Virus record (IMG/VR): IMGVR_UViG_3300044707_000482
Location: 1-63,053 of that record
Direction: 5' to 3' (one strand)
DNA length: 63,053 bases
Source: a virus
The notes under the pieces are model-generated. The model was not told where the DNA came from, did not search any database, and saw nothing but the letters and a program-made list of their open reading frames with translations. A program made the position numbers and the translations under genes. Positions 1-63,053 of this stretch are shown one piece after another (position 1 is the stretch's first letter; each line of letters begins with the position of its first letter).

Positions 1-343
1 CGGCACCACCCGCGGCGAGGCGACGTTTAACGACAGTGCGTACAACAACGGCGGCACCATCACCGGCGATGCGACATTCAACGACGAGTCGTTTAACAGC
101 AGCACTGTCGAAGGTGACGCGACGTTCAACGGCAGTGCGTCCAACGGCGGCACTGTCGAAGGTGACGCGACGTTCAACGGCAGTGCGTACAACTACGACG
201 GTCTTGTTACCGGCAACGCGACGTTTAATGGCAGTTCGATCAACTTCAGCACCGTTGTTGGCACGGCCACCTTCACTGGCTCGGCCTGCAACAGTGCCGG
301 CACGGCTGGCACGTTCGTCCCCAACCCACCGCCGTCCTGCTAA
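1..343 (+). CDS. 3' part of fibre-like ATFN-repeat protein (5' cut by window edge)
   Basis: This is the carboxy-terminal part of the gene that is complete at 60482-61276. It starts inside the tandem repeat and ends with a Pro-rich tail and a TAA at 341-343. The visible repeats follow the pattern G-(N/D/E)-ATFN-x-S-x-N, with a period of 16-17 residues, which suggests a beta-solenoid. The start is missing only because the window opens within the gene; see the full copy for the description. Confidence 0.9.
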   Translation, partial: GTTRGEATFNDSAYNNGGTITGDATFNDESFNSSTVEGDATFNGSASNGGTVEGDATFNGSAYNYDGLVTGNATFNGSSINFSTVVGTATFTGSACNSAGTAGTFVPNPPPSC

Positions 344-357
344 TAGGAGATATCGCA

Positions 358-663
358 ATGCAACTTCCGCAGCCCGTTACGATCCAGCCGCCGACCTACA
401 CTCGCAGCAATGGCGAGGTGCGAGTCCAAAAGCCCGTTACGCTATCGGAACTGGACATCACCATCATTGACAACGCGAAGCGGAAGTCCTGCGTGGCGAG
501 GCTTCGTCCTTGCCCTTACCCGCTCACCTTGTGGGAGAAGGCCGCATACGACGCGGCAGGCGACTACACGCAGTCGCAGGTGGAGGCGAGAGTGCTGGAG
601 GCTCTTGGGCCTGACGTTAAGGCCGGGCTGGAGGCGTTGTTTGCGCCTCCGGCGCGGCGTTAG
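358..663 (+). CDS. Conserved hypothetical phage protein, 101 aa
   Basis: The ATG follows a good ribosome-binding site (TAGGAGA) 14 bases after the stop of the fibre-like gene, so the two are probably one transcript. The product is soluble, with no membrane segment. Its N-terminal half is rich in Pro and Thr (QPVTIQPPTY), and its C-terminal half looks helical and ends in an Arg-rich tail. I do not recognise the family. Its place right after a fibre-like gene fits an accessory virion or chaperone role, but that is only context. Confidence 0.75.
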   Translation: MQLPQPVTIQPPTYTRSNGEVRVQKPVTLSELDITIIDNAKRKSCVARLRPCPYPLTLWEKAAYDAAGDYTQSQVEARVLEALGPDVKAGLEALFAPPARR

Positions 664-724
664 ACGCACTAATCTTGCGACGGAACTATCAAGCGATCCT
701 TGATGGTTGCCGACCAAACAGGCG

Positions 725-752
725 TAGACTCGCTGGACGGCGGGCGTAGACT
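725..752 (+). promoter_or_regulatory. Promoter TAGACT-N16-TAGACT ahead of tRNA-like RNA
   Basis: TAGACT at 725-730 and TAGACT at 747-752 are separated by 16 bases, inside the larger repeat GGCGTAGACTCG. Each hexamer matches the sigma-70 -35 (TTGACA) and -10 (TATAAT) at four of six positions. The expected start, about 7 bases downstream, falls at 759-760, exactly the first base of the tRNA-like RNA. The same arrangement occurs at 913-940 and 1538-1565. Confidence 0.65.
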
Positions 753-759
753 AGGCGGC

Positions 760-884
760 GTGCTAGTGGCTGAGTGGTCTAAGGCTGAACTATCGGGTAA
801 CGCCGAGTCGTCGCTAGTCTCTGGAACCGTGCCCGCGACGGGGCTATACGGCCAGTGCCGCCCGTTCAAATCGGGTCTAGCACA
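760..884 (+). tRNA. tRNA-like RNA (class II type ends, non-canonical core)
   Basis: A perfect 7-bp acceptor stem pairs 760-766 (GTGCTAG) with 877-883 (CTAGCAC). It is followed by an unpaired A and no encoded CCA. A D-arm like that of Ser/Leu tRNAs follows (GGCTGAGTGGTCTAAGGC, 768-785). A normal T-arm is at 860-876 (stem GCCCG/CGGGT, loop TTCAAAT). The middle is abnormal: about 74 nt lie where an anticodon arm and variable arm should be, and I find no standard 5-bp/7-nt anticodon arm. A strong hairpin is possible at 827-851. It could be an intron-bearing, degenerate or mimic tRNA. Transcription probably starts at its first base. Confidence 0.5.
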
Positions 885-912
885 ATGTCTGTAGAGGCGG
901 CCGAAACAGGCG

Positions 913-940
913 TAGACTCGTTTGGCTAGGTCGATAGGAT
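913..940 (+). promoter_or_regulatory. Promoter TAGACT-N16-TAGGAT before DUF551 gene
   Basis: TAGACT at 913-918, a 16-base spacer, and TAGGAT at 935-940. The upstream context AGGCGTAGACTCG matches the other two sites. The predicted start is at about 947-948, on the ATG at 948, so the message would be leaderless. This promoter decides against the ATG at 939, which overlaps the -10 box. Confidence 0.6.
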
Positions 941-947
941 GGCGGGC

Positions 948-1193
948 ATGGCGAGCAAGTGGATCAGCGTTGAGAAGAGCCTGCCCAAGTGGGGCGAAAC
1001 GGTGATCGTCGCTCACCGCAGATACAGTTGGTCAAACGCTAGGCACAAGTACAGCCGGCTCAAGAAACTCGGCGTTGTGGCAGCTACGTTTTGGGTGGAG
1101 GACGACAAAGGGCCGCACTTCAACAGTGGCGACGACAGGGTGGACGAGCCGGTGGCTTGGATGCCGCTGCCCGAGCCGCCGGAGGTGAAGTGA
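948..1193 (+). CDS. DUF551-family protein
   Basis: The protein opens with WISVEKSLPKWGETVIVAH and closes with VAWMPLPEPP, the two signatures of the DUF551 family common in phages and prophages; the biochemical role is unknown. I chose ATG 948 rather than 939 because the -10 box of the promoter overlaps 939 and no ribosome-binding site precedes either ATG. This makes it a leaderless candidate. The length of 81 residues is typical of the family. The stop overlaps the next start (ATGA at 1193), so the following gene is translationally coupled. Confidence 0.8.
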   Translation: MASKWISVEKSLPKWGETVIVAHRRYSWSNARHKYSRLKKLGVVAATFWVEDDKGPHFNSGDDRVDEPVAWMPLPEPPEVK

Positions 1194-1513
1194 TGACATA
1201 CCTAAACTATGACGATCACATCCGTGCGCAGGCTTCTCCTTGGGGCGGCGGCGTCGAAATCGGAGCGTGGCGGCGAATCACAGGCGGCCCCGTTGAGGTC
1301 GCTACCCTCCGTTGGGAGCCGATTGCCGACAACGCCGAGCGGCGGTCGCTGCTCACCATGCGGATGCAACAGGCTCAGGTGCTGATGGATGACCTGTGGA
1401 ATGCCGGGATTCGTCCGACAGAGGGAGCCGGGTCAGCCGGTGCCATGCGGGCGGCAGAGCATCACATTGCCGACCTGCGGCGAGTGGCGTTCAAGGCTCT
1501 TGGCATCGACTGA
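1193..1513 (+). CDS. Hypothetical protein, 106 aa
   Basis: The ATG overlaps the stop of the DUF551 gene. The central segment (LTMRMQQAQVLMDDLWNAGIRP) and C-terminal segment are predicted to be amphipathic helices, and there is no membrane segment. Many phages carry a similar small protein near DUF551 genes, but I cannot name the family. It ends 24 bases before the next promoter, so it closes a two-gene unit. Confidence 0.75.
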   Translation: MTYLNYDDHIRAQASPWGGGVEIGAWRRITGGPVEVATLRWEPIADNAERRSLLTMRMQQAQVLMDDLWNAGIRPTEGAGSAGAMRAAEHHIADLRRVAFKALGID

Positions 1514-1537
1514 CGCTAGAGGCGGCCGAAAGAGGCG

Positions 1538-1565
1538 TAGACTCGCTGGACGGCGGGCGTAGACT
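1538..1565 (+). promoter_or_regulatory. Promoter TAGACT-N16-TAGACT before 88-aa gene
   Basis: The boxes are at 1538-1543 and 1560-1565, with a 16-base spacer whose sequence is the same as at 725-752. The start is expected near 1572. A strong ribosome-binding site (AGGAGGTG, 1577-1584) then leads to ATG 1589. Confidence 0.65.
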
Positions 1566-1588
1566 GAGCGGCACCTAGGAGGTGACGC

Positions 1589-1855
1589 ATGAGCAAAGAG
1601 GATGACGACGCCCTGTGTGTTGCCCAGAACCGGCATATGGAGCATCCGCTGCGGACGGACAGAATCACGCTGGTTGTGAAGCATCGCGGCAAAGAACTGA
1701 AGTTTTGGCGGCACCTTCTTGGCCAAGCGTTCGACCGCTGCGAGGGTGTGTATTTGGCCGAAGGACAAGAAGACGGAGACGCACTTACTGCGGCGTACCT
1801 TGCTGGCGTTGAGGCTGGCAAAGAACTGGCGAAACAGCAAGAACCCAGCAAGTGA
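1589..1855 (+). CDS. Hypothetical protein, 88 aa
   Basis: A small charged protein with an acidic N-terminus (MSKEDDDALC) and a helical C-terminal half. It has its own promoter of the TAGACT class and an excellent ribosome-binding site, so it is probably made early or strongly. I recognise no domain. It is the last gene of the exactly duplicated block. Confidence 0.75.
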   Translation: MSKEDDDALCVAQNRHMEHPLRTDRITLVVKHRGKELKFWRHLLGQAFDRCEGVYLAEGQEDGDALTAAYLAGVEAGKELAKQQEPSK

Positions 1856-1864
1856 CGCTACAGG

Positions 1865-2119
1865 CGGAAAGTAACGCCCCAACCGTACGCGAGAAGCGAC
1901 GGAAAACGTGTCTTATGCGATATGATTGGGGCGTCAGAAAAAGTACCTAGCATTTCTTACCGATCAGCGATCCCGGCGGGCATCGATCTCACTGATAACG
2001 GGGTGACGAGAACCCGCCGGGATCGTTTTCTGGAAAATGGAAAATGCCTGACATAGCCACCCGCCTGCGTCAGACGCGGGCCAACATGATCGGCACCGAC
2101 GACGAGCAGCACTACTGGG
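1865..2119. repeat. Diverged continuation of the terminal repeat, left copy
   Basis: This matches 62798-63053 imperfectly: scattered substitutions and one single-base indel near 1865. One block of 94 bases (1953-2046) is identical in both copies. The pattern of one perfectly kept leader inside diverged flanks suggests selection on the leader. Confidence 0.85.
1874..2043 (+). ncRNA. Structured leader with two stem-loops
   Basis: First stem: ACGCCCCAA (1874-1882) pairs with TTGGGGCGT (1926-1934). Second stem: a perfect 13-bp helix of CGATCCCGGCGGG (1968-1980) with CCCGCCGGGATCG (2013-2025). It closes a 32-nt loop that can itself pair (CTCAC with GTG..GAG). A TTTTC tract follows, so the second stem may be an intrinsic terminator or attenuator. 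The next gene starts 18 bases later. The diverged copy at the window end keeps 1953-2046 unchanged. A cis-acting leader is the best reading; no known riboswitch class is recognised. Confidence 0.6.
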
Positions 2120-2469
2120 ATTGCTACGACGCGGCGGCCGCGATCGAACGCCTGCGGCTCACCGACGAGGAGCGGGAGGCGATCTCCAGGGTGTACGATT
2201 TGCTGTGCGACCGCTCCCGCGAGCTGCAAAGCGCCACGCGGCTTGACGAGGCTCGCCCGCTGATTCAGTGGGCGAAGACACTGCAAGGTCTGTGGGAGCG
2301 GCTTTCCGGTTCGGCGGCGATTTCCGGAGCCGGAAAATCGGCCCCAGCAGCGAACACACCGCTCACGCTCACCGACGCGGAGCGGGAGGCGATTGCGTAC
2401 TATATCGGCACGGGCGGCCCCGACACGGTGGACGCCACGCTGCGGACGATACTGGAGAGGACGAAGTGA
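2044..2469 (+). CDS. LTDEEREAI-motif protein, 141 aa
   Basis: Two copies of a short motif (LRLTDEEREAIS near residue 40 and LTLTDAEREAIAY near residue 105) sit in a largely helical, charged protein. The C-terminus (DTVDATLRTILERTK) resembles endings of small phage proteins with the same motif. The function is unknown. The upstream leader is the conserved stem-loop region. No strong Shine-Dalgarno is visible (GGAAAATGGAAA), so initiation may be controlled by the leader. A variant of the N-terminus is present at 62978. Confidence 0.75.
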   Translation: MPDIATRLRQTRANMIGTDDEQHYWDCYDAAAAIERLRLTDEEREAISRVYDLLCDRSRELQSATRLDEARPLIQWAKTLQGLWERLSGSAAISGAGKSAPAANTPLTLTDAEREAIAYYIGTGGPDTVDATLRTILERTK

Positions 2470-2786
2470 ACCACAACGAGCCGATAGCGTGGGCGGTACT
2501 GCTCGCGGACGGCGACCGCATCTACGATGTCTACGCCATCGAAGAGGAAGCCAAGGCGATTGACGCGGTTGTGACGGGCAATCACGGCGTCGTCCCGCTG
2601 TGCCGCTCGCTCACGCTCACCGACGCGGAGCGGGAGGCCATAGCGTACGGCGTGATGCTGTGTGAGGCGACGGCCGGCTGCGCTAACGAACGGGCTACCA
2701 TTGACGGGGCCAGCCGTGCGGCGGACGTTCTACGCGGGCTGCTGGAGCGGAACGGTGCAGTAGACGGCCGCGAAACGGTGCGCTAG
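2466..2786 (+). CDS. LTDAEREAI-motif protein, 106 aa
   Basis: It starts with GTG at 2466, overlapping the stop of the previous gene in a GTGA junction, a form of coupling used repeatedly in this genome. It carries the same LTLTDAEREAIAY motif as its neighbour. The DNA around 2364 and 2611 is nearly identical over about 30 bases, so the two genes share a duplicated module. The C-terminus (ADVLRGLLERNG) mirrors the neighbour's. The function is unknown. Confidence 0.75.
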   Translation: MNHNEPIAWAVLLADGDRIYDVYAIEEEAKAIDAVVTGNHGVVPLCRSLTLTDAEREAIAYGVMLCEATAGCANERATIDGASRAADVLRGLLERNGAVDGRETVR

Positions 2787-2803
2787 ATAAAGAGGCTTGA
2801 GAC

Positions 2804-3034
2804 ATGGGCGATACTGCCACACCACCCGAGCCTGCGATCCCGCCCGCGTGGCTGGCCCGACCCTACTGGGTCGATCCCGCTGGCGGCCACAGGTACGGAT
2901 TCCCCCGACTGTACGATCCCGCGACGGATGGCGATATGACCGAGTGGCTGATTGCGAATGGCTACCCGGAGTCGCTGGCGACGCAGGAGTTGGCGTGTAC
3001 GTTCACGGCCTGCACAGAAGATGGCGGGAAGTGA
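2804..3034 (+). CDS. Hypothetical protein, 76 aa
   Basis: A small Pro- and aromatic-rich protein. The ATG is preceded by GAGGCTTGAG. There is no membrane segment and no recognisable motif beyond a WVDPAGGHRYGFPRLYDPAT stretch that looks like a compact fold. It sits in the string of small rightward genes before the sigma factor. Confidence 0.65.
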   Translation: MGDTATPPEPAIPPAWLARPYWVDPAGGHRYGFPRLYDPATDGDMTEWLIANGYPESLATQELACTFTACTEDGGK

Positions 3035-3083
3035 CAGTTTGTGTGTCGCCCCCAATCCGTTTCCGCAACACATCACATCTGAT

Positions 3084-3293
3084 ATGTCTCCCGTAGCGAC
3101 GTTCTCTTTCAACCTGCCCGACGAGCAGGGCGACTACGACGCCGCACGGCTGGGCAGCCAGGCACTGCTCGCCCTGTGGGAGATCGACCAGAAGTGCCGC
3201 AGCTTGATGAAGCACGGCGACCCGACGCCAGAGACGCGGAAGCTCGCGGAGGAGATACGGGGGATGATCCCAGGGGAGATGCTCGAGGTGTAA
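3084..3293 (+). CDS. Hypothetical protein, 69 aa
   Basis: I chose ATG 3084 because the protein from there is compact and soluble, while the upstream part of the frame reads as a shadow of the previous gene. It is helical, with a motif RKLAEEIRGMIPGEMLEV seen in small phage proteins of unknown role. The ribosome-binding site is weak. It precedes the sigma-like gene. Confidence 0.65.
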   Translation: MSPVATFSFNLPDEQGDYDAARLGSQALLALWEIDQKCRSLMKHGDPTPETRKLAEEIRGMIPGEMLEV

Positions 3294-3333
3294 CTGCGTA
3301 TCGACAACGCCCTGTCGGTGGCACAGTGCATCA

Positions 3334-3855
3334 ATGCACCTCAGCCCCGAGCAGCAGCGTCTGGCAGAGCAAGCCATGGGCATTGTCCCAAAGGCGCTGG
3401 CAGCGTTTCGCTACCGATACCCATCTCTTCGCAAGCAGTACGCCCAGATCGACGCCCAGAGCGTGGCCTACCTAGCAATTTGCCGGGCTTCGGTAACGTA
3501 CGACGCCGCGAAGTCGCAGGTTACGACCTATTTCACCACTGCCATTCGCAACGCGATGCTCAAGGAGATCGACCGGAATCGCCGGGCGCGGTACGACTCT
3601 CCTGATCGGGTTCCGATGGAGATAGCGGAGGCCCTGGCGGTAGCGCCGAACAAGATCTCGGGCAGGCTCCAGGCGGCTGTTGCTCGCCTTCCTCCTAGGG
3701 CCAGGCGGCTGATTCACCTGCGATTCTTTCGCGGGCTAAGCCTCAGGGAGATAGGCGAGCAAGCAGGGCGTGATCCTAGGACAGTGAGGCGGCGGCTCGA
3801 CGACGCCTTGGAGCTTCTGCGAACTCTTTTGCAAAGCGAGCCTTTGCTGCCCTGA
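3334..3855 (+). CDS. Sigma-70 family RNA polymerase sigma factor
   Basis: 173 residues, the length of short alternative sigma factors. Residues about 35-85 look like region 2 (YLAICRASVTYDAAKSQVTT followed by NAMLKEIDR). Residues 118-166 form a region 4 helix-turn-helix (RARRLIHLRFFRGLSLREIG then RDPRTVRRRLDDAL). It should bind core RNA polymerase and redirect it to phage promoters; the TAGACT-N16-TAGRMT sites or the nine-copy leftward element are candidate targets (inference). Its 3' end overlaps the recombinase gene on the other strand by 80 bases. Confidence 0.85.
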   Translation: MHLSPEQQRLAEQAMGIVPKALAAFRYRYPSLRKQYAQIDAQSVAYLAICRASVTYDAAKSQVTTYFTTAIRNAMLKEIDRNRRARYDSPDRVPMEIAEALAVAPNKISGRLQAAVARLPPRARRLIHLRFFRGLSLREIGEQAGRDPRTVRRRLDDALELLRTLLQSEPLLP

Positions 3856-4522
3856 GTGCCCGAGTGATGCTGTTGATGTTCCAGCGGTAGCCGTTGGGCC
3901 TGCGCCACTTGTACACGTGGTGCGTGATGGCCTCCAGGCTGTAGCCATCACTGCGGAGAGACAGCATCTCGAGAACCTGCCGACGTTCCTCTTCGTCGGG
4001 CAGGTAGTAGGAGTCCTTGCCCTTGCCGAGCTTCTTCCAGCCGATGGGGGCGTGCTTATTGTGGGGCTTGCCAGCCTTCCGCTTGGCTTGCAGGCTGTCT
4101 CGCGTCCGCTCTCGGATGAACTCCAGTTCCAGTTCGGCAAAGGCCGTGAGGATCGTGAACACACACCGGCCGATGGGCGTGCTGGTGTCGAGGCCCATGT
4201 CGAGGGAGTTGAACGAGACGTCCTTGGCTTGGAGCAGCCGCATGGTCTGGGCTGCGTCCACGACGGAGCGGAAGGCCCGGTCGAGTTTGGCCCAGACGAT
4301 CTTGTCGCCGGGCTGGGCGAGTGCCCAGAGCTTGCGGCCCTCCTCGCGTTCGAACATGGGGCTGGAGCCGCTGGTGGCTGAGTCGTAGAGCCAGCCGCCA
4401 AAGGTGTAGCCCTCCGGCTGGAGGACTCGCTGCACGTACTCCTCACACTTGGCCCGTTGGTTGGCTTCGGTCAGGGTCTGTCGGCCGGTTGAGGCCCGGC
4501 CATAGGCGTAAACGATGGGCAT
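3776..4522 (-). CDS. Serine recombinase (resolvase/invertase family)
   Basis: 248 residues. The catalytic motif Y-x-R-x-S is at residues 7-11 (YGRAS). The resolvase core follows, with VWAKLDRAFRSVVDA and FAELELEFIRERTRDSL, matching the conserved DR..RS and ER..RT motifs. The C-terminal third should bind DNA. I chose the ATG at 4522 (MPIVYAYGRAS) because GAAAGGAGA precedes it. It is the last gene of the MoxR/VWA unit and converges on the sigma gene with an 80-base antisense overlap. Likely roles are integration, inversion or resolution of multimers. Confidence 0.93.
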   Translation of the reverse strand: MPIVYAYGRASTGRQTLTEANQRAKCEEYVQRVLQPEGYTFGGWLYDSATSGSSPMFEREEGRKLWALAQPGDKIVWAKLDRAFRSVVDAAQTMRLLQAKDVSFNSLDMGLDTSTPIGRCVFTILTAFAELELEFIRERTRDSLQAKRKAGKPHNKHAPIGWKKLGKGKDSYYLPDEEERRQVLEMLSLRSDGYSLEAITHHVYKWRRPNGYRWNINSITRALRAAKARFAKEFAEAPRRRRAAASLS

Positions 4523-4535
4523 TGGGTGTCTCCTT

Positions 4536-4742
4536 TCACGTGGGATACCAGTACCAGAACGCAACCATTCCAGCCCACACGGTCGGTGAGATGTACACCG
4601 ATGCGGTTGGGTCGCTCATGGTTGCCATGGCGAACAGCAGGACGCCGAGCCGGATGGCGTGTGCCGTCCAATCATCGTGCAATCCGAGCATGTCTCGCCA
4701 GCGTTCGCGAACCGTGAACCGTCCGATCTTGTAGTTCCACAT
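4536..4742 (-). CDS. Small membrane protein, 68 aa
   Basis: The start follows AAGGAGATTCGT, a strong ribosome-binding site. The N-terminal 28 residues are charged (WNYKIGRFTVRERWRDMLGL). Two hydrophobic segments follow (about residues 30-45 and 52-66), ending in the aromatic tail WYWYPT. A small inner-membrane protein is likely; the function is unknown. It lies 13 bases upstream of the recombinase in the same unit. Confidence 0.7.
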   Translation of the reverse strand: MWNYKIGRFTVRERWRDMLGLHDDWTAHAIRLGVLLFAMATMSDPTASVYISPTVWAGMVAFWYWYPT

Positions 4743-4752
4743 ACGAATCTCC

Positions 4753-5262
4753 TTAGTGTGATGGGCCTGGGATGTAGAGGGTGCCGTTGACCCATTCGCG
4801 GATGCCGACCAGGGCTTCCTTTGCGGACTTCCACTCCGTGCGGTGGGCGTAGGACTCGCCGTACTCGACTGCGACCACGTGGCAGTGGGCCAGCCCGTAG
4901 TCCCAGTCGATGCCGAGTGCGTCACGTGACGCCTTGTCGTGCATGCGAATCAGCACGTGCAGCATCCGGCTCGGCTGCTTGCTGGCGGGCGGCGTGCTGA
5001 CGGTGAGCAGCAGCCCGAGCCATCGGCCGTGAGCGGCATAGACCGACATCACCTTGCGCATTCCCTCTGAACTGCCGCCGAACCGCACGACCGCCGGAAG
5101 CCCGGTGCTTAGCCGCAGGTGGAGGGAGCGGTAGAACGCCCGCGCCTTGGCGCGGAACTTCGGGTACTTCTCCCAGTGCGGGTGCGAAACCCACTCCTTG
5201 AGCGTGCGGGCATCCTTGAACCTGCTCCAGTCCCATGCGGGCTTGGGTTTTCGCTTTGCCAT
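4753..5262 (-). CDS. Hypothetical protein, 169 aa
   Basis: The start is ATG 5262 after GGGAGGAGG; the frame is open further upstream, but that part overlaps the VWA gene. The N-terminus is Lys/Trp rich (MAKRKPKPAWDWSRF). The middle contains VVRFGGSSEGMRKVMSVYAA and the C-terminal half AHCHVVAVEYGESYAHRTEW. It is soluble. No family recognised. Its start lies just past the stop of the VWA-metallopeptidase, which suggests a related function. Confidence 0.7.
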   Translation of the reverse strand: MAKRKPKPAWDWSRFKDARTLKEWVSHPHWEKYPKFRAKARAFYRSLHLRLSTGLPAVVRFGGSSEGMRKVMSVYAAHGRWLGLLLTVSTPPASKQPSRMLHVLIRMHDKASRDALGIDWDYGLAHCHVVAVEYGESYAHRTEWKSAKEALVGIREWVNGTLYIPGPSH

Positions 5263-5263
5263 C

Positions 5264-6697
5264 TCACGCCTCCTCCCTTGCAATCGGCACGACACGTGCC
5301 CACTTGGGTATCGCCGCATGCCAGTGCGAGCCGACCCTGCCGGTGTAGGCCATCACCACTCGGGCGCGTGGCTTCCAGTCGGCAGTCCAGTAAGTCTCGG
5401 CATCGGTGACCATCACGATAGAGTCGGGCTTTTCCCGGGCCTCGATCTCCTTGAGCACGGACTGCATGTCCGTGCCGCCGCCGCCGTGCCAGTCGAACAG
5501 GCGGGTGGTAGCCACCCACTTGTTGCTCTGCACGGTGGTGTCAGCACAGTAGACCTTTACCCGGGACAGTTTCCGGAGCCCCTGAGCGATGACGGACAGG
5601 GCTCGGGCCTGGATGTCCGCTCGCATCATCGAACTGCTGGTGTCCACGACCACGACAGCGTGCGGCTGCACCGTGATGCGGCCGTGCAGCAGGGGCTGGT
5701 CGTCCCCTGGCGGCTGCTTGCGGGACCGCCGCCGGTGGGTGAAGTCACGCCCGCCGACCGGCGAGGCCACGCTGGTGCAGACGGCTGAACGCAGTTGGTC
5801 GAACGGGTCGGGCTGCGGGTTGAGCCGCTGCTTGATGGCCTGCTTGATTGCCCCAGGCACGGAACCAGGGTTGCTCTGCTCGGCCTGTGCAATGGCTGCG
5901 GCAGCATGGGCGGCCGCCATGTCGCAGCCGTAAGCGTCCCATGAGCCGTCGCTCTCTACCTCGTAGGGGCGTGGCTGGCCGTCAGCGCACGAGCCGCCCG
6001 TGCCCGGCGCACCGGGCTCCGTCGCGTCCTTGCCCTGCCCGTCCTCAGCCGAGCCCTCGCTGCCGCCAGCCGCATCCTCCTCGCCAGGGTCTTGGCTATC
6101 GTCGCCGTCTTGCCCGGCCCCATCGGAAGTATCGCTGCCGGATGGAGGCGAAGACCCCGCCCCATCGTCGCCAGAGTCGTCGTCATTGCCGTCCTCTCCT
6201 TGGTTGCTGGAACTGCTGCCGTCCTGGTCCTGGCCTCTGAGCTTCTCCGTGATGAGGCGGTAATACTCCTGCATCGAATGGTTGGGCGGGAAGTCCAGGG
6301 TGATGCCGAGCTTGGGAACCTTGGCCCCAAGATGCACGACCGCAGGCGGCCTGAGGTGTCGCATCATGGCGAGCGTCTGCTCGATCACCAGATCGGCGGC
6401 GATGTTGCAGATGTACCGCTCGGTCTCGGTCATGTGTTCGCCCAGCATCTCGACCGACCGCTTGTGGTGGTCGAAGATGAGGTGCAGCACTTCGTGGGTG
6501 ATGATGTACGCCGCCTGCCCGACGTCCGCTTTGGCGATGTACTCCGGGCTCCAGTAGAGGGTGCCTTGGGCATCGACCGCAGCGGTGCCGACTCTGGGTT
6601 CCTCCTGTTCTCGCAGGGCGTAGATGTACGAGGCGAGGTAGGGCACGTACTCGAAGGTATGTACCCGTGCCTTGCCCAACAGTTGTCGTGGTGTCAT
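5264..6697 (-). CDS. VWA-domain protein with HExxH metallopeptidase-like N-terminus
   Basis: 477 residues in three parts. The N-terminal part carries HEVLH (His68, Glu69, His72) in the context of DUF2201-type putative metallopeptidases. Residues 155-240 form a long acidic Ser/Gly/Asp linker. The C-terminal part is a von Willebrand A domain with the metal-site motif DTSSSM at 352-357 and GGGGTDM further on. Such proteins act with MoxR AAA ATPases, and one is encoded in the same unit at 7283-8386. Together they likely form a chaperone or remodelling machine that inserts metals or alters target proteins. The start follows GGGAGGACAGC. Confidence 0.9.
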   Translation of the reverse strand: MTPRQLLGKARVHTFEYVPYLASYIYALREQEEPRVGTAAVDAQGTLYWSPEYIAKADVGQAAYIITHEVLHLIFDHHKRSVEMLGEHMTETERYICNIAADLVIEQTLAMMRHLRPPAVVHLGAKVPKLGITLDFPPNHSMQEYYRLITEKLRGQDQDGSSSSNQGEDGNDDDSGDDGAGSSPPSGSDTSDGAGQDGDDSQDPGEEDAAGGSEGSAEDGQGKDATEPGAPGTGGSCADGQPRPYEVESDGSWDAYGCDMAAAHAAAAIAQAEQSNPGSVPGAIKQAIKQRLNPQPDPFDQLRSAVCTSVASPVGGRDFTHRRRSRKQPPGDDQPLLHGRITVQPHAVVVVDTSSSMMRADIQARALSVIAQGLRKLSRVKVYCADTTVQSNKWVATTRLFDWHGGGGTDMQSVLKEIEAREKPDSIVMVTDAETYWTADWKPRARVVMAYTGRVGSHWHAAIPKWARVVPIAREEA

Positions 6698-6972
6698 GCT
6701 GTCCTCCCTTCTGCTTTGTTGATTGCGGATGTCGCCCGCCTCAAAGTCTCGGTTGTGGTTTGCTCAGGATGATCAAACCACTTGCATACCAGCGATAGTT
6801 CCTGCGCTGCCTCCTTCAGGGCAGCCAGCAACTCCGGCGCAGCGGCGATGACAAATCGATCCTCCCACCCCCTTGCAGCACGGCTGCTTTGGTAGTGAAT
6901 GCGGGCTATGTCGCCGTGATCGCTGCCAATGGTGTCGTTACTGACCACCCACGGCCCAGGTGTATGACTCAT
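6694..6972 (-). CDS. HTPGPW-motif phage protein (copy 2), 92 aa
   Basis: It begins MSHTPGPWVVSND and contains VIAAAPELLAALKEAA, the signature of a widespread small phage protein of unknown function. It is a tandem paralogue of the gene just upstream: the start overlaps the neighbour's stop by one base (TGATG). The 3' end overlaps the VWA gene's start, so the unit is translationally coupled. Confidence 0.85.
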   Translation of the reverse strand: MSHTPGPWVVSNDTIGSDHGDIARIHYQSSRAARGWEDRFVIAAAPELLAALKEAAQELSLVCKWFDHPEQTTTETLRRATSAINKAEGRTA

Positions 6973-7259
6973 CACTCCCTCCCTTCTGCTTTGGCGATGG
7001 CTGCGTCTGCGATGTTGCAGGCGTGGAACTTGGCAGCGCCATCTCCGTCTGTGTAGTTGCCGAACTGCATTCGCATAATCTTGAGTGCCTCCAGTAAGGC
7101 GGGGGCTGCGGCAATGAGCCGCACGTTGGCCGCCACTTCCGGGTTGGAGAGGTCGCGAGTTTTGCACGTAACAGTGGCTATCTCTCGCCACTGTGGGTAT
7201 GGCCTGTCCGAGATAATCGCGAAACCTCCGGAAGTCCAGGGGCCAGGTGTGTGTGTCAT
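6972..7259 (-). CDS. HTPGPW-motif phage protein (copy 1), 95 aa
   Basis: It begins MTHTPGPWTSGGFAI, and the C-terminal half carries NVRLIAAAPALLEALK, the same family as its neighbour. I chose ATG 7259, preceded by ACAGGAGACACG. Tandem copies are common for this family; the role is unknown. Confidence 0.85.
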   Translation of the reverse strand: MTHTPGPWTSGGFAIISDRPYPQWREIATVTCKTRDLSNPEVAANVRLIAAAPALLEALKIMRMQFGNYTDGDGAAKFHACNIADAAIAKAEGRE

Positions 7260-7282
7260 CGTCGTGTCTCCTGTGGGGTGTA

Positions 7283-8386
7283 TCACTGCTGAACCAACGC
7301 CATCAACTTCGTCAGCACAGCCTTCGGCGGGCTCCAGCCATCGGGCCGCACGCCGCCATTGCTGACGGGATTCCAGAGCGACTTGAACTGCATGAGGAAG
7401 GACTCGATCTCATGCCCGCCGACCTCGATGAACGCAGCGGCAGCGTTGAGCCACCGCTCGGGTGAGGTGTTGTCCCGCAGCCCCTTCACCAGCCCGGTGA
7501 GCAGGCAGATGTTGGCGTCGGGCCGGTTCTCGTAGGTGTAGGTCTCGTCACCCTCGAGGATGGACTCTGGATTGATGAGGTCGAGCCGGTGCCAGTACTG
7601 CAAGAACGATCCGCCCGCCGCCTCGCCCACGCAGCCGTGTGCCAGGGCTCGGTACATGGGATCCTTCCGCTCGTAACCGGCCGCGTCGGCCGCCGCAAAG
7701 CAGCGAACGAGGTACGTCCAAGTGCGGGGATTGGGGAACGCCATCGTCTCGTCGTCGATGGGCAACTTCTCCCGGCAGTCGGGGGCTGAGCGGAGGAACG
7801 CCTCCACCACACTGCCGAACTGCGGGAGCATGTCCTCCCAGTGCGACGGCACGACCGGGAACTCGGGGGCCGTCCACTTGCAGCCCGCCCGCAGGCCGGT
7901 GAACCAATGCTCGTAGTCCACCTGCCATTCGTAGTGGAAGAACCGGGCCCGCATCGCCGGTGCCAGGGGCACGGCATTGGGGCACAGTTCGGGCGGGTTG
8001 CACGACCCGACGATGATCGTGCTGGCTGGCATCACGTAGTCACCGACCCGCCGCTCGGAGATCACCGAGAGCAGGCCAGCCTGCGTGGCAGACGGCACGT
8101 TGGTGACCTCATCCACGTGGACGAGAGCCTTGCCGTCCATGGTCTTCTGCACCCACGAGGTGGGCATCATGTTGACGACGCCCGCCTTGTGGTTGGGGAT
8201 GGGGTAGCCCGAGAAGTCTTCGGGCAGGTGGGTGGCGCCGAGCAGCGGCACGAACGTGCGGCCCAGGGCGGCGGCCAGTGCCTCCCAGGTGGAGGACTTG
8301 CCGACGCCGGTGCCGCCACGAACGAGGGTGGGGACGACCTGGGCGGCGAGCAACGCGGGGGCGTTGCCAAGAGTTGAGCGAGCCAT
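7283..8386 (-). CDS. MoxR-type AAA+ ATPase
   Basis: 367 residues. Walker A is GGTGVGKSS at 24-32, Walker B is VHVDEV at 89-94, sensor-like SCNPPE follows at about 128-133, and a likely arginine finger is at RARF (about 146-149). MoxR ATPases work with VWA-domain partners as folding or activation factors; the partner is encoded three genes downstream at 5264-6697. The gene heads a seven-gene leftward unit whose 5' end carries the 16-bp element (8443-8458) and a stem-loop (8409-8436). The ribosome-binding site is CCGGAGG. Confidence 0.92.
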   Translation of the reverse strand: MARSTLGNAPALLAAQVVPTLVRGGTGVGKSSTWEALAAALGRTFVPLLGATHLPEDFSGYPIPNHKAGVVNMMPTSWVQKTMDGKALVHVDEVTNVPSATQAGLLSVISERRVGDYVMPASTIIVGSCNPPELCPNAVPLAPAMRARFFHYEWQVDYEHWFTGLRAGCKWTAPEFPVVPSHWEDMLPQFGSVVEAFLRSAPDCREKLPIDDETMAFPNPRTWTYLVRCFAAADAAGYERKDPMYRALAHGCVGEAAGGSFLQYWHRLDLINPESILEGDETYTYENRPDANICLLTGLVKGLRDNTSPERWLNAAAAFIEVGGHEIESFLMQFKSLWNPVSNGGVRPDGWSPPKAVLTKLMALVQQ

Positions 8387-8408
8387 GAGAACCTCCGGGT
8401 GAAAGAAG

Positions 8409-8436
8409 GGGGCTGGGGCAACGTGCCGCCAGCCCC
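8409..8436 (-). promoter_or_regulatory. 5' stem-loop of the MoxR unit
   Basis: GGGGCTGG pairs with CCAGCCCC, and the inner bases GGCA/TGCC extend the helix. On the minus strand a CTTCTTTC tract follows. It could be an attenuator, a 5' protective hairpin or a terminator of the preceding unit. It lies between the 16-bp element and the ATG. Confidence 0.6.
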
Positions 8437-8442
8437 GTGAAA

Positions 8443-8458
8443 CCAGACTCCGCAGCGG
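8443..8458 (-). promoter_or_regulatory. 16-bp unit-head element, copy 9
   Basis: Minus-strand reading is CCGCTGCGGAGTCTGG, 15 bases after the stop of the 148-aa gene and ahead of the MoxR unit. A perfect match to the consensus of nine copies. Confidence 0.7.
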
Positions 8459-8473
8459 GAAAACAGGGGCGAT

Positions 8474-8920
8474 TCACACCCAGGTGGTGCGGGCCTCGCG
8501 GGTACGAATCCTGTGGCCGTCGAACTCATGACGCCACTTCTCGCCCTCCTCCCCCTGCCACTCGATGAACGATCCGTTGGTGACGAACGGGGCGAGGGCC
8601 GTGAGGAAGTACTCTTGGTCGCCGGTCTTGCTGTCATAGGACAGCGAGAGGATGTCCCCTGCCGGGCTTACCTCACAGTCGAAGCCGACCTCCGTCAGGA
8701 CTGCGACCAGATCCTTGCACTTCTCTGGGTAGTTGGGATCCATCCAACTGAACCACCTCTTGAGGCAGACGCTCGGCCCTCCGTCCGGCGGCGGTCCGTA
8801 CGATCCGCCGCCCTTGATCGAGTCGTTGCTGTTGAGGTCGCACAGCGCCTTGTACGCAGCCTCCTGCTTGTCCTTCGGTACGAACACGTTGCTGTTGGTG
8901 ATGCGAACGTAGTATCCCAT
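8474..8920 (-). CDS. Hypothetical protein, 148 aa
   Basis: It begins MGYYVRITNSNVFVPKDKQE, with a Gly-rich patch (KGGGSYGPPPDGGP) and several Trp residues (FSWMDPNYPEKC). It is soluble. Similar small proteins occur in plasmids and phages without known function. It is the last gene of the leftward unit that starts with the 24-aa peptide at 11141. Confidence 0.7.
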   Translation of the reverse strand: MGYYVRITNSNVFVPKDKQEAAYKALCDLNSNDSIKGGGSYGPPPDGGPSVCLKRWFSWMDPNYPEKCKDLVAVLTEVGFDCEVSPAGDILSLSYDSKTGDQEYFLTALAPFVTNGSFIEWQGEEGEKWRHEFDGHRIRTREARTTWV

Positions 8921-8947
8921 CGCTTGAAACTCCTTGGGTGGTGTCGG

Positions 8948-9817
8948 TCAGACAGATGTAGCGAGCAGACGGTTGACGGCAACCGCCGCCTTGGTCTGCT
9001 CGATGGCGTCGGTGAGGTCAGTGATCGGCCGCCCGAACAGCGACTCGTACTGCTGCACCTTGGCCAGGAACTTGTTGGCTCGGTCGAGCCGGACGTTGAT
9101 GCTGCGGTCGGTCATGCCACCGTGCGCCTCGTTGACGTCTTGCATGATGGCTGACAGGCCGATGGTCACCTCGTCTCGCAGCAACTCCATCACGTGAGCC
9201 ACCGTGTCGGGGTCGGAGCCGATCTCGAACTGCGTGACCGTGAACTTGGGGCCGTCTGTGCCACGCACATGCTTGGCGAACGCACGATACTGCTCCAGGA
9301 ACCGGCCGTCGAGGAACCACGCCCCGCCATCGTCCTTGAGCGAGACCGCACCCCACGACCGCAGCCCCTTGACCAGCACCTGCGAGATGACAGGGCCGGG
9401 TAGGTAGAGCCGCATGAGATCGACCTGTTGGGTGACGGCCTCATGCAGGGCATGCGATTGCACCTCGAAGTTCTCGTCCAGGATGTTGACCCGCCACTGC
9501 GTGTCAATGCTGGCAGAGAACAGGAAGCGGTAGTCGTTGCGGGCAGTGCTGGGCACAACACGCACGCACTCAAAGGCATTGGGTTCGTCCAGTTGCCGCA
9601 CGGTGATGGGCTGCTTGCGCTTCCTGCCATACAGGCGAGTGCCCTCCTCCAGCATGGCCGACCGCAGGGTTGTGGTCACGGCAGGAACGGGCGGCACGAA
9701 CCGCTCGATGCCAGCCAGTGAGGCCGCATCGTAGACCGCGTGCCGCAGTTGCCTGCGGGTAGAGAGCAGGCAGATACCACCGAGACCGGCACCGATCGTG
9801 ATGTTGTCGCGAGTCAT
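8948..9817 (-). CDS. Hypothetical protein, 289 aa
   Basis: I chose ATG 9817 (MTRDNITIGAGLGGICLLST) because GGAGTACACAC precedes it and the longer frame upstream overlaps the 66-aa gene. It is predicted alpha/beta and soluble, with a helical C-terminus. It resembles uncharacterised phage proteins of about 300 residues, but I cannot assign a family with confidence. It lies in the unit with the LexA-type regulator. Confidence 0.75.
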   Translation of the reverse strand: MTRDNITIGAGLGGICLLSTRRQLRHAVYDAASLAGIERFVPPVPAVTTTLRSAMLEEGTRLYGRKRKQPITVRQLDEPNAFECVRVVPSTARNDYRFLFSASIDTQWRVNILDENFEVQSHALHEAVTQQVDLMRLYLPGPVISQVLVKGLRSWGAVSLKDDGGAWFLDGRFLEQYRAFAKHVRGTDGPKFTVTQFEIGSDPDTVAHVMELLRDEVTIGLSAIMQDVNEAHGGMTDRSINVRLDRANKFLAKVQQYESLFGRPITDLTDAIEQTKAAVAVNRLLATSV

Positions 9818-9827
9818 GTGTGTACTC

Positions 9828-10028
9828 CTAGTGGGGAATGATGTCCTTGGCCGCACGAATGAACCGGCGTTCCAGCACGACGTACCGTGCTGCAACCTCC
9901 GGCTCATCGCAGTCCTCGCTGTCGGCGGCACTCTCAGCGAGGGAGTGGATGATGAGTTCGATCTCGTCTGGCCGCAGCGAGAACTGCACCTTGGGATACG
10001 TGGTCTCATCCCGAGCAATAGTGTACAT
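9828..10028 (-). CDS. Hypothetical protein, 66 aa
   Basis: A small acidic helical protein (VQFSLRPDEIELIIHSLAES then AADSEDCDEPEVAARYVVLE). The start is preceded by GAAAGGGTG. Neither end overlaps its neighbours. The pattern fits a small inhibitor-type or DNA-mimic protein, but this is speculation. Confidence 0.7.
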   Translation of the reverse strand: MYTIARDETTYPKVQFSLRPDEIELIIHSLAESAADSEDCDEPEVAARYVVLERRFIRAAKDIIPH

Positions 10029-10030
10029 GA

Positions 10031-10198
10031 TTACACCCTTTCAGCAATGGGCTCGAGCGTGCCGTGCCCGCCCTCCCAGTCGGCGGTGGACGGCAAGGCG
10101 TGCCCCGTGTAGATGACCACCTCGTTGTCCGGCCCCTCGTCGAACACGGCCTGCGGACAGAGGATGAGAATGCGGTCGATCAGTTCCTTGAGCGTCAT
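10031..10198 (-). CDS. Hypothetical protein, 55 aa
   Basis: This short frame opens with MTLKELIDRILILCPQAVFD and reads on with NEVVIYTGHAL, ending at TAA 10031-10033. A ribosome-binding site (GAAAGGAGTC) precedes it. The composition is normal for the genome and it fits exactly between its neighbours with no overlap, so it is real. It resembles small phage proteins with a helix followed by a beta hairpin (VVIYTG); the function is unknown. Confidence 0.75.
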   Translation of the reverse strand: MTLKELIDRILILCPQAVFDEGPDNEVVIYTGHALPSTADWEGGHGTLEPIAERV

Positions 10199-10210
10199 GC
10201 AAGACTCCTT

Positions 10211-10444
10211 TCAGAGGTAGGCGCGCCAGTCGAATGACAAAGCACGGGATCCCTTGGGCGATACGATTCCCTTCTTCCATAGCGACCGCACCAGCACGGT
10301 CACGTAGCCAGCACTGGCCCAGCCAAAGTGCTCGGCAATCTCACGGTACGAGGGCTGGAAGCCGTTCCGATCTACGGATCGGGCGACCAGACGGAGCAGC
10401 CGCTGCTCGGTAGCAGTCGGTGGCTTGCGTTGCTTGGTTTGCAC
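10211..10444 (-). CDS. LexA-type winged-helix DNA-binding protein, 77 aa
   Basis: Residues about 12-70 match the LexA N-terminal winged helix: LLRLVARSVDRNGFQPSYRE, IAEHFGWASAGYVTVLVRSL, then a wing ending GSRALSF. The peptidase half of LexA is absent. The start is GTG at 10444 after GAAAGGAGAATCGCC. A small repressor acting on host SOS or phage early promoters is likely. With two integrase-type enzymes in the genome, it is a candidate lysogeny or early-gene regulator. Confidence 0.8.
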   Translation of the reverse strand: MQTKQRKPPTATEQRLLRLVARSVDRNGFQPSYREIAEHFGWASAGYVTVLVRSLWKKGIVSPKGSRALSFDWRAYL

Positions 10445-10457
10445 GGCGATTCTCCTT

Positions 10458-10796
10458 TCAAAACAACCGCCAGCAGTACGACTGCACGTACGCCAGCAGT
10501 TCCGCATGCTCACTGATCGGGCATGCCTCGATGGCTTTGATGACGCGGTCGCAAGAGGCACTCAACTGGCTGGCGGCAGCACGGGAGCCGTCCATGCTGC
10601 TGTACAACTCCCACTCCGCCACGCCCTGCGGAGCGAGTGGTCGCAGACCTCTGGCCGCACGGTAGATGCGGGTCTGGAAGATACCGTCCGGCTCGGTGTC
10701 CATTGCACCGAAGGAACGCAAGTGAGACTGCGTCACTTCGAACTGGCGGATCGCTTCGCGAATGGCGTCAACGTGGGGCGTGGTGGTAGTGGACAT
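10458..10796 (-). CDS. Hypothetical protein, 112 aa
   Basis: The start is ATG 10796 (MSTTTTPHVDAIREA) with AACAAGGAGTTGAGC ahead. The product is mostly helical and soluble. No family recognised. It is immediately upstream of the LexA-type gene in the same unit. Confidence 0.7.
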   Translation of the reverse strand: MSTTTTPHVDAIREAIRQFEVTQSHLRSFGAMDTEPDGIFQTRIYRAARGLRPLAPQGVAEWELYSSMDGSRAAASQLSASCDRVIKAIEACPISEHAELLAYVQSYCWRLF

Positions 10797-10798
10797 GC

Positions 10799-11050
10799 TC
10801 AACTCCTTGTTGCTTGGGTGATGCTGTGGCACCGCTCGTCCGTGATGAACGCGGTCCCGCCGGACAGCGTGACGGTGCCCTTACCGGCCATGACTACATG
10901 CGGCTGCGACTTCCGCTCCCGTGTTCGCACGGGCACATGGCATTCGATGTGTCGCACGGTGTGGCAGCAGCCCTGACTGTGGACAGTCATGACTGGATGC
11001 CCCGCCTGCTTGGACGCAGGCTTGTTGTAGTGAAACCAAAACGCTGCCAT
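10799..11050 (-). CDS. Hypothetical protein, 83 aa
   Basis: A small protein with several Cys and His residues (GCCHTVRHIECHV then ERCHSI) that could bind a metal. The start follows AGGAGGGAGACG. The C-terminal half (VVMAGKGTVTLSGGTAFITD) looks like beta strands. The function is unknown. Confidence 0.65.
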   Translation of the reverse strand: MAAFWFHYNKPASKQAGHPVMTVHSQGCCHTVRHIECHVPVRTRERKSQPHVVMAGKGTVTLSGGTAFITDERCHSITQATRS

Positions 11051-11066
11051 CGTCTCCCTCCTTGCG

Positions 11067-11141
11067 TCAGCGTGACGCGCGTACGAGTTCCAGAATCAGT
11101 CGAACGATCAGCACAACCAGTTCCATCTGGTCAGGATTCAT
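11067..11141 (-). CDS. 24-residue amphipathic peptide
   Basis: A complete micro-gene with a strong ribosome-binding site (AAGGAGGCATGAC) and ATG 11141. Residues 6-21 form a hydrophobic or amphipathic helix (MELVVLIVRLILELVR). It is the first gene of an eight-gene unit, directly behind the 16-bp element and its stem-loop. It could be a membrane-active peptide or a leader peptide whose translation tunes the unit. Being short, it is less certain than longer genes. Confidence 0.55.
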   Translation of the reverse strand: MNPDQMELVVLIVRLILELVRASR

Positions 11142-11169
11142 GTCATGCCTCCTTGCATGGGTGGTGGGA

Positions 11170-11188
11170 CAGTGGGAACTTCCCACTG
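11170..11188 (-). promoter_or_regulatory. 5' stem-loop of the eight-gene unit
   Basis: A perfect inverted repeat of 9 bp, CAGTGGGAA / TTCCCACTG with a single-base loop, placed two bases after the 16-bp element on the minus strand. Confidence 0.65.
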
Positions 11189-11189
11189 A

Positions 11190-11205
11190 ACAGACTCCGC
11201 AGCGG
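11190..11205 (-). promoter_or_regulatory. 16-bp unit-head element, copy 8
   Basis: Minus-strand reading CCGCTGCGGAGTCTGT, one mismatch at the last base from the consensus. It heads the unit running from the 24-aa peptide to the 148-aa gene. Confidence 0.65.
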
Positions 11206-11223
11206 GAAAACGCCGGGAAAACG

Positions 11224-11949
11224 TCAGGCCAGGGCCGGGAGGGCCACCGAGAAGTCGTGCCCCGCCGCCGGTGCAGCCGCCTGCTTGCGGGCTGGCTCGG
11301 CAGGGCGGGTGCGGCTCTTGCGGGCGGGCTTGTCGGCGGGCTCTGGCTTCGGAGCCAGGGATCCTGGCCGGGCGGGGTACACGTGCGAGGTGACGCCGTC
11401 GTCGGCGGCCAGCGGCATGATGGCGAACCGTGCCACGTGCCCGTCCTCTCCCTGCGTTGCGGCGTACACGCAGGACGCTGCGTCCTTGACGAACAGGACA
11501 ATGCCCTTGCCCTTGGCTGTGTCGTCGTTCATGGCGTGCGACAGGCTGCACAGTTTGCCGAGCAGGGCTGCGTCCAGTTTGACGGAGGTGTAGCCATCCG
11601 GCTCGTCGTGAATCCGCATCACGCCCTCGCAGTTCGGGAACCTGCCGCTGGTGTTGATGGCGACGGCTCCCTTCGCCCCGCCCCGCAGTTCATCCCCGTC
11701 GAAGCGGACGCCGAGCGGATGGGCAAACGCCTTGACGGGCGGGGCTGCAAGATCCTTAGCGTGTGCGAGGGCATCCACCTCGATGCCGTCCTCGTCGTGC
11801 CAGTGGACGGTCGCCAGGATGCGGCCGTCGGTGGCGGCCATGCTTGCGGACTGGCCGTCGCTCTTGCACTGGATGCTGCCCAGTGCGTAGCCCGATGACT
11901 CGCCGTCGCAGATCCGGGCGAGTTGCTTGACAAACACAGGAAGTTTCAT
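11224..11949 (-). CDS. DNA polymerase III beta (sliding clamp)-like protein
   Basis: 241 residues. The first 170 look like part of a DnaN-type clamp: ASMAATDGRILATVHW near residue 35 (compare the clamp's ATDGxRLA), GRFPNCEGVMR near residue 100 (compare FPdYxxVIP), VKLDAALLGKLCSLS near 120, and a closing FAIMPLA like the clamp's IMPMR. The last 60 residues are a Lys/Ala/Pro-rich tail. The length is shorter than the three-domain bacterial clamp (about 366), so one or two domains are missing. It may recruit or compete for host clamp partners. The start is ATG 11949 after AAGGAGAACGCC. Confidence 0.7.
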   Translation of the reverse strand: MKLPVFVKQLARICDGESSGYALGSIQCKSDGQSASMAATDGRILATVHWHDEDGIEVDALAHAKDLAAPPVKAFAHPLGVRFDGDELRGGAKGAVAINTSGRFPNCEGVMRIHDEPDGYTSVKLDAALLGKLCSLSHAMNDDTAKGKGIVLFVKDAASCVYAATQGEDGHVARFAIMPLAADDGVTSHVYPARPGSLAPKPEPADKPARKSRTRPAEPARKQAAAPAAGHDFSVALPALA

Positions 11950-11973
11950 GGCGTTCTCCTTGGGTGAAAGAAA

Positions 11974-12006
11974 GCGGGGCCAGTGACCCAGTGTCACTGG
12001 CCCCGC
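11974..12006 (-). promoter_or_regulatory. 5' stem-loop of the clamp-like gene
   Basis: A very strong helix: GCGGGGCCAGTGA pairs with TCACTGGCCCCGC. On the minus strand it is followed by TTTCTTTC. It has all the marks of an intrinsic terminator or attenuator, but it lies downstream of the 16-bp element and before the clamp-like gene's ribosome-binding site. Confidence 0.75.
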
Positions 12007-12010
12007 AGAA

Positions 12011-12026
12011 CCAGACTCCGCAGCGG
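12011..12026 (-). promoter_or_regulatory. 16-bp unit-head element, copy 7
   Basis: Minus-strand CCGCTGCGGAGTCTGG, four bases after the stop of the glutamine amidotransferase gene and just before the stem-loop at 11974-12006. Confidence 0.7.
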
Positions 12027-12030
12027 GCAA

Positions 12031-12993
12031 TCACATGGCGTCGTGCAACGCCTCGATGCCGAAGTGGCCGAGCAACTCAAACACTTCCGTCAGGCACTGC
12101 TCGGTCAGCCCGTACATCCGCAGTTCCTGCCATCGAATGTCGGTGTACTGCTGCTCGTACTCGTCGGCCTCGTCCATCGTCCGCTTGTCGCCCTCGTAGG
12201 CGAGGTCGCCCGAGTACGGGTCGCGAATGAGCGTGCCCTCCTCGTCGATCGTCGTGACCCCTGCCTGCCGCTCGGCCAGCAGGTCGCCTGCGTCGGCGTC
12301 GAGATCGAACTCGATGGTCTTGGTGTCCATGACGGGCTCCTCTGCCTTGTCCTCGACGGGCAGGTAGCGAGCGCCGCTGGCACCGAGATAGCCGATCGGA
12401 TTGCTCGCCTTGCTGCCCGACCGACCGTAGTCGTACCACCGTGCATAGCGGGAGGACTCGTAGTCGGTGTTGCTGTACCAGTGGCCGTCGTTCGTCCAGT
12501 GGCCGTCTTCCTCGTTCCAGATGGCGTACTCGCCGTCCGCACGCAGGAAGCACAACTTGTTGCCGCGATGGGCTTGCTCCTGCGTGTAGATCATCTCCGG
12601 CCGGGTGAAGAAGTCCGGGTCATGCTTGTGCATGGGCTTGAGAACCAGCTCGTTGAAGTGCCACGTGTCCGAGCGGTCGGAGTGGACGTTGCACTTGATG
12701 GAAATGATGCCGTTGTGGATGACGGCAAGATCACGGGACACAAGGAACGGGTGGCAGTTGGCCACCGTGCGGGAGCCGTGCGTGGCCCAGCGGAAGTGAA
12801 TCACCGCTTGGCACTGGGCGTAGGGCTCGAGGGCGTGGCGGAACTCATCGAACTTGCCGACGCCGTGCTTGACAACGAGTTTGCCGTCTTGCACGGCGGC
12901 GAAGCCCCACGAATGGTCGTTGCTGTCGAAGCCGTTCTCGTAGGACTTCCAATCGACGGGCGTCTCGGCGGGCTTGTAGATTGCGAGGCACAT
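12031..12993 (-). CDS. Class II glutamine amidotransferase-like protein
   Basis: 320 residues. It opens with MCLAIYKP, so Cys2 would be the N-terminal nucleophile of an Ntn hydrolase. HFRWATHGSRTVANCHPF near residue 66 and DLAVIHNGIIS near 87 match the GATase type 2 substrate pocket. The C-terminal half (from about residue 150) is acidic and unrelated to known synthase domains. It would release ammonia from glutamine. It follows the amidoligase gene with no unit-head element between, so the two probably act together. The ribosome-binding site is AAGGAGACTCGCCC. Confidence 0.85.
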   Translation of the reverse strand: MCLAIYKPAETPVDWKSYENGFDSNDHSWGFAAVQDGKLVVKHGVGKFDEFRHALEPYAQCQAVIHFRWATHGSRTVANCHPFLVSRDLAVIHNGIISIKCNVHSDRSDTWHFNELVLKPMHKHDPDFFTRPEMIYTQEQAHRGNKLCFLRADGEYAIWNEEDGHWTNDGHWYSNTDYESSRYARWYDYGRSGSKASNPIGYLGASGARYLPVEDKAEEPVMDTKTIEFDLDADAGDLLAERQAGVTTIDEEGTLIRDPYSGDLAYEGDKRTMDEADEYEQQYTDIRWQELRMYGLTEQCLTEVFELLGHFGIEALHDAM

Positions 12994-13043
12994 GGGCGAG
13001 TCTCCTTGGGTGATGATGGTTGGATGAGCGAATCGGAAGGGAG

Positions 13044-14312
13044 TCAGGCAGACAAAGTCTCGGGGATCAGGGGGGTCAACTTAGGGAGGGGCCCGGCAAC
13101 CGAGTGGTAGAAGTCCGCGTACGCCGACCGATGGGCGCGGAACCACGCGTCCAGTTCGCGGTACTCGCGGCGAGCGTTGGTCCTGCCGAGCCAGATCAGG
13201 AAGTTCTGCCAGTTGAGTTCCTTCCGCTGGGCGGTTGACTGGACGCAGAAGTCACGGACTGCGAGGCAGTAGCACAGGTTCTTGAGGAGCGTGGGCAACT
13301 GGCAGGACGGACGGAAGATGCGGAACTCGACCGTCTCATCCTTGACGTTGAGGGCGGAATACTTCCGCCCGTCGTACGCCTTATTGGGCAGGCCGTTGCT
13401 CACGAACCTGCGATGCTCGAAGAACTCCGCGTACGAGGTCACGCGACCGGCGACGTCAACGTGGAACGCAGTGTTGCCGGGATCATGGATGAAGCACAGC
13501 ATCTTGCCGAGCGTCAGGTTCGACAGGCTCTTGCGGTTGAGGTGAACGTGCATGCCGCACTTCGTCTTGTTCCACGCCGACACCGCACCCTTGCCGAGCC
13601 GCCCGCCAGGGAACGCCTTCTCCAGCACCTTGCGATGCTCGTCGAGCGTCATCGGCACGGTCACGAACTCCACGCCGGTCTCGTCCGGCAGAGATCCGTC
13701 CTGCTTGGCAATCGCACCGCGACCCGTGCGGGTCTTGTTCACGGTCGCCTTGTAAGCCGCATCGAAGGGGCCAAGCAGTGCTGCGGCCCCTTCGTTTGCG
13801 TTCGTGGCCGAGATGCACTCGAACTCGAACGCAACGGTGGGCGATGTCCGCTTGTAGGACAGGTTCCGCCAGCCCGTTTCTTCCAGGACGCACGCATCGC
13901 TGTCGAGCAGTTCGTCGTGGCCGCCAGTGCAGCGGTCGCAGAAATCGTCATCGCAGACCCCGTTGTCGCAGCGGGTATTGCCGTGCCGATCCTCGTTGTC
14001 CTCGTCGTACCCGTCGGTGTCGTACCCATCCCGGTCGAAGCCGTTGCAGTCGTACCCTTCGCGGTCATAGCCAGCGTCGTCGAATGGGCTGCCGTCCGCC
14101 GTGAACCCGCGACGATTGAACACCGTGCCCGTGAGGCGGTGGTGCCCGTCGCGGTGGAAGTCTTCGGCGTTGTAGCCCTCAGCATTGAATCCTTCGTGGT
14201 CGTGGCCATCGACGTCGAACCCGTTGCGGTCGTACCCCTCCGCATCGAAGCCCAGGGCGTTGAACCCCTCCGCATCGAACCCGTTCTCGTCGTACTGAAC
14301 TTCCTCGTTCAT
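13044..14312 (-). CDS. Amidoligase-family enzyme with N-terminal GFD repeats
   Basis: 422 residues. Residues 5-110 hold about a dozen repeats of the form (D/N)-x-x-GF/Y-(D/N), for example NGFDAEGFNALGFDAEGYD, a low-complexity acidic extension. Next come a Cys-rich patch (CDNGVCDDDFCDRC) and then the catalytic part with VAFEFECIS, GVEFVTVP, KCGMHVHLN and TVEFRIFRPS, which match the amidoligase_2 family (glutamine-synthetase-like COOH-NH2 ligases). Such enzymes make amide or peptide bonds on small molecules, proteins or cell-wall parts. I chose ATG 14312 because GTGGAGGATTCC precedes it. The partner GATase lies just downstream. Confidence 0.85.
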   Translation of the reverse strand: MNEEVQYDENGFDAEGFNALGFDAEGYDRNGFDVDGHDHEGFNAEGYNAEDFHRDGHHRLTGTVFNRRGFTADGSPFDDAGYDREGYDCNGFDRDGYDTDGYDEDNEDRHGNTRCDNGVCDDDFCDRCTGGHDELLDSDACVLEETGWRNLSYKRTSPTVAFEFECISATNANEGAAALLGPFDAAYKATVNKTRTGRGAIAKQDGSLPDETGVEFVTVPMTLDEHRKVLEKAFPGGRLGKGAVSAWNKTKCGMHVHLNRKSLSNLTLGKMLCFIHDPGNTAFHVDVAGRVTSYAEFFEHRRFVSNGLPNKAYDGRKYSALNVKDETVEFRIFRPSCQLPTLLKNLCYCLAVRDFCVQSTAQRKELNWQNFLIWLGRTNARREYRELDAWFRAHRSAYADFYHSVAGPLPKLTPLIPETLSA

Positions 14313-14336
14313 GGAATCCTCCACAGGAAAAAAGAA

Positions 14337-14360
14337 AGGCCGCCCCACAAGGGACGGCCT
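14337..14360 (-). promoter_or_regulatory. 5' stem-loop of the amidoligase unit
   Basis: AGGCCGTCCC pairs with GGGGCGGCCT (with one G-U), followed on the minus strand by TTCTTTTTT, an intrinsic-terminator-like structure located between the 16-bp element and the amidoligase start. Confidence 0.7.
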
Positions 14361-14370
14361 GCACCGAACT

Positions 14371-14386
14371 CCAGACTCCGCAGCGG
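14371..14386 (-). promoter_or_regulatory. 16-bp unit-head element, copy 6
   Basis: Minus-strand CCGCTGCGGAGTCTGG, four bases after the stop of the 42-aa basic peptide gene; heads the amidoligase-GATase unit. Confidence 0.7.
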
Positions 14387-14390
14387 CGAA

Positions 14391-14519
14391 CTACCGCTGC
14401 TTCTTCTTGACCCGCTTCAACTTCTTGCGGGCCTCACGACACGTGCGTTCCTCCTTGACGCGCTCCGCCTTGACGAGACGCCACCATGCGTCGTTCCACG
14501 CCTGCTGCTTGGTTCCCAC
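14391..14519 (-). CDS. Small basic protein, 42 aa
   Basis: It starts with GTG at 14519, overlapping the TAG of the upstream gene (TAGTG), so it is translationally coupled. The product is short, helical and strongly basic, with a Lys/Arg-rich end (KKLKRVKKKQR) that suggests nucleic-acid binding. It ends four bases before the unit-head element at 14371-14386. I know of no family. Confidence 0.65.
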   Translation of the reverse strand: MGTKQQAWNDAWWRLVKAERVKEERTCREARKKLKRVKKKQR

Positions 14520-14959
14520 TAGGCGGAACCCAGTGCGTGAAGAAACACGCCAGCGTCAGCGGCCAGAGCCTGTGCCTTCATTGCATCCATGCTGGCGTTC
14601 AGGCCACGCCTGCCATCAAAGATCGCATCGCCAAGCAGGGAGCGGCTCTGCTCCAGATACTCGATGAGATCCGCCTTGCGTATGACACGGCACACCATCT
14701 CGCAGCCGTCCCACTCGCCCTCCACCGTGCGCCCGGATACCGAGCCAACCCACTGGCTTTCGGTTCTGTTGGTGCGGGGATTGTGCAGATACCACACGCT
14801 GGGGCTGCTTGCGGACTTGGTGACAATCGTTACGTCACCAAGTCCGCGACAAGAGCGCGTCCGCAGGGCACTGATCGCGGCCTCGCGTGTCGTGAACACG
14901 CCGAACACGTTCTCGCCTGCGTCACTCGACTCCATCGCAATGAACACGGTGTTCGTCAT
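14519..14959 (-). CDS. Hypothetical protein, 146 aa
   Basis: It begins MTNTVFIAMESSDAGENVFG, which resembles small phage proteins that start with a beta hairpin and helix. The ribosome-binding site is AAGGAGGGCTGAACC. The C-terminal half is helical (SLLGDAIFDGRRGLNASMDA). The function is unknown. It is the middle gene of a three-gene unit. Confidence 0.7.
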   Translation of the reverse strand: MTNTVFIAMESSDAGENVFGVFTTREAAISALRTRSCRGLGDVTIVTKSASSPSVWYLHNPRTNRTESQWVGSVSGRTVEGEWDGCEMVCRVIRKADLIEYLEQSRSLLGDAIFDGRRGLNASMDAMKAQALAADAGVFLHALGSA

Positions 14960-14962
14960 GGT

Positions 14963-15136
14963 TCAGCCCTCCTTCCTTGCAATGAGGGCGGCAATCTCGG
15001 CCCGCTCCTTGCCCGTGAGCGTGCGGAAATCCTTGAGGAACTCCTTGCGGGAGCGAGCCCCGAGTGCCTTGCTCGCTTCCCGGAGCGAGACGAAGTGCAT
15101 GAGGCGGGGATTGGGGACGTTGCTGTGAGTGCGCAT
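14963..15136 (-). CDS. Hypothetical protein, 57 aa
   Basis: The start is ATG 15136 after ACAGGAGAGATGCC. The product is basic and helical (RKEFLKDFRTLTGKERAEIA). It is the first gene of the unit headed by element copy 5. No known family. Confidence 0.7.
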   Translation of the reverse strand: MRTHSNVPNPRLMHFVSLREASKALGARSRKEFLKDFRTLTGKERAEIAALIARKEG

Positions 15137-15196
15137 GGCATCTCTCCTGTAGGGAACCATCGAACAAGGCGACCGGAACACCCGGCCTGCCAGAAA

Positions 15197-15212
15197 CCAG
15201 ACTCCGCAGCGG
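15197..15212 (-). promoter_or_regulatory. 16-bp unit-head element, copy 5
   Basis: Minus-strand CCGCTGCGGAGTCTGG, just after the stop of the 76-aa gene. A stem-loop follows (GGCAGGCCGG paired with CCGGTCGCC, roughly 15168-15191), then the 57-aa gene. Confidence 0.7.
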
Positions 15213-15216
15213 CAAA

Positions 15217-15447
15217 TCAGCGGAGGTTCCGCTTGGCCGCAGGCTGCGGGGTCAACACCGCATCGAGCCAGCGGTCGATGTCGAGGTTCTCTGCCACCTC
15301 GACCGCACGGGTGAGCGTGCGATACGGCCCCATCACGGGCGTCTGCTCGCTGATGAGATCAAGCAGATAGAACCCGTCCTTGCACTCGAACACTTCCGCC
15401 TGAGCGATACCGCCATCACGAACCACGAACGTCTTGTCACCGGCCAT
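15217..15447 (-). CDS. Hypothetical protein, 76 aa
   Basis: ATG 15447 follows TTTGGAGGGTTTTCCC. The sequence (KTFVVRDGGIAQAEVFECKD, then YRTLTRAVEVAENLD) suggests a small beta-alpha fold. It forms a single-gene unit between element copies 4 and 5. The function is unknown. Confidence 0.7.
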   Translation of the reverse strand: MAGDKTFVVRDGGIAQAEVFECKDGFYLLDLISEQTPVMGPYRTLTRAVEVAENLDIDRWLDAVLTPQPAAKRNLR

Positions 15448-15540
15448 GGGAAAACCCTCCAAACGTGGAAACGAACACGCCCACCGCGAAGTGCGATGGG
15501 CGAACCTGCGAGTGCAGGATTGGGGGCAGTGGCAGTCCTG

Positions 15541-15556
15541 CCAGACTCCGCAGCGG
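15541..15556 (-). promoter_or_regulatory. 16-bp unit-head element, copy 4
   Basis: Minus-strand CCGCTGCGGAGTCTGG, a few bases after the stop of the 135-aa gene. Two hairpins follow before the 76-aa gene: GCAGGA with TCCTGC right at the end of the element, and GCCCATCG with CGGTGGGC further down. Confidence 0.7.
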
Positions 15557-15559
15557 GAA

Positions 15560-15967
15560 TCACTCGGCCTGGAGTTGGACATGGGCGAGCATGTCCTTGG
15601 CCGCCTCGCTGCGGATGGCGACGAACAGGGCACGGGCGAGATCCGCACGCATCGAGCCGCCGTACTCGCCGTTCACCCACACGGGAACCCACGTGCGGCC
15701 CTTCTTGTCCTTCTGGCCCGCACCCATCGCGATCCCGCCCGCGAACTCCTCCTTGGCGACCTTGGGCTTGTCAGCCTTCGCGGGAGCGGCCTTCGTGGCC
15801 TTAGCCTTCGCGGGAGCGGTCGCCTTCTGCGACTCACGCCACTTGGCCAGAGCCTCCGGGTTGCCCTTACGCTTGCCCTTCGGCTTCGCGGCAACCGCAG
15901 GGGCATCCTCGACACCAACCAGAGCCATCAGACCCTTGAGCAAAGCGTTCTTTTCGGCAGCAGTCAT
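15560..15967 (-). CDS. Lys/Ala-rich DNA-binding-like protein, 135 aa
   Basis: A short helical start (AAEKNALLKGLMALVGVEDA) is followed by a Lys/Ala/Pro-rich middle that resembles histone H1-type or linker tails (ATAPAKAKATKAAPAKADKP), then a compact C-terminal part (GRTWVPVWVNGEYGGSMRAD). Nucleic-acid binding is likely from composition only. The start is ATG 15967 after TTGGAGGATGATCCC. Single-gene unit. Confidence 0.7.
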   Translation of the reverse strand: MTAAEKNALLKGLMALVGVEDAPAVAAKPKGKRKGNPEALAKWRESQKATAPAKAKATKAAPAKADKPKVAKEEFAGGIAMGAGQKDKKGRTWVPVWVNGEYGGSMRADLARALFVAIRSEAAKDMLAHVQLQAE

Positions 15968-16023
15968 GGGATCATCCTCCAACAAGGAACCATCGAACCG
16001 TCCGTGCAACATGCAACGGACAC

Positions 16024-16066
16024 GTGAGGGAGCCGGAGTCGAACCGGCTCTTCGACCATCCCCCAC
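16024..16066 (-). ncRNA. tRNA-minihelix-like leader
   Basis: On the minus strand an 8-bp stem (GTGGGGGA with TCCCTCAC, one G-U) encloses a 10-nt linker and a perfect T-arm: stem GCCGG/CCGGC with loop TTCGACT. That is an acceptor stem plus T-arm without D- and anticodon arms, as if a tRNA had lost its lower half. It takes the place of the plain stem-loop found behind the other elements. A second hairpin (GTCCGT/ACGGAC) lies between it and the 135-aa gene. Confidence 0.5.
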
Positions 16067-16069
16067 CAA

Positions 16070-16085
16070 CCAGACTCCGCAGCGG
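16070..16085 (-). promoter_or_regulatory. 16-bp unit-head element, copy 3
   Basis: Minus-strand CCGCTGCGGAGTCTGG, a few bases after the stop of the 67-aa gene and directly before the tRNA-minihelix-like structure. Confidence 0.7.
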
Positions 16086-16088
16086 GAA

Positions 16089-16292
16089 TCAACGGTCGAT
16101 CACGACACGGCGAGGCTCAGGCCGACGCTCCATCGGCACATAGCCTTCGGGCTGCTCGTCGGTCGTGATGAGGTTGAACACGCCCATCCACTCGCGTGTC
16201 GTGCCGCCGCCCAACGCAGGGTTCTTGCGGGCCACACGACGCTCGCGACGATTGTTCCGTCCGTCGCCTACGGTCACCGGCTTGCTATCCAT
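16089..16292 (-). CDS. Hypothetical Arg-rich protein, 67 aa
   Basis: ATG 16292 lies behind GTGGAGGACGACCG, the same ribosome-binding region that precedes the next gene upstream. The N-terminal part is rich in Arg and Asn (DGRNNRRERRVARKNP), followed by GGTTREWMGVFNLITTDEQ. The function is unknown. Single-gene unit between copies 2 and 3. Confidence 0.7.
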   Translation of the reverse strand: MDSKPVTVGDGRNNRRERRVARKNPALGGGTTREWMGVFNLITTDEQPEGYVPMERRPEPRRVVIDR

Positions 16293-16351
16293 CGGTCGTC
16301 CTCCACACATCGAGACATCGAACACGGCAGCCGAACGTCGGCCACCGAAAA

Positions 16352-16367
16352 CCAGACTCCGCAGCGG
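16352..16367 (-). promoter_or_regulatory. 16-bp unit-head element, copy 2
   Basis: Minus-strand CCGCTGCGGAGTCTGG, five bases after the stop of the 77-aa gene; followed by a stem-loop (GGCCGA/TCGGC with flanking pairs, roughly 16325-16348). Confidence 0.7.
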
Positions 16368-16372
16368 GCTTT

Positions 16373-16606
16373 TCAGCAGATGGGACGGGCAACGACACGC
16401 TGGGCGGCGAGATCCCATTCGTACCGGTACAGGTCGATCTGCTTGCCCTCGCGTGCCATGTCGCAGACACAGGCGAACACGGCACGCATCACGAAGCCGA
16501 AGCCGCGATAGATTGGCGTCCAGTCCATGTCGTCGATGTGATAGACAGCGATCTCGCCGGCGTTGACATTGCAGGAAATCGTGTAGCCGTTGATGACGAA
16601 GGTCAT
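16373..16606 (-). CDS. Hypothetical protein, 77 aa
   Basis: First gene of the leftward arm. It reads MTFVINGYTISCNVNAGEIA with a middle VYHIDDMDWTPIYRGFGFVM and several Cys. It is soluble, probably an alpha/beta mix. The ribosome-binding site is TGGAGGACGACCG. No family recognised. Confidence 0.7.
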   Translation of the reverse strand: MTFVINGYTISCNVNAGEIAVYHIDDMDWTPIYRGFGFVMRAVFACVCDMAREGKQIDLYRYEWDLAAQRVVARPIC

Positions 16607-16665
16607 CGGTCGTCCTCCATGTCGGTAACGTGACGGTCACTCGCCGTCGATCGTTCCGACACAAA

Positions 16666-16681
16666 CCAGACTCCGCAGCGA
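16666..16681 (-). promoter_or_regulatory. 16-bp unit-head element, copy 1
   Basis: Minus-strand TCGCTGCGGAGTCTGG, one mismatch at the first base. No leftward gene lies upstream of it, only the divergent gap, so it belongs to the 5' end of a unit rather than to the 3' end of the previous gene. This copy is the key evidence for a promoter or 5'-leader role. Confidence 0.7.
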
Positions 16682-16881
16682 ACGGACAGCGGATAAAAGG
16701 CGGATCGCGGCCCGGGTTCACGCCCTTCCTCGTGACCGTGAAACGGAAGTCGTTTGCCGCCCTGTAGATAGAACGCGTTGGAGCCTTCGGCTCCCCATGC
16801 CCCCCCGTCGCGTCACGCCTAGAGTTACGTTCCCCTCCTGGATTTTTTCGCCGTTTCATTGGCCCCCTCCTGCATAGGGGG

Positions 16882-16909
16882 TTGCTGGACTCCCGTCCAC
16901 CGCTACACT
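16882..16909 (+). promoter_or_regulatory. Sigma-70-like promoter for SSB
   Basis: TTGCTG (16882-16887), a 16-base spacer, and TACACT (16904-16909), about 40 bases before the SSB start. The 16-base spacing is the same as in the three TAGACT promoters. Confidence 0.45.
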
Positions 16910-16949
16910 GGGCGCCTGTCCAGATGCCTCTGAGTGAAAGGAGATCCCA

Positions 16950-17324
16950 GTGATTCAAGGAACGGTGACGGGCAACGTCGGCAAGGATCCCGTGCTGCGT
17001 ACCACGCAGTCGGGCAAGCAGGTGGCGTCGTTTTCGGTGGCTTCGACCGCCAAGAAGGACGGGCCGACGACCTGGGTGGATGTGGTCTGCTTTGACGAGC
17101 AGGCCGATGTGGTGTCGCAGCGGATCAAGAAGGGCGACCGGGTCGTAGTGACGGGCCGGTTTGGCCTGGAGACCTACGAGAAGCGTGACGGCTCCCAGGG
17201 GACTTCCCTGCGGTTGCTGGCCGACGAGGTGGGTCACAGTCTCCGGTGGCCCAAGCGGGAGACTGTTGGGGCGGCGGTGGCCGACGATGGGGAAGTCGGC
17301 GGCGGCGACGAAGTTCCCTTCTGA
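16950..17324 (+). CDS. ssb: Single-stranded DNA-binding protein
   Basis: 124 residues. The OB fold is clear: MIQGTVTGNVGKDPVLR, then QVASFSVAST, TTWVDVVCFDEQAD and GDRVVVTGRFGLETYEKRDG. The acidic tip GGDEVPF resembles the SSB tail that recruits repair and replication proteins. The start is GTG 16950 after GAAAGGAGATCCCA. It would coat single-stranded DNA in replication and recombination, and may work with the ERF protein, exonuclease and helicase encoded far downstream. Confidence 0.95.
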   Translation: MIQGTVTGNVGKDPVLRTTQSGKQVASFSVASTAKKDGPTTWVDVVCFDEQADVVSQRIKKGDRVVVTGRFGLETYEKRDGSQGTSLRLLADEVGHSLRWPKRETVGAAVADDGEVGGGDEVPF

Positions 17325-17341
17325 GCATCGCGATTAGGGTG

Positions 17342-17363
17342 GGCCGAGAAGGGATGCTCGGCC
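17342..17363 (+). terminator. Hairpin after SSB
   Basis: A 7-bp inverted repeat (GGCCGAG/CTCGGCC) in the gap behind SSB. No U-tract follows, so it may be a weak terminator, a processing site or simply a leader hairpin of the next gene. Confidence 0.4.
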
Positions 17364-17378
17364 TCACCCGGTGGCGGT

Positions 17379-17612
17379 TTGAAAGTGATTCACCAGTGCA
17401 ACCCGCCGATTTGGGTCACAACGCCGCTGGGCGAGGGCCACGCCCTGTTTCTGCTGGACTACGGCCCCAGCATCAACACGGTCTGGGTGGTGCATCAGTT
17501 CGACACGGGGGCGGTGGTTCACGTGGACTCGAGCGAAGTGCGGGTGATGGGCAACGCGATGTGGGGCATCGAGCATCCGGCCCCTCCGACGCGAGTTCCC
17601 CAGCACAAGTAG
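17379..17612 (+). CDS. Hypothetical protein, 77 aa
   Basis: It reads IHQCNPPIWVTTPLGEGHAL then FLLDYGPSINTVWVVHQFDT, a beta-rich pattern. The start is uncertain: TTG 17379 or GTG 17385; neither has a strong ribosome-binding site. Similar short proteins near packaging genes in other phages may exist, but I cannot name one. Confidence 0.6.
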   Translation: MKVIHQCNPPIWVTTPLGEGHALFLLDYGPSINTVWVVHQFDTGAVVHVDSSEVRVMGNAMWGIEHPAPPTRVPQHK

Positions 17613-17791
17613 AGGATGCCCTGTCTCGGATTCACCGGGAGTTCCGGGAGCAGTGCATTCGCGACGGCACTTATCGGCCGGTGACAAAGGAGGAGCTGGA
17701 GCGGGGGCTTGCCAAATGGAAGGCCGAGTGCAATCGCCCGCCCAGGCATGTTCGCAAGCGCAAGCATCCACCCAAGGGGACGGCTGACTGA
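17561..17791 (+). CDS. Hypothetical protein, about 60-76 aa, start uncertain
   Basis: The clearly protein-like part runs from about 17609 (VEDALSRIHREFREQCIRDG and onward) and is helical and basic, ending in KRKHPPKG. The only standard start codon nearby in this frame is GTG 17561, which overlaps the previous gene by 52 bases and lacks a clear ribosome-binding site; CTG 17621 is another option. The end overlaps the next ATG (TGATG). Confidence 0.5.
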   Translation: MGHRASGPSDASSPAQVEDALSRIHREFREQCIRDGTYRPVTKEELERGLAKWKAECNRPPRHVRKRKHPPKGTAD

Positions 17792-18051
17792 TGGGCGACT
17801 TTTCTCTGGCGACGGCCGTTCTGATCTTCGTCACCTACGTGGCGGTGGACATCCTCTACGCCGCGTACATCATCTGCGTGGAGAAGCGGCAGGCGTTGCA
17901 GGCGGCGGCGATCTCTGCTGTGCTGTACTCGCTCCTGGCGTTTGGGGTCATCACGTACTCCCAGAATCCCCTGTATCTGATCCCGCTCGCGGCTGGGGCG
18001 TTCGTGGGCACGTACGTGACGGTCTGGTGGAGCCGCATGTCGGGTCGGTAG
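17791..18051 (+). CDS. Membrane protein with three hydrophobic segments, 86 aa
   Basis: Hydrophobic stretches are at about residues 5-27, 36-56 and 60-80 (for example ATAVLIFVTYVAVDILYAAY), with basic loops (VEKRQ) and WWSRMSGR at the end. The ATG overlaps the stop of the upstream gene. It could be a holin, but it lies far from the other lysis-like genes, so the role stays open. Confidence 0.7.
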   Translation: MGDFSLATAVLIFVTYVAVDILYAAYIICVEKRQALQAAAISAVLYSLLAFGVITYSQNPLYLIPLAAGAFVGTYVTVWWSRMSGR

Positions 18052-18062
18052 TGGGCTAGGGC

Positions 18063-18070
18063 CATAAATC
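18063..18070 (+). promoter_or_regulatory. CATAAATC box before structural block
   Basis: CATAAATC, 4 bases before ATG 18075, without a recognisable -35. If it works as a T4-late-like -10 box, the message would start almost on the ATG. The same box is at 38402 and 57034. Confidence 0.45.
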
Positions 18071-18074
18071 CCGT

Positions 18075-19517
18075 ATGGCCGAACCGACTGGCGAATTTGA
18101 TGCTGCTGCGCTGGGGGAGCTCCTGCCTCAGTTGTTTGACGAGGGCGCCGGGCCTGTCCGGCCGCTGTCGGACTTGAGCGATGCGGTGAGGGCCGAGCGC
18201 GCAGCCCGCCCATGGCCAGAAGGCAAGCCGTACCCGACGACCTACGAGTTCGGCGGGAGTCCTGACCAAGAGCCGGACCCGGATGGGGTGGCCCGCTCGC
18301 AGGGGATCATCCGGGACATCTACGCCCGGCACGGCATTCCGCTCGACACGCCGCTAAAAGAAGCCGCCGAGTATATCGGCGACCGGGCGGCAGACAGCGG
18401 CGCGGGCCAGTCCATGTGGGCGAACCCGGAGGAGCGTGAGGAAGCCCAGTACCAGTACGCCGCCCAGGGCCGCACAAAGAACGAGGTCGCCAAGAGACTG
18501 AACGACTCCCAGCACCTCATGGACCCCGAGACTGCGAGGTACTACCGGGACTTTGCCCGAGACCAGGACTTCCTGGTGCGGCTCACCGAACCGCCTGTCT
18601 TTGGCACCGACGGCGCTGGCGGCCGTTACGACGTAGGCCCGCACAAGGAAGCTCTGGCGTACTGGGACAGCACCCGGAACAACTCTCCGCTGTGGTCGGA
18701 CTACCACCGCAACAACAAAGACGGGGCATGGATCGCCCTTGCGTTGAGCGACCCAGACGCCCTGGTGGGCTCCACCTTCATGGGCCTGGAGCAGTCGCCG
18801 GACTTCATTCGGCTTGCGGGGAGCGGCGAGTCGGACGGGGCGGCTGGGGCATTCCGGGACATGCGGGGCGTGCATCGCGACCACCAGCGATACCGCGCCC
18901 ACTCTCCTGCCCCGATTGGCAACTTGCCATCTGCCGCGACAGTCGAGGACCGCCAGCGAGCGATTGCCGAGCTCCAGGCCCAGACCAGTGCCGCCGCCAT
19001 TCCGGTCGCTGCGGAGCGGTGGGCCAGGACGACAGGCTGGGTGCCTCCGGGAGTCGTGCAGGACGTCGGTGACGGGCTTATCAGCACGCTCGATGCGACG
19101 TTCGCGATCCCGGTGGTGGGCGCCGCCGCCAAGGGCACGAGCCTTGGGCTCAAGGCCGCCAAGGTCGCTGGTAAGGGCTGGACAAAGCCAGCCCTCCAGC
19201 AGTTCGGGCGACAGACGGCCGCGAGCTTTGGCTGGGACCAAGTGCCCGAACAGGGCCTGAACCTGGGGATTCCTGTGGCCATTGCCCCTGAGTTCGAGGC
19301 CGCGCGGCGATCTAAGCCGGGCTATTGGAGGGGCTCAACGGACAAGGATGAGGTCCAGGCCGCCATGAAGTCGCCCGAGAAGTTGCAGGAGGCCAAAGAC
19401 GCTCGCAAGCAACTCTACGAGACGGCCGACCCGGAAAGAGTATCGGCAGCGCGGGCGAGGGTCAAAGATAGGCTGATTCGCGAAGGGCGATTGCCCTACG
19501 AGCCACTCATCGACTAA
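18075..19517 (+). CDS. Putative virion-associated protein, 480 aa
   Basis: First gene of the head block. It is mostly soluble and charged. A hydrophobic glycine/alanine-rich segment at about residues 335-365 (FAIPVVGAAAKGTSLGLKAA) could insert in a membrane or be a flexible hinge. The C-terminus is highly charged. The CATAAATC box lies directly upstream and no clear ribosome-binding site is visible. Its position before scaffold and capsid suggests a structural or internal virion role; I do not recognise the fold. Confidence 0.7.
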   Translation: MAEPTGEFDAAALGELLPQLFDEGAGPVRPLSDLSDAVRAERAARPWPEGKPYPTTYEFGGSPDQEPDPDGVARSQGIIRDIYARHGIPLDTPLKEAAEYIGDRAADSGAGQSMWANPEEREEAQYQYAAQGRTKNEVAKRLNDSQHLMDPETARYYRDFARDQDFLVRLTEPPVFGTDGAGGRYDVGPHKEALAYWDSTRNNSPLWSDYHRNNKDGAWIALALSDPDALVGSTFMGLEQSPDFIRLAGSGESDGAAGAFRDMRGVHRDHQRYRAHSPAPIGNLPSAATVEDRQRAIAELQAQTSAAAIPVAAERWARTTGWVPPGVVQDVGDGLISTLDATFAIPVVGAAAKGTSLGLKAAKVAGKGWTKPALQQFGRQTAASFGWDQVPEQGLNLGIPVAIAPEFEAARRSKPGYWRGSTDKDEVQAAMKSPEKLQEAKDARKQLYETADPERVSAARARVKDRLIREGRLPYEPLID

Positions 19518-19534
19518 CCGCCAGGAGCGCAAGC

Positions 19535-20647
19535 ATGTCCGAAGAAGCCGTAGCCGACATTGAGGAAACCTCCGGTGCAGAAGTCGAATCGTCTTCGGCG
19601 TCCGAATCGTCGGTGGACTCCGCTGCGCCTCCCCAGGCGGCTGCTGCTCCGGCGGCTGCGGAAGCACCTCAGAAGCAGGTATGGGACGCCTTCCGCTCTC
19701 TCCCTGACTTCAAGGGGGCGGATGACGTCGCGATTGCTCGCCGCCTGTATGCCTCAATGGAGCGAGAGAAAGCAGCTTCACATGCTCTTGCCCAATACCA
19801 GCAGTACGTTCCCATCGCCCAGCAGTACCTCCAAAACCGGGAACCCTTCGAGCAATTCCAGCAGCACCGAGAAGCCTTCCAGCGATGGCTCGCCTCCCAG
19901 CAGCAGCCCGCCGCAGCAGAGAAGACCACCGCTGCGGAGGCGGTGAAGAAGTGGTGGAGCCCGCCGGAGGTCCGCGAGTCGTACAAGCAGTACCTCATCA
20001 AGGACGAAAACGGCCGCGAGGTGATCTCGCCGGAGGCTCCGCTCGACGCCAAGCACGCCCTGTACGAGTACCAGAAGTACAAGGCCGACTTCGCCCAGAA
20101 GTTCCTCACCAACCCGGAGGACGCGCTCGGGCCGATGGTGCAGGAGATCGCCCAGCGGCAGGCGCAGGAGATCGTCCAGGCCCAGATGGAGCAGGCCCAG
20201 CAGCAGCAGTACGTCTCTGGCCTGGAGACCGAGAACCGGGACTGGCTGTACGACGAGCAGGGCCAGCCGACCGAAGAGGGCGTAGCAGCCCAGCGGTACA
20301 TCGAGGAGGCGTCCGCGCTGGGCATCGGTTCACCGCAGGCTCGGTGGGACTACGCCACGAAAATGATCGAGCGTGATTTGCTGGAAAAGTTGCGCACGCA
20401 GCAGGGCGATCAGCAGCGCAGAAGTGCGTTTGAGGCTGGATTGCCGCAGGTTTCGCAGGCGCCGCCGCAGCAAATGCCTGCTGCCGATGTGCCAACTCAA
20501 GCGCAAAAGGACATAGAGTTTCTTAGAAGGGAAGCGTCCCGTAACCCGAGTCGGGCTGCGGGGTCAAGCGACCCGAGAACTCCGCAAGCCCCACTGACTT
20601 TTGAGCAGCGTCTGGCGAAGCAACTCGCCAGGGACGGCCTCAACTAG
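19535..20647 (+). CDS. Putative scaffolding protein
   Basis: 370 residues, directly upstream of the capsid gene. It opens with an acidic Ser/Ala/Glu-rich stretch, has a long Gln/Glu/Ala-rich helical middle (AQRQAQEIVQAQMEQAQQQQ) likely to form a coiled coil, and ends in a basic tail (FEQRLAKQLARDGLN). This order (acidic start, coiled coil, basic C-terminus) is typical of podovirus scaffolds that bind the capsid shell through their C-terminus. Assignment rests on position and composition, not on sequence homology. Confidence 0.75.
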   Translation: MSEEAVADIEETSGAEVESSSASESSVDSAAPPQAAAAPAAAEAPQKQVWDAFRSLPDFKGADDVAIARRLYASMEREKAASHALAQYQQYVPIAQQYLQNREPFEQFQQHREAFQRWLASQQQPAAAEKTTAAEAVKKWWSPPEVRESYKQYLIKDENGREVISPEAPLDAKHALYEYQKYKADFAQKFLTNPEDALGPMVQEIAQRQAQEIVQAQMEQAQQQQYVSGLETENRDWLYDEQGQPTEEGVAAQRYIEEASALGIGSPQARWDYATKMIERDLLEKLRTQQGDQQRRSAFEAGLPQVSQAPPQQMPAADVPTQAQKDIEFLRREASRNPSRAAGSSDPRTPQAPLTFEQRLAKQLARDGLN

Positions 20648-20659
20648 GAAAGGTAGCAC

Positions 20660-21778
20660 ATGGCGTCGAGCGTAGACTGGGCCCGTTCAATCGGAACGAC
20701 CTTGACCCTGCACCTCAAGGAAGAGGAGCAGACGACGTTCCGCAAGTTCAAGGTCTTCGCGGCGCTCCAGGCGAACGGCAACGTCGCCATGAATCAGGGA
20801 GGTCGCGGCTTCGACTGGCAGGTGCGCTACAGGAACGTCCCCGTTTCGGCGTACACGGGCGAGTCGCCTCGAGTCTTCTCTCGCCACGCGCTCTGGCAGA
20901 GAGCGAACCTCCCGTATCGCGGGTATTCCGTGACGGATCAGATCAGCAAGCGGGAGATGCTGGAGAACAGGGGTCAGGCCCAACTCATCGACGTCGCGGG
21001 CAAGATGGCGAACCGGCTGCGTGAGTCGATGGAGGAACACCTCGCCAAGGAGGTGTTTATCGACGGCACGGCCGCCGGTAACGAGAACCGGTGGCACGGC
21101 CTTGAGAGCATGTTCTCCGTCAACGGCACGGTGAACATCGCGACTGGTGCCCAGCGGACGGCCAACGCCGCCGACATCTTCGGGTTCCCGAACGACGAGT
21201 ACGCGGGCCTCAAGACTGGCCTGGGCCAGTACGCTGGCTCGCAGCTTGCCACCGGTTCGTGGCCCCGAGTTGCCGCCGACCCCGAGTACGACTTTTGGTC
21301 GCCCCTGGTGTGCAACTACACCAGCACGGCCTTCGGCGGTGCGACGGCGACCTGGAAGGATCAGTGCATCGAGGCGATCCGCGAGTCGGTCCATCACGCC
21401 AAGCGGAACGACACCCGCGAGAACCAGATCGACATGATCCTTCTCGACCGGACCCTCTACATCCAGTTCCTCAACCGGCTCGACAGCCGCGAGCGGGCGA
21501 TCGTGTCGAAGACGAACGGCCTCAAGTCGTACGGCTTCGGGGATGTGGTCGAAATCGACGGCATCGAAACCGCGAGCGACTACGCCGTTCCGTCGGGGGT
21601 TGGTTACGCCCTCTCCATCGGCAACATGGAGATGAAGGTGATGACCGGCCAGCTCCTCGAGGCTGAGGGACCGTACTACAACGAGGAGCTCTCTTCGTAT
21701 CGCTACGCCGTGTCCGTCTTGGCGAACATCAAGATGAAGTCGCCCAGGAATTTCGTGAAGTTCGCCGCCCTCGCCTGA
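20660..21778 (+). CDS. Major capsid protein (HK97-fold type)
   Basis: 372 residues. Features of phage major capsid proteins: a charged helical start (LTLHLKEEEQTTFRKFKVFA), an extended beta part (FDWQVRYRNVPVSAY), the long helix with EEHLAKEVFIDGTAAGNENR, a P-domain-like stretch ENQIDMILLDRTLYIQFLNR, and a closing NIKMKSPRNFVKFAALA. It comes right after the putative scaffold and before a decoration-type protein. The ribosome-binding site is AGGAAAGGTAG. Confidence 0.9.
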   Translation: MASSVDWARSIGTTLTLHLKEEEQTTFRKFKVFAALQANGNVAMNQGGRGFDWQVRYRNVPVSAYTGESPRVFSRHALWQRANLPYRGYSVTDQISKREMLENRGQAQLIDVAGKMANRLRESMEEHLAKEVFIDGTAAGNENRWHGLESMFSVNGTVNIATGAQRTANAADIFGFPNDEYAGLKTGLGQYAGSQLATGSWPRVAADPEYDFWSPLVCNYTSTAFGGATATWKDQCIEAIRESVHHAKRNDTRENQIDMILLDRTLYIQFLNRLDSRERAIVSKTNGLKSYGFGDVVEIDGIETASDYAVPSGVGYALSIGNMEMKVMTGQLLEAEGPYYNEELSSYRYAVSVLANIKMKSPRNFVKFAALA

Positions 21779-21808
21779 CCAAGAGCCTAAGAAGGAGTTC
21801 CCTAGCAG

Positions 21809-22345
21809 ATGAGTACGCTGACTGCTGATCCCGGATTCAGTCGCGGCCAGACGCTCGGCGTCACCGTGACGATGTACGAGGCCGAGAACGGTGACGGCTC
21901 GACCGTCATCGGCACCCGCAAGGTGTTCCGCGACGAGAACCCGACCACCGGTGCCCTTAACAGCAACCGGACCGTCGAGTGCATCGCCGTGAAGAACACC
22001 AGCGGCAGTGCCCTGCTTCCTGGTGCGGTCGCCAAGTTCAAGGATGCGGCGATCCTCTCGGAGGTGGACGGTCTGGCCACCACCTCGACTGCCCTCATGG
22101 GCGTCGTGGACGAGTACCTCCCGGCGGCGGGCGTGCCCAACAACGAGGTGTTCTGGCTCGTCGTGCGCGGCCCCTCGACGGTGACCAAGACGGCGACCAG
22201 CGTGGCGGCTGGTGCCTCCTACGGCCTGTCCGCTACGTCTGGTTCGGCTGCGGCTCAGTCCACCAACCCGCTGCTCGGCTACGCCATCGCTACGAGTGCC
22301 ACGGCCTCCGGGCGGATTCTGGTTCGCACGGCCGCTGGCTTCTGA
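21809..22345 (+). CDS. Putative capsid decoration protein
   Basis: 178 residues, beta-rich, with many Thr, Ser, Ala and Gly: TIGT-like strands in the first half and the C-terminal run AATSVAAGASYGLSATSG-like (residues about 130-160). It resembles small decoration or head-stabilising proteins that follow capsid genes. It is followed by a strong terminator, which fits a highly expressed structural pair. Confidence 0.7.
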   Translation: MSTLTADPGFSRGQTLGVTVTMYEAENGDGSTVIGTRKVFRDENPTTGALNSNRTVECIAVKNTSGSALLPGAVAKFKDAAILSEVDGLATTSTALMGVVDEYLPAAGVPNNEVFWLVVRGPSTVTKTATSVAAGASYGLSATSGSAAAQSTNPLLGYAIATSATASGRILVRTAAGF

Positions 22346-22370
22346 TTCGAGTCATCAACGTCGCGATGTT

Positions 22371-22405
22371 GGCCGCAGGAGGGACCGTTCCCCCCTGCGG
22401 CCTTT
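22371..22405 (+). terminator. Intrinsic terminator after decoration gene
   Basis: GGCCGCAGG pairs with CCTGCGGCC around a 14-nt loop whose GGG/CCC can extend the helix, followed by TTTCG. It closes the scaffold-capsid-decoration transcript before the next gene at 22426. Confidence 0.8.
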
Positions 22406-22425
22406 CGCGTAAAGGGGTGTGACGA

Positions 22426-24387
22426 ATGGCTGGCTGGTGGGATTCGGTGGCAAAGAAGCTGACCAAGTCTGCGGGCAAGACGCCGCTGGCTGGTTCGCCC
22501 CCTCCGGCCCAAACGCCCGGCCCGGCGGCGTTCCATCCCAATCTGCTGCCGACCTCGAAGGTGATCCATTCGTCTGGCGGCAAGGCGGTATTCACGAACG
22601 ACGGCCTTGAGTACCACGACATCCCAAATCTTCAGTACCCGAAGGTTCTGTCCTATGGCGACCACACGAAGGCCGTGAATGAGCTCGTCGCAAGTGGCAT
22701 CGTCAAGTACGACCCCACTACGCAGCAGTATTGGCACGGCGGCACGCTGGTTGGGGCAGGAAACGTCGGGCCCTGGGCCCCAACGACCCATGGCCTCGTC
22801 TCGCTGGTGAGCGAGCACGGCGCTGGCGTGCCGACTGGGCCTACAGCGTTAGGGGTCGTGCCGATGCCCAAAACGGCTACGTCGGATGACGGCCAGTTTG
22901 TCCTTGGGCCCCTCGATGACACTGACATCACCATGCCAGGGGCAGCGGACGACCCTTGGGCTGTCGCGGCATCCGCGCCACAGCCGCGCCTGGAGGACTT
23001 TGCCGTATCGCAAGCCGATGCAGCAGCCAGGGCCGCCCGCAAGCCAGGGGAGAACATTCGGGAGTACGTGGCCCGCCTGCGGGAAATGGCAGCTAGCGCC
23101 GATGAGTCCGCATGGTGGGTTGGCCCCGCCGATCGAGAGGCTGTGGCGAATGCCGTGAACGCACTGGAAGGCCAGATGGTCCGCGATCTTGACGATGGGC
23201 TTGTTGGCCCAGCGCCCGATGGGCCGGACATTGCAGCACAGCGAGCCCGCTGGGACGCCATGCGGCAGGATTACTTCGACGGCGCCGACTATCAAGGTCA
23301 CGACAATGCCGTCAACGCGCTGGTAGAGAGGGGCATCCTTCGCAGGGAAGACGAGGCCGTCCTGGGCCCGAATGGAGAGGTGTTTGAAGACGGGCAGGGA
23401 ATGTACAGGCAGGACGAGCTTGGCGACCTTATCGCGAAGCATCTTGGCGACGAGTTTCTTGGTGACGTTGCTGGCCGACGAACGGCCGCCACACAGGACT
23501 ACCTCAACTACCTGTCCGCAAATGGCGTAGACCAGCGCACGATTGATGACATCGCCTCCGGCGCCCTGCCAATGGACCCCGCATCTCGGGCTTCCCGGGC
23601 AGAGCAGATGGGCCTGGACTACACCTGGACGCTGAACAGGCAGGCATATCCGCTCCAGACGGAGTTCAAGGGATTCACGGGGGCCGCACTATCGCAGCCG
23701 GAAAAGCGGCGGCACGGTCGCGGCGTGACGCAGAAGATTGACCTCACGCCCAGCAAGGAAGGGCTCGTCTACACGGCGTTAACGCCGGGCGGCGCCAATG
23801 CGGGCGTGCAGATGCCGCGCAATCAAGTGACCAACTATCCGCTGTGGGGGCCAAATCGTGGCATTGCGGGGATTGATGAAATGCCCCAAGCCACGCAGGA
23901 CTCTTTCGAGCAGGCGGCTAAAGCTGCTCGAGGCTACAAAGGCGCAGGACTTCCTTCGCAGCTTCCGCAGCCTGTTGGCGGCGCGGGTGCCACGCCACAG
24001 CAGACGCGCCGACTGTCGATCAACAAGGTGAGAGACACGAAAGAAGCCGCGAGCCTCAGCAGCAAGCACCAGTGGAGCAAGGACGCGGACAGGATTCCGC
24101 ATTTCCCGGAGGCCGAGAATCGCAAGCTCTACACCGAGCCACTAATGGGCGCCGGAGGGCCTGGGCAGCGAGTCCTGGGAACGCTTGTTACTGACGAGAC
24201 GCCGCTCGCTGTCGCCTTCACGCCAGCAGGTGCCCGTCAAATGCGGCGGGCCGACCTCGCCGCCCTTGATCCGCGATTCAAGCGTTACCGCAACCTGCTG
24301 CAAGGACTGGCGCCGCCCATCGCCGTTGGCTCTGGGGCCCTAGCGGTCGGAGCAGCAGGCAGCAGCCCCAGAACGGAGATGAGATGA
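22426..24387 (+). CDS. MAGWWDSVAKKL-type virion-associated protein, 653 aa
   Basis: The first 25 residues (MAGWWDSVAKKLTKSAGKTP) are shared with the protein at 24652. The rest is Pro/Gly/Asp-rich with several charged, helical segments, and a hydrophobic tail (IAVGSGALAVGAAGS) near the end. A second candidate domain is VQTEFKGFTGAALSQP-like around residue 410. It could be an internal head or ejection protein; the shared amphipathic N-terminus may be a packaging or membrane signal. The function is not known. Confidence 0.65.
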   Translation: MAGWWDSVAKKLTKSAGKTPLAGSPPPAQTPGPAAFHPNLLPTSKVIHSSGGKAVFTNDGLEYHDIPNLQYPKVLSYGDHTKAVNELVASGIVKYDPTTQQYWHGGTLVGAGNVGPWAPTTHGLVSLVSEHGAGVPTGPTALGVVPMPKTATSDDGQFVLGPLDDTDITMPGAADDPWAVAASAPQPRLEDFAVSQADAAARAARKPGENIREYVARLREMAASADESAWWVGPADREAVANAVNALEGQMVRDLDDGLVGPAPDGPDIAAQRARWDAMRQDYFDGADYQGHDNAVNALVERGILRREDEAVLGPNGEVFEDGQGMYRQDELGDLIAKHLGDEFLGDVAGRRTAATQDYLNYLSANGVDQRTIDDIASGALPMDPASRASRAEQMGLDYTWTLNRQAYPLQTEFKGFTGAALSQPEKRRHGRGVTQKIDLTPSKEGLVYTALTPGGANAGVQMPRNQVTNYPLWGPNRGIAGIDEMPQATQDSFEQAAKAARGYKGAGLPSQLPQPVGGAGATPQQTRRLSINKVRDTKEAASLSSKHQWSKDADRIPHFPEAENRKLYTEPLMGAGGPGQRVLGTLVTDETPLAVAFTPAGARQMRRADLAALDPRFKRYRNLLQGLAPPIAVGSGALAVGAAGSSPRTEMR

Positions 24388-24650
24388 GCGACCGCATCCG
24401 CAAGCTCCGCTCTGAGGTATGGGCCCGCAAGGAGGGCCAAGACCCCGAAGGCGGCCTCAATGCCAGGGGCCGGGCGGCCTACAACCGGGCTCACGGTGCC
24501 AGCCTCAAGCCTCCGCAGCCGGAGGGCGGGTCACGCCGAGACTCCTTCTGCGCCCGAATGAAGGGCATGAAGGCGAAGCTGACCAGCAAGAAGACGGCGA
24601 ACGACCCAGACAGTCGTATCAACAAATCCCTTCGTGCATGGAAGTGCTGA
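24384..24650 (+). CDS. DUF6321-like phage protein, 88 aa
   Basis: It contains GGLNARGRAAYNRAHGASLK followed by PPQPEGGSRRDSFCARMKGM, a signature of a small basic phage protein family that I associate with DUF6321. The ATG overlaps the stop of the previous gene. Its role is unknown; it is often found near structural genes. Confidence 0.7.
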   Translation: MSDRIRKLRSEVWARKEGQDPEGGLNARGRAAYNRAHGASLKPPQPEGGSRRDSFCARMKGMKAKLTSKKTANDPDSRINKSLRAWKC

Positions 24651-24651
24651 C

Positions 24652-25209
24652 ATGGCTGGCTGGTGGGACTCTGTCGCAAAAAAACTTGCAGAGCCAGCGG
24701 CGAAGGCTCCGCTGGCCGGTCCTCCACCGCTGCCTGCCGCTGCCCCTCGCCGCCACCCCATGGCCGACGCCTGGGATCGCCGGGTGCATGACTTTGCCAA
24801 GCGTTCCGGCGCACTGCCGCCGCCAGATCCGGGTGCCGTGCGACTGTACCGGGCAGGCGCGATCCCTGCGGACTCTGTGCCGCGATCGGCTGGCGACGTC
24901 ATCACGGGGCCGTTCGGCCAGCAGATGACCAGGGCCGAGTTCGACGCACTTAAGGGCGAGGGCCACAGCAATCCGCTTGGGGCGGAGGGGCGATGGTTCA
25001 CGGACGCCGCCACCGAACTGGACTTCTACCTCAGAGAGAACGACCTGGACCCCGCCTACTACGTCGATGTCCCGTCCGGGCAGGCCATGCAATATCGAGT
25101 GGACAAGACGCCGTTTACAAAGAACAGCCGCAACCACGAACGCGAGTTTGTCCTGCCGCCGGAGCAGGCCAACCAAGCCGTGCGACTGCTGGACGGACTC
25201 GCTAAATGA
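24652..25209 (+). CDS. Second MAGWWDSVAKKL protein, possible ADP-ribosyltransferase-like fold
   Basis: I chose ATG 24652; the first residues repeat the start of the 653-aa protein (MAGWWDSVAKKLAEPAAKAP). The downstream part reads VRLYRAGAIP, then GRWFTDAATELDFYL and YYVDVPSGQAMQYRV. This order (Y-R-A/G, G-R-W-F-T, then a YYVDVP strand) resembles small mono-ADP-ribosyltransferase-like proteins. I cannot confirm the catalytic Glu. If right, the enzyme may be injected with the DNA to modify host proteins. Confidence 0.5.
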   Translation: MAGWWDSVAKKLAEPAAKAPLAGPPPLPAAAPRRHPMADAWDRRVHDFAKRSGALPPPDPGAVRLYRAGAIPADSVPRSAGDVITGPFGQQMTRAEFDALKGEGHSNPLGAEGRWFTDAATELDFYLRENDLDPAYYVDVPSGQAMQYRVDKTPFTKNSRNHEREFVLPPEQANQAVRLLDGLAK

Positions 25210-25877
25210 GCGAAAAAACCTGCACCGACTGCGGCGGCATCTTCCCGCACACGACCGACCACTTCCGCAAGAAGCAGGACGGCACGTGGGATGCCCGGTG
25301 CTTGATGTGCCGTGCCCGTGCCAACAAGGGAAAGAAGCTGAAGCGTTCCAAGCAGGACATGGCCCGCATCGAGTCGGGGGCTCTCAATGCCTTCACGAAG
25401 GCGGCTGCTCGGGGCGGCGCAAACATCCCGCACTCGAGCGAGTTGCTGGAGACGCTGATGGAGTACTTCGGCGGCACCAGTGGGTTCGCCGCCATGATGG
25501 TCAAGCAGTACTTCGATTCCCCGCCCGGCGGGTCGCACCGCACGAAGTTGATAGAAGGAATAACCAGACTAGTCACGAAGAACACAGAAATGGGCGGCGC
25601 CAAGAAGCCGCTGACGCAGTGGAGCGACGAGGAACTTGAGCAGGAACTCGACCAGCGGCTCCGCACGATTGCCGTAAGCATTGAAGGGAGATTCATCCAT
25701 GGCCCGCCGGAAACCCCAGCAGATTTCGCCCTTGCCGTCAGTCAAGCGATTGGGCACGTTCCAGCAGAACGAACTGCGGGAGATGCAGGCGGAACTGTCG
25801 AGCCGCCGCATCGAGTCCCTGAAGCTGTACCGGCCGACGGATCAGCAGGAGGAAGTCCACAAGTGTCGGGCCAGTGA
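25206..25877 (+). CDS. Zinc-ribbon protein, candidate small terminase subunit
   Basis: 223 residues. N-terminal zinc motif: CTDCGG at about residues 5-10 and CLMCRA at about 32-37. A helical middle carries LLETLMEYFGGTSGFAAMMV. It sits directly ahead of the large terminase, as small subunits do. The last 60 residues overlap the terminase start by 179 bases and look like frame-shadow sequence. The true protein might end earlier if there is a sequencing error, or the overlap is real. Confidence 0.55.
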   Translation: MSEKTCTDCGGIFPHTTDHFRKKQDGTWDARCLMCRARANKGKKLKRSKQDMARIESGALNAFTKAAARGGANIPHSSELLETLMEYFGGTSGFAAMMVKQYFDSPPGGSHRTKLIEGITRLVTKNTEMGGAKKPLTQWSDEELEQELDQRLRTIAVSIEGRFIHGPPETPADFALAVSQAIGHVPAERTAGDAGGTVEPPHRVPEAVPADGSAGGSPQVSGQ

Positions 25878-27399
25878 AGTCCTAGTGCTGGGGGGCAATC
25901 GCTCGGGCAAGTCGCTCTGCACGTTCGTGGAGGACGCTCGGGCGGTGTGCGGCCAGGATCCGCACGGCAAGTACCCGGAGAAGGACGGGATCCTTGTCAT
26001 CGTTGGCAAGGACTGGAAGCACATCGGGCTGGTGGTCTACCCGATTCTTTTCATGGCTGGTGCGTTCAAGATCATCAAGGACGAGGCGACCGGCCAGTGG
26101 CGGGCCTTCAACCCCACGACGGATGCGGCCCGAGCCAAGGAGGCCAAGCCTGCCCCGCCGCTCATTCCCCCGCGACTGGTCGCGAAGAAGTCGTGGATCC
26201 TCAAGTCCGCTCGCTACATCCAGTCCTGTACGCTGGTCAACGGCTGGCAGATTTACTTCTTCTCGTCAGAGGGTGAGCCGCCGCAGGGCTTCCAGGCCAA
26301 CAGGGTCCACATCGACGAGGACGTCAACAACGGCGATGCGTGGGTGCCCGAGATGCAGGCCCGCCTCTCCGACCGCAAGGGTGTATTCACGTGGTCGGCC
26401 ATGCCGCACTCGCGGAATGACAGCCTCCAGTCGCTGGCCGAGCGAGCCGACATGCTGGCCGAAAAGGGCCAGGAGAACCCCGACATCGTCAAGTTCCAGT
26501 TGCGATTTTTGGACAACCCGCACATCGACAGCGAGGAGAAGCGGAAGCGAATCGAAGGCTGGGCGGCCTTGGGCGAAGACGTCCTTCGCATGCGCAGCGA
26601 AGGCGAGTTCATCACCGACTCGATCCTCTGCTACCCGACGTTTGCCACGCACGTGCATGGCTACGACCGGACGTCGCTCGAGAACAACGTCGTGCCGTCC
26701 GACTGGTGCCGATACGTGGCCATCGACCCTGGCCATGCCGTGACGTCAGTCCTGTTTGCCGCCGTGCCGCCTGATGAGTCGATGCTGCTGGTCTACGACC
26801 AGCTCTACATCCGCAACTGCAACGCCATCATCTTTGGCGAAAAGATGCAGGAGAAGTGTCGGGGGCAGTCGTTCCAGGCGTTCATCATCGACATGCACGG
26901 CGGTCGGCTGCGGGAAATCGGCTCGGGCCGCCTGCCGGTGGAGCTGTACACCGAAGAACTCAAGAAGCGGGAGGTGGCCAGCATCACGACCGGCCACAGT
27001 TTTCTTGCTGGCTGTGATGACATTCCGGCCCGCATGGCGGCCGTCCAGAACTACCTCCACATCCGGCCGGAGGGCACCCCGACGCTGCGAATCCTGCGGG
27101 GGGCGGTGCCCGATTTGGAGCGGGAAATCAAGCGGTACAAGAAGAAAACCCAGCTAGTTGGCGGCACCTACATCGTGACGGACCAGCCCAACACCAGGGG
27201 GGAAGTCCACGCCTGCCAGTGCCTGGAGTACCTCTGTGCGTATCGACCTCGCTACCACAAGCCTAAGTTGGAGACCGGACCAGAGCCCTGGTTCGTGGAC
27301 TGGGCGCGGAAGCTGCAAAAGAAGCGAGCCGCCGAGTCCGAAGACTACATCTTTCTAGGCCCGCAATCAGGAGCACGGTATGGAAGTCGCGTCGTTTAG
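25699..27399 (+). CDS. terL: Terminase large subunit
   Basis: 566 residues. ATPase: Walker A GGNRSGKS at 65-72 and Walker B VHIDE at 203-207. Nuclease: catalytic Asp in YVAIDPGH (Asp343) and in FIIDMHGG (Asp398). It cuts concatemers and drives DNA into the prohead through the portal encoded next. The start at ATG 25699 follows GAAGGGAGATTCATCC; the longer TTG start gives only six extra residues. It overlaps the upstream gene by 179 bases. Confidence 0.95.
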   Translation: MARRKPQQISPLPSVKRLGTFQQNELREMQAELSSRRIESLKLYRPTDQQEEVHKCRASEVLVLGGNRSGKSLCTFVEDARAVCGQDPHGKYPEKDGILVIVGKDWKHIGLVVYPILFMAGAFKIIKDEATGQWRAFNPTTDAARAKEAKPAPPLIPPRLVAKKSWILKSARYIQSCTLVNGWQIYFFSSEGEPPQGFQANRVHIDEDVNNGDAWVPEMQARLSDRKGVFTWSAMPHSRNDSLQSLAERADMLAEKGQENPDIVKFQLRFLDNPHIDSEEKRKRIEGWAALGEDVLRMRSEGEFITDSILCYPTFATHVHGYDRTSLENNVVPSDWCRYVAIDPGHAVTSVLFAAVPPDESMLLVYDQLYIRNCNAIIFGEKMQEKCRGQSFQAFIIDMHGGRLREIGSGRLPVELYTEELKKREVASITTGHSFLAGCDDIPARMAAVQNYLHIRPEGTPTLRILRGAVPDLEREIKRYKKKTQLVGGTYIVTDQPNTRGEVHACQCLEYLCAYRPRYHKPKLETGPEPWFVDWARKLQKKRAAESEDYIFLGPQSGARYGSRVV

Positions 27400-27736
27400 C
27401 CCGCCGCCGGTGAGCATCGGAGATTGCGTCTACTGGTATCACGATCCGCTCACATGCGCCGAGCCGACGCTGGGCTGGGTGGTGCAGCGTCCCGGCGCTC
27501 ACACCGTCAGCATCCTGACGTTCAGCCCGTTCTCTGGCTTCCAGGAGAAGCCCTCCGTTCGTCACCGGGAGGATCCCGGCCTGCAAGAGAACTCCGAGTG
27601 GCGGCAGTGGGGCTGCTGGGAGTACACGCCGCAGACGACCCAACTCAAGAAACTTGACAGCCTCACGGCCAAGGTGGCTGGTCTGACCGAGCAGGTGGCA
27701 CTCGCCAGGAAGCAGAATGGAACCCAAAACCGGTGA
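27380..27736 (+). CDS. Hypothetical protein with coiled-coil end, 118 aa
   Basis: It overlaps the end of the terminase by 20 bases and the start of the portal by 20 bases. The N-terminal part contains DCVYWYHDPLT and aromatic residues; the last 30 residues (LKKLDSLTAKVAGLTEQVAL) form a probable coiled coil. It could be a packaging co-factor. The family is unknown. Confidence 0.7.
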   Translation: MEVASFSPPPVSIGDCVYWYHDPLTCAEPTLGWVVQRPGAHTVSILTFSPFSGFQEKPSVRHREDPGLQENSEWRQWGCWEYTPQTTQLKKLDSLTAKVAGLTEQVALARKQNGTQNR

Positions 27737-29738
27737 AGACGCCCTGCGTGCGATTGCACAGGGGTGGCTGAAAAAGATCGAGCTGTCGCTGAAGCACAAG
27801 CGTCCTTTTTCGGAGGACGCCAGGGAGGCGATGTGCTTCTTCGACGGCCCGCATAACTGGTTCTGGAAGGACACGTACGCCCGGCACGAGTACGGCTACA
27901 ACCGGACGATTGCTCCGCCTGCGTTTCGGATGCAGTGCAATCGGGTGTTCGAGGCCGTCAAGCTCTTTGGCAGCGTGATCTATCACCGCAATCCGGTTCG
28001 CACGGTGGCTCCGGCGCAGTATCCGTTCGTCACGCCGGAGGTGATCGGCGCTATGGACGAGCCGTCCATGATGCTCTACCAGCAGGCCGCCGAAGAGACG
28101 ATGCGGCGCACGGAGGTGCGGAAGACCGTCTCCCTGCTGATGGAGCGTTATCTCAACTACACCCCCAACGAGCTTGACCTCAAAACCCACAGCCGCCGGG
28201 TCGTGGACGAGGCCATCATCAAGGGCATGGGTGTGTGGTGGACGGAACTCGTCACTCTGCCGGGAACCGACTACCGGGTAGTGGGGTCGTTTGCCGACAG
28301 CGTGGACAACCTCACCCTCGACCCCGACGCCACCGAGATCGAGGACATCACGTGGTGCGCTCGCCGTTGCACGCATCCGATTGATGTCGTGGCTCGCCAG
28401 TACGGCCTCGACCGGGAGCAGTTGAAGGGCCACCTTGACGGCTCCAAGCCTCTGGGGACGGAGTCGGACGACCAAATCTTCGGGGACGAGGAGCATCCCT
28501 ACAAGGGCCGCCGGGTCGGCAAGAGCAACGAGCTCGTCACCTACTGGAAGATCTGGAGCAAGACGGGCCTTGGCGACCGGCTCAAGGACGCCCCCAAGGA
28601 ACTGGTGGGGGCGTTCGATGAGGTGGGCGACAACTGCTACATCGTGGTCTGCGAGGGCATCCCGCATCCGCTCAACATGGCTCCGGCGATCCTGGAGCAG
28701 TCGGTGGATGAAGGCACTGGGGTTCCGCCCGACCTGTTCCGTGCCGTGCAGTGGCCGATCCCGTTTTGGTCCGAGCCAAATGGGTGGCCGTTCGTGCCGC
28801 TCGATTTCCACCGCAAGCCCGGGTACGTGTGGCCGATCAGCCACATCAAGCCCGGCATCGGTGAACTCCGGTTCTTGAACTTCGCCCTGTCGTTCATTGC
28901 CCAGCGTGTGGCGACCAGTTGCGAGACCCTGCTTGGCGTGAGCAAGGCCGCCGACCAGGACATCAAGGATCAACTGCTGGCTCCGTCCGAGCGTGGCTTC
29001 AAGGTCGTGGAGATCAGCGAGACGCTAGGCCGCAGCGTCAACGACCTCATCAGCGTATTCCAGTTGCCTGAGGTGACGCCCGAGCTCTGGAAGATCATTC
29101 AGTCGGTCACCGATATGTTCGACAAGCGGGTCGGCCTGACCGAGCTCACGTACGGCATGACGCGGTCGCAGTTCAGAAGTGCCGCTGAGGCGACCGTGAA
29201 GTCGGAGCAAATCAGCGTCCGGCCCGACGATATGGCGAACCGTCTGGAGGACGCCATGAGCCTGCTGGCCCGCCACGAAGCCCTGGCGGCCCGCTGGTTG
29301 CTCGAGGCTCAGGATGTGGAGCCGATCCTTGGCCCGCTTGGCGCGGCGGCCTGGGCGCAGCACATCTCGCCCCTGGAGCCGACGCAGGTGGCCCGGGAGT
29401 TCGAGTATCGGGTCGAGGCCGGGAGTGCCCGCAAGCCAAACAAGGCCACCCGTGTCGAGCAGATGCAGGCCGCCCTCCAGACGCTTGGCCCGATCCTCCA
29501 GGGTTTGGTCGGCATGGGCATGGTGGACCCGATGAACGCTCTCATCAGCGACTGGGCGGCCAGCCTGGACATCGACGCTCGCCCCTACCTCATTCCACCC
29601 CCGCCACCGCCGCAGCCTCCTGCGCCGCCTCCTGGCATGCCAGGGCCGCTGCCTGAGGGAACGCCGGAGGGTGGACCGCCGCCGGAGGCCGCTCCTCCTG
29701 GCGACCTGCCGCAGATGCCTCCGGAGATGATTGCATGA
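27717..29738 (+). CDS. Portal protein
   Basis: 673 residues, the size of podovirus-type portals. It has a helical start (EDALRAIAQGWLKKIELSLK), aromatic clusters (GPHNWFWKDTYARHEYGYN), a long central alpha/beta region, an acidic stretch and a Pro-rich C-terminus. It lies right after the terminase and before connector genes, and makes the ring through which DNA enters and leaves. The assignment rests on position, length and overall pattern. Confidence 0.88.
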   Translation: MEPKTGEDALRAIAQGWLKKIELSLKHKRPFSEDAREAMCFFDGPHNWFWKDTYARHEYGYNRTIAPPAFRMQCNRVFEAVKLFGSVIYHRNPVRTVAPAQYPFVTPEVIGAMDEPSMMLYQQAAEETMRRTEVRKTVSLLMERYLNYTPNELDLKTHSRRVVDEAIIKGMGVWWTELVTLPGTDYRVVGSFADSVDNLTLDPDATEIEDITWCARRCTHPIDVVARQYGLDREQLKGHLDGSKPLGTESDDQIFGDEEHPYKGRRVGKSNELVTYWKIWSKTGLGDRLKDAPKELVGAFDEVGDNCYIVVCEGIPHPLNMAPAILEQSVDEGTGVPPDLFRAVQWPIPFWSEPNGWPFVPLDFHRKPGYVWPISHIKPGIGELRFLNFALSFIAQRVATSCETLLGVSKAADQDIKDQLLAPSERGFKVVEISETLGRSVNDLISVFQLPEVTPELWKIIQSVTDMFDKRVGLTELTYGMTRSQFRSAAEATVKSEQISVRPDDMANRLEDAMSLLARHEALAARWLLEAQDVEPILGPLGAAAWAQHISPLEPTQVAREFEYRVEAGSARKPNKATRVEQMQAALQTLGPILQGLVGMGMVDPMNALISDWAASLDIDARPYLIPPPPPPQPPAPPPGMPGPLPEGTPEGGPPPEAAPPGDLPQMPPEMIA

Positions 29739-30274
29739 CCTTGCCTCCCGAGATTGCCGCCGCTGGCCCGGCCGTGCAGTCCCACTACGTCCGTCTGGTC
29801 GAGAACGGGCAGACCGAGCGGTTTGCTGCCATGTGTGCCCTCCAGCAGCCTCCTGGGACGCGAGGAACCGACCGGGCCTTCATGCAGGGCCGCTACGCCC
29901 AGGAATGGCTCAACAGCATGCCCAAGAAGCAGGCAGACTGGATGATCCGCGAGGCCGGTGCGGCGGGCATAAATACCAGTGGACGCTTCTACATGGGCGG
30001 CCTCGCGGACAAGCGTGGCCACCTTGACCCAGAGGCGTGGGTAGACAGCACGGCAGACGTTCTCAAGGTGGCGAAGAAGCGGGACTTGGAAGTTCACGGC
30101 ATCGTGGACTACGTGCCTCCGCAGAAGCCGCCACCCAAGGAGGTGGACATCAACCCCCGCATCCTTCGTGAGCATGTTCGCAAGGAGATGAAGGCCAACC
30201 CCAAGCTCAAGCGAGGCGAGGCCATCGAGAAGGTCAAGGACCGGATCGTCCCGCACTGGAAAAGGAAGAAGTAA
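29735..30274 (+). CDS. Hypothetical structural-block protein, 179 aa
   Basis: The ATG overlaps the portal's stop (ATGA). The N-terminal two-thirds are helical with QPPGTRGTDRAFMQGRYAQE; the C-terminal third is basic (ILREHVRKEMKANPKLKRGE). The family is unknown; it could be a packaging or head-completion factor. A CATAAAT match inside it (29968-29975) is noted separately. Confidence 0.65.
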   Translation: MTLPPEIAAAGPAVQSHYVRLVENGQTERFAAMCALQQPPGTRGTDRAFMQGRYAQEWLNSMPKKQADWMIREAGAAGINTSGRFYMGGLADKRGHLDPEAWVDSTADVLKVAKKRDLEVHGIVDYVPPQKPPPKEVDINPRILREHVRKEMKANPKLKRGEAIEKVKDRIVPHWKRKK

Positions 30275-30603
30275 TGCCCCAGAAGCTCGAGCGACTGAAC
30301 TCCGTGACGGGCTCCGTCACGGCCACCAACAGTGCGGCCACTAGCCCGAAGATTCCGTTCGGGGCGGTGTCGGGGGGCATGATCCATGTCAGTGCGGTGT
30401 CGAGCGCCACGACGATCACGTGGCACGTGGCATTTGGCCAGGAGGAGACCCCAGTGCCGCTGAACGCCGACGGCGCTGCGGTGACCACCACGATCGCCGC
30501 AAGCAACGCCTACACACTGCCCGACGCCCTGTTTGGTGCGCCGTACATCGTAGCGGTTGTCAACGCAGGCACGGCCACGCTCCGAGTCAGCGTCAAGGGC
30601 TGA
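30274..30603 (+). CDS. Small beta-rich virion protein, 109 aa
   Basis: Rich in Val, Thr, Ser and Ala, with strands such as GGMIHVSAVSSATTITWHVA and YIVAVVNAGTATLRVSVKG. The pattern fits a small decoration or tail-knob protein. The ATG overlaps the previous stop (TAATG). Confidence 0.65.
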   Translation: MPQKLERLNSVTGSVTATNSAATSPKIPFGAVSGGMIHVSAVSSATTITWHVAFGQEETPVPLNADGAAVTTTIAASNAYTLPDALFGAPYIVAVVNAGTATLRVSVKG

Positions 30604-30628
30604 TCGTCCAGTATCGCAGGGAGCGTCG

Positions 30629-31513
30629 ATGTACTACTGCGGCCAGGACGTTCTTGAGTACCTGATGAACTCCGTCGGTGGCGGAGCCCAGGACAGCGAG
30701 CATCGCCTTTTGCGGGCTGCGGCGCATCACGCCCACCGCGATGTCACGAACGCCCGGGACTGGAACTGGCACATCACCAAGGCCACGCTCACCTCGCCGT
30801 TGGCTGGCGGCGGCCCAGGCTTTACCTATGCACTGCCAGCCAACTTTCGGAACATGGACTCCATCATTCCGCCGATCAACAGCCCGTCGGCGGTGAAGTA
30901 CGTCAGCCCGATGGAGTGGGAGCGGATCAACATCGTGCTGCCGTCGCTCAACTCACCCCTGGTGTGGACGGTCGTTAAGCACCCTACCCTGCCCGGCCGG
31001 TGGGCCATCAAGGTGGTGGGTGACCCTGACACCACCCAGACACTGACCTACACCTACCGCCGCAAGCCGTCACCGCTCCGGTACATGGGCTACGAGCCCG
31101 CAAGCAGAGACGGGTCGCTGTCGGCCAACGGACTGGTCAAGCGGTACGGCACGGCGACCGCGTTCCCGGAAGGCCCGGCGGGCATCAACCCCTACGCGGC
31201 AGAAGAGGTGCTGGGCGCCTCAGGCAGTCTTGTCGGCACGCCACCCGCAAACGCCAAGACGGTCGTGTCGGACTACCTCGACGTCAGCGACACGATGTTC
31301 ACGGCCGTTCTTTCTGGTGCAGAGGTCTGGGTTGCCAGGATGATGGGCAAGAACGTCGAGGGCTCGATGGCGGTGTACGCCCGAGACCTGCGAATGGCTT
31401 TCGAGGCTGACAATCTCGCGCCGATCAGCGGCACTCGCCCAGACGGCGTCGTCGTGAGTGGAGCCCGCGCACTGGGCTACTACTCGCCCTCCGGCCCGGA
31501 CACGGGGGTGTAG
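30629..31513 (+). CDS. Head-tail adaptor / tail tubular A-like protein
   Basis: 294 residues. The start is ATG 30629 after CAGGGAGC. The N-terminal helix (DVLEYLMNSVGGGAQDSEHR then LLRAAAHHAHRDVTNARDWN, followed by W) matches the helical-bundle start of podovirus adaptor proteins that dock under the portal. A beta-rich half follows. It is followed by the stabilisation-like proteins, the order found in T7- and P22-type phages. Confidence 0.75.
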   Translation: MYYCGQDVLEYLMNSVGGGAQDSEHRLLRAAAHHAHRDVTNARDWNWHITKATLTSPLAGGGPGFTYALPANFRNMDSIIPPINSPSAVKYVSPMEWERINIVLPSLNSPLVWTVVKHPTLPGRWAIKVVGDPDTTQTLTYTYRRKPSPLRYMGYEPASRDGSLSANGLVKRYGTATAFPEGPAGINPYAAEEVLGASGSLVGTPPANAKTVVSDYLDVSDTMFTAVLSGAEVWVARMMGKNVEGSMAVYARDLRMAFEADNLAPISGTRPDGVVVSGARALGYYSPSGPDTGV

Positions 31514-31515
31514 CC

Positions 31516-31881
31516 ATGGCGGAGCCTATGTGGGCCGGACTGGTCACAAACGCCAGCCCTTATGTCCTCCCTCCCGGCGGGGCCGTCGAGCAGACGAACC
31601 TCGTCACCTCGACGCCCGGGCAGTTGACGAGTCGCGATGGCATGCGGCCTGTCTCCTTCACGGCGGCGGCTCCGGAGATTCGGGACTGCTACCCCTACGT
31701 GTTCAGTAACTCCGTACGGCTGCTTGCGCTGAACGCCAGCGGGCAGATCGTGGTGCTGACCACGCCCGCGTACGGAACGGAGCTGTCCAGCCCCCTCGAT
31801 CCATCCCTTAGCCCGACTGCCAACCAAGTGCAGAGCAGCTACACCGGCGCCTTCTACGACCACGCAGGAGAGCCGCCGTGA
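31516..31881 (+). CDS. Tail stabilisation protein, N-terminal part
   Basis: It reads PYVLPPGGAVEQTNLVTSTP then GQLTSRDGMRPVSF, which matches the start of P22 gp10/T7 gp12-type beta-propeller tail proteins. In those families one chain is longer. Here the frame ends at 31881 and the next gene starts with GTG at 31878, so the protein appears split in two coupled chains. Confidence 0.7.
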   Translation: MAEPMWAGLVTNASPYVLPPGGAVEQTNLVTSTPGQLTSRDGMRPVSFTAAAPEIRDCYPYVFSNSVRLLALNASGQIVVLTTPAYGTELSSPLDPSLSPTANQVQSSYTGAFYDHAGEPP

Positions 31882-34847
31882 CTGTGATTGCCTCTGGGTT
31901 CGCTGCCACCAAGCCCGTCTCCTGCGCGCAGGGCAGGTACGGAGAGCTCATCATTGCGCAGGGCGGTGGCGTGCAGCCCAAACGCTGGACGGGCTCTGGC
32001 ACGGCCACGAATGCTGGCATTGAGAAGCCAGCGGCCGCGCCTGCCATCTCGCTCAACACCACCAAGCGGTACTACGTCGCCCGCACGGACGTCCACAAGC
32101 CAGGGGCCGTGTACAACGCGCCGCCGGAAGTCACGTTCACGACGCCCAGTTCGCCCCCCACTGGCTTCCGGGCCGCGAAGGCTCAGTCATATCTCAATCA
32201 GTCAGTGGTCGGGGAGATCTTGGTTACGGACGGCGGCAAGCACTACCCCGCCTGTCCGTCTGTTGGCCTGAGCGCGACGCACGGGATTAACGCGGGCCTG
32301 ACGGCGGTGCTGGATGGCACGCCCCCGCCAGCCGACGCCATCACGCACTACGAGATTATCCAGGGGCCGCCGTACGACGATGAGACGGACTACCCGACAA
32401 ATCGGAAGACGCTGTGGTCGGCATGGGGCTCAATCGAGATCCCTATCGCGAACGGCTCGGGCACAATTGCCCGCACCATCTGGGTGTACCACAACGCATG
32501 CGGACTGGGCCCTGGCAACATCGCCAGCTACGTTTCGGTTTCGCTGTCCCAGTCGTACACCATCACTGGCGCCACCGGCTCCGGCGCCATTGCGCGGGTG
32601 AACTTTTACGGGCAGCGAGTTTTTGAGACCAAGTGCGTCAACGGCACCGCTTTCTCTTGGTCGCACACTGCGTACATGGTGCGGTCAGTGACGGTCAAGG
32701 AGCGCGGATCTGGCTACAGCACGACCGATCCCGTCGTGATCACGCTCCCTCCAGTCACGACGCTGGACACGGGCACTGGCCAGATGACGGGGACCGTGCC
32801 GTCATCAAAGAATCTCATCATCGAGGGCTATCCGCCCGGGCACGCCAATAACTCCTCGACGCCTCGCTTCGCCGTCAAGCAAATCAACATCACCAGCGGC
32901 GGCAGCGGCTACGTCGTGGCCCCCGAGATCAAGATCAACTCCTCGTCGGGGTTTGGGGCGTACGCCACCAGCCGTGTCACCAACGGCGCCGTGACGCAAG
33001 TCACGCTCGAGTCGGGTGGCGGCGGATACAAACTGGTTCCTTCCGTGCAAGCTGTGGCGGGCGGGGCGGAGGCGTTTGCCGTCGCTCGGCCGCACTTGCG
33101 GGGCAAGTACCAGTGCTACTACCGGTACGTTGACAACACCACTGCGGCCAACGGCGGGCCGATTCCCAGCAACCTGTCGCCCGTCCTGGAGGTAGACGCT
33201 GGAGATGGTGCGCAGTCCATGACCTGGACGGCCACTGCACCATCAAACACTGACGGCCGCACCCTGACGGTGGAACTGTGGCGCACGACCGGCAACCAGG
33301 CGATGACCTTGTATCGCGTCGGCACGGGCGTGTCGCTGGTGGATGATCTGACCGACGAGGAGGTTCGCGATCCCAAGCGGGCTGGGTACGCCGCCATGCC
33401 GATCGTGCTGCCCAACGGCGAGCTGAACGCCAATCGCTTTACCCCGCCGCCGAACAACAAGGCCATTGTGGTTCGCTACCAGGACCGCTTCTGGTACGGC
33501 GTGGACACGGGGGGCTCGGAGCCCAACTCGATCTACTTCTCGGAAGTGGACGAGCCGGAGAGCGTGCCTGACGTCAATGAGCTTGTCCTCCAACAGAACG
33601 CCCGAGACGGAGATGCTGTTACGGCGTTGGTGCCGTTTGGCGGCTCAATGCTCGTCATGCAGTCTCGGCACGCCTACTCGCTGTCGTTCAGCAAGCAGCC
33701 GCTCCGGGACGCAGACGTCTCGCCCATCGCCAACAGGGGGTGCCTGGGGCAGCGGTGCTGGGACATCCACGAGGGCGTGTGCTACGTGCTGGACCAGTAC
33801 GGCGTGTACTCCATCTCGCCGCAAGGGGAGCTCCAGGACATCTCTTCCCCCATCAACGACATCGTCCGCACGCAACTGGACTGGGCCAACGCCGCCTGGA
33901 ACTTCGTTTTGGTAGACGCCGTGCGCAAGGTGGTGCGGGTGTTCGTGGCCTTCAAGGCCGACGGCTCGACGGGCTATCCGACCCGTGCGTTGTGCTACTC
34001 CATCAGCACGGGCACGTGGTGGGTCGAGCGCTACCCGCATCGCATCTCGGCTGGCACCACGCTGCCGCTGTCGAACGGTGACTATCGCTGCGTGTACGGC
34101 GCTCAGGGCGGCGCCTTCCTGCTGGGCGAGGGCCACCTGGATGCGGCTCGCGGAGCGATCTCCACCGTCACCATCACCAACAAGGGGGCGGGATACCGCA
34201 CGCCTCCGACCGTGACGGTCGCTGGCGGTGTGGGCGGCGAGCTCCAGGCGGCCATCAATGCCAGCGGACAGGTCAGCGGCATCTGGATTATGCACTCGGG
34301 GCATGGGTACACCAGCGGCTCGCTGACGATCTCGGCACCGGACGACCCCAACTGCGCTGCCCCAGTCCAGGCGACCGCTACGTTCACGGCCACGACCAAC
34401 GCCAGCAACACGGCCATGTTTCCCGTGTACCGGTACAAGACCGGCAACCGTGCGTTCCCGACCGACGCCACCTCGAAGACAGGCGGTTCGGTGCAGCCTC
34501 GCGACATCAGCCTGACGTACCGGCCCCAGCCTGCCCGCTGCGACATCGCGGCTCGGCTGTACTACAACAACTCCCAGCACGCCCGGCCCAACGTGGCCTA
34601 CCGCAATCGAGGCGTGGGCTTTGTGGCCAACACGGTGGACGGCGCGTCCCGGCTGGACATGGCCGCCCAGACCACCAAGACCGGCTACGACAGCGGGGTG
34701 GCGAAGGCTGTGTTTGCCAGCCGCAGCCTGGACGACATCCAGTCCTCAGACCGCCACGTAGCGGTGGAGCTGGTCGGTGCCCGCAAGAACGCCCAGCCGG
34801 TCGTGATCTACGCCCTCGACATCTACGGCACCGCCGAGAAGGGGTAG
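31878..34847 (+). CDS. Tail stabilisation / tubular protein with GSGY repeats, 989 aa
   Basis: GTG start in a GTGA overlap with the previous gene. The C-terminal half contains the hallmark ending of phage stabilisation proteins: FWYGVDTGGSEPNSIYFSEV, SRHAYSLSF, NRGCLGQRCWDIHEGVCYVL and DQYGVYSI, then PINDIV. Two insertions carry beta repeats of the kind G-(S/A/H)-GY-x-(T/V)-x-P, for example RGSGYSTTDPVVITL and NKGAGYRTPPTVTVAGG, known from cyanophage tail proteins. It likely builds the tail tube base and may present the repeats outside. Confidence 0.75.
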   Translation: MTVIASGFAATKPVSCAQGRYGELIIAQGGGVQPKRWTGSGTATNAGIEKPAAAPAISLNTTKRYYVARTDVHKPGAVYNAPPEVTFTTPSSPPTGFRAAKAQSYLNQSVVGEILVTDGGKHYPACPSVGLSATHGINAGLTAVLDGTPPPADAITHYEIIQGPPYDDETDYPTNRKTLWSAWGSIEIPIANGSGTIARTIWVYHNACGLGPGNIASYVSVSLSQSYTITGATGSGAIARVNFYGQRVFETKCVNGTAFSWSHTAYMVRSVTVKERGSGYSTTDPVVITLPPVTTLDTGTGQMTGTVPSSKNLIIEGYPPGHANNSSTPRFAVKQINITSGGSGYVVAPEIKINSSSGFGAYATSRVTNGAVTQVTLESGGGGYKLVPSVQAVAGGAEAFAVARPHLRGKYQCYYRYVDNTTAANGGPIPSNLSPVLEVDAGDGAQSMTWTATAPSNTDGRTLTVELWRTTGNQAMTLYRVGTGVSLVDDLTDEEVRDPKRAGYAAMPIVLPNGELNANRFTPPPNNKAIVVRYQDRFWYGVDTGGSEPNSIYFSEVDEPESVPDVNELVLQQNARDGDAVTALVPFGGSMLVMQSRHAYSLSFSKQPLRDADVSPIANRGCLGQRCWDIHEGVCYVLDQYGVYSISPQGELQDISSPINDIVRTQLDWANAAWNFVLVDAVRKVVRVFVAFKADGSTGYPTRALCYSISTGTWWVERYPHRISAGTTLPLSNGDYRCVYGAQGGAFLLGEGHLDAARGAISTVTITNKGAGYRTPPTVTVAGGVGGELQAAINASGQVSGIWIMHSGHGYTSGSLTISAPDDPNCAAPVQATATFTATTNASNTAMFPVYRYKTGNRAFPTDATSKTGGSVQPRDISLTYRPQPARCDIAARLYYNNSQHARPNVAYRNRGVGFVANTVDGASRLDMAAQTTKTGYDSGVAKAVFASRSLDDIQSSDRHVAVELVGARKNAQPVVIYALDIYGTAEKG

Positions 34848-34851
34848 TCGC

Positions 34852-36327
34852 ATGGCCGGATTCAGCAACCAGCGGCAGCAGTTGCGCAATGCTCTCCTCG
34901 CGGCGGGCCTGACGCCCGATGCTGCCACGCAGATTGCCAGCATCTTGGGCAACAGCAGCCAGGGGATGTACCACGCCGGGCCGGTGGAGGTGGATAGCAC
35001 TCCAGACGACCTGCGGTTCGTGGACCCGGACAAGCGGACGCAGCGATTCCCGCACCTGGACTTCCGCGAGGGCGACCCAGACCATCGTCCGCAGCGTACG
35101 GCCAACTCGGAGGAGCGGCAGGAAAAGCAACCTGAGCCGAACGTGGTTCCCGTCATTGTGCCGCAACAGACGGACGCCAACTTCCGCGTTGCTCCGGGCT
35201 CGCTCACAGACATTGCTGGCAATGGTCAGGCGGCGCAGGTCAACGTCAACAACGTCGTGGCGGCCCGGCCTGTAGCGGGCCTGCCGATTGCCATGCTGGA
35301 CTCACAGGGCAATCGTCTTGTAGGAAAGGCGCCCCGCGCTCAGGTCGGCCAGAACGACGGCACCGCCCGAATGGACGTCCAGGAGACAGGCCGGGAGGTT
35401 CTCTGGAACCTCCAGTTGCTGAACCGCTCGGACTACAACGTCGTCACCAAGATCGAGTACGTCACAGGCAAGGGGCTCGAGGTCACCTACGAACGCATCA
35501 AGGCGTGGGATCAGCAGAAGAAAGAAGTGGACACCATCCCCGTCGAGGAACGGCCTGTAGTCACGGACATCATCGACGACGAACGGGGCCTGCGGGGCCG
35601 CCGCCGAATCATTCCCGTCTTCGAGTCGCGAGGGGAGTCGCACAGCTACTTCAACACGTACCGGATCGGGACGTTTGAGGATGACTGGCCGATCGGCGAG
35701 TCCAAGGAAATCACGCAGGTTTGGCCAGAGTCCGGCCTCAAGGTCGATGTCTGGAACTACACGCACGCCATCGCGGACACTCCGGGCGAGAAGTACGTCC
35801 TGTTCGCCGCCAGGACCGAGAGTGTGGTTCCTCCGGAGCCCGAAGACCCGGAGGAGGAGGTGCCAGATGCGACTCGGCTGGACGACCCACAGCCGAAGGT
35901 GACCGAAGGCCCGGTGTTCGACGTCAACGGCGAGCTCGTAGAGAAAGAACCCGACGGAGTTCATGAGCCCGAAGTCGAGTACGTGGCCATCGAGATCCAG
36001 AACGCCACAGAATGCACGGCCTTCAACTCGCTCAACGGCCTAACGGTGGACCTGCTGGACGGATTCGCTGCCGACGCTCCGTCGGCCCTGTCGTACGAGA
36101 CGAGCGATGAGGGCGCGGAGCCGTGCCTTAAGTGGCGCTCGTGGCCCGTTGAGGTCTTGACGGACGTTTCGCTCGAGTCCAATGGACTGGTTTTTTCTCG
36201 TGCCCGCCTGTACGTGCTCGCCGAGTCCCCGCTTGACCCCGTCGTGATCCCAGTTGATCAATGCCCGCCGTACTACCCCCCTGGATTTGAGCCGGACCCG
36301 CCGCCAGAGGGGGGCTCCGGGACTTAG
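34852..36327 (+). CDS. Structural protein, 491 aa, unknown class
   Basis: A helical start (FSNQRQQLRNALLAAGLTPD) is followed by beta-rich parts (for example GREVLWNLQLLNRSDYNVVT) and an acidic Pro/Glu stretch. It stands between the stabilisation protein and the GSGY fibre-like protein, so a tail-knob or fibre-attachment role is plausible. No family is recognised. Confidence 0.65.
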   Translation: MAGFSNQRQQLRNALLAAGLTPDAATQIASILGNSSQGMYHAGPVEVDSTPDDLRFVDPDKRTQRFPHLDFREGDPDHRPQRTANSEERQEKQPEPNVVPVIVPQQTDANFRVAPGSLTDIAGNGQAAQVNVNNVVAARPVAGLPIAMLDSQGNRLVGKAPRAQVGQNDGTARMDVQETGREVLWNLQLLNRSDYNVVTKIEYVTGKGLEVTYERIKAWDQQKKEVDTIPVEERPVVTDIIDDERGLRGRRRIIPVFESRGESHSYFNTYRIGTFEDDWPIGESKEITQVWPESGLKVDVWNYTHAIADTPGEKYVLFAARTESVVPPEPEDPEEEVPDATRLDDPQPKVTEGPVFDVNGELVEKEPDGVHEPEVEYVAIEIQNATECTAFNSLNGLTVDLLDGFAADAPSALSYETSDEGAEPCLKWRSWPVEVLTDVSLESNGLVFSRARLYVLAESPLDPVVIPVDQCPPYYPPGFEPDPPPEGGSGT

Positions 36328-36329
36328 TC

Positions 36330-38024
36330 ATGCCGCTGTACACGTACAACAACAGCCTGCTTGTTCGCGCGCGCGGCTTGGCGGCGTCGGAGATCTATTG
36401 CTGCGGGTCGTGCGACTGGCCGCGATTTCTCAACGTGACCATTTCTGGCGTGCCCAATGGCTACACGGTTCGCTCAGTGAACTCCGCGCAGCCGCCTCCT
36501 GGCGGCGGGTTCGCGCCGGAATGCGACGACGTTGACCTCACCCCGCAGGTCTTGTTTGGGGGCAGCAGCTTTCGTCCCGCCGGGTGGGGGTCATACAAGA
36601 TGGACGACATGAATGGCACGTTCACTGCGGAGTTTTCGCCGGACGGTTGCAACTGTCTGAGTTGGGGGGGTTTTATCCCCGTCACGTATCGCGGCTCCGG
36701 CCCGGACCTCGAAACCGGTGCCTGCCTGACGGCTCTCGCGTCGATGTCCATTCGCATGTGCCGCCTCACGCCGGTCATAACGCTCACGATCAGCCCGCCG
36801 TCTGACCCCGCAGGCTCTACTGCCACCGGCGAAGTGACGGGAGTGACGGCTGGCGCTCTCAGCGCCGTTTCGGTGACGAACGGTGGCTCGGGCTATGCCG
36901 CCTTCGAGGTAGTTCGCGTCGAGCCTGCAATGGCCGTTGATGTGTACACCTCGACTGGGTCGGGCGCGGAGTTCTCTGTGGTGATGAGCGAGGGAGTGGA
37001 CTCCAACGGCGACCCAGCGTGGTCTGCGTCGTCTATCACGGTCACCGACCCGGGCGCAGGGTACTCGTTCGGTGACTTTGCGTCGCTCTACACGACAGAT
37101 GGCACAGGAGGGTCTTCTGCCTCTATCCAACTCAGACTGACTCGCATCGAGCCTACTGTCACCGTATCCGTTACCTCTACTGGCGGAAGTGGCGCCGAGC
37201 TCGAGGTTACGCTAACCGAGACTACCGACTGGAATGGTGAGGCCGTCTGGCAGGTGGCCTCCGTTACGGTGATCAATGGAGGAACAGGGTATGACAGCTC
37301 CGACTCGCTGACGTTTGTCGTCACGGAGGGCAGCGAACTTCCATTTGGCGCGTACGCCACCCTGTCTGTCACGGGTGGCGTCATTGACGGGGTGTACATC
37401 TGGGATGGCGGCCTGTACGCACACACCGACGGCACAATCGCGGGCGTCCAGATTCTCGAAGGCGGATATTTCTGGAAAGAGGAAACCACCAGCAATGTGG
37501 TCGTGGACGAGCCAGCGGTAATCATTACCTCCAACAACGGCGACGGCGGCCAGATAGAGGCCGTCATCGACGACGACCCTAACTCCGCCACGTTTGGCCA
37601 GGTTGTGGGGCTGACGATTGTTAACGGCGGCAGCAGCTACGTGCTGAACGACCCGTTCTGGGAGCTGTCTTTTTCGATCGCGTTCACGCCGATTGGCGGA
37701 ACTCTGTTTCCGCTCAGTGGCCCAACTCGCGGACTGCACGAAGGCCCTCCTGTGTCAGACGTCTTTTTTAGCGACGGCGTAGATCTTTCGGGGCACGAAG
37801 GGCCTCTGGGCGACAGGCTGGCTTTTCAGTCGTGCGGCATGGAGCTGCTCAATAAGTCCTACAACGCCTATTACGCGGCCGTGCCGAGCGGCTACGCCAT
37901 GGGCAACAACGGGGCCATATTCAACTACGGCGGGCCGGGTCCGTCGGGCCCGATCGCAAATGTTTGGCTGCGCGCCGTTGATCTAGGAGAGGGGCAATTA
38001 ACCGTCGCCATCTCGCCCGCTTAG
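36330..38024 (+). CDS. Fibre- or spike-like protein with GSGY repeats, 564 aa
   Basis: The N-terminal part has several Cys (CCGSCDWP, CNCLSWGG). The middle carries three or more GGSGY/GAGY/GGTGY repeats (VTNGGSGYAAFEVVRVEPA, DPGAGYSFGD, NGGTGYDSSD), like those in the stabilisation protein. The C-terminal domain is Gly-rich (YAMGNNGAIFNYGGPGPSGP) and probably the tip. It is likely host-binding. Confidence 0.7.
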   Translation: MPLYTYNNSLLVRARGLAASEIYCCGSCDWPRFLNVTISGVPNGYTVRSVNSAQPPPGGGFAPECDDVDLTPQVLFGGSSFRPAGWGSYKMDDMNGTFTAEFSPDGCNCLSWGGFIPVTYRGSGPDLETGACLTALASMSIRMCRLTPVITLTISPPSDPAGSTATGEVTGVTAGALSAVSVTNGGSGYAAFEVVRVEPAMAVDVYTSTGSGAEFSVVMSEGVDSNGDPAWSASSITVTDPGAGYSFGDFASLYTTDGTGGSSASIQLRLTRIEPTVTVSVTSTGGSGAELEVTLTETTDWNGEAVWQVASVTVINGGTGYDSSDSLTFVVTEGSELPFGAYATLSVTGGVIDGVYIWDGGLYAHTDGTIAGVQILEGGYFWKEETTSNVVVDEPAVIITSNNGDGGQIEAVIDDDPNSATFGQVVGLTIVNGGSSYVLNDPFWELSFSIAFTPIGGTLFPLSGPTRGLHEGPPVSDVFFSDGVDLSGHEGPLGDRLAFQSCGMELLNKSYNAYYAAVPSGYAMGNNGAIFNYGGPGPSGPIANVWLRAVDLGEGQLTVAISPA

Positions 38025-38389
38025 TGTGTCAGTTCGAGCAAGGCCGCTGCCGCCACTGCGGGCTGGCAGAGTCGCCCATGCTCGTCCTTTGCCCGTCGCG
38101 ATCACGGCGCGGCGAAGTGCCTTCGGCCGCACGGAAGGCAGTCAACTTCGCCGCCTCCCTGGCGAGCCACGTAGCCGCCGGGATGCCGCAGGCCAGCGAG
38201 GAAGAGGTGGCCCGCCGGTTCGCCATCTGCCAGGGCTGCGAGCACTACGACGGCAAGGCGTGCAAGCAATGCGGGTGCCCGGTCGTCCGAGAAAAGCAGT
38301 TCATCAGCAAACTGGCGTGGGCGGATCAGTCCTGCCCGGTGGGGAAATGGGGGCCGGTCGCGAAAGCGGCCGAGAACGCCGGAAAGTAG
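38024..38389 (+). CDS. Cys-rich zinc-binding protein, 121 aa
   Basis: It starts with GTG 38024, overlapping the previous stop. Four-Cys clusters: CQFEQGRCRHCG at the start, then FAICQGCEHYDGKACKQCGC and DQSCPVGKW near the end. This set of CxxC motifs recurs in small phage proteins of unknown role and should bind one or two zinc ions. Confidence 0.75.
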   Translation: MCQFEQGRCRHCGLAESPMLVLCPSRSRRGEVPSAARKAVNFAASLASHVAAGMPQASEEEVARRFAICQGCEHYDGKACKQCGCPVVREKQFISKLAWADQSCPVGKWGPVAKAAENAGK

Positions 38390-38401
38390 GTCTGGGCCGG
38401 A

Positions 38402-38409
38402 CATAAATC
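38402..38409 (+). promoter_or_regulatory. CATAAATC box before internal-protein block
   Basis: CATAAATC in the sequence context GGACATAAATCTA, 10 bases before ATG 38419. It lies in one of the few gaps in this dense block. No -35 box is visible. The sequence GGACATAAATCTA recurs without change at 57031-57043. Confidence 0.5.
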
Positions 38410-38418
38410 TAGCGAGGG

Positions 38419-38850
38419 ATGTCCATGACGCCTATGCAAATGACTCGCTATACCGGCCCGTCGTACTCGCAGAGCGGAAGCTCTAGCACTTCGTACGACT
38501 ACGCCGGGCTGGACGAACACATCAAGCGGCAGGATGCCCTTGGGGCGGCCCGGGACGAGAAGTTCAATGCCCTGTATTCGGGCGACGTCCAGGCTGGGGT
38601 CGGGGCTGGCAATCGCATTCGCGACCTACTGAAAGCCGTCCGCGCCCACGCTCCCGGTGCTGACGAACGCGATCCGCATCACATCGTCAATCCGCTGGTT
38701 CGGATTTCCAGCACTAGCGGATCCAGCAGCATGTCTGGCGATTCGGGCAGCGGCGAGTTCATGCCGGAGGCTCCTGGTGTTGAGCCGCAGGTGCCGCCAG
38801 CCAATGCAGCTCTGGGCCGCAGGCCCAACAGATTCGCTGGTCAGGTCTAG
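38419..38850 (+). CDS. Ser/Gly-rich virion protein, 143 aa
   Basis: Low complexity, rich in Ser, Gly and Tyr (PSYSQSGSSSTSYDYAGLD), with a helix GNRIRDLLKAVRAHAP in the middle. There are two possible ATGs (38419, 38425); GCGAGGG ahead favours the second, and the promoter-like box ten bases upstream makes the first nearly leaderless. The function is unknown; it leads the block of internal proteins. Confidence 0.65.
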   Translation: MSMTPMQMTRYTGPSYSQSGSSSTSYDYAGLDEHIKRQDALGAARDEKFNALYSGDVQAGVGAGNRIRDLLKAVRAHAPGADERDPHHIVNPLVRISSTSGSSSMSGDSGSGEFMPEAPGVEPQVPPANAALGRRPNRFAGQV

Positions 38851-38861
38851 GAGCAAGAGCA

Positions 38862-39200
38862 ATGGCCGGATATGGCGCTATGGGGCTCGGGGCCTACGAC
38901 ACCCACAACATGGAGCATGAGACCACGCGCAAGCAGAAGCAGGCGTGGGCCCAACAGCAGGCCGCTGCACAACAGCAGCAGCAGGCCAACTGGAACCAGG
39001 GTCGCGAGATGTTTGAGCGTGGCCTGCTGGGCCAGGAGCAGGCCCGCAAGCAGTACGACTCGCAGACGGCTCGGGACATCGGCGGCCAGAAGTACCAAGT
39101 GCTGGGCGGGCTGCTCAAAGGCATCGTCAGCGGGAACGCCAGCGGCATGGATGGATATGGCGGCGGCACGGGTTGGCAGCGAACCATGCGACGGGGGTGA
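38862..39200 (+). CDS. Gln-rich virion protein, 112 aa
   Basis: It has a run of Gln and Ala (AWAQQQAAAQQQQQANWNQG) likely to form a helix, and a Gly-rich C-terminus. The ribosome-binding site is AGGAGCAAGAGCA. It resembles small internal virion proteins of podoviruses in composition only. Confidence 0.65.
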   Translation: MAGYGAMGLGAYDTHNMEHETTRKQKQAWAQQQAAAQQQQQANWNQGREMFERGLLGQEQARKQYDSQTARDIGGQKYQVLGGLLKGIVSGNASGMDGYGGGTGWQRTMRRG

Positions 39201-39565
39201 ATGCCGTGCAAGCCAAGCCTGCTGGCGGCCTTTTGGGCGGCCTCTCCAAGAACCCCAACGTCAGCGCCTATGCCAAGGGGCGGCAGATGGAGAACGCCGC
39301 CGCTCTTGGCTTCGAGAACGCACAGCGGTCACAGAAAGCGGACGTTGACCAGATGCAACAGGAGAGCAGCCAGCGGCAACTGCGGTCGTCGAATGCTGCG
39401 TCGCAGGCCGCCAATCAGTCGCAGGAGCGCATCGCGGCCAGCAATGCGAACACGCGATCTTCGGTGTTCGACACCTCGATGGGTTTTGACTACGCCGCCC
39501 TCCAAAAGCGGCGCAACCTGGACTTGCAGCAGGCGTTGCTCAACGGCGTGGCCAGGAGCTTCTGA
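39197..39565 (+). CDS. Helical internal-type protein, 122 aa
   Basis: Starts with GTG 39197 inside a GTGA overlap. Rich in Ala, Gln, Ser and Asn, strongly helical in the middle (NAQRSQKADVDQMQQESSQR), ending FDYAALQKRRNLDLQQALLN. Probably an internal head or ejection protein by context. Confidence 0.65.
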   Translation: MNAVQAKPAGGLLGGLSKNPNVSAYAKGRQMENAAALGFENAQRSQKADVDQMQQESSQRQLRSSNAASQAANQSQERIAASNANTRSSVFDTSMGFDYAALQKRRNLDLQQALLNGVARSF

Positions 39566-40107
39566 TGGCCATTGGCGCCGATTCATCACTGCGGATGCCC
39601 ATGAGTTCGCCCATTCGGCCGTCCGCTCGACCGGCTGCGCCGCAGCAGCACAGCACCTCCAGCGGCTACCGGCCGTTCGCCATCAACGATCGTGCAGTCG
39701 CCGACATGACCAATAACCAGCGAGCGGCTGGCGTTGGTGCGGGCGCCGCCGCGATCCGGGCGCAGGATCGGTCGGGCATCTCTCGCGGCAGGGGCCAGCA
39801 GTACATGGCCGACATTGCGGAGGCGTCGGGCCGTGAGGCCGCCGATGCTGCGGCGAACGCCACCGAGTCGGCGGCCGGGTTTGCCAACCAGAGCGCTCAG
39901 CGAGCCTACGAGAACACACGCGAAAGCGAGCGGATCGCCAACGAGGGACTGCTGGAGCGGTTGCGGTCGGCTCAGTCCTCCGAGCGGCTGGCTCGTCGCA
40001 ACAACGCCCAGGACATGTACGAGGCATACCGGCGGGGCCAGTTCGGCCTCGACTCCCAGCGATTGGATTTGGCGCCATTGCTGGCCCGACTGTTTGACGA
40101 CCTGTGA
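39565..40107 (+). CDS. Ala-rich helical internal-type protein, 180 aa
   Basis: After a Pro/Ser/Arg-rich start (RMPMSSPIRPSARPAAPQQH), the chain is almost entirely helical (EASGREAADAAANATESAAG), with a charged end. It overlaps the previous stop (ATG within TGATGG). Role by context: internal virion protein. Confidence 0.65.
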   Translation: MAIGADSSLRMPMSSPIRPSARPAAPQQHSTSSGYRPFAINDRAVADMTNNQRAAGVGAGAAAIRAQDRSGISRGRGQQYMADIAEASGREAADAAANATESAAGFANQSAQRAYENTRESERIANEGLLERLRSAQSSERLARRNNAQDMYEAYRRGQFGLDSQRLDLAPLLARLFDDL

Positions 40108-40121
40108 CAAGGAGTGCGCAC

Positions 40122-40394
40122 ATGGACGCTGGCGAACTGGACATTGAAGACCTTCCGCCGAAGGCTCTTCGGAAGTTGATCCGCAGCATGATGGCCAAGG
40201 TCGGCAAGCCTCGCGATGCGAAGTCCGACGAGGACGCCGACGAGGAGCGTGAGGCTCTCGCGGACCTCAAGGAAGAGACCAAAGGCAAGGCCCCAAAGAT
40301 CCCGGTGATCGAGGACGATCTCCCGCCCGAGCTTCGTGCTGACGAGGACGACGAGGACGAGACGCCCAAGAAGGCGAAGCGAAAGGGCAAGTAA
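40122..40394 (+). CDS. Small charged protein, 90 aa
   Basis: ATG 40122 follows AAGGAGTGCGCAC. Acidic and basic blocks alternate (RKLIRSMMAKVGKPRDAKSD then EDADEEREALADLKEETKGK), ending KKAKRKGK. It could be an internal chaperone-like protein. Unknown family. The stop overlaps the next start (TAATGA). Confidence 0.65.
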   Translation: MDAGELDIEDLPPKALRKLIRSMMAKVGKPRDAKSDEDADEEREALADLKEETKGKAPKIPVIEDDLPPELRADEDDEDETPKKAKRKGK

Positions 40395-43300
40395 TGAGCG
40401 TCACGGAAGCAATTCTTCGTCGCGTTCGCGAGGCGTCCCAGCGGACAGCCGCTGCTGGCGCCATGCCCGCGCGTGGCTTTGTGCCTAAGCAGCCCACGCC
40501 GACCGTAGATCTCACACTTCGTCGAAACCTGATCGAAAAGGCGAGGCGGGGCGAGCCGCTGTCTGATCGCGAGATGGAGATTGTCCGCAGGGCCTCGCTC
40601 GAGCAGCAGGCTGGCCTCCAGGAACCTTTAGGCGATGTGGCCGCACAGGCTGAGGCCCCCGCCGTTGCAGTCCCCGCCGCCAACGCAGACGCCGTTCCCC
40701 AAGGGGCCGTCGCCGTTATGGGCGATGGCGGCAAGTTCTATCTGGTAGACGCCGGAGGGAACGCGCTCGAAGAGGTTGCGCAGGTCCGGCGGAACATCTA
40801 CTCCCTGCCCAACGGCACCATGCTGCAACTGGCCGACGACGGTGCAGGATTCGAGGTGCTGCCCGGTGACCTGACTACGACCAGCGGCCGTGCGGCCGAC
40901 AACTTGGAGGCGTCCGGCGTCGAGCTGAGCCCGACAGGCGCCAGGGGCAGGGGCCGCCAGAAGAAGGGGCCGTCGAAGATCGACAAGCTGGCCGACGACA
41001 TTCGCCAAGCGACCACTCCGGCTGCTGGCGAAGAGGCCCTCGCCAACACCAAGGCAATCCGCGCACGGATTGACGCTCTACAGCCCGAAGAGCTGGATGC
41101 GCTCCTGTCGCACCCGTCGCTGGCGGAAGGCATTGAGTCTGTGGCTGCGAAGAGAGACCCCGCTGCCCGGGAGGCCGCCATCAGCCGGGCTCGAGAGCGG
41201 CTCAAGGCTGTGCGCAACGAACCGTCTACTACTGATCGCGCAGCCGGGCAACTCGTGGAAGCGAGTCAGGCACGCGATGCCGCTCGCGCGCCAGCCACAG
41301 CCAACCCGGCAGCGCCGACCGCCAGGGTCGCTTTCGAGCAAGCCCGCGATGCTGCGAGGTCATTGCTTCCCGCTGGGGATTTCAACGCAGCCGCTGCGGC
41401 CTACAACGGGCTCTCTCCTGATGCCCGCGCTGCACTGCTTGCCAGTTCTCGGGACGGCACGGCTAAGGCCATCCTCGATGCTGCCGACCTTTTTGTTCGC
41501 CGCCAGAACCCAGACCTTGACGGCGATGCCTTGATGGTGGCACGCACAAAAATCCAGCGTGACCTTAAGGCGGGCGCTGCGTTGCCGGACGAACTGGTCC
41601 AGAGCATTTCGGCGCCGACGAACGAGCTTGACGCCCTGTTTATCAATCTTAACGGTGCCATGAAGGCTGGGGACACGGAGGCCGCAGATGCCCTGCGCGC
41701 ACAAATCCAGGCCGCCGCACAGTTGGACCCCGAAGCCGCCCGTCAGGCCCAGCGGTCTTATCTCGGCCGCCGGGCCCTTGCTGATGGAATCGGCCGCTCA
41801 ATGCAGGCCGACCGGATTTCCACAGAGGCCGCTGCGCTCCGCTCTGCCGAGATCGCTCCTTCGCCCCGCCCTGTGCTTGCCCCTGGAGCCCGCCAGCCCG
41901 AAGTGCAGGCGTTCGACCGACAGCCCAACGAGATGCCCACCGACGCAGACGAGGCCCGCTCGCTTGGTCGCGAGGCTGCACTGGAGCGGGCCGACAGGGC
42001 CCCGCTGGGCGGCATGGCAGATGACGCTCGCCGGGAAGTCTTTGGCGACGATCTGCCCGTCTTCTTGCGAGGGAGGGATCGCAATCCTCCGCTGGAGACT
42101 CGCAGGCGAAACGAGCGGCCGGACACTCGCGACGTCGATTCCGTCGCCAAGGCCGAGCAGTTGGAGCAGGAGGTTGCTCAGGCTCAGCAGGCCGTTGATG
42201 CCGCCGCTGACCCGGCGGCTCGCGTGGCCGCCCTGGCCCGACTCCAGAAAGCCTACTCCGCGATTGACAAGGCATACCCGCCGCGATTGGTCAACGACAG
42301 GACGGGCGAGGTCATCGCTCGCGTTACGCCAGCGCAGCGTCGCGGAGAGGGAATCCCGAAGGGCTATCGCCTCGAGACCGGCCGCCGGGCGTACGCCGAC
42401 AGCAGCGTCAACAAGGCCAGCTCGCAGGACACCCTTGAAGACTTGTTCTTTGCCACCACCGGCTTCCGTCGGCGGGGCCGCAGGGCCATTTCAAACACCA
42501 ACGCCGATGGCATGAGCGCCCAGGATCTCGGCGCCTCGCTGGACGATGCTCGCCTGGAGTTTGGCGACGACGTCTCTGAGTTTATTGACGACATCGACGG
42601 GGATTTCTCGTTCCGCGACGAGGTCAACGAACTGCTCGATACCCCGCCAGCGGGCCGCAAGCAGCAGGTCAGGGGAGGCCAGCCGCAGCAGAGCCGGGTG
42701 AGGGGTTCGCTTGAGCGAGGGTTTGGCGGCCGCAATCCGCTTGAATCTGGCATGACCGCAGAGGAGGTTGCCCGCGAGGTCGCATCTCGCGTTCGCGGCC
42801 TGCGTCCCGGCACGGCAACCTACGAAATGATGGTCGAGAGGTTCGCCAAGGCCGTGCAAGACACGTATGGCACTCCCCGCAACAATCCGATCGGCGCCAT
42901 GGAGGCTCGAGGGGCTGCTCCCCGAACCTCCCGGCCCGAAGAGCCCGACGCGACTGTCATTCTGGACAGCAGCTCTACCGCCTCCGAAGCCGCAGAGGCT
43001 TACGCCAGGGGATTCCAGGCAGCGAAAAAGGCTGGCAAGTCCGATGACGAGGCTGTGGCGGCAGGCAACGCCGCTCGCAAGCAGTGGGGCCAAGAACTCA
43101 AGGCCGCCAGGACCGGCACGCTTCCGCCAGTCTCGGGCGACGACCTGCCCGCGACATCCGGCTCCCTCGACGATGCCGCCAGCACTCCCGCCGCCACTCC
43201 CGAAGATGCCAAACTGGATGCCTCTGCGACCGACCTTGGGGCCGTCGAGGGGGATTTGCCTGCACCTAGCCCGGCCGCCCAAAAGCTCGATGCTGAGGCC

Positions 43301-44131
43301 ATGGCGGAAATCCAGGCTCGGGCCGATGTGGTCCGCGACGAAGCCTACGAGGCTGGCATTGCCAATGGTCTGTCAAAGCGTAAGGCCCAAGACGAGGCCA
43401 ATGCCTTGCGGAAGGCATACGTAGACGAGCAGGTGGAGCGAGCCAAGCGGGCTGGTGCATCCGCCCCGCAAGCGGCCGCTGGCGACCTGCCGCCGCCGAA
43501 GGGCGACGTTGACGCTGCCCCAGCCGAATCAGCCCAGGCCGTCCCGGATCCTGAGATCGGTCGCGTCGATCCGGCCGACCTTCCTCCTGCCGCCGATGAC
43601 CTTCCGCCACCAGCCGGTGACGTTGACGCACCAGCCGCCACGCCGGACGCCGACACACCGCCGAAGGCTGGCGATGACCTCCCGGCCCCAGAGGGCGACC
43701 TTGAGGCCGACAGGCCCAGGGCCGAAGGCGACACGCCCCCGCGAGGCAGGGACGGCGACGAGGGTGGCAGGCCCGCGCCAGAGTCGCTCCTGCGCAGGAT
43801 CCGCAATGCGGGGTGGAAGTGGGGCTCCCGCGCCGCGATTGGCGGCGGTGTCCTCTGGGGTCTCGGCAGGCTCGCTGGCACCTCGAACGCCCCTGGCGGC
43901 CCGCACGTACCTCCACCCGGTGCCGGTGGTGGTGGCGGCGGCGGCGGCAATGGCCCTCCAGGCGGCCTCCCTGTGCCCTTCCCTCCCGGCGGGCAACCAG
44001 GGGCCGGAGACCCGGTGGCCGCAGCAGAGGCCGAGATCGAAGCTGCCTTGGAGAGCCTGAGGCGTGGCGAGAACCTCACGAGCCGACCCCCTCAGTACCA
44101 GACCTTCCAGCAATACAACCAGTTCGGTTGA
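40394..44131 (+). CDS. Large internal virion protein candidate, 1245 aa
   Basis: The longest gene. The first third is helical with many Ala, Arg and Glu. The middle holds helices such as KAEQLEQEVAQAQQAVDAAA. The last 300 residues are Pro/Asp/Ala-rich with repeats of the form (D)DLPPPxGDVDAxP. A short hydrophobic, Gly-rich segment (GGGVLWGLGRL) is near the C-terminus. No enzyme motif is visible. By size and place it is a likely ejection or internal core protein. Confidence 0.7.
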   Translation: MSVTEAILRRVREASQRTAAAGAMPARGFVPKQPTPTVDLTLRRNLIEKARRGEPLSDREMEIVRRASLEQQAGLQEPLGDVAAQAEAPAVAVPAANADAVPQGAVAVMGDGGKFYLVDAGGNALEEVAQVRRNIYSLPNGTMLQLADDGAGFEVLPGDLTTTSGRAADNLEASGVELSPTGARGRGRQKKGPSKIDKLADDIRQATTPAAGEEALANTKAIRARIDALQPEELDALLSHPSLAEGIESVAAKRDPAAREAAISRARERLKAVRNEPSTTDRAAGQLVEASQARDAARAPATANPAAPTARVAFEQARDAARSLLPAGDFNAAAAAYNGLSPDARAALLASSRDGTAKAILDAADLFVRRQNPDLDGDALMVARTKIQRDLKAGAALPDELVQSISAPTNELDALFINLNGAMKAGDTEAADALRAQIQAAAQLDPEAARQAQRSYLGRRALADGIGRSMQADRISTEAAALRSAEIAPSPRPVLAPGARQPEVQAFDRQPNEMPTDADEARSLGREAALERADRAPLGGMADDARREVFGDDLPVFLRGRDRNPPLETRRRNERPDTRDVDSVAKAEQLEQEVAQAQQAVDAAADPAARVAALARLQKAYSAIDKAYPPRLVNDRTGEVIARVTPAQRRGEGIPKGYRLETGRRAYADSSVNKASSQDTLEDLFFATTGFRRRGRRAISNTNADGMSAQDLGASLDDARLEFGDDVSEFIDDIDGDFSFRDEVNELLDTPPAGRKQQVRGGQPQQSRVRGSLERGFGGRNPLESGMTAEEVAREVASRVRGLRPGTATYEMMVERFAKAVQDTYGTPRNNPIGAMEARGAAPRTSRPEEPDATVILDSSSTASEAAEAYARGFQAAKKAGKSDDEAVAAGNAARKQWGQELKAARTGTLPPVSGDDLPATSGSLDDAASTPAATPEDAKLDASATDLGAVEGDLPAPSPAAQKLDAEAMAEIQARADVVRDEAYEAGIANGLSKRKAQDEANALRKAYVDEQVERAKRAGASAPQAAAGDLPPPKGDVDAAPAESAQAVPDPEIGRVDPADLPPAADDLPPPAGDVDAPAATPDADTPPKAGDDLPAPEGDLEADRPRAEGDTPPRGRDGDEGGRPAPESLLRRIRNAGWKWGSRAAIGGGVLWGLGRLAGTSNAPGGPHVPPPGAGGGGGGGGNGPPGGLPVPFPPGGQPGAGDPVAAAEAEIEAALESLRRGENLTSRPPQYQTFQQYNQFG

Positions 44132-44141
44132 GGAGAACCCC

Positions 44142-45530
44142 ATGGGCTTGCGACCAGACGAACGAGAAGACTTCGCCCGGCAGTTTGCTGCGGCTCAGGA
44201 TCCCTCGCACCGCGAGGAGATCCTCCAGCGTGCCGCTGGCTTCGGGCCCGGTGAAGCCCTTGGCGTGATGCGGCTGGCGGAAGCACGCAAGGCGAGGGGG
44301 CCGGTGCCTAACGTCACTCGCCCGCCGGTCGCATACTCGCCGCCCGCCGCACCTGCGCCCCAAGGCATCGCGGACGATGGCCCCGAGATCGCCTTGCCGG
44401 TCGATGCTCCGCAGCGGCCTGTCATGGTCGATATGAAGCCGGAGGACCGTGCTAGGGCCGCCGCCGAGCGGGCGTTTGCGGGCAACGCTCCTGCTGCTCC
44501 GGCCGTTGCTGCGGCTGCACCACCCGCCCCTGCCGCCCCGCCTCCTCCTGCGCCACCGCTGGCCCGTCAGCCCGATCCGGCGGCCCAGCCCGAAGCGCCA
44601 GGCATGCCTCAGGCTGCTGGGCCACAGGCCAATCGCGACGCGGCAATGCAGCGCAAGTTTGCTCTCGACATGACTGTTCGGTATGTGCATCTACTGCCGC
44701 CGAGCCAACGCAATGCAATCCTTGCGGCAGGTGAAATGCCCGGAGGAATGGAGAAGCTTCGGGAGTTCGGCCGCCTGCTGCGAGCGCAAGACCTGCAAAA
44801 TCGTCGGCTTACGGCCAAGCAGCGTGCAAACGACTACAACCTGAGCCAGGACAACCGAAACCCCAACATCGCTCCCGGCATGCGGATCCGCAGCCTCATG
44901 CGCGCTGTGGACGAAAACAATCCCATGGCGGCGGCAGCGGTGAACGAAATCGCTGGCAATCCGATGGGGGCGGCGAGGTTCGGGGCCATGGACATCACGC
45001 AGCGGGCTGGCGATTCACAGGTCCAGGCGGCGAAGGCAGAGGCAGCAGGGAGGGCTGCGGAGGCGGCCGCTAAAAACCCCGAAACGCCACCGAAGCTGAT
45101 CGGAGAAGAGGTTCAGCAACAACTGAGCACGGCCCTTGCTGTAGCGGATCCTACTCAGCGATACGAGTCCGTCTACCAAGTGGTCAAAAAGCTGCACCCC
45201 GAGAGCGGTGAAGGTCAATGGGCCGCAATCACTCAGAGCTACATTGCCGCCCACATGTTTCGGACCAACGGTGCGCAAGACCCGGCTGTCCTTAATCACC
45301 TCAACACGCTGCGCAAAAACAAGCCTGCGTTCATTGACTTTGCCGTCCGGCATCTTGGCATGAACCCGCAGCAGGCAGAGCTGTACTACAACAGCGGCCA
45401 AGCAACTCCCGAGCAGCAAGGCCAGCAGGCCGCGCAGGGCATGCAAGACGCCGCCACCGGAGCCGCAGGTTGGGCTAGTGGATTCTGGCGAGGTCTCACG
45501 GGCGGCGGCCAGCCAAATCCACAGGGGTAG
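44142..45530 (+). CDS. Internal virion protein candidate, 462 aa
   Basis: ATG 44142 follows GGAGAACCCC; the longer frame upstream overlaps the 1245-aa gene. Helical, with Pro/Ala-rich linkers (PAAPAVAAAAPPAPAAPPPP) and several GQ-rich helices. The C-terminal segment (GAAGWASGFWRGLTGGGQPN) is amphipathic and Gly-rich. No transglycosylase motif is visible. Probable ejection protein by context. Confidence 0.65.
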   Translation: MGLRPDEREDFARQFAAAQDPSHREEILQRAAGFGPGEALGVMRLAEARKARGPVPNVTRPPVAYSPPAAPAPQGIADDGPEIALPVDAPQRPVMVDMKPEDRARAAAERAFAGNAPAAPAVAAAAPPAPAAPPPPAPPLARQPDPAAQPEAPGMPQAAGPQANRDAAMQRKFALDMTVRYVHLLPPSQRNAILAAGEMPGGMEKLREFGRLLRAQDLQNRRLTAKQRANDYNLSQDNRNPNIAPGMRIRSLMRAVDENNPMAAAAVNEIAGNPMGAARFGAMDITQRAGDSQVQAAKAEAAGRAAEAAAKNPETPPKLIGEEVQQQLSTALAVADPTQRYESVYQVVKKLHPESGEGQWAAITQSYIAAHMFRTNGAQDPAVLNHLNTLRKNKPAFIDFAVRHLGMNPQQAELYYNSGQATPEQQGQQAAQGMQDAATGAAGWASGFWRGLTGGGQPNPQG

Positions 45531-45536
45531 TGCTGC

Positions 45537-48500
45537 ATGAGCCTGTTCGCAGACGACATCTTCGGGCAGGCTGTCGGCCCCGCCACGCGACGGCGGAAGG
45601 CCGCTGGCCCCGCTCCGTTGTTTGGCGATGTGTTCGGCGGCGTGCCTCCCGACCAGGAGGAAGTCAGCCCCGAGTTGCAGGCGTCTGTCCTGGGTGAACT
45701 GGGCGAACTGACCGGCGGTACGCTGTCTCGCGTAGGTGACGCACTGGCCATGCCGGGCGACTACTTTCGCGGGCTGCTGGCCGGGAGTCCTGGCGAGCGG
45801 GTGACGGGTCGTGAACTGCTGCGCGACATGGGTCTGGCTGGGCAGGAAGACACGTGGGGCAACTTCCTGTCGGGCCTGGCCGTTGAGGTGGGAACCGACC
45901 CCTTGGCCATGCTAAGTGGCCCGGCCAAGGCGTTGACTCCCGCAGGCCGTGCTGCCCAGAAACTCGGTTTGCTGGACAATGCCCCAACCGCCGCCACCCG
46001 CAAGGCCATTCAGAGCGGGGCACTGGCGACTGCGGACGCACGGAAGGCTTTGCCGACCGTTGTGCAGCGCACTGCCGATAAGTTGGAGGCCACTGGCCGA
46101 ACGCTCAGCACGCTTGATCCGGCCACTGTGGGCAGGCCGCTATACGGCACTCGCACCGCTCGCCGGGCCATCACGCTCGACGACACGATCAAGTATGCCG
46201 ACAGCCCGCAAGCGGCCGAGCGTGAGGCCAGGGCGCTGCTGGGGGACACGGAGTTCAACCGCATCCGCAACCAGCGGCTGGCCGACAGTTTCGGCATCGG
46301 CTTGCCATTCCAGAACCCTAGTATCACGGGCGATTTCCTGGGCAAGGGCTTTGGCGACAACTACGCCGACGTCTTGGACACGCTTGGGCAAGCCTACCGC
46401 TGGAGCCCCGTTGGGCGGCAAATGTCGGCCCTGTTCGACAACAAGGTCGGCGGTGCCGTCGATGCCGAAGATCAACTCACCAACATTGCTTCCTTTAGGG
46501 CCAGGGAGCAGGCAGGTGGCGTAGCCGATAGCGCACACACCCTGCTGCTCTCGCGGGTGCAGCAATCGCACCCTGAGGTCTTCTCGGAGGACGGCAACCG
46601 CATCCTGGGTCGCTACCTCGAGGGGCCAGCGGCGATGCGGCCCGGCGACGAGGCGTACGTGCAGGCCAGGCCCGAACTGCTCAACTACGCCAACTGGTGG
46701 AAGAACAATCGGCAGGATTACCTGACCGGCGCCCGGGAACTCGGCCTCACGGCAGAGCAACTGGCCGACAAGTACGGCATCGAGTATCTGCCCCGCCGGG
46801 CGGATGCGGTGCTGGAGATGGAGTCTCGCCGCAACCGCCAACTGAACAACGCACTCTCGACGTTCACGGGCGACATGCTCCGCCGCACGGACGCCATGCA
46901 GGTGCCCGGTGGTCGCGAAACCATCCTGCGGCTGTCTCGCGACCCGGTGGTGGCGGGCGGGAAGCGGACGGCCACGACCGACACTGCCGCCGCCGTCCAT
47001 ATCCTCAAGGAACTCCAGCCGCTGGTGCCGCCAGGCGGACCAGACATCACGCTGGAGCAGGCCGAGAAGATTGCTCGCGTGCTGCACAAGTTGCCGTCAG
47101 AGGCACTCGACCGAGCGCCGCTGTTTGGGCAGCACCCGACCGAAATGATCGGCTCGTACATGCGCAACCGCAACGAGAGCATGGCGACGGCCAAGACGCT
47201 GTACGACTCCCTGGCGACGTTCGCTGAGGACGGTCTCTACACCGACATCCCGGGCGGTCGGCACATCTCCATGGAGGACGCGATCAAGCGTCTGGGATTG
47301 CGGTCATACGACGATTCTGCCGACGATCTCATGGACATCGTCGGTGATGGCGCTGCCGCGCGTGCCGTCAACGCTCGCCCCTTGTCTGGCGCCTCCAAGC
47401 AGATGCGTGAGCGCATCGCTGGGCTGCGGGGCATAGCCGACCCAGACCAAGTCAAACTGTCTGAAATCAGCATTCCAGAGGAGCATGTCAACCGGCTGCT
47501 CAGGGCACGGGACGTCTTCTCGGTGGACGAGGCTTCTGGCTCGCTGCTCCAGCAGCTCGACCACATCACCGCCGCCTGGAAAGGCTCAATCCTCACCTGG
47601 CCTGCCCGGGCGGTGCGCGATCTCTATAGCGGCGCCACCAGCAACTGGCTGGAGGGCGCCCTCGACCGCCGGTCTGTGCGGGCCGCCAGGGGGTTGCTGT
47701 CATCGGGGCCGGGCGACCAGACGTTCCTGGCGGAACTCCAGTCCATCCCTCGCTACCAGGGCATGGGGGCCGACGCCGTCAACCAGTTCTATTCGGACCT
47801 CGCAGGCACCGGGCTCGTCGCAGGCGGCTCGTCCACGGACATTGGCCTTGGACTCACTGGCAGGCGGGCCCTTGACGCCGCCCTGCCGGGAGCCACGCCG
47901 GTCAACGCTGGCACGATCCTTGGCGAGTTAGCCCCGCAGTCCGGCCGCACGTGGACCGAGTTTGCCCGAGACTTCGGCACGTGGCGGTCTAGCCTCAAGC
48001 CGCTGGCCGAGACGAAGAACCCCATCCTCCGTGCGGGCGAGCAGATGAACTCGCTGACGGACGGCATCAATCGCCTGAGCGGTTACCTTGCCTTGCTCAA
48101 GCAGGGCTTCACGCCGGAGGCTGCGGCCAGGGCGATGAAGCGGGCCCACGTGGACTATACGAGCCTTAGCGGCTTCGAGCGCAACGTACTCCGCCGGGTT
48201 TTTCCTTGGTACTCCTACCAGAGCAGGATTTTCGGGGAGGTGTTGCGGCAACTGTCCGAGCAACCCGGCGGCCGGTACGGGCAACTGGTGCGAGCCACCG
48301 AGTCAGTGCAGGACGATGTGGACGACGACGCCTACATCACCAGCGACCTTCGTTCGCAGTTTGCCGTGCCGATCCCGGAGGAGTGGGGCGGCGTTCCGGC
48401 ACCGGGCACGCAGACCTACCTCACCGACCTCGACTTCCCAGGCTTCGATCAGATCAACATGCTCGAGACTCCCGGCACGGTCTCAGGTGCCGCAACCGGC

Positions 48501-49052
48501 ACGATGCGGCAGGTGGGCATGCAATTGCATCCCGGGCTGCGGACTCTGGCGGAACTCATGTCGGGCCAGGACTTCTTTACCCGCCGCCCGGTTGGCGAAA
48601 GCACCAGCACGCTGGATTCCATTCTGCGATCTGTCACGGGCAACCCAGACGCCAACGTCCCGGCCATCATCGAGAAGCCCGTCGAGATGATGCCGTTCGT
48701 CGGTCGCCCGCTATATGCCGCACGCTCGCTCCTGGACGATCGCGGTGGGCAGTCGCTTGCCCAGCGAGCCATCAAGACCAGCCTCAACGCCACGACCGGC
48801 CTGAAGGTGCGAGACAAGACGCAGGAAGACATCCTCCGCGATCAGGTGCGGCAGCTCCAGGAAAGCGTGGACCCTTACACCCGCGAGTTCACGACGAGCT
48901 ACATCCCCGAGAACCTCCAGCCCTACGTGCCCAACTGGGCGCTCGACCGCATGGCCGTCTCCCGGTCGCTCGACCGCGAGCGTCGGGCGGCTCGCCGCAA
49001 GCCGCGACGCAAAGAGCGTGAACGCTCGGCCACCGGCCAGCTATTCGAGTAG
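45537..49052 (+). CDS. Large internal virion / ejection protein candidate, 1171 aa
   Basis: It begins MSLFADDIFGQAVGP and carries a motif found in large phage structural proteins: RLSGYLALLKQGFTPEAAAR, then AHVDYTSLSGFERNVLRRVF and PWYSYQ. Much of it is helical with scattered hydrophobic patches. The C-terminus is strongly basic (RRAARRKPRRKERERS). It could form the channel that carries DNA through the envelope. The 3' end overlaps the integrase on the other strand by 12 bases. Confidence 0.7.
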   Translation: MSLFADDIFGQAVGPATRRRKAAGPAPLFGDVFGGVPPDQEEVSPELQASVLGELGELTGGTLSRVGDALAMPGDYFRGLLAGSPGERVTGRELLRDMGLAGQEDTWGNFLSGLAVEVGTDPLAMLSGPAKALTPAGRAAQKLGLLDNAPTAATRKAIQSGALATADARKALPTVVQRTADKLEATGRTLSTLDPATVGRPLYGTRTARRAITLDDTIKYADSPQAAEREARALLGDTEFNRIRNQRLADSFGIGLPFQNPSITGDFLGKGFGDNYADVLDTLGQAYRWSPVGRQMSALFDNKVGGAVDAEDQLTNIASFRAREQAGGVADSAHTLLLSRVQQSHPEVFSEDGNRILGRYLEGPAAMRPGDEAYVQARPELLNYANWWKNNRQDYLTGARELGLTAEQLADKYGIEYLPRRADAVLEMESRRNRQLNNALSTFTGDMLRRTDAMQVPGGRETILRLSRDPVVAGGKRTATTDTAAAVHILKELQPLVPPGGPDITLEQAEKIARVLHKLPSEALDRAPLFGQHPTEMIGSYMRNRNESMATAKTLYDSLATFAEDGLYTDIPGGRHISMEDAIKRLGLRSYDDSADDLMDIVGDGAAARAVNARPLSGASKQMRERIAGLRGIADPDQVKLSEISIPEEHVNRLLRARDVFSVDEASGSLLQQLDHITAAWKGSILTWPARAVRDLYSGATSNWLEGALDRRSVRAARGLLSSGPGDQTFLAELQSIPRYQGMGADAVNQFYSDLAGTGLVAGGSSTDIGLGLTGRRALDAALPGATPVNAGTILGELAPQSGRTWTEFARDFGTWRSSLKPLAETKNPILRAGEQMNSLTDGINRLSGYLALLKQGFTPEAAARAMKRAHVDYTSLSGFERNVLRRVFPWYSYQSRIFGEVLRQLSEQPGGRYGQLVRATESVQDDVDDDAYITSDLRSQFAVPIPEEWGGVPAPGTQTYLTDLDFPGFDQINMLETPGTVSGAATGTMRQVGMQLHPGLRTLAELMSGQDFFTRRPVGESTSTLDSILRSVTGNPDANVPAIIEKPVEMMPFVGRPLYAARSLLDDRGGQSLAQRAIKTSLNATTGLKVRDKTQEDILRDQVRQLQESVDPYTREFTTSYIPENLQPYVPNWALDRMAVSRSLDRERRAARRKPRRKERERSATGQLFE

Positions 49053-49856
49053 CACAGGCGTCTGCGGAATCTGTCCTCGCACCTGGGACCAGTCGATATA
49101 GAACCGCTCGGCCAGCCCGACCGTCTTGTGTCCCAAGTGCAGGCGAGCCTTGCCGGGCTGGAGGATCTCCACGTGCGTGGCCCCCGACCTCCTGAGCCAC
49201 TTGCTGGACCCGGGCAGGTCAAGCCGCTTGAGGAATCGCCGCAGCCGCCGCCACCCCGACTCCTTGACCATTGCCCAGCCCAGCACTCGCCCATCGGGAG
49301 AGCCCTCCAGCATTGCAGTGACTGCCGCCATGCAGGCCGGAGTCAACTTTTTTGACAACGGCACGCCGGTCTTCCCCTGCGTCCAGGCAACCGTGTCGCC
49401 AAAGAAATCCGACCGCCGGAGGTTCCACAAGTCCTCCTGGCGAGCCCCTGTCTCGTACCCGAGCAGCAGCCAGCACCTCAGGAAAACCCCGAGCCTTGCC
49501 CCCGATCGCAGCAAAATCCCGTCGTCTTGGAAAGTGGCCTTGACGGCCGTACAGCACTGCTCTAAAGTCCACGCCCGAACTGGTGGCCTCGACACTTTGA
49601 TCTTGACGAGACCACGCGGCATGGAATCCACTAGCCCACGTTCATAAGCAAAACGCCACAGGCTCAGGATGAGCACTCTCTCGGGAGCAACGGTCACGGA
49701 GCGGACCTCCGATAGCCTCTTGCGGAGGTATCGGTTGCACCACTCCACGCTGACCCAGCGGCACCCGGCAGCAGCCGCTCGGACTCGCCGAGCGTAGGAC
49801 TGGTTCACGATTCGCTCGCGGAGATACGCCTCCGCCACCCTTGGAAAAGACTTCAT
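49041..49856 (-). CDS. Tyrosine recombinase (integrase)
   Basis: 271 residues. Catalytic set: Arg139 (TGARQEDL), Lys162 (QGKTGVP), Arg222 in KWLRRSGATH, His243 in LGHKTVG, and nucleophile Tyr253 (RFYIDW). The usual His of H-x-x-R is replaced: SKWLRR stands where HxLRR is expected. The first 90 residues form the core-binding helical domain. It is a lone leftward gene between late and recombination blocks, so it likely has its own regulation. The start at ATG 49856 has only a weak ribosome-binding site (GGTGGCGAG). Confidence 0.85.
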   Translation of the reverse strand: MKSFPRVAEAYLRERIVNQSYARRVRAAAAGCRWVSVEWCNRYLRKRLSEVRSVTVAPERVLILSLWRFAYERGLVDSMPRGLVKIKVSRPPVRAWTLEQCCTAVKATFQDDGILLRSGARLGVFLRCWLLLGYETGARQEDLWNLRRSDFFGDTVAWTQGKTGVPLSKKLTPACMAAVTAMLEGSPDGRVLGWAMVKESGWRRLRRFLKRLDLPGSSKWLRRSGATHVEILQPGKARLHLGHKTVGLAERFYIDWSQVRGQIPQTPVLLE

Positions 49857-50826
49857 GTTTCTCGCCACCCAAAGCAATGGAGTGCAAGAAACCGAACAGG
49901 TGCGCACGGATGGTCAGGCCAGCACAGCCGATACGATCGGCACGGCTTTCGGCTTGAACATCACGAACGTCCTGTCCGGAGGCACACCATCGCTCCTTTC
50001 TGTTGATCTTCGGCGGGGAGAGCCTAACGCCGACTATCACGCTGACCAGACGTACAGGTCATGCAGCACGATCAAAACATTCCTTGACTCGCCGCTCCTG
50101 TACCACCAGCGGTACATCGCCAAGACGCTCCCGCCGTTCAGCAGCCCGGCCATGTCGCACGGCACGATGCTGCATTCGTGGCTGGAGCATGGCGACGACT
50201 TCCTTGAGTCGCTGGTGGTGCCTCCAACTGAAAGGCTAACCGCGACGGGCCTGCTGGGCAAAGATGCCGAGAAATGGGCCGAAAACGAGGCTCCTCCCGG
50301 CAGCACGCTCATTTCGCCCAAGGAGAAGGCCCAGCTTCTCGCTGAGGTGGCGGCCATCCGGCGTCACCCGGCCTGCGTCGAGATGCTCGACCAGATCGTC
50401 GATCGCGAGGCCAGCGTCCGCTGGGTCTCGCCGGACGGGCACTACCTCAAGTGCCGCTACGACGCCCGCACTCCAGACTTCTGGATCGACCTCAAGACGA
50501 CCAGCGAGCAGGACATCCTGGCTGGCTTCTGGAGTCCGGTGCTGAAGTACCGATACCACCTGCAAGATGCGTGGTATCGCTGCGGCATGGAGGCGTGTGG
50601 CCTAGAGCCCGCCCCGCTGCGGTTCATCGTTGTCAGCACATCGCTGCCGCACGACTGCCAAGTCGTGACGCTTCCCGACGCCATCGTTGCGGAAGGTCGG
50701 CGGCTCATGGACCGAGCGCTCGCTGACTTGCGAGTGCGAGAAGACCTCGACTGGTGGTTGCCGGACACGCACGGCGAGGTTGTGGAGTTGTCTTTTCCGG
50801 CTCATGTCATGGGGAGGATTTCGTGA
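49855..50826 (+). CDS. PD-(D/E)XK exonuclease (RecE/Exo VIII-like)
   Basis: 323 residues at most. The family start YHADQTYRSCSTIKTFLDSP (residues 61-80) is the usual beginning of these enzymes, so the real start may be later than ATG 49855, which also overlaps the integrase start. HGTMLHSWLEHG corresponds to the first motif and PDFWIDLKTT (Asp212, Lys214) to the catalytic D...xK. It should resect DNA ends to expose single strands for the ERF protein encoded next; the two overlap at GTGA. Confidence 0.88.
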   Translation: MFLATQSNGVQETEQVRTDGQASTADTIGTAFGLNITNVLSGGTPSLLSVDLRRGEPNADYHADQTYRSCSTIKTFLDSPLLYHQRYIAKTLPPFSSPAMSHGTMLHSWLEHGDDFLESLVVPPTERLTATGLLGKDAEKWAENEAPPGSTLISPKEKAQLLAEVAAIRRHPACVEMLDQIVDREASVRWVSPDGHYLKCRYDARTPDFWIDLKTTSEQDILAGFWSPVLKYRYHLQDAWYRCGMEACGLEPAPLRFIVVSTSLPHDCQVVTLPDAIVAEGRRLMDRALADLRVREDLDWWLPDTHGEVVELSFPAHVMGRIS

Positions 50827-51539
50827 ACAGGGTATTCGACGCATCGGTGTGGAACGCCAACAGCGACCACGTGGATCAGATTTCTGAGGCCATGGCACAA
50901 GCCTTCGGCCAGTTGAGCAACGTCGTGCGGAACAAGGTTTCGCACTTCGCCAAGAAGGGCAAGGACGGCAAGCCGGTCCCCGACTACGCCGACCTTGCTT
51001 CGTGCTTTGAGTGCATCCGTGCCGCCTACGCCACGAACGGCCTGTCCGTGCGGCAGACGTTCCATCCGTACGGCGAGGACGGGACGATCTATCTCGTCAC
51101 GACCGTGCGGCACAAGAGCGGTCAGTTTGAGCGGTCCTACCTGCCCATGCCGGGCCGGGTGCCGCCACAGGAACTCGCCAAGGCGGCGACGTACCTCAAG
51201 CGAATCGCCCTGTGTGCCATCACGGGGATCGCTGCGGACGATGACGATGACGGCGAGCAGGCCGAGCGGTCGCATGCAGCGGCTGCGGCCGACAGCGAGA
51301 AGCGATGGGAGAAGGCCATTGCCTCCAAGTTGGGAGAGGCCAAGAAGCCCGACGCCGTCGCCGCTGTTCTCGACCAGATCGCCAGGGGCTCTGCCAGCGG
51401 GCATCTATCTGAGGCTGCGGCCACGCGACTGCGGGTCATGGCCAACGAAACGGCGGCCAAGCTCCAGCCGAAGCCGGTCGTTGAGGTGACGAAGGACTCC
51501 AACAACAAGAAGTCGCCGCAGCCTGCGGCCGTTTCGTGA
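50823..51539 (+). CDS. erf: ERF-family single-strand annealing protein
   Basis: 238 residues. KKGKDGKPVPDYADLASCFE, then CIRAAYATNGLSVRQTFHPY and TTVRHKSGQFERSYLPMP match the ERF superfamily, followed by a conserved LAKAATYLKRIALCAITGI. The tail is Lys/Pro-rich. It anneals complementary strands during phage recombination, working with the exonuclease just upstream and SSB. The start is GTG 50823, in a GTGA overlap. Confidence 0.92.
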   Translation: MNRVFDASVWNANSDHVDQISEAMAQAFGQLSNVVRNKVSHFAKKGKDGKPVPDYADLASCFECIRAAYATNGLSVRQTFHPYGEDGTIYLVTTVRHKSGQFERSYLPMPGRVPPQELAKAATYLKRIALCAITGIAADDDDDGEQAERSHAAAAADSEKRWEKAIASKLGEAKKPDAVAAVLDQIARGSASGHLSEAAATRLRVMANETAAKLQPKPVVEVTKDSNNKKSPQPAAVS

Positions 51540-51865
51540 TGAATCAGGCAGGGGCGAAGCCTTCCTCCACCGGCGAGCCGGACGCCGTCAGCCCCATCCG
51601 GCACCAACACACCATGTTTCAGTACGAGCAACTACACGCGGTCTCGATGGCTGTCTCTGGGCGTGCCCAGGCCGGAACCCTCGACCACGAAAGCGCACTC
51701 AAGTTCTGCACCCATCTGCTGCCGCAGTTGCTGGTTGAGTTTGAGATTGCCCGTCGCGTCGAGGATCGGCTGGCAACGATGTTTCCGGCTGCGGCAGAGC
51801 CGGAACCTGTGCTACCGCCCAAGTCAGCCCGCCGAGCCCGCAAGCCACGAAAGGGGAAGCGCTGA
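51539..51865 (+). CDS. Hypothetical protein, 108 aa
   Basis: ATG 51539 overlaps the ERF stop (GTGATG). Helical middle (FQYEQLHAVSMAVSGRAQAG) and a basic tail (RRARKPRKGKR). It lies between ERF and helicase, so it may be an accessory of recombination. The family is unknown. Confidence 0.65.
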   Translation: MNQAGAKPSSTGEPDAVSPIRHQHTMFQYEQLHAVSMAVSGRAQAGTLDHESALKFCTHLLPQLLVEFEIARRVEDRLATMFPAAAEPEPVLPPKSARRARKPRKGKR

Positions 51866-53385
51866 TGGTCATGCTCCGTGACTACCAGAAGAGGGCCGTC
51901 CACGCAGTCTGCAAGGCCGCCAAGGCCGGGCACCGTCGCATCGTCGTGTGCCAGCCGGTCGGCAGCGGCAAGACGGAGGTGCAGGCGGAGCTGTGCCGCC
52001 TTGCCCGATACCCGCTAGGGATCGTGCCGCTGGTGGATCTCATGCGGCAGAACCGCGACCGGCTGGAGCTGCGGCTCGGAGAGCAGTGCGACATCGAGCA
52101 GGGCGGCAACTACGCGGAGTCCATCGAGGGCCTGCGAAACCGCGTGATCGTCGGCTCCCGAGACAGCCTGCTGTCGAGCAATCGGTACAAGGCCCGGGCC
52201 TACGATCGCGTCACGCTGGTGCTGGTGGACGAGTGCCACGTGGGCATCACGCCTCGCATGGAGGAGATGCTCCGGTGGTTTGAGGATCGAGGGGCCACGA
52301 TCGTCGGCTTCTCGGCCACGCCCTACAAGGGGAAGGGCAAGGCACTGCGGTACTGGCCGCGCCCGCAGATTGTGTACTCGCTGATGGAGGGGATTAGCGA
52401 CGGCTACCTCGTCGGCCCAACCTGCTTCCTGTCGGAGGCCAAGTCGTTCGATCTCTCGCTGGTCGAGGACGTTGCGGGCGAGTGGAATGAGGAGCGACTG
52501 GCTGCTGTACTCGCGGCCGAACACTTTGCCCAGGAGGTCTCGAGCCTCGTCCTCCAGACGCACAAGGGCCAGCCCTCTGTGATCTACGCCGCTCACGTTC
52601 GGCAGGCCAGCCTACTGGCGGAAGTGTTCCAGCGGTACGGGGCGAAGGTGGCCATCGTCCACTCCAAGCAGAACCCGCTGGTTCGCAAGGAGAACATGGA
52701 TGCTTTCGTTGGCGGCGAGACCAACATCATCATCAACGTGGGCGTCCTGGGGTACGGCTGGGATTTCCCAAGGCTGCGAAACATCTATATGGCGGCCCCG
52801 ACACGCAGCCTCTCACGCTATGAGCAACGGCTCGGTCGCGGAACCCGTCCGCTGCCGGGAGTCGTTCACTCCGAGATGACCCGCGACGAGCGGCTGGCGG
52901 CCATTCGGAACAGCGACAAGCCCACGTTCAACCTGTACGACATCACCGACGCCAGCCGCAGCCACCAACTGCTCTCGGCCCTGGACGTTCTGGATGCCAA
53001 GTGCCGCAAGTCGGCCAAGCGGCGGCAGACGATCCGGGATCTCCTGACGTCTGATGGCGTCGATGCCGTCGAGGCCATGCGTCAGGCCGACGAAATGGAG
53101 CATGCCGAACTGGCCCTCCAGGCACAGGAACTGATCGAGAAGCGGAAGCGCCTGGTCGTCGGCGTGACCTTCGACCATGAGACCCGCGACCTGTTCTCCG
53201 AGCCGGAGGGCAAGAAGAAGCGTGGCTGGCGGATGCTTTACGGCAAGTACAAGGGCCAGCCCATCGACAGCCTTCCTGCCAGCTATCTGGCCTGGGTGCT
53301 GGACTCGACCAAGAAGGACTCTCCGTTCAAGTCTGCGGTACGGCACGCACTGGCTAAGCGCAAGGAAGCGACGGCCACTCACTGA
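51865..53385 (+). CDS. SF2 DEAD/DEAH-type helicase with C-terminal DUF3820-like domain
   Basis: 506 residues. Walker A PVGSGKT at 31-37, DECH at 122-125, SAT motif in GFSATP at 149-152, and motif VI as RYEQRLGRGTRP. The final 60 residues contain MLYGKYKGQPIDSLPASYLA, matching the small DUF3820 domain often fused to exonucleases or helicases. It probably remodels branched recombination intermediates or opens DNA for replication start. It starts within TGATGG at the end of the previous gene. Confidence 0.93.
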   Translation: MVMLRDYQKRAVHAVCKAAKAGHRRIVVCQPVGSGKTEVQAELCRLARYPLGIVPLVDLMRQNRDRLELRLGEQCDIEQGGNYAESIEGLRNRVIVGSRDSLLSSNRYKARAYDRVTLVLVDECHVGITPRMEEMLRWFEDRGATIVGFSATPYKGKGKALRYWPRPQIVYSLMEGISDGYLVGPTCFLSEAKSFDLSLVEDVAGEWNEERLAAVLAAEHFAQEVSSLVLQTHKGQPSVIYAAHVRQASLLAEVFQRYGAKVAIVHSKQNPLVRKENMDAFVGGETNIIINVGVLGYGWDFPRLRNIYMAAPTRSLSRYEQRLGRGTRPLPGVVHSEMTRDERLAAIRNSDKPTFNLYDITDASRSHQLLSALDVLDAKCRKSAKRRQTIRDLLTSDGVDAVEAMRQADEMEHAELALQAQELIEKRKRLVVGVTFDHETRDLFSEPEGKKKRGWRMLYGKYKGQPIDSLPASYLAWVLDSTKKDSPFKSAVRHALAKRKEATATH

Positions 53386-53393
53386 GAGGCGGC

Positions 53394-53798
53394 ATGGGCA
53401 AGGGACTGTCTGATGGACGTTACATCTGTGAGATCGGCATGTCGCTGGCTGTGGCGCAACTACTGCGCTCCGGCTATCAAGTCGCTCTCCCGATCATTGA
53501 TGACGGCTATGACATCTTGGCCTTGGATGGTCGCCGCTGCTGGCGGATCCAAGTCAAGGCAACGGCTCGCACTTCCGGGAAGAACCGATCCCGGGTGCGC
53601 ATATCGCGTGGCGGCCGCAAGCAGTTGCGATATGACGCGACTCAGGTCGATGCGTTCGTTATCACGAACATATCGACCGGGCTACTGCTCTGCGTGCCGT
53701 TTGCCAAGGCAGCGGGCCGCAGTTGGATCAACCTTGCCATTGGCGAACAGTACGCCGACTTCAACCTCCTGAGGAGAGTTAAGCCGAACAAGCACTGA
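53394..53798 (+). CDS. PD-(D/E)XK endonuclease-like protein, 134 aa
   Basis: Motif order: EIGMSLAVAQLLRSGYQVAL (helix and strand), DDGYDILAL (Asp), then CWRIQVKAT (the xK strand). This resembles PDDEXK_11 proteins, which include cyanobacterial intron-encoded homing endonucleases such as I-Ssp6803I, and archaeal-type resolvases. The gene is followed at once by a highly structured noncoding stretch. The function is inferred from motifs only. Confidence 0.75.
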   Translation: MGKGLSDGRYICEIGMSLAVAQLLRSGYQVALPIIDDGYDILALDGRRCWRIQVKATARTSGKNRSRVRISRGGRKQLRYDATQVDAFVITNISTGLLLCVPFAKAAGRSWINLAIGEQYADFNLLRRVKPNKH

Positions 53799-54093
53799 CA
53801 GACAACTTAAACGGCTGCGTGGGTTGGGAAAACCTCTGGCACGCAGACGCATGACCCACGACCAGAAGGGATCGTGACGAAAGTGGGTACGGCCAGCCGC
53901 AAGCGACAGGGCCAAGTCACGCGGGCAGCAGGATGCTCGATAAGCAGGTCGCAAGCCTCCGCCCCTGCGGCAAGGAGGACACCCGAAAGCGTCCTAACGA
54001 GCAGCGGACAGGGTGGCGGCTAACCCCAGCATCACGCTGGGGATTAGTCGCCGTCCACCCATTGCGAGCCTTCAAGCAACAGACAGGGCCTCC
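53799..54093 (+). ncRNA. Structured noncoding RNA candidate
   Basis: About 295 bases without a credible gene but with many possible helices: CTGCGTG (53815-53821) with CACGCAG (53840-53846); ACCCAC (53853-53858) with GTGGGT (53882-53887); AGGAC/GTCCT around CGAAAG (about 53976-53995); and a long final hairpin at 54011-54060. In that hairpin CCCCAGC pairs with GCTGGGG and the flanks GGGTGG/CCACCC extend it. The strand is assumed from its neighbours. It is not recognisably tmRNA, RNase P or a group I intron core. The adjacent nuclease genes make an RNA of a mobile element one option. Confidence 0.55.
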
Positions 54094-54390
54094 ATGACAC
54101 AGGACTTAGCGCAACAGGAAGAAGGGGTGGTTGATCAGATGAAAGGGTTTTTGTCACTGGCGATTGGAAAGTTGATGGCATCCAACGACGCTCTGGCAAC
54201 GGCTGGCCGATTGGCTGGACGCCTCCGGCGGCGGCGGCCGGTCTTCGTTGAGGAAATCACTGACGTTCGCGACCCGGGCGGATCGCCGCTGATTCGGTGG
54301 TCGGTGATCTTGCAGTCCCGCGAAGACGCCCTGGAGTTTGACGGTGCGGTCCTGCGTCTAGCCCGAGCAGTCTCGGAGGAGGAGGAGTGA
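54094..54390 (+). CDS. Hypothetical protein, up to 98 aa
   Basis: The start is uncertain: ATG 54094 has no clear ribosome-binding site, while ATG 54139 follows AGAAGGGGTG. The middle is helical and basic (TAGRLAGRLRRRRPVFVEEI); the C-terminus is acidic (EEEE). The end overlaps the next start (GTGA). The family is unknown. Confidence 0.6.
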   Translation: MTQDLAQQEEGVVDQMKGFLSLAIGKLMASNDALATAGRLAGRLRRRRPVFVEEITDVRDPGGSPLIRWSVILQSREDALEFDGAVLRLARAVSEEEE

Positions 54391-55079
54391 GCCATGCTGT
54401 GCTATCTGCCTTTGCTGACAAGTTCCAGTTTTGTGCGGTGTGCTGGAGCCGAGAAAGGCTTCACATTCACCATCTCGTCGGAGGCGCCGGAAGGAAGCAC
54501 GACCGCAGAAACCTTCTGCGTCTGTGCATGTGGTGCCATCACGGTCTTCACTCAGGCGGGGTGCATAACCTCACGCCAGGGATGTGCCTTGCTGCCAAGC
54601 GTGAGGTGGATGACTCCCACTACGACCCGACGTTTCTCGCCAGCCTGCGGCACCGCAGGCATCTTGGCTACGGCCCGGAGGTGTATCCGGGACGCGTTCT
54701 CTGGCATCGCAGCCGCAATGGGATTCCGCAGGAGCTGATCGACATGGCAATCAACAGTCGCCGCAAGGGCAAGGTCGGGGAGCTCGAGGCCGCCAGTGAG
54801 CTGAATCGCTTGCTGCCGAAGTCGTTGGCTCGTCGGGCACAGCAGCACAGCGGCACCGAGAGTGCGTCCGACCTGATTGCTCCTGGCCTCCCGGGCCTGT
54901 GGCTGGAGGTCAAGCGGGTGCAAAAGCTGAACCTCACTGAGGTGATGGATAAGTCGAGGGAGCAGTGCGGGGCGCTTGTGCCTGTGGTGCTTCATCGCAA
55001 GAACGACGCGGAATGGCTGGTGACATTTCCGCTTGAGCAGATCCAGCAGTTCGTGCAGCAGATTCAAGGAGGGATGTGA
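54387..55079 (+). CDS. HNH plus PD-(D/E)XK (resolvase-type) nuclease fusion
   Basis: GTG 54387 in a GTGA overlap. Residues 15-60 form an HNH motif: FCAVC, then LHIHHLVGGAGRKHDRRN and CMWCHHGLH. From residue 120 (an internal ATG at 54744 with GCAGGAG ahead) the protein reads INSRRKGKVGELEAASELNR, QQHSGTESASDLIAPGLPGL and WLEVKRVQKLNLTEV, a typical Holliday-junction-resolvase-like PD-(D/E)XK domain. The second half could also be made as a separate protein from the internal start. The joint presence of two nuclease folds is unusual. Confidence 0.8.
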   Translation: MSHAVLSAFADKFQFCAVCWSRERLHIHHLVGGAGRKHDRRNLLRLCMWCHHGLHSGGVHNLTPGMCLAAKREVDDSHYDPTFLASLRHRRHLGYGPEVYPGRVLWHRSRNGIPQELIDMAINSRRKGKVGELEAASELNRLLPKSLARRAQQHSGTESASDLIAPGLPGLWLEVKRVQKLNLTEVMDKSREQCGALVPVVLHRKNDAEWLVTFPLEQIQQFVQQIQGGM

Positions 55080-55372
55080 TGCCTAAGAATCATGAGTTTC
55101 TCATCAACAAGGTGCGATGGCTGTGGCGATACGCCCGGCTTCGTGGGTCTGCGGACGGCTATGCGTTCGTCAAGACGCCGAAGACTCCAAGCACGCCTGA
55201 GCGAATCCTGATCGACGAGCGACTGTCTGGCCGCAAGCGGCTTGAAATCGAGATCCACGAATTCCTTCATGCGGCAAATCCCACGCATGACGAGGAGCAT
55301 GTCACCCAGCAGGGGCGCGACCTGTCTCGCATCCTGTGGGCGTTGGGCTACCGGCCCAAGGAGGGGCAATGA
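55079..55372 (+). CDS. Small protein with HEFLH metallopeptidase-like motif, 97 aa
   Basis: The frame also allows GTG 55076, but ATG 55079 is better placed after AAGGAGGGATGTG. HEFLH occurs in LEIEIHEFLHAANPTHDEEH, matching the HExxH zinc motif, with more acidic residues downstream. It is too small for most peptidases, so it may be a structural relic or a regulator. The context is nuclease and recombination genes. Confidence 0.6.
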   Translation: MPKNHEFLINKVRWLWRYARLRGSADGYAFVKTPKTPSTPERILIDERLSGRKRLEIEIHEFLHAANPTHDEEHVTQQGRDLSRILWALGYRPKEGQ

Positions 55373-55839
55373 AGGTAGATCTTGAGTGGTTCGAGGTCAG
55401 TCGGGCCGCACTGGTTGGCGTCTCTCGCAACGTCGAGGCGATGCGCAAGCAGTGTCAGAATCGCAGCACGGTGCCCGACGACTGGGGCATCCACATCCTT
55501 GGTGCGCTGGGCGAGTGCGCGTTCGCCAAGGCAACGAACAGGTACTGGAACGGCAGCGTCAACACCTTCAAGCGTGGCGGCGACGTTGGTCGCATCCAGG
55601 TTCGGACCCGAGCAAGGCACGACCACGATCTGATCGTGCGACCCCAGGACAAGAGTGAGGATGTCTTCGTCTTGGTGACGGGCGGCCCCAGCAGCTTTGA
55701 GATTCAAGGCTGGTGCGTAGGCGAAGAGGCCAAGCAGGATGCGTTCACTGCCAATCATGGCGGCTACGGAGAGGCGTACTTCGTGCCAGCCAAGTCCCTG
55801 CGGACCCCAGAGCAACTCGTAGTGGGAGGTGAGGAATGA
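55369..55839 (+). CDS. Phage protein with possible PD-(D/E)XK motif, 156 aa
   Basis: ATG 55369 overlaps the previous stop. GGDVGRIQVRTRARHDHDLI and VFVLVTGGPSSFEIQGWCVG recall uncharacterised phage proteins with a D-x-x-x-IQVRT strand, in which Lys is replaced by Arg, so nuclease activity is doubtful. No name assigned. Confidence 0.65.
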   Translation: MKVDLEWFEVSRAALVGVSRNVEAMRKQCQNRSTVPDDWGIHILGALGECAFAKATNRYWNGSVNTFKRGGDVGRIQVRTRARHDHDLIVRPQDKSEDVFVLVTGGPSSFEIQGWCVGEEAKQDAFTANHGGYGEAYFVPAKSLRTPEQLVVGGEE

Positions 55840-56351
55840 AGAAGACGATCATGCAGACCTACACCGGCAAGCTCATCGACTTGTCGCACTTCCGGCCGAG
55901 TGACGTTCGGCTCCCGGACATCGCCCACGCTCTCGCTTGCATCAATCGCTTTACCGGGCACAGCCGGGTGCCGTACTCGGTCGCCCAGCACAGCGTTCTG
56001 GTCAGTGAGCTGACCCCGCCCGAGCATGCCCTCTGGGGGCTTTTGCACGACGCCAGCGAGGCATACCTGGGGGACGTTGCCACGCCGCTCAAGTCCATGC
56101 TCGACGGCTATCGCGAGCTTGAGGAGGACGTCCAGCGGTCGATCGCCACGCACTTCGGCCTCCAGTGGCCGATGCCAGGGGCCGTTCACGTGGCCGACCG
56201 GCAGGCCCTGATGGCCGAGAAGCGAGACCTCATAACGGTGAACAACGACTGGGGAATCGATGCCCAGCCTGCGGCAGTTGTGGTAGTGCCCTGTGGATGG
56301 GCGCATGCCAAGGAGCAGTTCGAGAAGAGGTTTAAGGAGTTGTACCGATGA
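55836..56351 (+). CDS. HD-domain phosphohydrolase (YfbR/DatZ-like)
   Basis: 171 residues. HD signature: VPYSVAQHSVLVSE (His52), LLHDASEAYLGD (His71, Asp72), and a later Asp in ADRQALMAEKRDL. YfbR-type enzymes cut dNMPs; the DatZ branch of phages removes dATP. It is directly followed by a MazG-like gene with a 4-base overlap, an arrangement like the DatZ-MazZ pair, but no PurZ gene is present in the window. The likely role is balancing the nucleotide pool. Confidence 0.85.
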   Translation: MKKTIMQTYTGKLIDLSHFRPSDVRLPDIAHALACINRFTGHSRVPYSVAQHSVLVSELTPPEHALWGLLHDASEAYLGDVATPLKSMLDGYRELEEDVQRSIATHFGLQWPMPGAVHVADRQALMAEKRDLITVNNDWGIDAQPAAVVVVPCGWAHAKEQFEKRFKELYR

Positions 56352-56704
56352 AGACTGTGGAGCGGTCGAAGGTGATGTACGAGAGCGGTGCGGTGCGGTC
56401 GAGCGATGCTGAGGAGACTCGCTATGACCTCATTACGCCGGTTGGATTGGCAGCGGTGGCACGGGCGTGTGCGGAAGGTGCGCAGAGGTACGGCGACTTC
56501 AACTGGGAGAAGGGCATGCCCGCAAACGACATGCTCAATCACGCCATCAGGCACCTGTACATGTTCCTTGGAGGGGACAGGGCGGAGGATCACTTGGGTC
56601 ATGCGGCGTGGAATGTCATGGCGGCAATCCACTCCCTCGAGGTCTGGCCGGAGATCAACGAGGGCACCTTGCGTTCCGGCTTTTTGGAACCACCGGGAGG
56701 TTGA
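56348..56704 (+). CDS. MazG-like / DUF5664 (dATP/dGTP pyrophosphohydrolase-type) protein
   Basis: 118 residues. The pattern TRYDLITPVGLAAVARACAE, GAQRYGDFNWEKGMP and MLNHAIRHLYMFLGGDRAED, then HLGHAAWNVMAAIHSLE is that of DUF5664 (all-alpha NTP pyrophosphatase-like). It would act on dATP/dGTP. Coupled to the HD gene by ATGA, it likely works in the same pathway. Confidence 0.85.
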   Translation: MKTVERSKVMYESGAVRSSDAEETRYDLITPVGLAAVARACAEGAQRYGDFNWEKGMPANDMLNHAIRHLYMFLGGDRAEDHLGHAAWNVMAAIHSLEVWPEINEGTLRSGFLEPPGG

Positions 56705-57238
56705 ATGCGAGACGTCGCCGTAACGGACTACGACGACCAGGGGATTGTTGAGCACTGCGAAGCCGGGTGGAGGCGGTTTTGCTGTGACGCCATAGCCAGG
56801 GCGTACTTTCACCTGCGGGCCTTGGGCCGCCGGGCGGCCGGGTGCGGCGGTGCGGTGCGTTGGCCGCGAGACAGGATGGCCAAGGAGGTTCTTCGGCGGC
56901 AGGTAGCCGCCTGCACGTGGGTTTTCAATGGCACTGGCGGCGAGTTCACCTTCGACCAGACCTGCGCGGACGTTGGCCTAGACCCGGATTTGCTGCGTCG
57001 GAAGTTCGTGTCCGCGTGCGGTCTTCCCAGGGACATAAATCTATTGGTCCGCATGGTCCAGTCCAAGAAGGAGCGCTCCCGTGATCTCTCTCTCAGACAA
57101 GATTCGCCTGCTTGTGGAGTGGGCTCCGGGCTTGTCGCTGCTGTCCGCGCTGTCCGCAGCTCGGACGCCCGCCGACCGGGCCGACGCGGCGCTCAAGCTC
57201 ATGCAGTTTGTTGCTACCAAAACGGCCACTCCGATTGA
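56705..57238 (+). CDS. Hypothetical protein, C-terminus doubtful
   Basis: The first 120 residues are protein-like: WRRFCCDAIARAYFHLRALG, then AACTWVFNGTGGEFTFDQTC and ADVGLDPDLLRRKF, a pattern of phage proteins in which F-x-F-x-x-x-C leads to LGLDP. The last 55 residues overlap the next gene by 158 bases and look like frame shadow (Arg/Ala/Ser-rich). A CATAAATC box lies inside it. The gene may really end earlier. Confidence 0.6.
   Translation: MRDVAVTDYDDQGIVEHCEAGWRRFCCDAIARAYFHLRALGRRAAGCGGAVRWPRDRMAKEVLRRQVAACTWVFNGTGGEFTFDQTCADVGLDPDLLRRKFVSACGLPRDINLLVRMVQSKKERSRDLSLRQDSPACGVGSGLVAAVRAVRSSDARRPGRRGAQAHAVCCYQNGHSD
57034..57041 (+). promoter_or_regulatory. CATAAATC box before lysis-like block
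   Basis: GGACATAAATCTA recurs exactly as at 38400-38411, here 40 bases ahead of GTG 57081. It lies inside the doubtful C-terminal region of the upstream gene. No -35 is visible. Confidence 0.5.
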
Positions 57239-57356
57239 CGACGAGGTCGTGGCTCGGCTGCGAGCCTTGCTCCAGACCAAGGAGGGCTACGAACTGTTTG
57301 AGTACGTGGTCGGGCTGGTCTCTGCATTGACGGTCAAGGAGGCTCTGGCGTCGTGA
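57081..57356 (+). CDS. Small helical protein, 91 aa
   Basis: GTG 57081 follows AAGGAGCGCTCCC. The first half is helical (SDKIRLLVEWAPGLSLLSAL); the later part has FEYVVGLVSALTVKEAL. It is not clearly a membrane protein. First gene of the lysis-like block, with its stop in a GTGA overlap with the next. Confidence 0.7.
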   Translation: MISLSDKIRLLVEWAPGLSLLSALSAARTPADRADAALKLMQFVATKTATPIDDEVVARLRALLQTKEGYELFEYVVGLVSALTVKEALAS

Positions 57357-57958
57357 CCCTGGAGCAGCTTCTCCGTACTGCGGCGGTGGTGGCGGCGGTG
57401 GTCGTCCTGGCGGCTCCGTATCAAGACCTCATCGTGGCCAAGGCCCGGGCGGCCGCAGGCTGGATTCAGTCGCACGCGGGTGGTATCAGTCGCGTGGTGG
57501 CCGCCTTGCTGATCGTAGCGGCTGCGTGGGGGAAGTTCCCGACCCCGACGTTCATGGTTGACCTTCCCAGGGCTGGGGTTGCCGTCCCCGAGCCGAGCAT
57601 TGCCCTGCGTGCGTTGGTTGGTCCCGTGCGGCAAGCCCTCGAAGGGGCCACTCCGCAGGCCCGGGCGGCGTGGTCGGATGTCTGGAGCAAGGCCGCCAAG
57701 GTCGTGGAGGCCGAGACGGCGGAGAAAGACCAGATCTTCAAGGACGTTCCGTCGCTTCGGATCCTGACCGTAACGGCCCTGGACATCGGCTGGCGGCGGC
57801 TGTCGGGCGTCGCCCCTGGCTCGCTGCCAGGGCTTAAGGCGGGCGTCGAGGAAGCACTGGCGTCGGCCGTCGGCAAGGACGCAAGGCCCCTCACGGACGA
57901 AATGCGGGCCTCCTACGTGGATGTGGCCATGGCTCTGGCGTGGGCTGGGCAGAGGTGA
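57353..57958 (+). CDS. Membrane protein, 201 aa, holin-like position
   Basis: Two hydrophobic segments at about residues 9-22 (AAVVAAVVVLAAPY) and 47-60 (VVAALLIVAAAWG), then a long soluble helical domain. The start is GTG 57353 in a GTGA overlap. The position just before a peptidase suggests envelope function, but a classical holin would be shorter. Confidence 0.65.
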   Translation: MTLEQLLRTAAVVAAVVVLAAPYQDLIVAKARAAAGWIQSHAGGISRVVAALLIVAAAWGKFPTPTFMVDLPRAGVAVPEPSIALRALVGPVRQALEGATPQARAAWSDVWSKAAKVVEAETAEKDQIFKDVPSLRILTVTALDIGWRRLSGVAPGSLPGLKAGVEEALASAVGKDARPLTDEMRASYVDVAMALAWAGQR

Positions 57959-57961
57959 CCG

Positions 57962-58885
57962 GTGGCGAACTACCATTCGTTTGGCTACGTCCCGGATCCG
58001 GCTGGGGCAGAGAGGTTTGCAGCCTCGCTGCCTCACCCGACGTTCTCGTCTGCGGCCCCTGACTGCACGGCCAGCGGCAAGGACGTCTTCCTGTGGCCAG
58101 CCCTCCTGCAATGCTCCCCCCGCTGGAAGCGAGGGAGTCAGGGTTCGGTGGGTTCGTGCGTCGGCTGGGCGGCCAGCCTGGGGGTGGACGTCACGGCGGC
58201 CTGCGACATCGCCTACCGGCATGAGCCAGAGGAGTGGCGGGGCCGCACCATCGAAAGTTCCCTGTACGGCTTCTCCCGTGTCGAGGCGCGTGGGCAGAAG
58301 GTGAACACTGGGGGCGACGGCTCGACTGGCTGGCACGCCGCCAAGGCCATTCGCGAGCTTGGGTGCCTCCACTACGGCGTGGACTACGGCGGCGTGGTGA
58401 TCCAGGAGAAGGGCAAGGAGGCGAGGGACAGAGACTGGGGCCGCAATGGAGTGCCAGACAAGCTCGAGCCTTTCGCGAAGGAGCGGCGGTGCAGCGAGGT
58501 GACGCTGGTCACCACGTTCGAGGAGGCGGCCGCTGCCATCTCCAACGGCTTCCCGGTCGTGGTCTGCTCGGGAGTCGGCTTTAGCATGACCCGGGACGAC
58601 GACGGCTTCTGCCGCCCTGGTCCGACTTGGTGGCACGCCATGCTCCTGGCAGCGGTGAGGTGGGGCAAGCGGCCCGGCCTCAAGTGCTTCAACTCCTGGG
58701 GGGACAGTAACACTCGCGGCAAGCACTACCCCGAAGACCTGCCTCCTGCGATTGCCAACTGCTCGTTTTGGATCGACGCCGACGTCTGCACCCGCATGCT
58801 GTCGGGTCGCGACTCCTACGCCTATGCGGGGTACAGCGGATTCCGCGTGACCCAGATCCCCGACTGGACTGGAGGTGCGCTGTGA
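57962..58885 (+). CDS. Papain-like (C1) cysteine peptidase
   Basis: 307 residues. Catalytic set: Gln60 and Cys66 in GSQGSVGSCVGWA, His225 in TWWHAML, and Asn244 in CFNSWGDSN. No prodomain or signal peptide is seen. The start is GTG 57962 after GAGGTGACCG. It lies in a group of small membrane proteins and a lipoprotein, so it may act on the host envelope during lysis, or it may be injected. C1 peptidases are uncommon in phage lysis cassettes. Confidence 0.9.
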   Translation: MANYHSFGYVPDPAGAERFAASLPHPTFSSAAPDCTASGKDVFLWPALLQCSPRWKRGSQGSVGSCVGWAASLGVDVTAACDIAYRHEPEEWRGRTIESSLYGFSRVEARGQKVNTGGDGSTGWHAAKAIRELGCLHYGVDYGGVVIQEKGKEARDRDWGRNGVPDKLEPFAKERRCSEVTLVTTFEEAAAAISNGFPVVVCSGVGFSMTRDDDGFCRPGPTWWHAMLLAAVRWGKRPGLKCFNSWGDSNTRGKHYPEDLPPAIANCSFWIDADVCTRMLSGRDSYAYAGYSGFRVTQIPDWTGGAL

Positions 58886-59178
58886 GGCCGCTCCTTGTGT
58901 CCCTTGCCCTGCTGGCGGGCTGCGTTCCCGGAGACGATCCGTCCATCACGGCAGACCTTGCCGTCGAGACGGCCTGTGGGCTTGCCCGCAGTGAAGCGGA
59001 TACGCCAGACGATGTGGCCCCGAAGCCGGGCGACCCGTGCCCCAACTGCAACGGTCGCGGGTACGTCGGGGACGGCACTGTGCGCGTAACTTGTCAGGCG
59101 TGCGGCGGCGGCAAGGTGGTGAAGTCAGTCCTGGTGCGAGAGTGCCAGGGGGGGCAGTGCAATCTGCGGGGCCTGTGA
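58882..59178 (+). CDS. Lipoprotein with DnaJ-type zinc finger, 98 aa
   Basis: GTG 58882 in a GTGA overlap. A short signal peptide ends in the lipobox LLAGC (RPLLVSLALLAGC), so the mature protein is anchored by Cys. The C-terminal half has CPNCNGRGYVGDGTVRVTCQ then ACGGG, two CxxCxGxG-like zinc-binding motifs as in DnaJ, and a further Cys pair. It could be an outer-membrane spanin-like or chaperone-like protein; DnaJ-like fingers on a phage lipoprotein are unusual. Confidence 0.75.
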   Translation: MRPLLVSLALLAGCVPGDDPSITADLAVETACGLARSEADTPDDVAPKPGDPCPNCNGRGYVGDGTVRVTCQACGGGKVVKSVLVRECQGGQCNLRGL

Positions 59179-59180
59179 GC

Positions 59181-59531
59181 ATGGACGAGCTGACTGATTA
59201 CGTCCGGCGCAGGCTCCCGATCAAGGCTCGGCTCATCGGACCGGAGCGGCTGCGAGCAATCGTAGAGATGGCTGTGTCGCGATGGCCCGCCGACGAACTG
59301 TCCGGCTGTCAGCGCGGCTCTTCGCAAGAGGAGGCACTGCTCCAAACGCTGTCCCAGCAAGTCGGCTTGAGTTACCAAGCCACTCGCCCAGGCGACAACA
59401 CCTACGGGTTTGTCTGGGTGTTCCTGCTCTCGGCGGTTCTTTCTGGGGTGGTGCAAGCGATCCTTCGGTGGTGGCTCGAGAAAGAAGGCAATCGCCACTC
59501 GATGGCGGCATGGAAACGGGGGGCGGCATGA
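59181..59531 (+). CDS. Single-TM membrane protein, 116 aa (holin or spanin candidate)
   Basis: Helical start (DELTDYVRRRLPIKARLIGP), then a hydrophobic segment at about residues 74-96 (YGFVWVFLLSAVLSGVVQAI), followed by a short basic tail. ATG 59181 lies 3 bases after the lipoprotein stop. Topology fits an inner-membrane spanin or holin-like protein. Confidence 0.65.
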   Translation: MDELTDYVRRRLPIKARLIGPERLRAIVEMAVSRWPADELSGCQRGSSQEEALLQTLSQQVGLSYQATRPGDNTYGFVWVFLLSAVLSGVVQAILRWWLEKEGNRHSMAAWKRGAA

Positions 59532-59779
59532 GCGGAGAGAGCGTGTATGAGGTAGGGCTGCGAGCCCTGGAGCGGTACGGATTTGGCCTGGTTTTGGCGT
59601 CTGCCGTGCTGTGGTTCGTGCGTATCGACATTGTCTTGCCAATGGTAGAGTCGCACCGAGAGTTCCTCCGGGAGATGTCGGACACCCAGCGGCAGATTTC
59701 GGCAGCGGTGGCAGAGCAAACGCGATTGCTTTACGCACTCCAGCCACCGCACGGCGGCCCAGCGGATGCCAGGGATTAG
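59528..59779 (+). CDS. Small TM plus coiled-coil protein, 83 aa
   Basis: ATG 59528 overlaps the previous stop. A hydrophobic helix (FGLVLASAVLWFVRIDIVLP) is followed by a charged helical stretch (ESHREFLREMSDTQRQISAA). This order is seen in class III holin-like or spanin-like proteins. Assignment by context only. Confidence 0.65.
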   Translation: MSGESVYEVGLRALERYGFGLVLASAVLWFVRIDIVLPMVESHREFLREMSDTQRQISAAVAEQTRLLYALQPPHGGPADARD

Positions 59780-59782
59780 GCA

Positions 59783-60046
59783 ATGCAAGACAAGGACTTC
59801 AAGGCCGACATCCACAGCAGGACGGCGGCAGACTGGACGCTAGAGAATCCCTTCCTCCCGAAGAACGACCTTGGTGTCGAGATGGATACCGGTCGCATGA
59901 AGCTCGGAGTGGGCCAGCGATGGGCGTCCACGAATCACCTTCCGCCGCCCGGGTTCGTGGGCTTCACGAACATCGTCGCCCTCACCCAGGCGGCGTACAC
60001 CGCACTCGCCGTGAAAGACCCCCAGACCCTCTACATCATCACCTAG
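59783..60046 (+). CDS. Tail-fibre-type domain protein, 87 aa
   Basis: IHSRTAADWTLENPFLPKND then LGVEMDTGRMKLGVGQRWAS matches the short N-terminal fibre domain (RxGTAAxWTxxNPxLxxGExGxExDTGxxKxG) of many phage tail proteins, here as a stand-alone chain. It may trimerise and attach to the next proteins. Confidence 0.8.
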   Translation: MQDKDFKADIHSRTAADWTLENPFLPKNDLGVEMDTGRMKLGVGQRWASTNHLPPPGFVGFTNIVALTQAAYTALAVKDPQTLYIIT

Positions 60047-60047
60047 C

Positions 60048-60446
60048 ATGGCTGCGGCAGTCGGCACAACCAGCGTCCTTTTTCGCGTCGGCAGCGGCTC
60101 GCCGTCGAAGGTGTTCCTGGGCAGCGCGTCGGTGCAGAGCGTGCCAGGCGCGCCGGAAATGATCGAATGCTGTGCCGATGGCAACTCGCTGGTGGTGTTC
60201 TACCCGCCCACTGACGGTGGCCTCCCCATCTTGGACTATGAAATCTGGGTCGATAACGCACCGCTGGACGACCACGCCCAAGGCGCCGTTGTCACCGGCC
60301 CCGTGTACGACCCTAACTCTCCTGCTGGCTCGCTGACAATCACCGTTGAGGGCGAGTCCTTCAACGGCCTGGATGTGTCAGTGCGCGCCCGCAATGCTAT
60401 CGGCTACGGCCCGCTGGCCGCTGACATTGTCGGCCAAGTCTGCTAA
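60048..60446 (+). CDS. Fibronectin type III-like domain protein, 132 aa
   Basis: The centre reads SVPGAPEMIECCADGNSLVV, then FYPPTDGGLPILDYEIWVDN and SVRARNAIGYGPLAA, the typical FN3 pattern (VPGAPxx...W/Y x P...DYEI...A.NAxGxGPxS). In phages such domains sit on virion surfaces and bind glycans or other fibres. The role is inferred from context near other fibre-like genes. Confidence 0.8.
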   Translation: MAAAVGTTSVLFRVGSGSPSKVFLGSASVQSVPGAPEMIECCADGNSLVVFYPPTDGGLPILDYEIWVDNAPLDDHAQGAVVTGPVYDPNSPAGSLTITVEGESFNGLDVSVRARNAIGYGPLAADIVGQVC

Positions 60447-60481
60447 CGGCTTCACATCACCCTACTCTTGCGACATTCACC

Positions 60482-61276
60482 ATGCCGATGAATCAGAGAC
60501 TGCTGCGTCCGCTCGCGAAGGGCAGAACTCTGTACTTCAACGCTGCGGTCGATAGCGACTGGGCCACGCTCGGCAACTGGTGGACGAGCGGTGCGTTCAC
60601 CACGCAGGCGTCTGCCCTGCCGTCTAGCGGCGATAGTGTTGTTCTCAGTGCAACGTGCGACACTAACAGCGGCAGTGCGCCGACTGTTGTGAACTTTACG
60701 CTCGATGACCCTTATTACGACGGATTCTATATCGAAGTTGCAATCACCGTCACCGGCAACGCGACGTTCAACGGCGAGTCGTTCAACGGCGGCACCGTCA
60801 GCGGCAACGCGACGTTCAACGACATTGCGTACAACAGCAACATCGTCACCGGCTACGCGACGTTTAATGACAGTTCGTCCAACAGCAGCACCGTCACCGG
60901 CAACGCGACGTTTAACGACTATGCGTCCAACGGCGGCACCACCCGCGGCGAGGCGACGTTTAACGACAGTGCGTACAACAACGGCGGCACCATCACCGGC
61001 GATGCGACATTCAACGACGAGTCGTTTAACAGCAGCACTGTCGAAGGTGACGCGACGTTCAACGGCAGTGCGTCCAACGGCGGCACTGTCGAAGGTGACG
61101 CGACGTTCAACGGCAGTGCGTACAACTACGACGGTCTTGTTACCGGCAACGCGACGTTTAATGGCAGTTCGATCAACTTCAGCACCGTTGTTGGCACGGC
61201 CACCTTCACTGGCTCGGCCTGCAACAGTGCCGGCACGGCTGGCACGTTCGTCCCCAACCCACCGCCGTCCTGCTAA
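60482..61276 (+). CDS. ATFN tandem-repeat fibre-like protein, 264 aa
   Basis: After a globular start of about 90 residues, ten repeats of 16-17 residues follow, G-x-ATFN-x-S/E-x-x-N-x-x-T-V, consistent with a beta-solenoid. It ends with a short Thr/Gly/Pro-rich tail (GTFVPNPPPSC). There is no clear ribosome-binding site (ATTCACC ahead of ATG 60482), but the gene is coupled to its neighbours by close spacing. Because it is duplicated at the window edges, the window starts inside it. A host-binding or tip fibre is likely. Confidence 0.8.
   Translation: MPMNQRLLRPLAKGRTLYFNAAVDSDWATLGNWWTSGAFTTQASALPSSGDSVVLSATCDTNSGSAPTVVNFTLDDPYYDGFYIEVAITVTGNATFNGESFNGGTVSGNATFNDIAYNSNIVTGYATFNDSSSNSSTVTGNATFNDYASNGGTTRGEATFNDSAYNNGGTITGDATFNDESFNSSTVEGDATFNGSASNGGTVEGDATFNGSAYNYDGLVTGNATFNGSSINFSTVVGTATFTGSACNSAGTAGTFVPNPPPSC
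60755..61240 (+). repeat. Coding tandem repeat, 48-51 bp period
   Basis: The DNA under the ATFN repeats is repeated in steps of 48 or 51 bases (GCGACGTTYAACG recurs in each unit). The window's first base falls inside this repeat, so the contig edge was probably set by it. Confidence 0.85.
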
Positions 61277-61290
61277 TAGGAGATATCGCA

Positions 61291-61596
61291 ATGCAACTTC
61301 CGCAGCCCGTTACGATCCAGCCGCCGACCTACACTCGCAGCAATGGCGAGGTGCGAGTCCAAAAGCCCGTTACGCTATCGGAACTGGACATCACCATCAT
61401 TGACAACGCGAAGCGGAAGTCCTGCGTGGCGAGGCTTCGTCCTTGCCCTTACCCGCTCACCTTGTGGGAGAAGGCCGCATACGACGCGGCAGGCGACTAC
61501 ACGCAGTCGCAGGTGGAGGCGAGAGTGCTGGAGGCTCTTGGGCCTGACGTTAAGGCCGGGCTGGAGGCGTTGTTTGCGCCTCCGGCGCGGCGTTAG
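61291..61596 (+). CDS. Conserved hypothetical phage protein, 101 aa (second copy)
   Basis: Identical to the gene at 358-663, as part of the terminal direct repeat; see there. Probably the same single gene seen twice. Confidence 0.75.
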   Translation: MQLPQPVTIQPPTYTRSNGEVRVQKPVTLSELDITIIDNAKRKSCVARLRPCPYPLTLWEKAAYDAAGDYTQSQVEARVLEALGPDVKAGLEALFAPPARR

Positions 61597-61657
61597 ACGC
61601 ACTAATCTTGCGACGGAACTATCAAGCGATCCTTGATGGTTGCCGACCAAACAGGCG

Positions 61658-61685
61658 TAGACTCGCTGGACGGCGGGCGTAGACT
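61658..61685 (+). promoter_or_regulatory. Promoter TAGACT-N16-TAGACT (second copy)
   Basis: Copy of 725-752, ahead of the second tRNA-like copy. Confidence 0.65.
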
Positions 61686-61692
61686 AGGCGGC

Positions 61693-61817
61693 GTGCTAGT
61701 GGCTGAGTGGTCTAAGGCTGAACTATCGGGTAACGCCGAGTCGTCGCTAGTCTCTGGAACCGTGCCCGCGACGGGGCTATACGGCCAGTGCCGCCCGTTC
61801 AAATCGGGTCTAGCACA
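61693..61817 (+). tRNA. tRNA-like RNA (second copy)
   Basis: Copy of 760-884 with the same 7-bp acceptor, D-arm-like and T-arm structure. Confidence 0.5.
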
Positions 61818-61845
61818 ATGTCTGTAGAGGCGGCCGAAACAGGCG

Positions 61846-61873
61846 TAGACTCGTTTGGCTAGGTCGATAGGAT
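61846..61873 (+). promoter_or_regulatory. Promoter TAGACT-N16-TAGGAT (second copy)
   Basis: Copy of 913-940. Confidence 0.6.
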
Positions 61874-61880
61874 GGCGGGC

Positions 61881-62126
61881 ATGGCGAGCAAGTGGATCAG
61901 CGTTGAGAAGAGCCTGCCCAAGTGGGGCGAAACGGTGATCGTCGCTCACCGCAGATACAGTTGGTCAAACGCTAGGCACAAGTACAGCCGGCTCAAGAAA
62001 CTCGGCGTTGTGGCAGCTACGTTTTGGGTGGAGGACGACAAAGGGCCGCACTTCAACAGTGGCGACGACAGGGTGGACGAGCCGGTGGCTTGGATGCCGC
62101 TGCCCGAGCCGCCGGAGGTGAAGTGA
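61881..62126 (+). CDS. DUF551-family protein (second copy)
   Basis: Identical to 948-1193; same start argument. Confidence 0.8.
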   Translation: MASKWISVEKSLPKWGETVIVAHRRYSWSNARHKYSRLKKLGVVAATFWVEDDKGPHFNSGDDRVDEPVAWMPLPEPPEVK

Positions 62127-62446
62127 TGACATACCTAAACTATGACGATCACATCCGTGCGCAGGCTTCTCCTTGGGGCGGCGGCGTCGAAATCGGAGCG
62201 TGGCGGCGAATCACAGGCGGCCCCGTTGAGGTCGCTACCCTCCGTTGGGAGCCGATTGCCGACAACGCCGAGCGGCGGTCGCTGCTCACCATGCGGATGC
62301 AACAGGCTCAGGTGCTGATGGATGACCTGTGGAATGCCGGGATTCGTCCGACAGAGGGAGCCGGGTCAGCCGGTGCCATGCGGGCGGCAGAGCATCACAT
62401 TGCCGACCTGCGGCGAGTGGCGTTCAAGGCTCTTGGCATCGACTGA
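62126..62446 (+). CDS. Hypothetical protein, 106 aa (second copy)
   Basis: Identical to 1193-1513. Confidence 0.75.
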   Translation: MTYLNYDDHIRAQASPWGGGVEIGAWRRITGGPVEVATLRWEPIADNAERRSLLTMRMQQAQVLMDDLWNAGIRPTEGAGSAGAMRAAEHHIADLRRVAFKALGID

Positions 62447-62470
62447 CGCTAGAGGCGGCCGAAAGAGGCG

Positions 62471-62498
62471 TAGACTCGCTGGACGGCGGGCGTAGACT
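62471..62498 (+). promoter_or_regulatory. Promoter TAGACT-N16-TAGACT before 88-aa gene (second copy)
   Basis: Copy of 1538-1565. Confidence 0.65.
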
Positions 62499-62521
62499 GA
62501 GCGGCACCTAGGAGGTGACGC

Positions 62522-62788
62522 ATGAGCAAAGAGGATGACGACGCCCTGTGTGTTGCCCAGAACCGGCATATGGAGCATCCGCTGCGGACGGACAGAATCA
62601 CGCTGGTTGTGAAGCATCGCGGCAAAGAACTGAAGTTTTGGCGGCACCTTCTTGGCCAAGCGTTCGACCGCTGCGAGGGTGTGTATTTGGCCGAAGGACA
62701 AGAAGACGGAGACGCACTTACTGCGGCGTACCTTGCTGGCGTTGAGGCTGGCAAAGAACTGGCGAAACAGCAAGAACCCAGCAAGTGA
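62522..62788 (+). CDS. Hypothetical protein, 88 aa (second copy)
   Basis: Identical to 1589-1855. Confidence 0.75.
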   Translation: MSKEDDDALCVAQNRHMEHPLRTDRITLVVKHRGKELKFWRHLLGQAFDRCEGVYLAEGQEDGDALTAAYLAGVEAGKELAKQQEPSK

Positions 62789-62804
62789 CGCTACAGGACG
62801 GAAC

Positions 62805-62977
62805 CTGACGCCCCAACCGTATGCAAGAACCGCCGAAAAACGTGTCTTATACGATACGATTGGGGCGTCAGAAAAAGTGCCTAGGGTTTCTTACCGATCA
62901 GCGATCCCGGCGGGCATCGATCTCACTGATAACGGGGTGACGAGAACCCGCCGGGATCGTTTTCTGGAAAATGGAAA
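62805..62977 (+). ncRNA. Structured leader, diverged copy
   Basis: CTGACGCCCCAA (62805-62816) pairs perfectly with TTGGGGCGTCAG (62860-62871), 12 bp against 9 in the left copy. The second, 13-bp stem with its loop and TTTTC tract is unchanged. Keeping the structure through sequence change supports a functional leader. Confidence 0.6.
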
Positions 62978-63053
62978 ATGAGTGACATCACCACCCGCCT
63001 GCGGCAGACGCGGGCCGACATGATCGGCACGGCGGACGAGCAGCACTACTGGG
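62978..63053 (+). CDS. 5' part of a variant LTDEEREAI-type gene (cut by window edge)
   Basis: The visible start, MSDITTRLRQTRADMIGTAD, is a variant of the gene at 2044 (MPDIATRLRQTRANMIGTDD). It is either a second allele of that gene in a mixed population or a real second paralogue downstream of the repeat. Confidence 0.7.
   Translation, partial: MSDITTRLRQTRADMIGTADEQHYW

What the first reader, a model, noticed from the sequence alone, without database searches (positions are those of the whole stretch)
8443..16681. Nine copies of a 16-bp element, each heading one leftward transcription unit and followed by a different stem-loop
CCGCTGCGGAGTCTGG (minus-strand reading) occurs at 8443, 11190, 12011, 14371, 15197, 15541, 16070, 16352 and 16666, seven times without mismatch and twice with one. 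Every leftward unit between 3.8 and 16.6 kb starts with one. Copy 1 has no upstream gene, so the element belongs to the 5' end of units. Directly behind it comes a stem-loop of unrelated sequence but similar placement (for example 11974-12006 and 11170-11188), some with U-tracts. This looks like a uniform early-gene expression system: a novel promoter class, or a promoter plus attenuator/antitermination leader. I know of no described phage promoter with this sequence.
Basis: partly seen in the sequence, partly recalled or inferred. Interest (0 to 1): 0.85.

Follow-up and report, generated by a model that had tools for sequence, protein, structure and literature searches.

The report
Phage sigma-factor promoters with terminal hairpins
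The repeated 16-letter DNA motif is most likely the start signal for a set of virus genes, read by a sigma factor that the virus itself encodes, and nearly every copy is followed at once by a hairpin that would sit at the very tip of the resulting RNA; the kind of switch is known, but this version and its combination with hairpins appear undescribed.

Summary
In detail: nine one-strand copies, seven exact, two with one mismatch. The motif is not private to this phage. About 25 related uncultivated phage contigs carry 3-14 copies each, nearly always in short gaps ahead of same-strand genes (121 of 130 distinct sites). Across 122 deduplicated sites a pyrimidine-purine step lies exactly 7 bases after the core (112/122; next best offset 47/122), and a stem-loop begins at that base. 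This is the signature of a promoter whose transcript starts with a 5'-terminal hairpin. The window encodes an ECF-like sigma factor (3334-3855), found in all multi-copy relatives except two fragments. Deeper relatives use different elements at the same places, uniform within each genome, and their sigma factors fall in a separate clade. Best reading: promoters of a phage-encoded sigma factor, as in phiEco32 and 7-11, each coupled to a hairpin that probably protects the mRNA; 'early' is not supported. No experiment was possible; sigma-element recognition and start sites are inferred. A conserved terminator just behind some promoters remains unexplained.

The parts
16666..16681 (-). element copy 1 (TCGCTGCGGAGTCTGG); inferred transcript start about 16660; heads gene 16373-16606
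16621..16660 (-). leader stem-loop of copy 1 (GTCGG...CCGAC), ends just before the ribosome-binding site
   Evidence: identical sequence in L040
16352..16367 (-). element copy 2, exact; inferred start about 16346; heads gene 16089-16292
16326..16346 (-). leader stem-loop of copy 2
   Evidence: L040
16070..16085 (-). element copy 3, exact; inferred start about 16064; heads gene 15560-15967
16026..16064 (-). leader stem-loop of copy 3, with a tRNA T-arm-like GGTTCGACTCC hairpin
15541..15556 (-). element copy 4, exact; heads gene 15217-15447; weakest leader structure and no pyrimidine-purine step at the usual offset
15478..15502 (-). stem-loop further down the leader of copy 4
15197..15212 (-). 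element copy 5, exact; inferred start about 15191; heads genes 14963-15136, 14519-14959, 14391-14519
15168..15191 (-). leader stem-loop of copy 5
   Evidence: L040
14371..14386 (-). element copy 6, exact; inferred start about 14365; heads amidoligase-like 13044-14312 and class-II amidotransferase-like 12031-12993
14337..14360 (-). leader stem-loop of copy 6 followed by TTTCTTTTTT: terminator-like, conserved in an alignment of 12 phages
12011..12026 (-). element copy 7, exact; inferred start 12005-12006; heads gene 11224-11949
11974..12006 (-). leader stem-loop of copy 7 followed by TTTCTTT: terminator-like
11190..11205 (-). element copy 8 (CCGCTGCGGAGTCTGT); inferred start about 11184; heads the genes 11142 down to 8474, including LexA-like 10211-10444
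11170..11188 (-). leader stem-loop of copy 8
8443..8458 (-). element copy 9, exact; inferred start about 8437; heads the MoxR-like ATPase 7283-8386 and the genes down to the recombinase 3776-4522
8409..8436 (-). leader stem-loop of copy 9; its orthologues show covariation
3334..3855 (+). ECF-like sigma factor, 173 aa, regions 2 and 4; the proposed reader of the element; convergent with the leftward block
   Evidence: Pfam PF04545 and PF04542 and NCBIfam TIGR02937 above cut-off; Foldseek matches are sigma factors
3776..4522 (-). serine recombinase at the far end of the leftward block
16950..17324 (+). single-strand binding protein, divergent from copy 1

Best explanation
Each copy is the core of a promoter recognised by host RNA polymerase carrying the phage-encoded ECF-like sigma factor (3334-3855). 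Transcription starts 7 bases after the last core base, at a purine after a pyrimidine, so the conserved AGTCTG covers -12 to -7 and CGCTGCGG lies directly upstream of it. The transcript begins with a stem-loop whose 5' arm mostly starts within 1-2 bases of its end; because the stem is conserved while its sequence is not, its job is probably structural, most likely protection of the mRNA 5' end against 5'-end-dependent decay. Nine such promoters drive the leftward block as a regulon switched on after the sigma factor, itself in the rightward gene set, has been made. Shown by computation: conserved motif, fixed start-like signature, leader structure with covariation, co-occurrence and joint divergence with the sigma factor. 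Inferred: that this sigma factor reads it, the exact start sites, the timing, and the protective role.
For: (1) 112 of 122 deduplicated sites have pyrimidine-purine exactly at offset 19/20 from the core start; other tested offsets reach at most 47. In clades with another element, 23 of 23 sites have it at one fixed offset per genome. Bases 15-17 and 19 are T-rich in a 63% G+C genome. (2) 5'-arm pairing probability jumps from 0.25 at position 19 to 0.50 at 20 and 0.63 at 21; leader folding z averages -2.8 against -0.36 for the upstream control. (3) 121 of 130 sites are intergenic, mostly 55-115 bases from the next start codon, while about 15% of the window's leftward block is intergenic. (4) The sigma homologue is in 15 of 17 multi-copy contigs; the two without are a fragment ending near the block and a 15.6-kb fragment; it is in 0 of 8 contigs with one chance match. 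All 7 deeper relatives carry it too. (5) The element changes in concert: CCGATCCGGAGTC x7 in G027, CCGATGCGGAGTC in G028, TTTCAGGGGYCGGCGA-type in G026/G030/G031, TTTCAGGCACTGGAGAACATC in G032, at equivalent gene starts; the sigma tree splits the A-type from the B/C-type genomes with support 100/98. (6) The other transcription-like regulator, a LexA-like HTH, was not detected in G005 and G028, which have the element, nor in the B/C genomes. (7) No sigma-70-type promoter was found in 8.3-17.1 kb; no single-subunit RNA polymerase was detected in nine genomes, a weak negative because the control rang nowhere either.
Against: No experiment: neither start sites nor sigma binding were measured. Co-occurrence and joint divergence follow shared ancestry and do not prove recognition; other proteins shared by all genomes are not excluded. 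The motif is one contiguous 15-16 base block with only a weak G+C-rich box and T-rich stretch upstream (positions -12 to -4 of the core), unusual for a sigma factor that has a region 4. In the window only 6 of 9 copies have the step at exactly offset 20. About a quarter of leaders have a T-tract behind the stem (28/122), strange directly after a promoter. Conserved blocks also lie upstream of copy 1, so a separate upstream promoter is not excluded. Fine branching among A-type variants does not follow the sigma tree (6 changes).
Confidence: 0.77

Rival explanations
1. The element acts as RNA: a linear box plus hairpin in a longer transcript, bound by a phage protein for antitermination (lambda nut or HK022 put style), processing or translational control.
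For: Always one orientation, usually 1-7 bases after the upstream stop codon, followed by a stem-loop; some leaders have conserved terminators. Concerted change per genome fits any trans-acting reader. Conserved blocks upstream of copy 1 could be a promoter.
Against: It gives no reason for the fixed pyrimidine-purine step at the hairpin start or for T-enrichment just before it. The stems differ in sequence from unit to unit, unlike a boxB-type site. Copy 1 heads the block without any upstream gene. No sigma-70-type promoter was found in the block.
Confidence: 0.11
2. Promoter read by something other than the phage sigma factor: a host alternative sigma factor, or host sigma plus a phage activator bound at the conserved block.
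For: One contiguous block abutting the -10 position could be an activator site. The host is unknown, so host sigma factors could not be tested.
Against: A sigma gene in every sufficiently complete relative, with element classes that follow its deep clades. The LexA-like HTH is not universal. A host-read promoter would not be expected to change in all copies of a genome at once.
Confidence: 0.08
3. Repressor-binding stoperators, as in mycobacteriophages L5 and Bxb1 (known to me from memory): short asymmetric sites in intergenic gaps, one orientation, at which a repressor halts elongation.
For: Same placement and single orientation; a LexA-like HTH protein and a serine recombinase exist.
Against: The LexA-like protein was not detected in two genomes with the A-type element. 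Stoperators do not predict a start signature or a hairpin in register with the site.
Confidence: 0.03
4. Ordinary repeats or terminators of the upstream units, with the element only a neighbour.
For: Some stem-loops have T-tracts and lie just after stop codons.
Against: Copy 1 has no upstream gene; most stems lack a T-tract (94 of 122); the element is far more conserved than the stems and is shared by many phages.
Confidence: 0.01

Closest known systems
phiEco32 gp36-dependent promoters
   Same: Phage-encoded sigma factor directs host polymerase to several near-identical promoters with a single conserved block; starts 6-8 bases downstream (PMC8948821). Here the inferred start is 7 bases after the core.
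   Different: phiEco32's block is tAATGTAtA, A+T-rich, and gp36 lacks recognisable region 4; here the block is 15-16 bases, G+C-rich, and the sigma factor has region 4. The passages read describe no hairpin paired with every promoter. No record in the INPHARED collection encodes a detectable relative of this sigma factor.
Phage 7-11 gp47-dependent late promoters
   Same: Phage sigma factor with region 4; promoters at equivalent genome places in relatives but with different sequence where sigma has diverged (PMC8948821).
   Different: Bipartite consensus GTAAtg-(16)-aCTA; a hairpin is reported only ahead of the sigma gene itself.
5'-terminal stem-loop mRNA stabilisers (E. coli ompA, papA; T4 gene 32)
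   Same: A stem-loop at the extreme 5' end; RppH and RNase E need single-stranded 5' ends (PMC3997798).
   Different: Described for individual mRNAs; here nearly every unit of a regulon has one, in fixed register with the promoter. No stability data; host unknown.
Cluster K mycobacteriophage SAS/ESAS and Cluster O 17-bp repeats
   Same: Short conserved sequences repeated near gene starts in a phage clade, some with inverted repeats (PMC3203893, PMC4351075).
   Different: SAS is named for its tie to translation starts and ESAS has a sequence-conserved inverted repeat; the Cluster O repeat is palindromic and often inside genes. Here the element is asymmetric, mostly about 55-115 bases from the start codon, and the stems vary freely.

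Membership tests
Promoters of a phage-encoded sigma factor | A sigma factor gene in the same genome | tested here: met
   3334-3855: PF04545 41.5 bits (cut-off 24.1), PF04542 24.4 (cut-off 24), TIGR02937 64.9 (cut-off 42.9); Foldseek matches are sigma factors, model of moderate confidence
Promoters of a phage-encoded sigma factor | Several near-identical sites ahead of genes, same strand, mostly intergenic | tested here: met
   9 in the window; 121 of 130 sites in relatives intergenic
Promoters of a phage-encoded sigma factor | Start site 6-9 bases downstream of the element | tested here: inconclusive
   Pyrimidine-purine step at exactly 7 bases in 112 of 122 sites; no transcript mapped
Promoters of a phage-encoded sigma factor | Element sequence changes with the sigma factor between lineages | tested here: met
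   Different elements, uniform per genome, in separate deep sigma clades; not resolved at fine scale
Promoters of a phage-encoded sigma factor | Transcription in vitro by the sigma holoenzyme | not testable with these tools
   needs protein and DNA
Canonical ECF promoters (GGAAC -35, spacer, GTC -10) | Two separate motifs with a 16-17 base spacer | tested here: not met
   Logo shows one contiguous block, no GGAAC box at the proper distance
Single-subunit (T7-type) RNA polymerase promoters | A single-subunit polymerase in the genome | tested here: inconclusive
   PF00940 found in none of 9 genomes, but the control rang nowhere; large proteins scanned by Pfam show none
Lambda-type nut sites | boxA followed by a boxB hairpin bound in a sequence-specific way | tested here: not met
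   No boxA-like core; hairpins of the nine units differ in sequence
Stoperators | Cognate repressor conserved with the sites | tested here: not met
   LexA-like HTH, the only repressor-like candidate found, was not detected in some genomes with the element; another repressor is not excluded
5'-terminal stem-loop mRNA stabilisers | Stem begins within a few bases of the 5' end | tested here: inconclusive
   First paired base at +1 or +2 in 91 of 122 leaders given the inferred start; the start is not measured
5'-terminal stem-loop mRNA stabilisers | Removing the stem shortens mRNA half-life | not testable with these tools
   experiment needed

The most novel reading that the evidence does not exclude
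A phage lineage has built a whole regulon from one standard module: a compact promoter without a normal -35 box, read by its own sigma factor with region 4 used in an unusual way, an obligatory hairpin at the first transcribed base, and, at some units, an intrinsic terminator about 30 bases in that polymerase carrying this sigma factor (or a phage factor) must pass, which would make it a sigma-linked antitermination system.
Probability: 0.2. Interest if true: 0.75.

Novelty: new variant of a known kind. Interest (0 to 1): 0.6.

Why it matters
If true, it gives an undescribed phage sigma-promoter family with dozens of natural promoters in at least three recognition classes, so that sigma-promoter co-evolution can be tested by swapping. 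It would also be a case in which nearly every mRNA of a regulon begins with a hairpin, and it gives a motif for finding and ordering the genes of uncultivated phages.

Tried and rejected
Rfam: no match in the window. ARAGORN: no tRNA, though one leader resembles a T-arm. T7-type polymerase: not found, weak negative. Sigma relatives in isolate phages: none; in bacterial genomes only one 37-residue match, so the host stays unknown. LexA-like HTH as reader: rejected, not universal. Canonical ECF or sigma-70 promoters: rejected. Element as a stop-codon-coupled signal: rejected because copy 1 has no upstream gene and other copies lie 10-34 bases or more away. Literature search for the sequence: no paper. 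Claim that nothing conserved lies upstream of copy 1: tested and dropped, because other conserved blocks are there.
Full report
WHAT IS THERE. The nine copies exist as described, only on the minus strand, in the leftward block 3.8-16.7 kb of a 63,053-base uncultivated virus record. The inner 14-mer CGCTGCGGAGTCTG is exact in all nine. Rightward genes carry none.

HOW WIDESPREAD. Scanning the viral collection for the exact 16-mer returned 50 stretches of DNA. Chance probably accounts for the contigs with one match. The rest, about 25 contigs, carry 3-14 copies on one strand in one cluster of genes. My own gene calls (a simple codon-usage script trained on the window, so approximate) put 121 of 130 distinct sites between genes on the strand of the next gene, with the core end mostly 55-115 bases from the start codon. 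Three of the nine in-gene cases are the same place near the 3' end of one orthologous gene.

START SIGNATURE. A logo of 122 sites, deduplicated at 75% identity, shows the core C-CGCTGCGGAGTCTG, then a T-rich stretch, then a pyrimidine-purine step. Step counts by offset: 112/122 at offset 20, at most 47 at any other tested offset. If that purine is +1, AGTCTG occupies -12 to -7. The window's nine copies have it in six cases, and two of the other three are off by one base.

LEADER HAIRPINS. The 45 bases after the inferred start fold much better than dinucleotide-shuffled versions (mean z -2.8; 93 of 122 below -1.5) and better than the control stretch upstream (mean z -0.36). The 5'-arm pairing probability rises sharply at the same base. 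Leaders ahead of the MoxR-like gene from 16 phages show changes on both sides at 9 of 15 pairs, 26 cells against 8.8 in shuffles, and sliding the partner removes the signal. G-U pairs are tolerated, so the structure is probably read as RNA rather than DNA. Different units carry unrelated stems, so shape and position rather than sequence are conserved. 28 of 122 leaders have at least 5 T in 8 bases after the stem; the one ahead of the amidoligase-like gene is conserved in an alignment of 12 phages. Why a terminator should stand about 30 bases behind a promoter is not explained.

The window encodes a 173-residue sigma factor with regions 2 and 4. The AlphaFold model is of moderate confidence (mean pLDDT 75.5, pTM 0.50) and its PDB matches are sigma factors and sigma complexes. 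The gene lies about 40 bases behind the previous rightward ORF and overlaps the end of the leftward block tail to tail. It is in 15 of 17 multi-copy contigs; the two without it are fragments. A deeper search found relatives with 46-71% sigma identity. G027 uses CCGATCCGGAGTC at seven places, G028 CCGATGCGGAGTC; G026, G030 and G031 use CCCCTG-W-TTTCAGGGGYCGGCGA-type elements, G032 TTTCAGGCACTGGAGAACATC. These stand at equivalent places, for example ahead of the MoxR-like gene in the B-type genomes, and most are followed by stem-loops. All seven deeper contigs carry the sigma homologue, and the sigma tree separates the A-type genomes from the B/C-type genomes with support 100/98. Within the A-type genomes the variants do not sort cleanly on the tree, so co-evolution is shown only at the deep split. 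Concerted change in all copies of a genome is what a trans-acting reader produces. The LexA-like HTH protein is not present throughout.

COMPARISON. phiEco32's gp36 uses a single-block promoter with starts 6-8 bases downstream, and 7-11's gp47 a bipartite one at similar genome places (PMC8948821). The present system works like these and meets most of the features that could be tested. It differs in its long G+C-rich block despite a region 4, and in the regular 5'-terminal hairpin. Single-stranded 5' ends are needed by RppH and RNase E (PMC3997798), hence the proposed protective role; this is inference.

TIMING. A promoter needing a phage-made sigma factor is unlikely to be immediate-early. Rightward genes (ssb, recombination and helicase genes, sigma) may come first. 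This is inference; a possible ssb promoter (TTGCTG-16-TACACT) was seen only by eye.

LIMITS. All evidence is comparative. Sites in related phages are not independent, though units within a genome largely are. The host is unknown.

Noticed in passing
1-1864 and 60934-62797: An exact 1,864-base direct repeat near the two ends; after it the last 256 bases of the record differ from 1865-2120. The genome is probably circular or terminally redundant, with a variant or assembly fault at the end.
   Followed up: partly
16026-16064: Leader of copy 3 contains GAGCCGGTTCGACTCCGGCTC, resembling a tRNA T-arm; relatives keep similar hairpins (L018 GCAGGTTCGACTCCTGC, L084 CTGGTTCGACTCCAG). Possible mimic or coincidence.
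   Followed up: no
12031-14312: An amidoligase-like gene next to a class-II glutamine amidotransferase-like gene (weak matches); the first begins with many copies of a short YDxxGFD-like repeat.
   Followed up: no
5264-8386: MoxR-like AAA ATPase followed by a metallopeptidase/VWA (DUF2201) protein; the ATPase is kept in deeply diverged relatives.
   Followed up: no
16682-16949: The divergent region between copy 1 and ssb has further blocks conserved among relatives (GGGGAACGTAACT...ACGTG, TTCACGCT...) that may be other promoters or regulatory sites.
   Followed up: partly
L004, L015, L022, L086, L089: A second copy of the element inside the 3' end of the gene orthologous to 11224-11949, about 140 bases before another copy; meaning unknown.
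   Followed up: no
L121: A short relative contig with a sigma homologue in which no element was recognised upstream of the ATPase gene; a fourth element class is possible.
   Followed up: no
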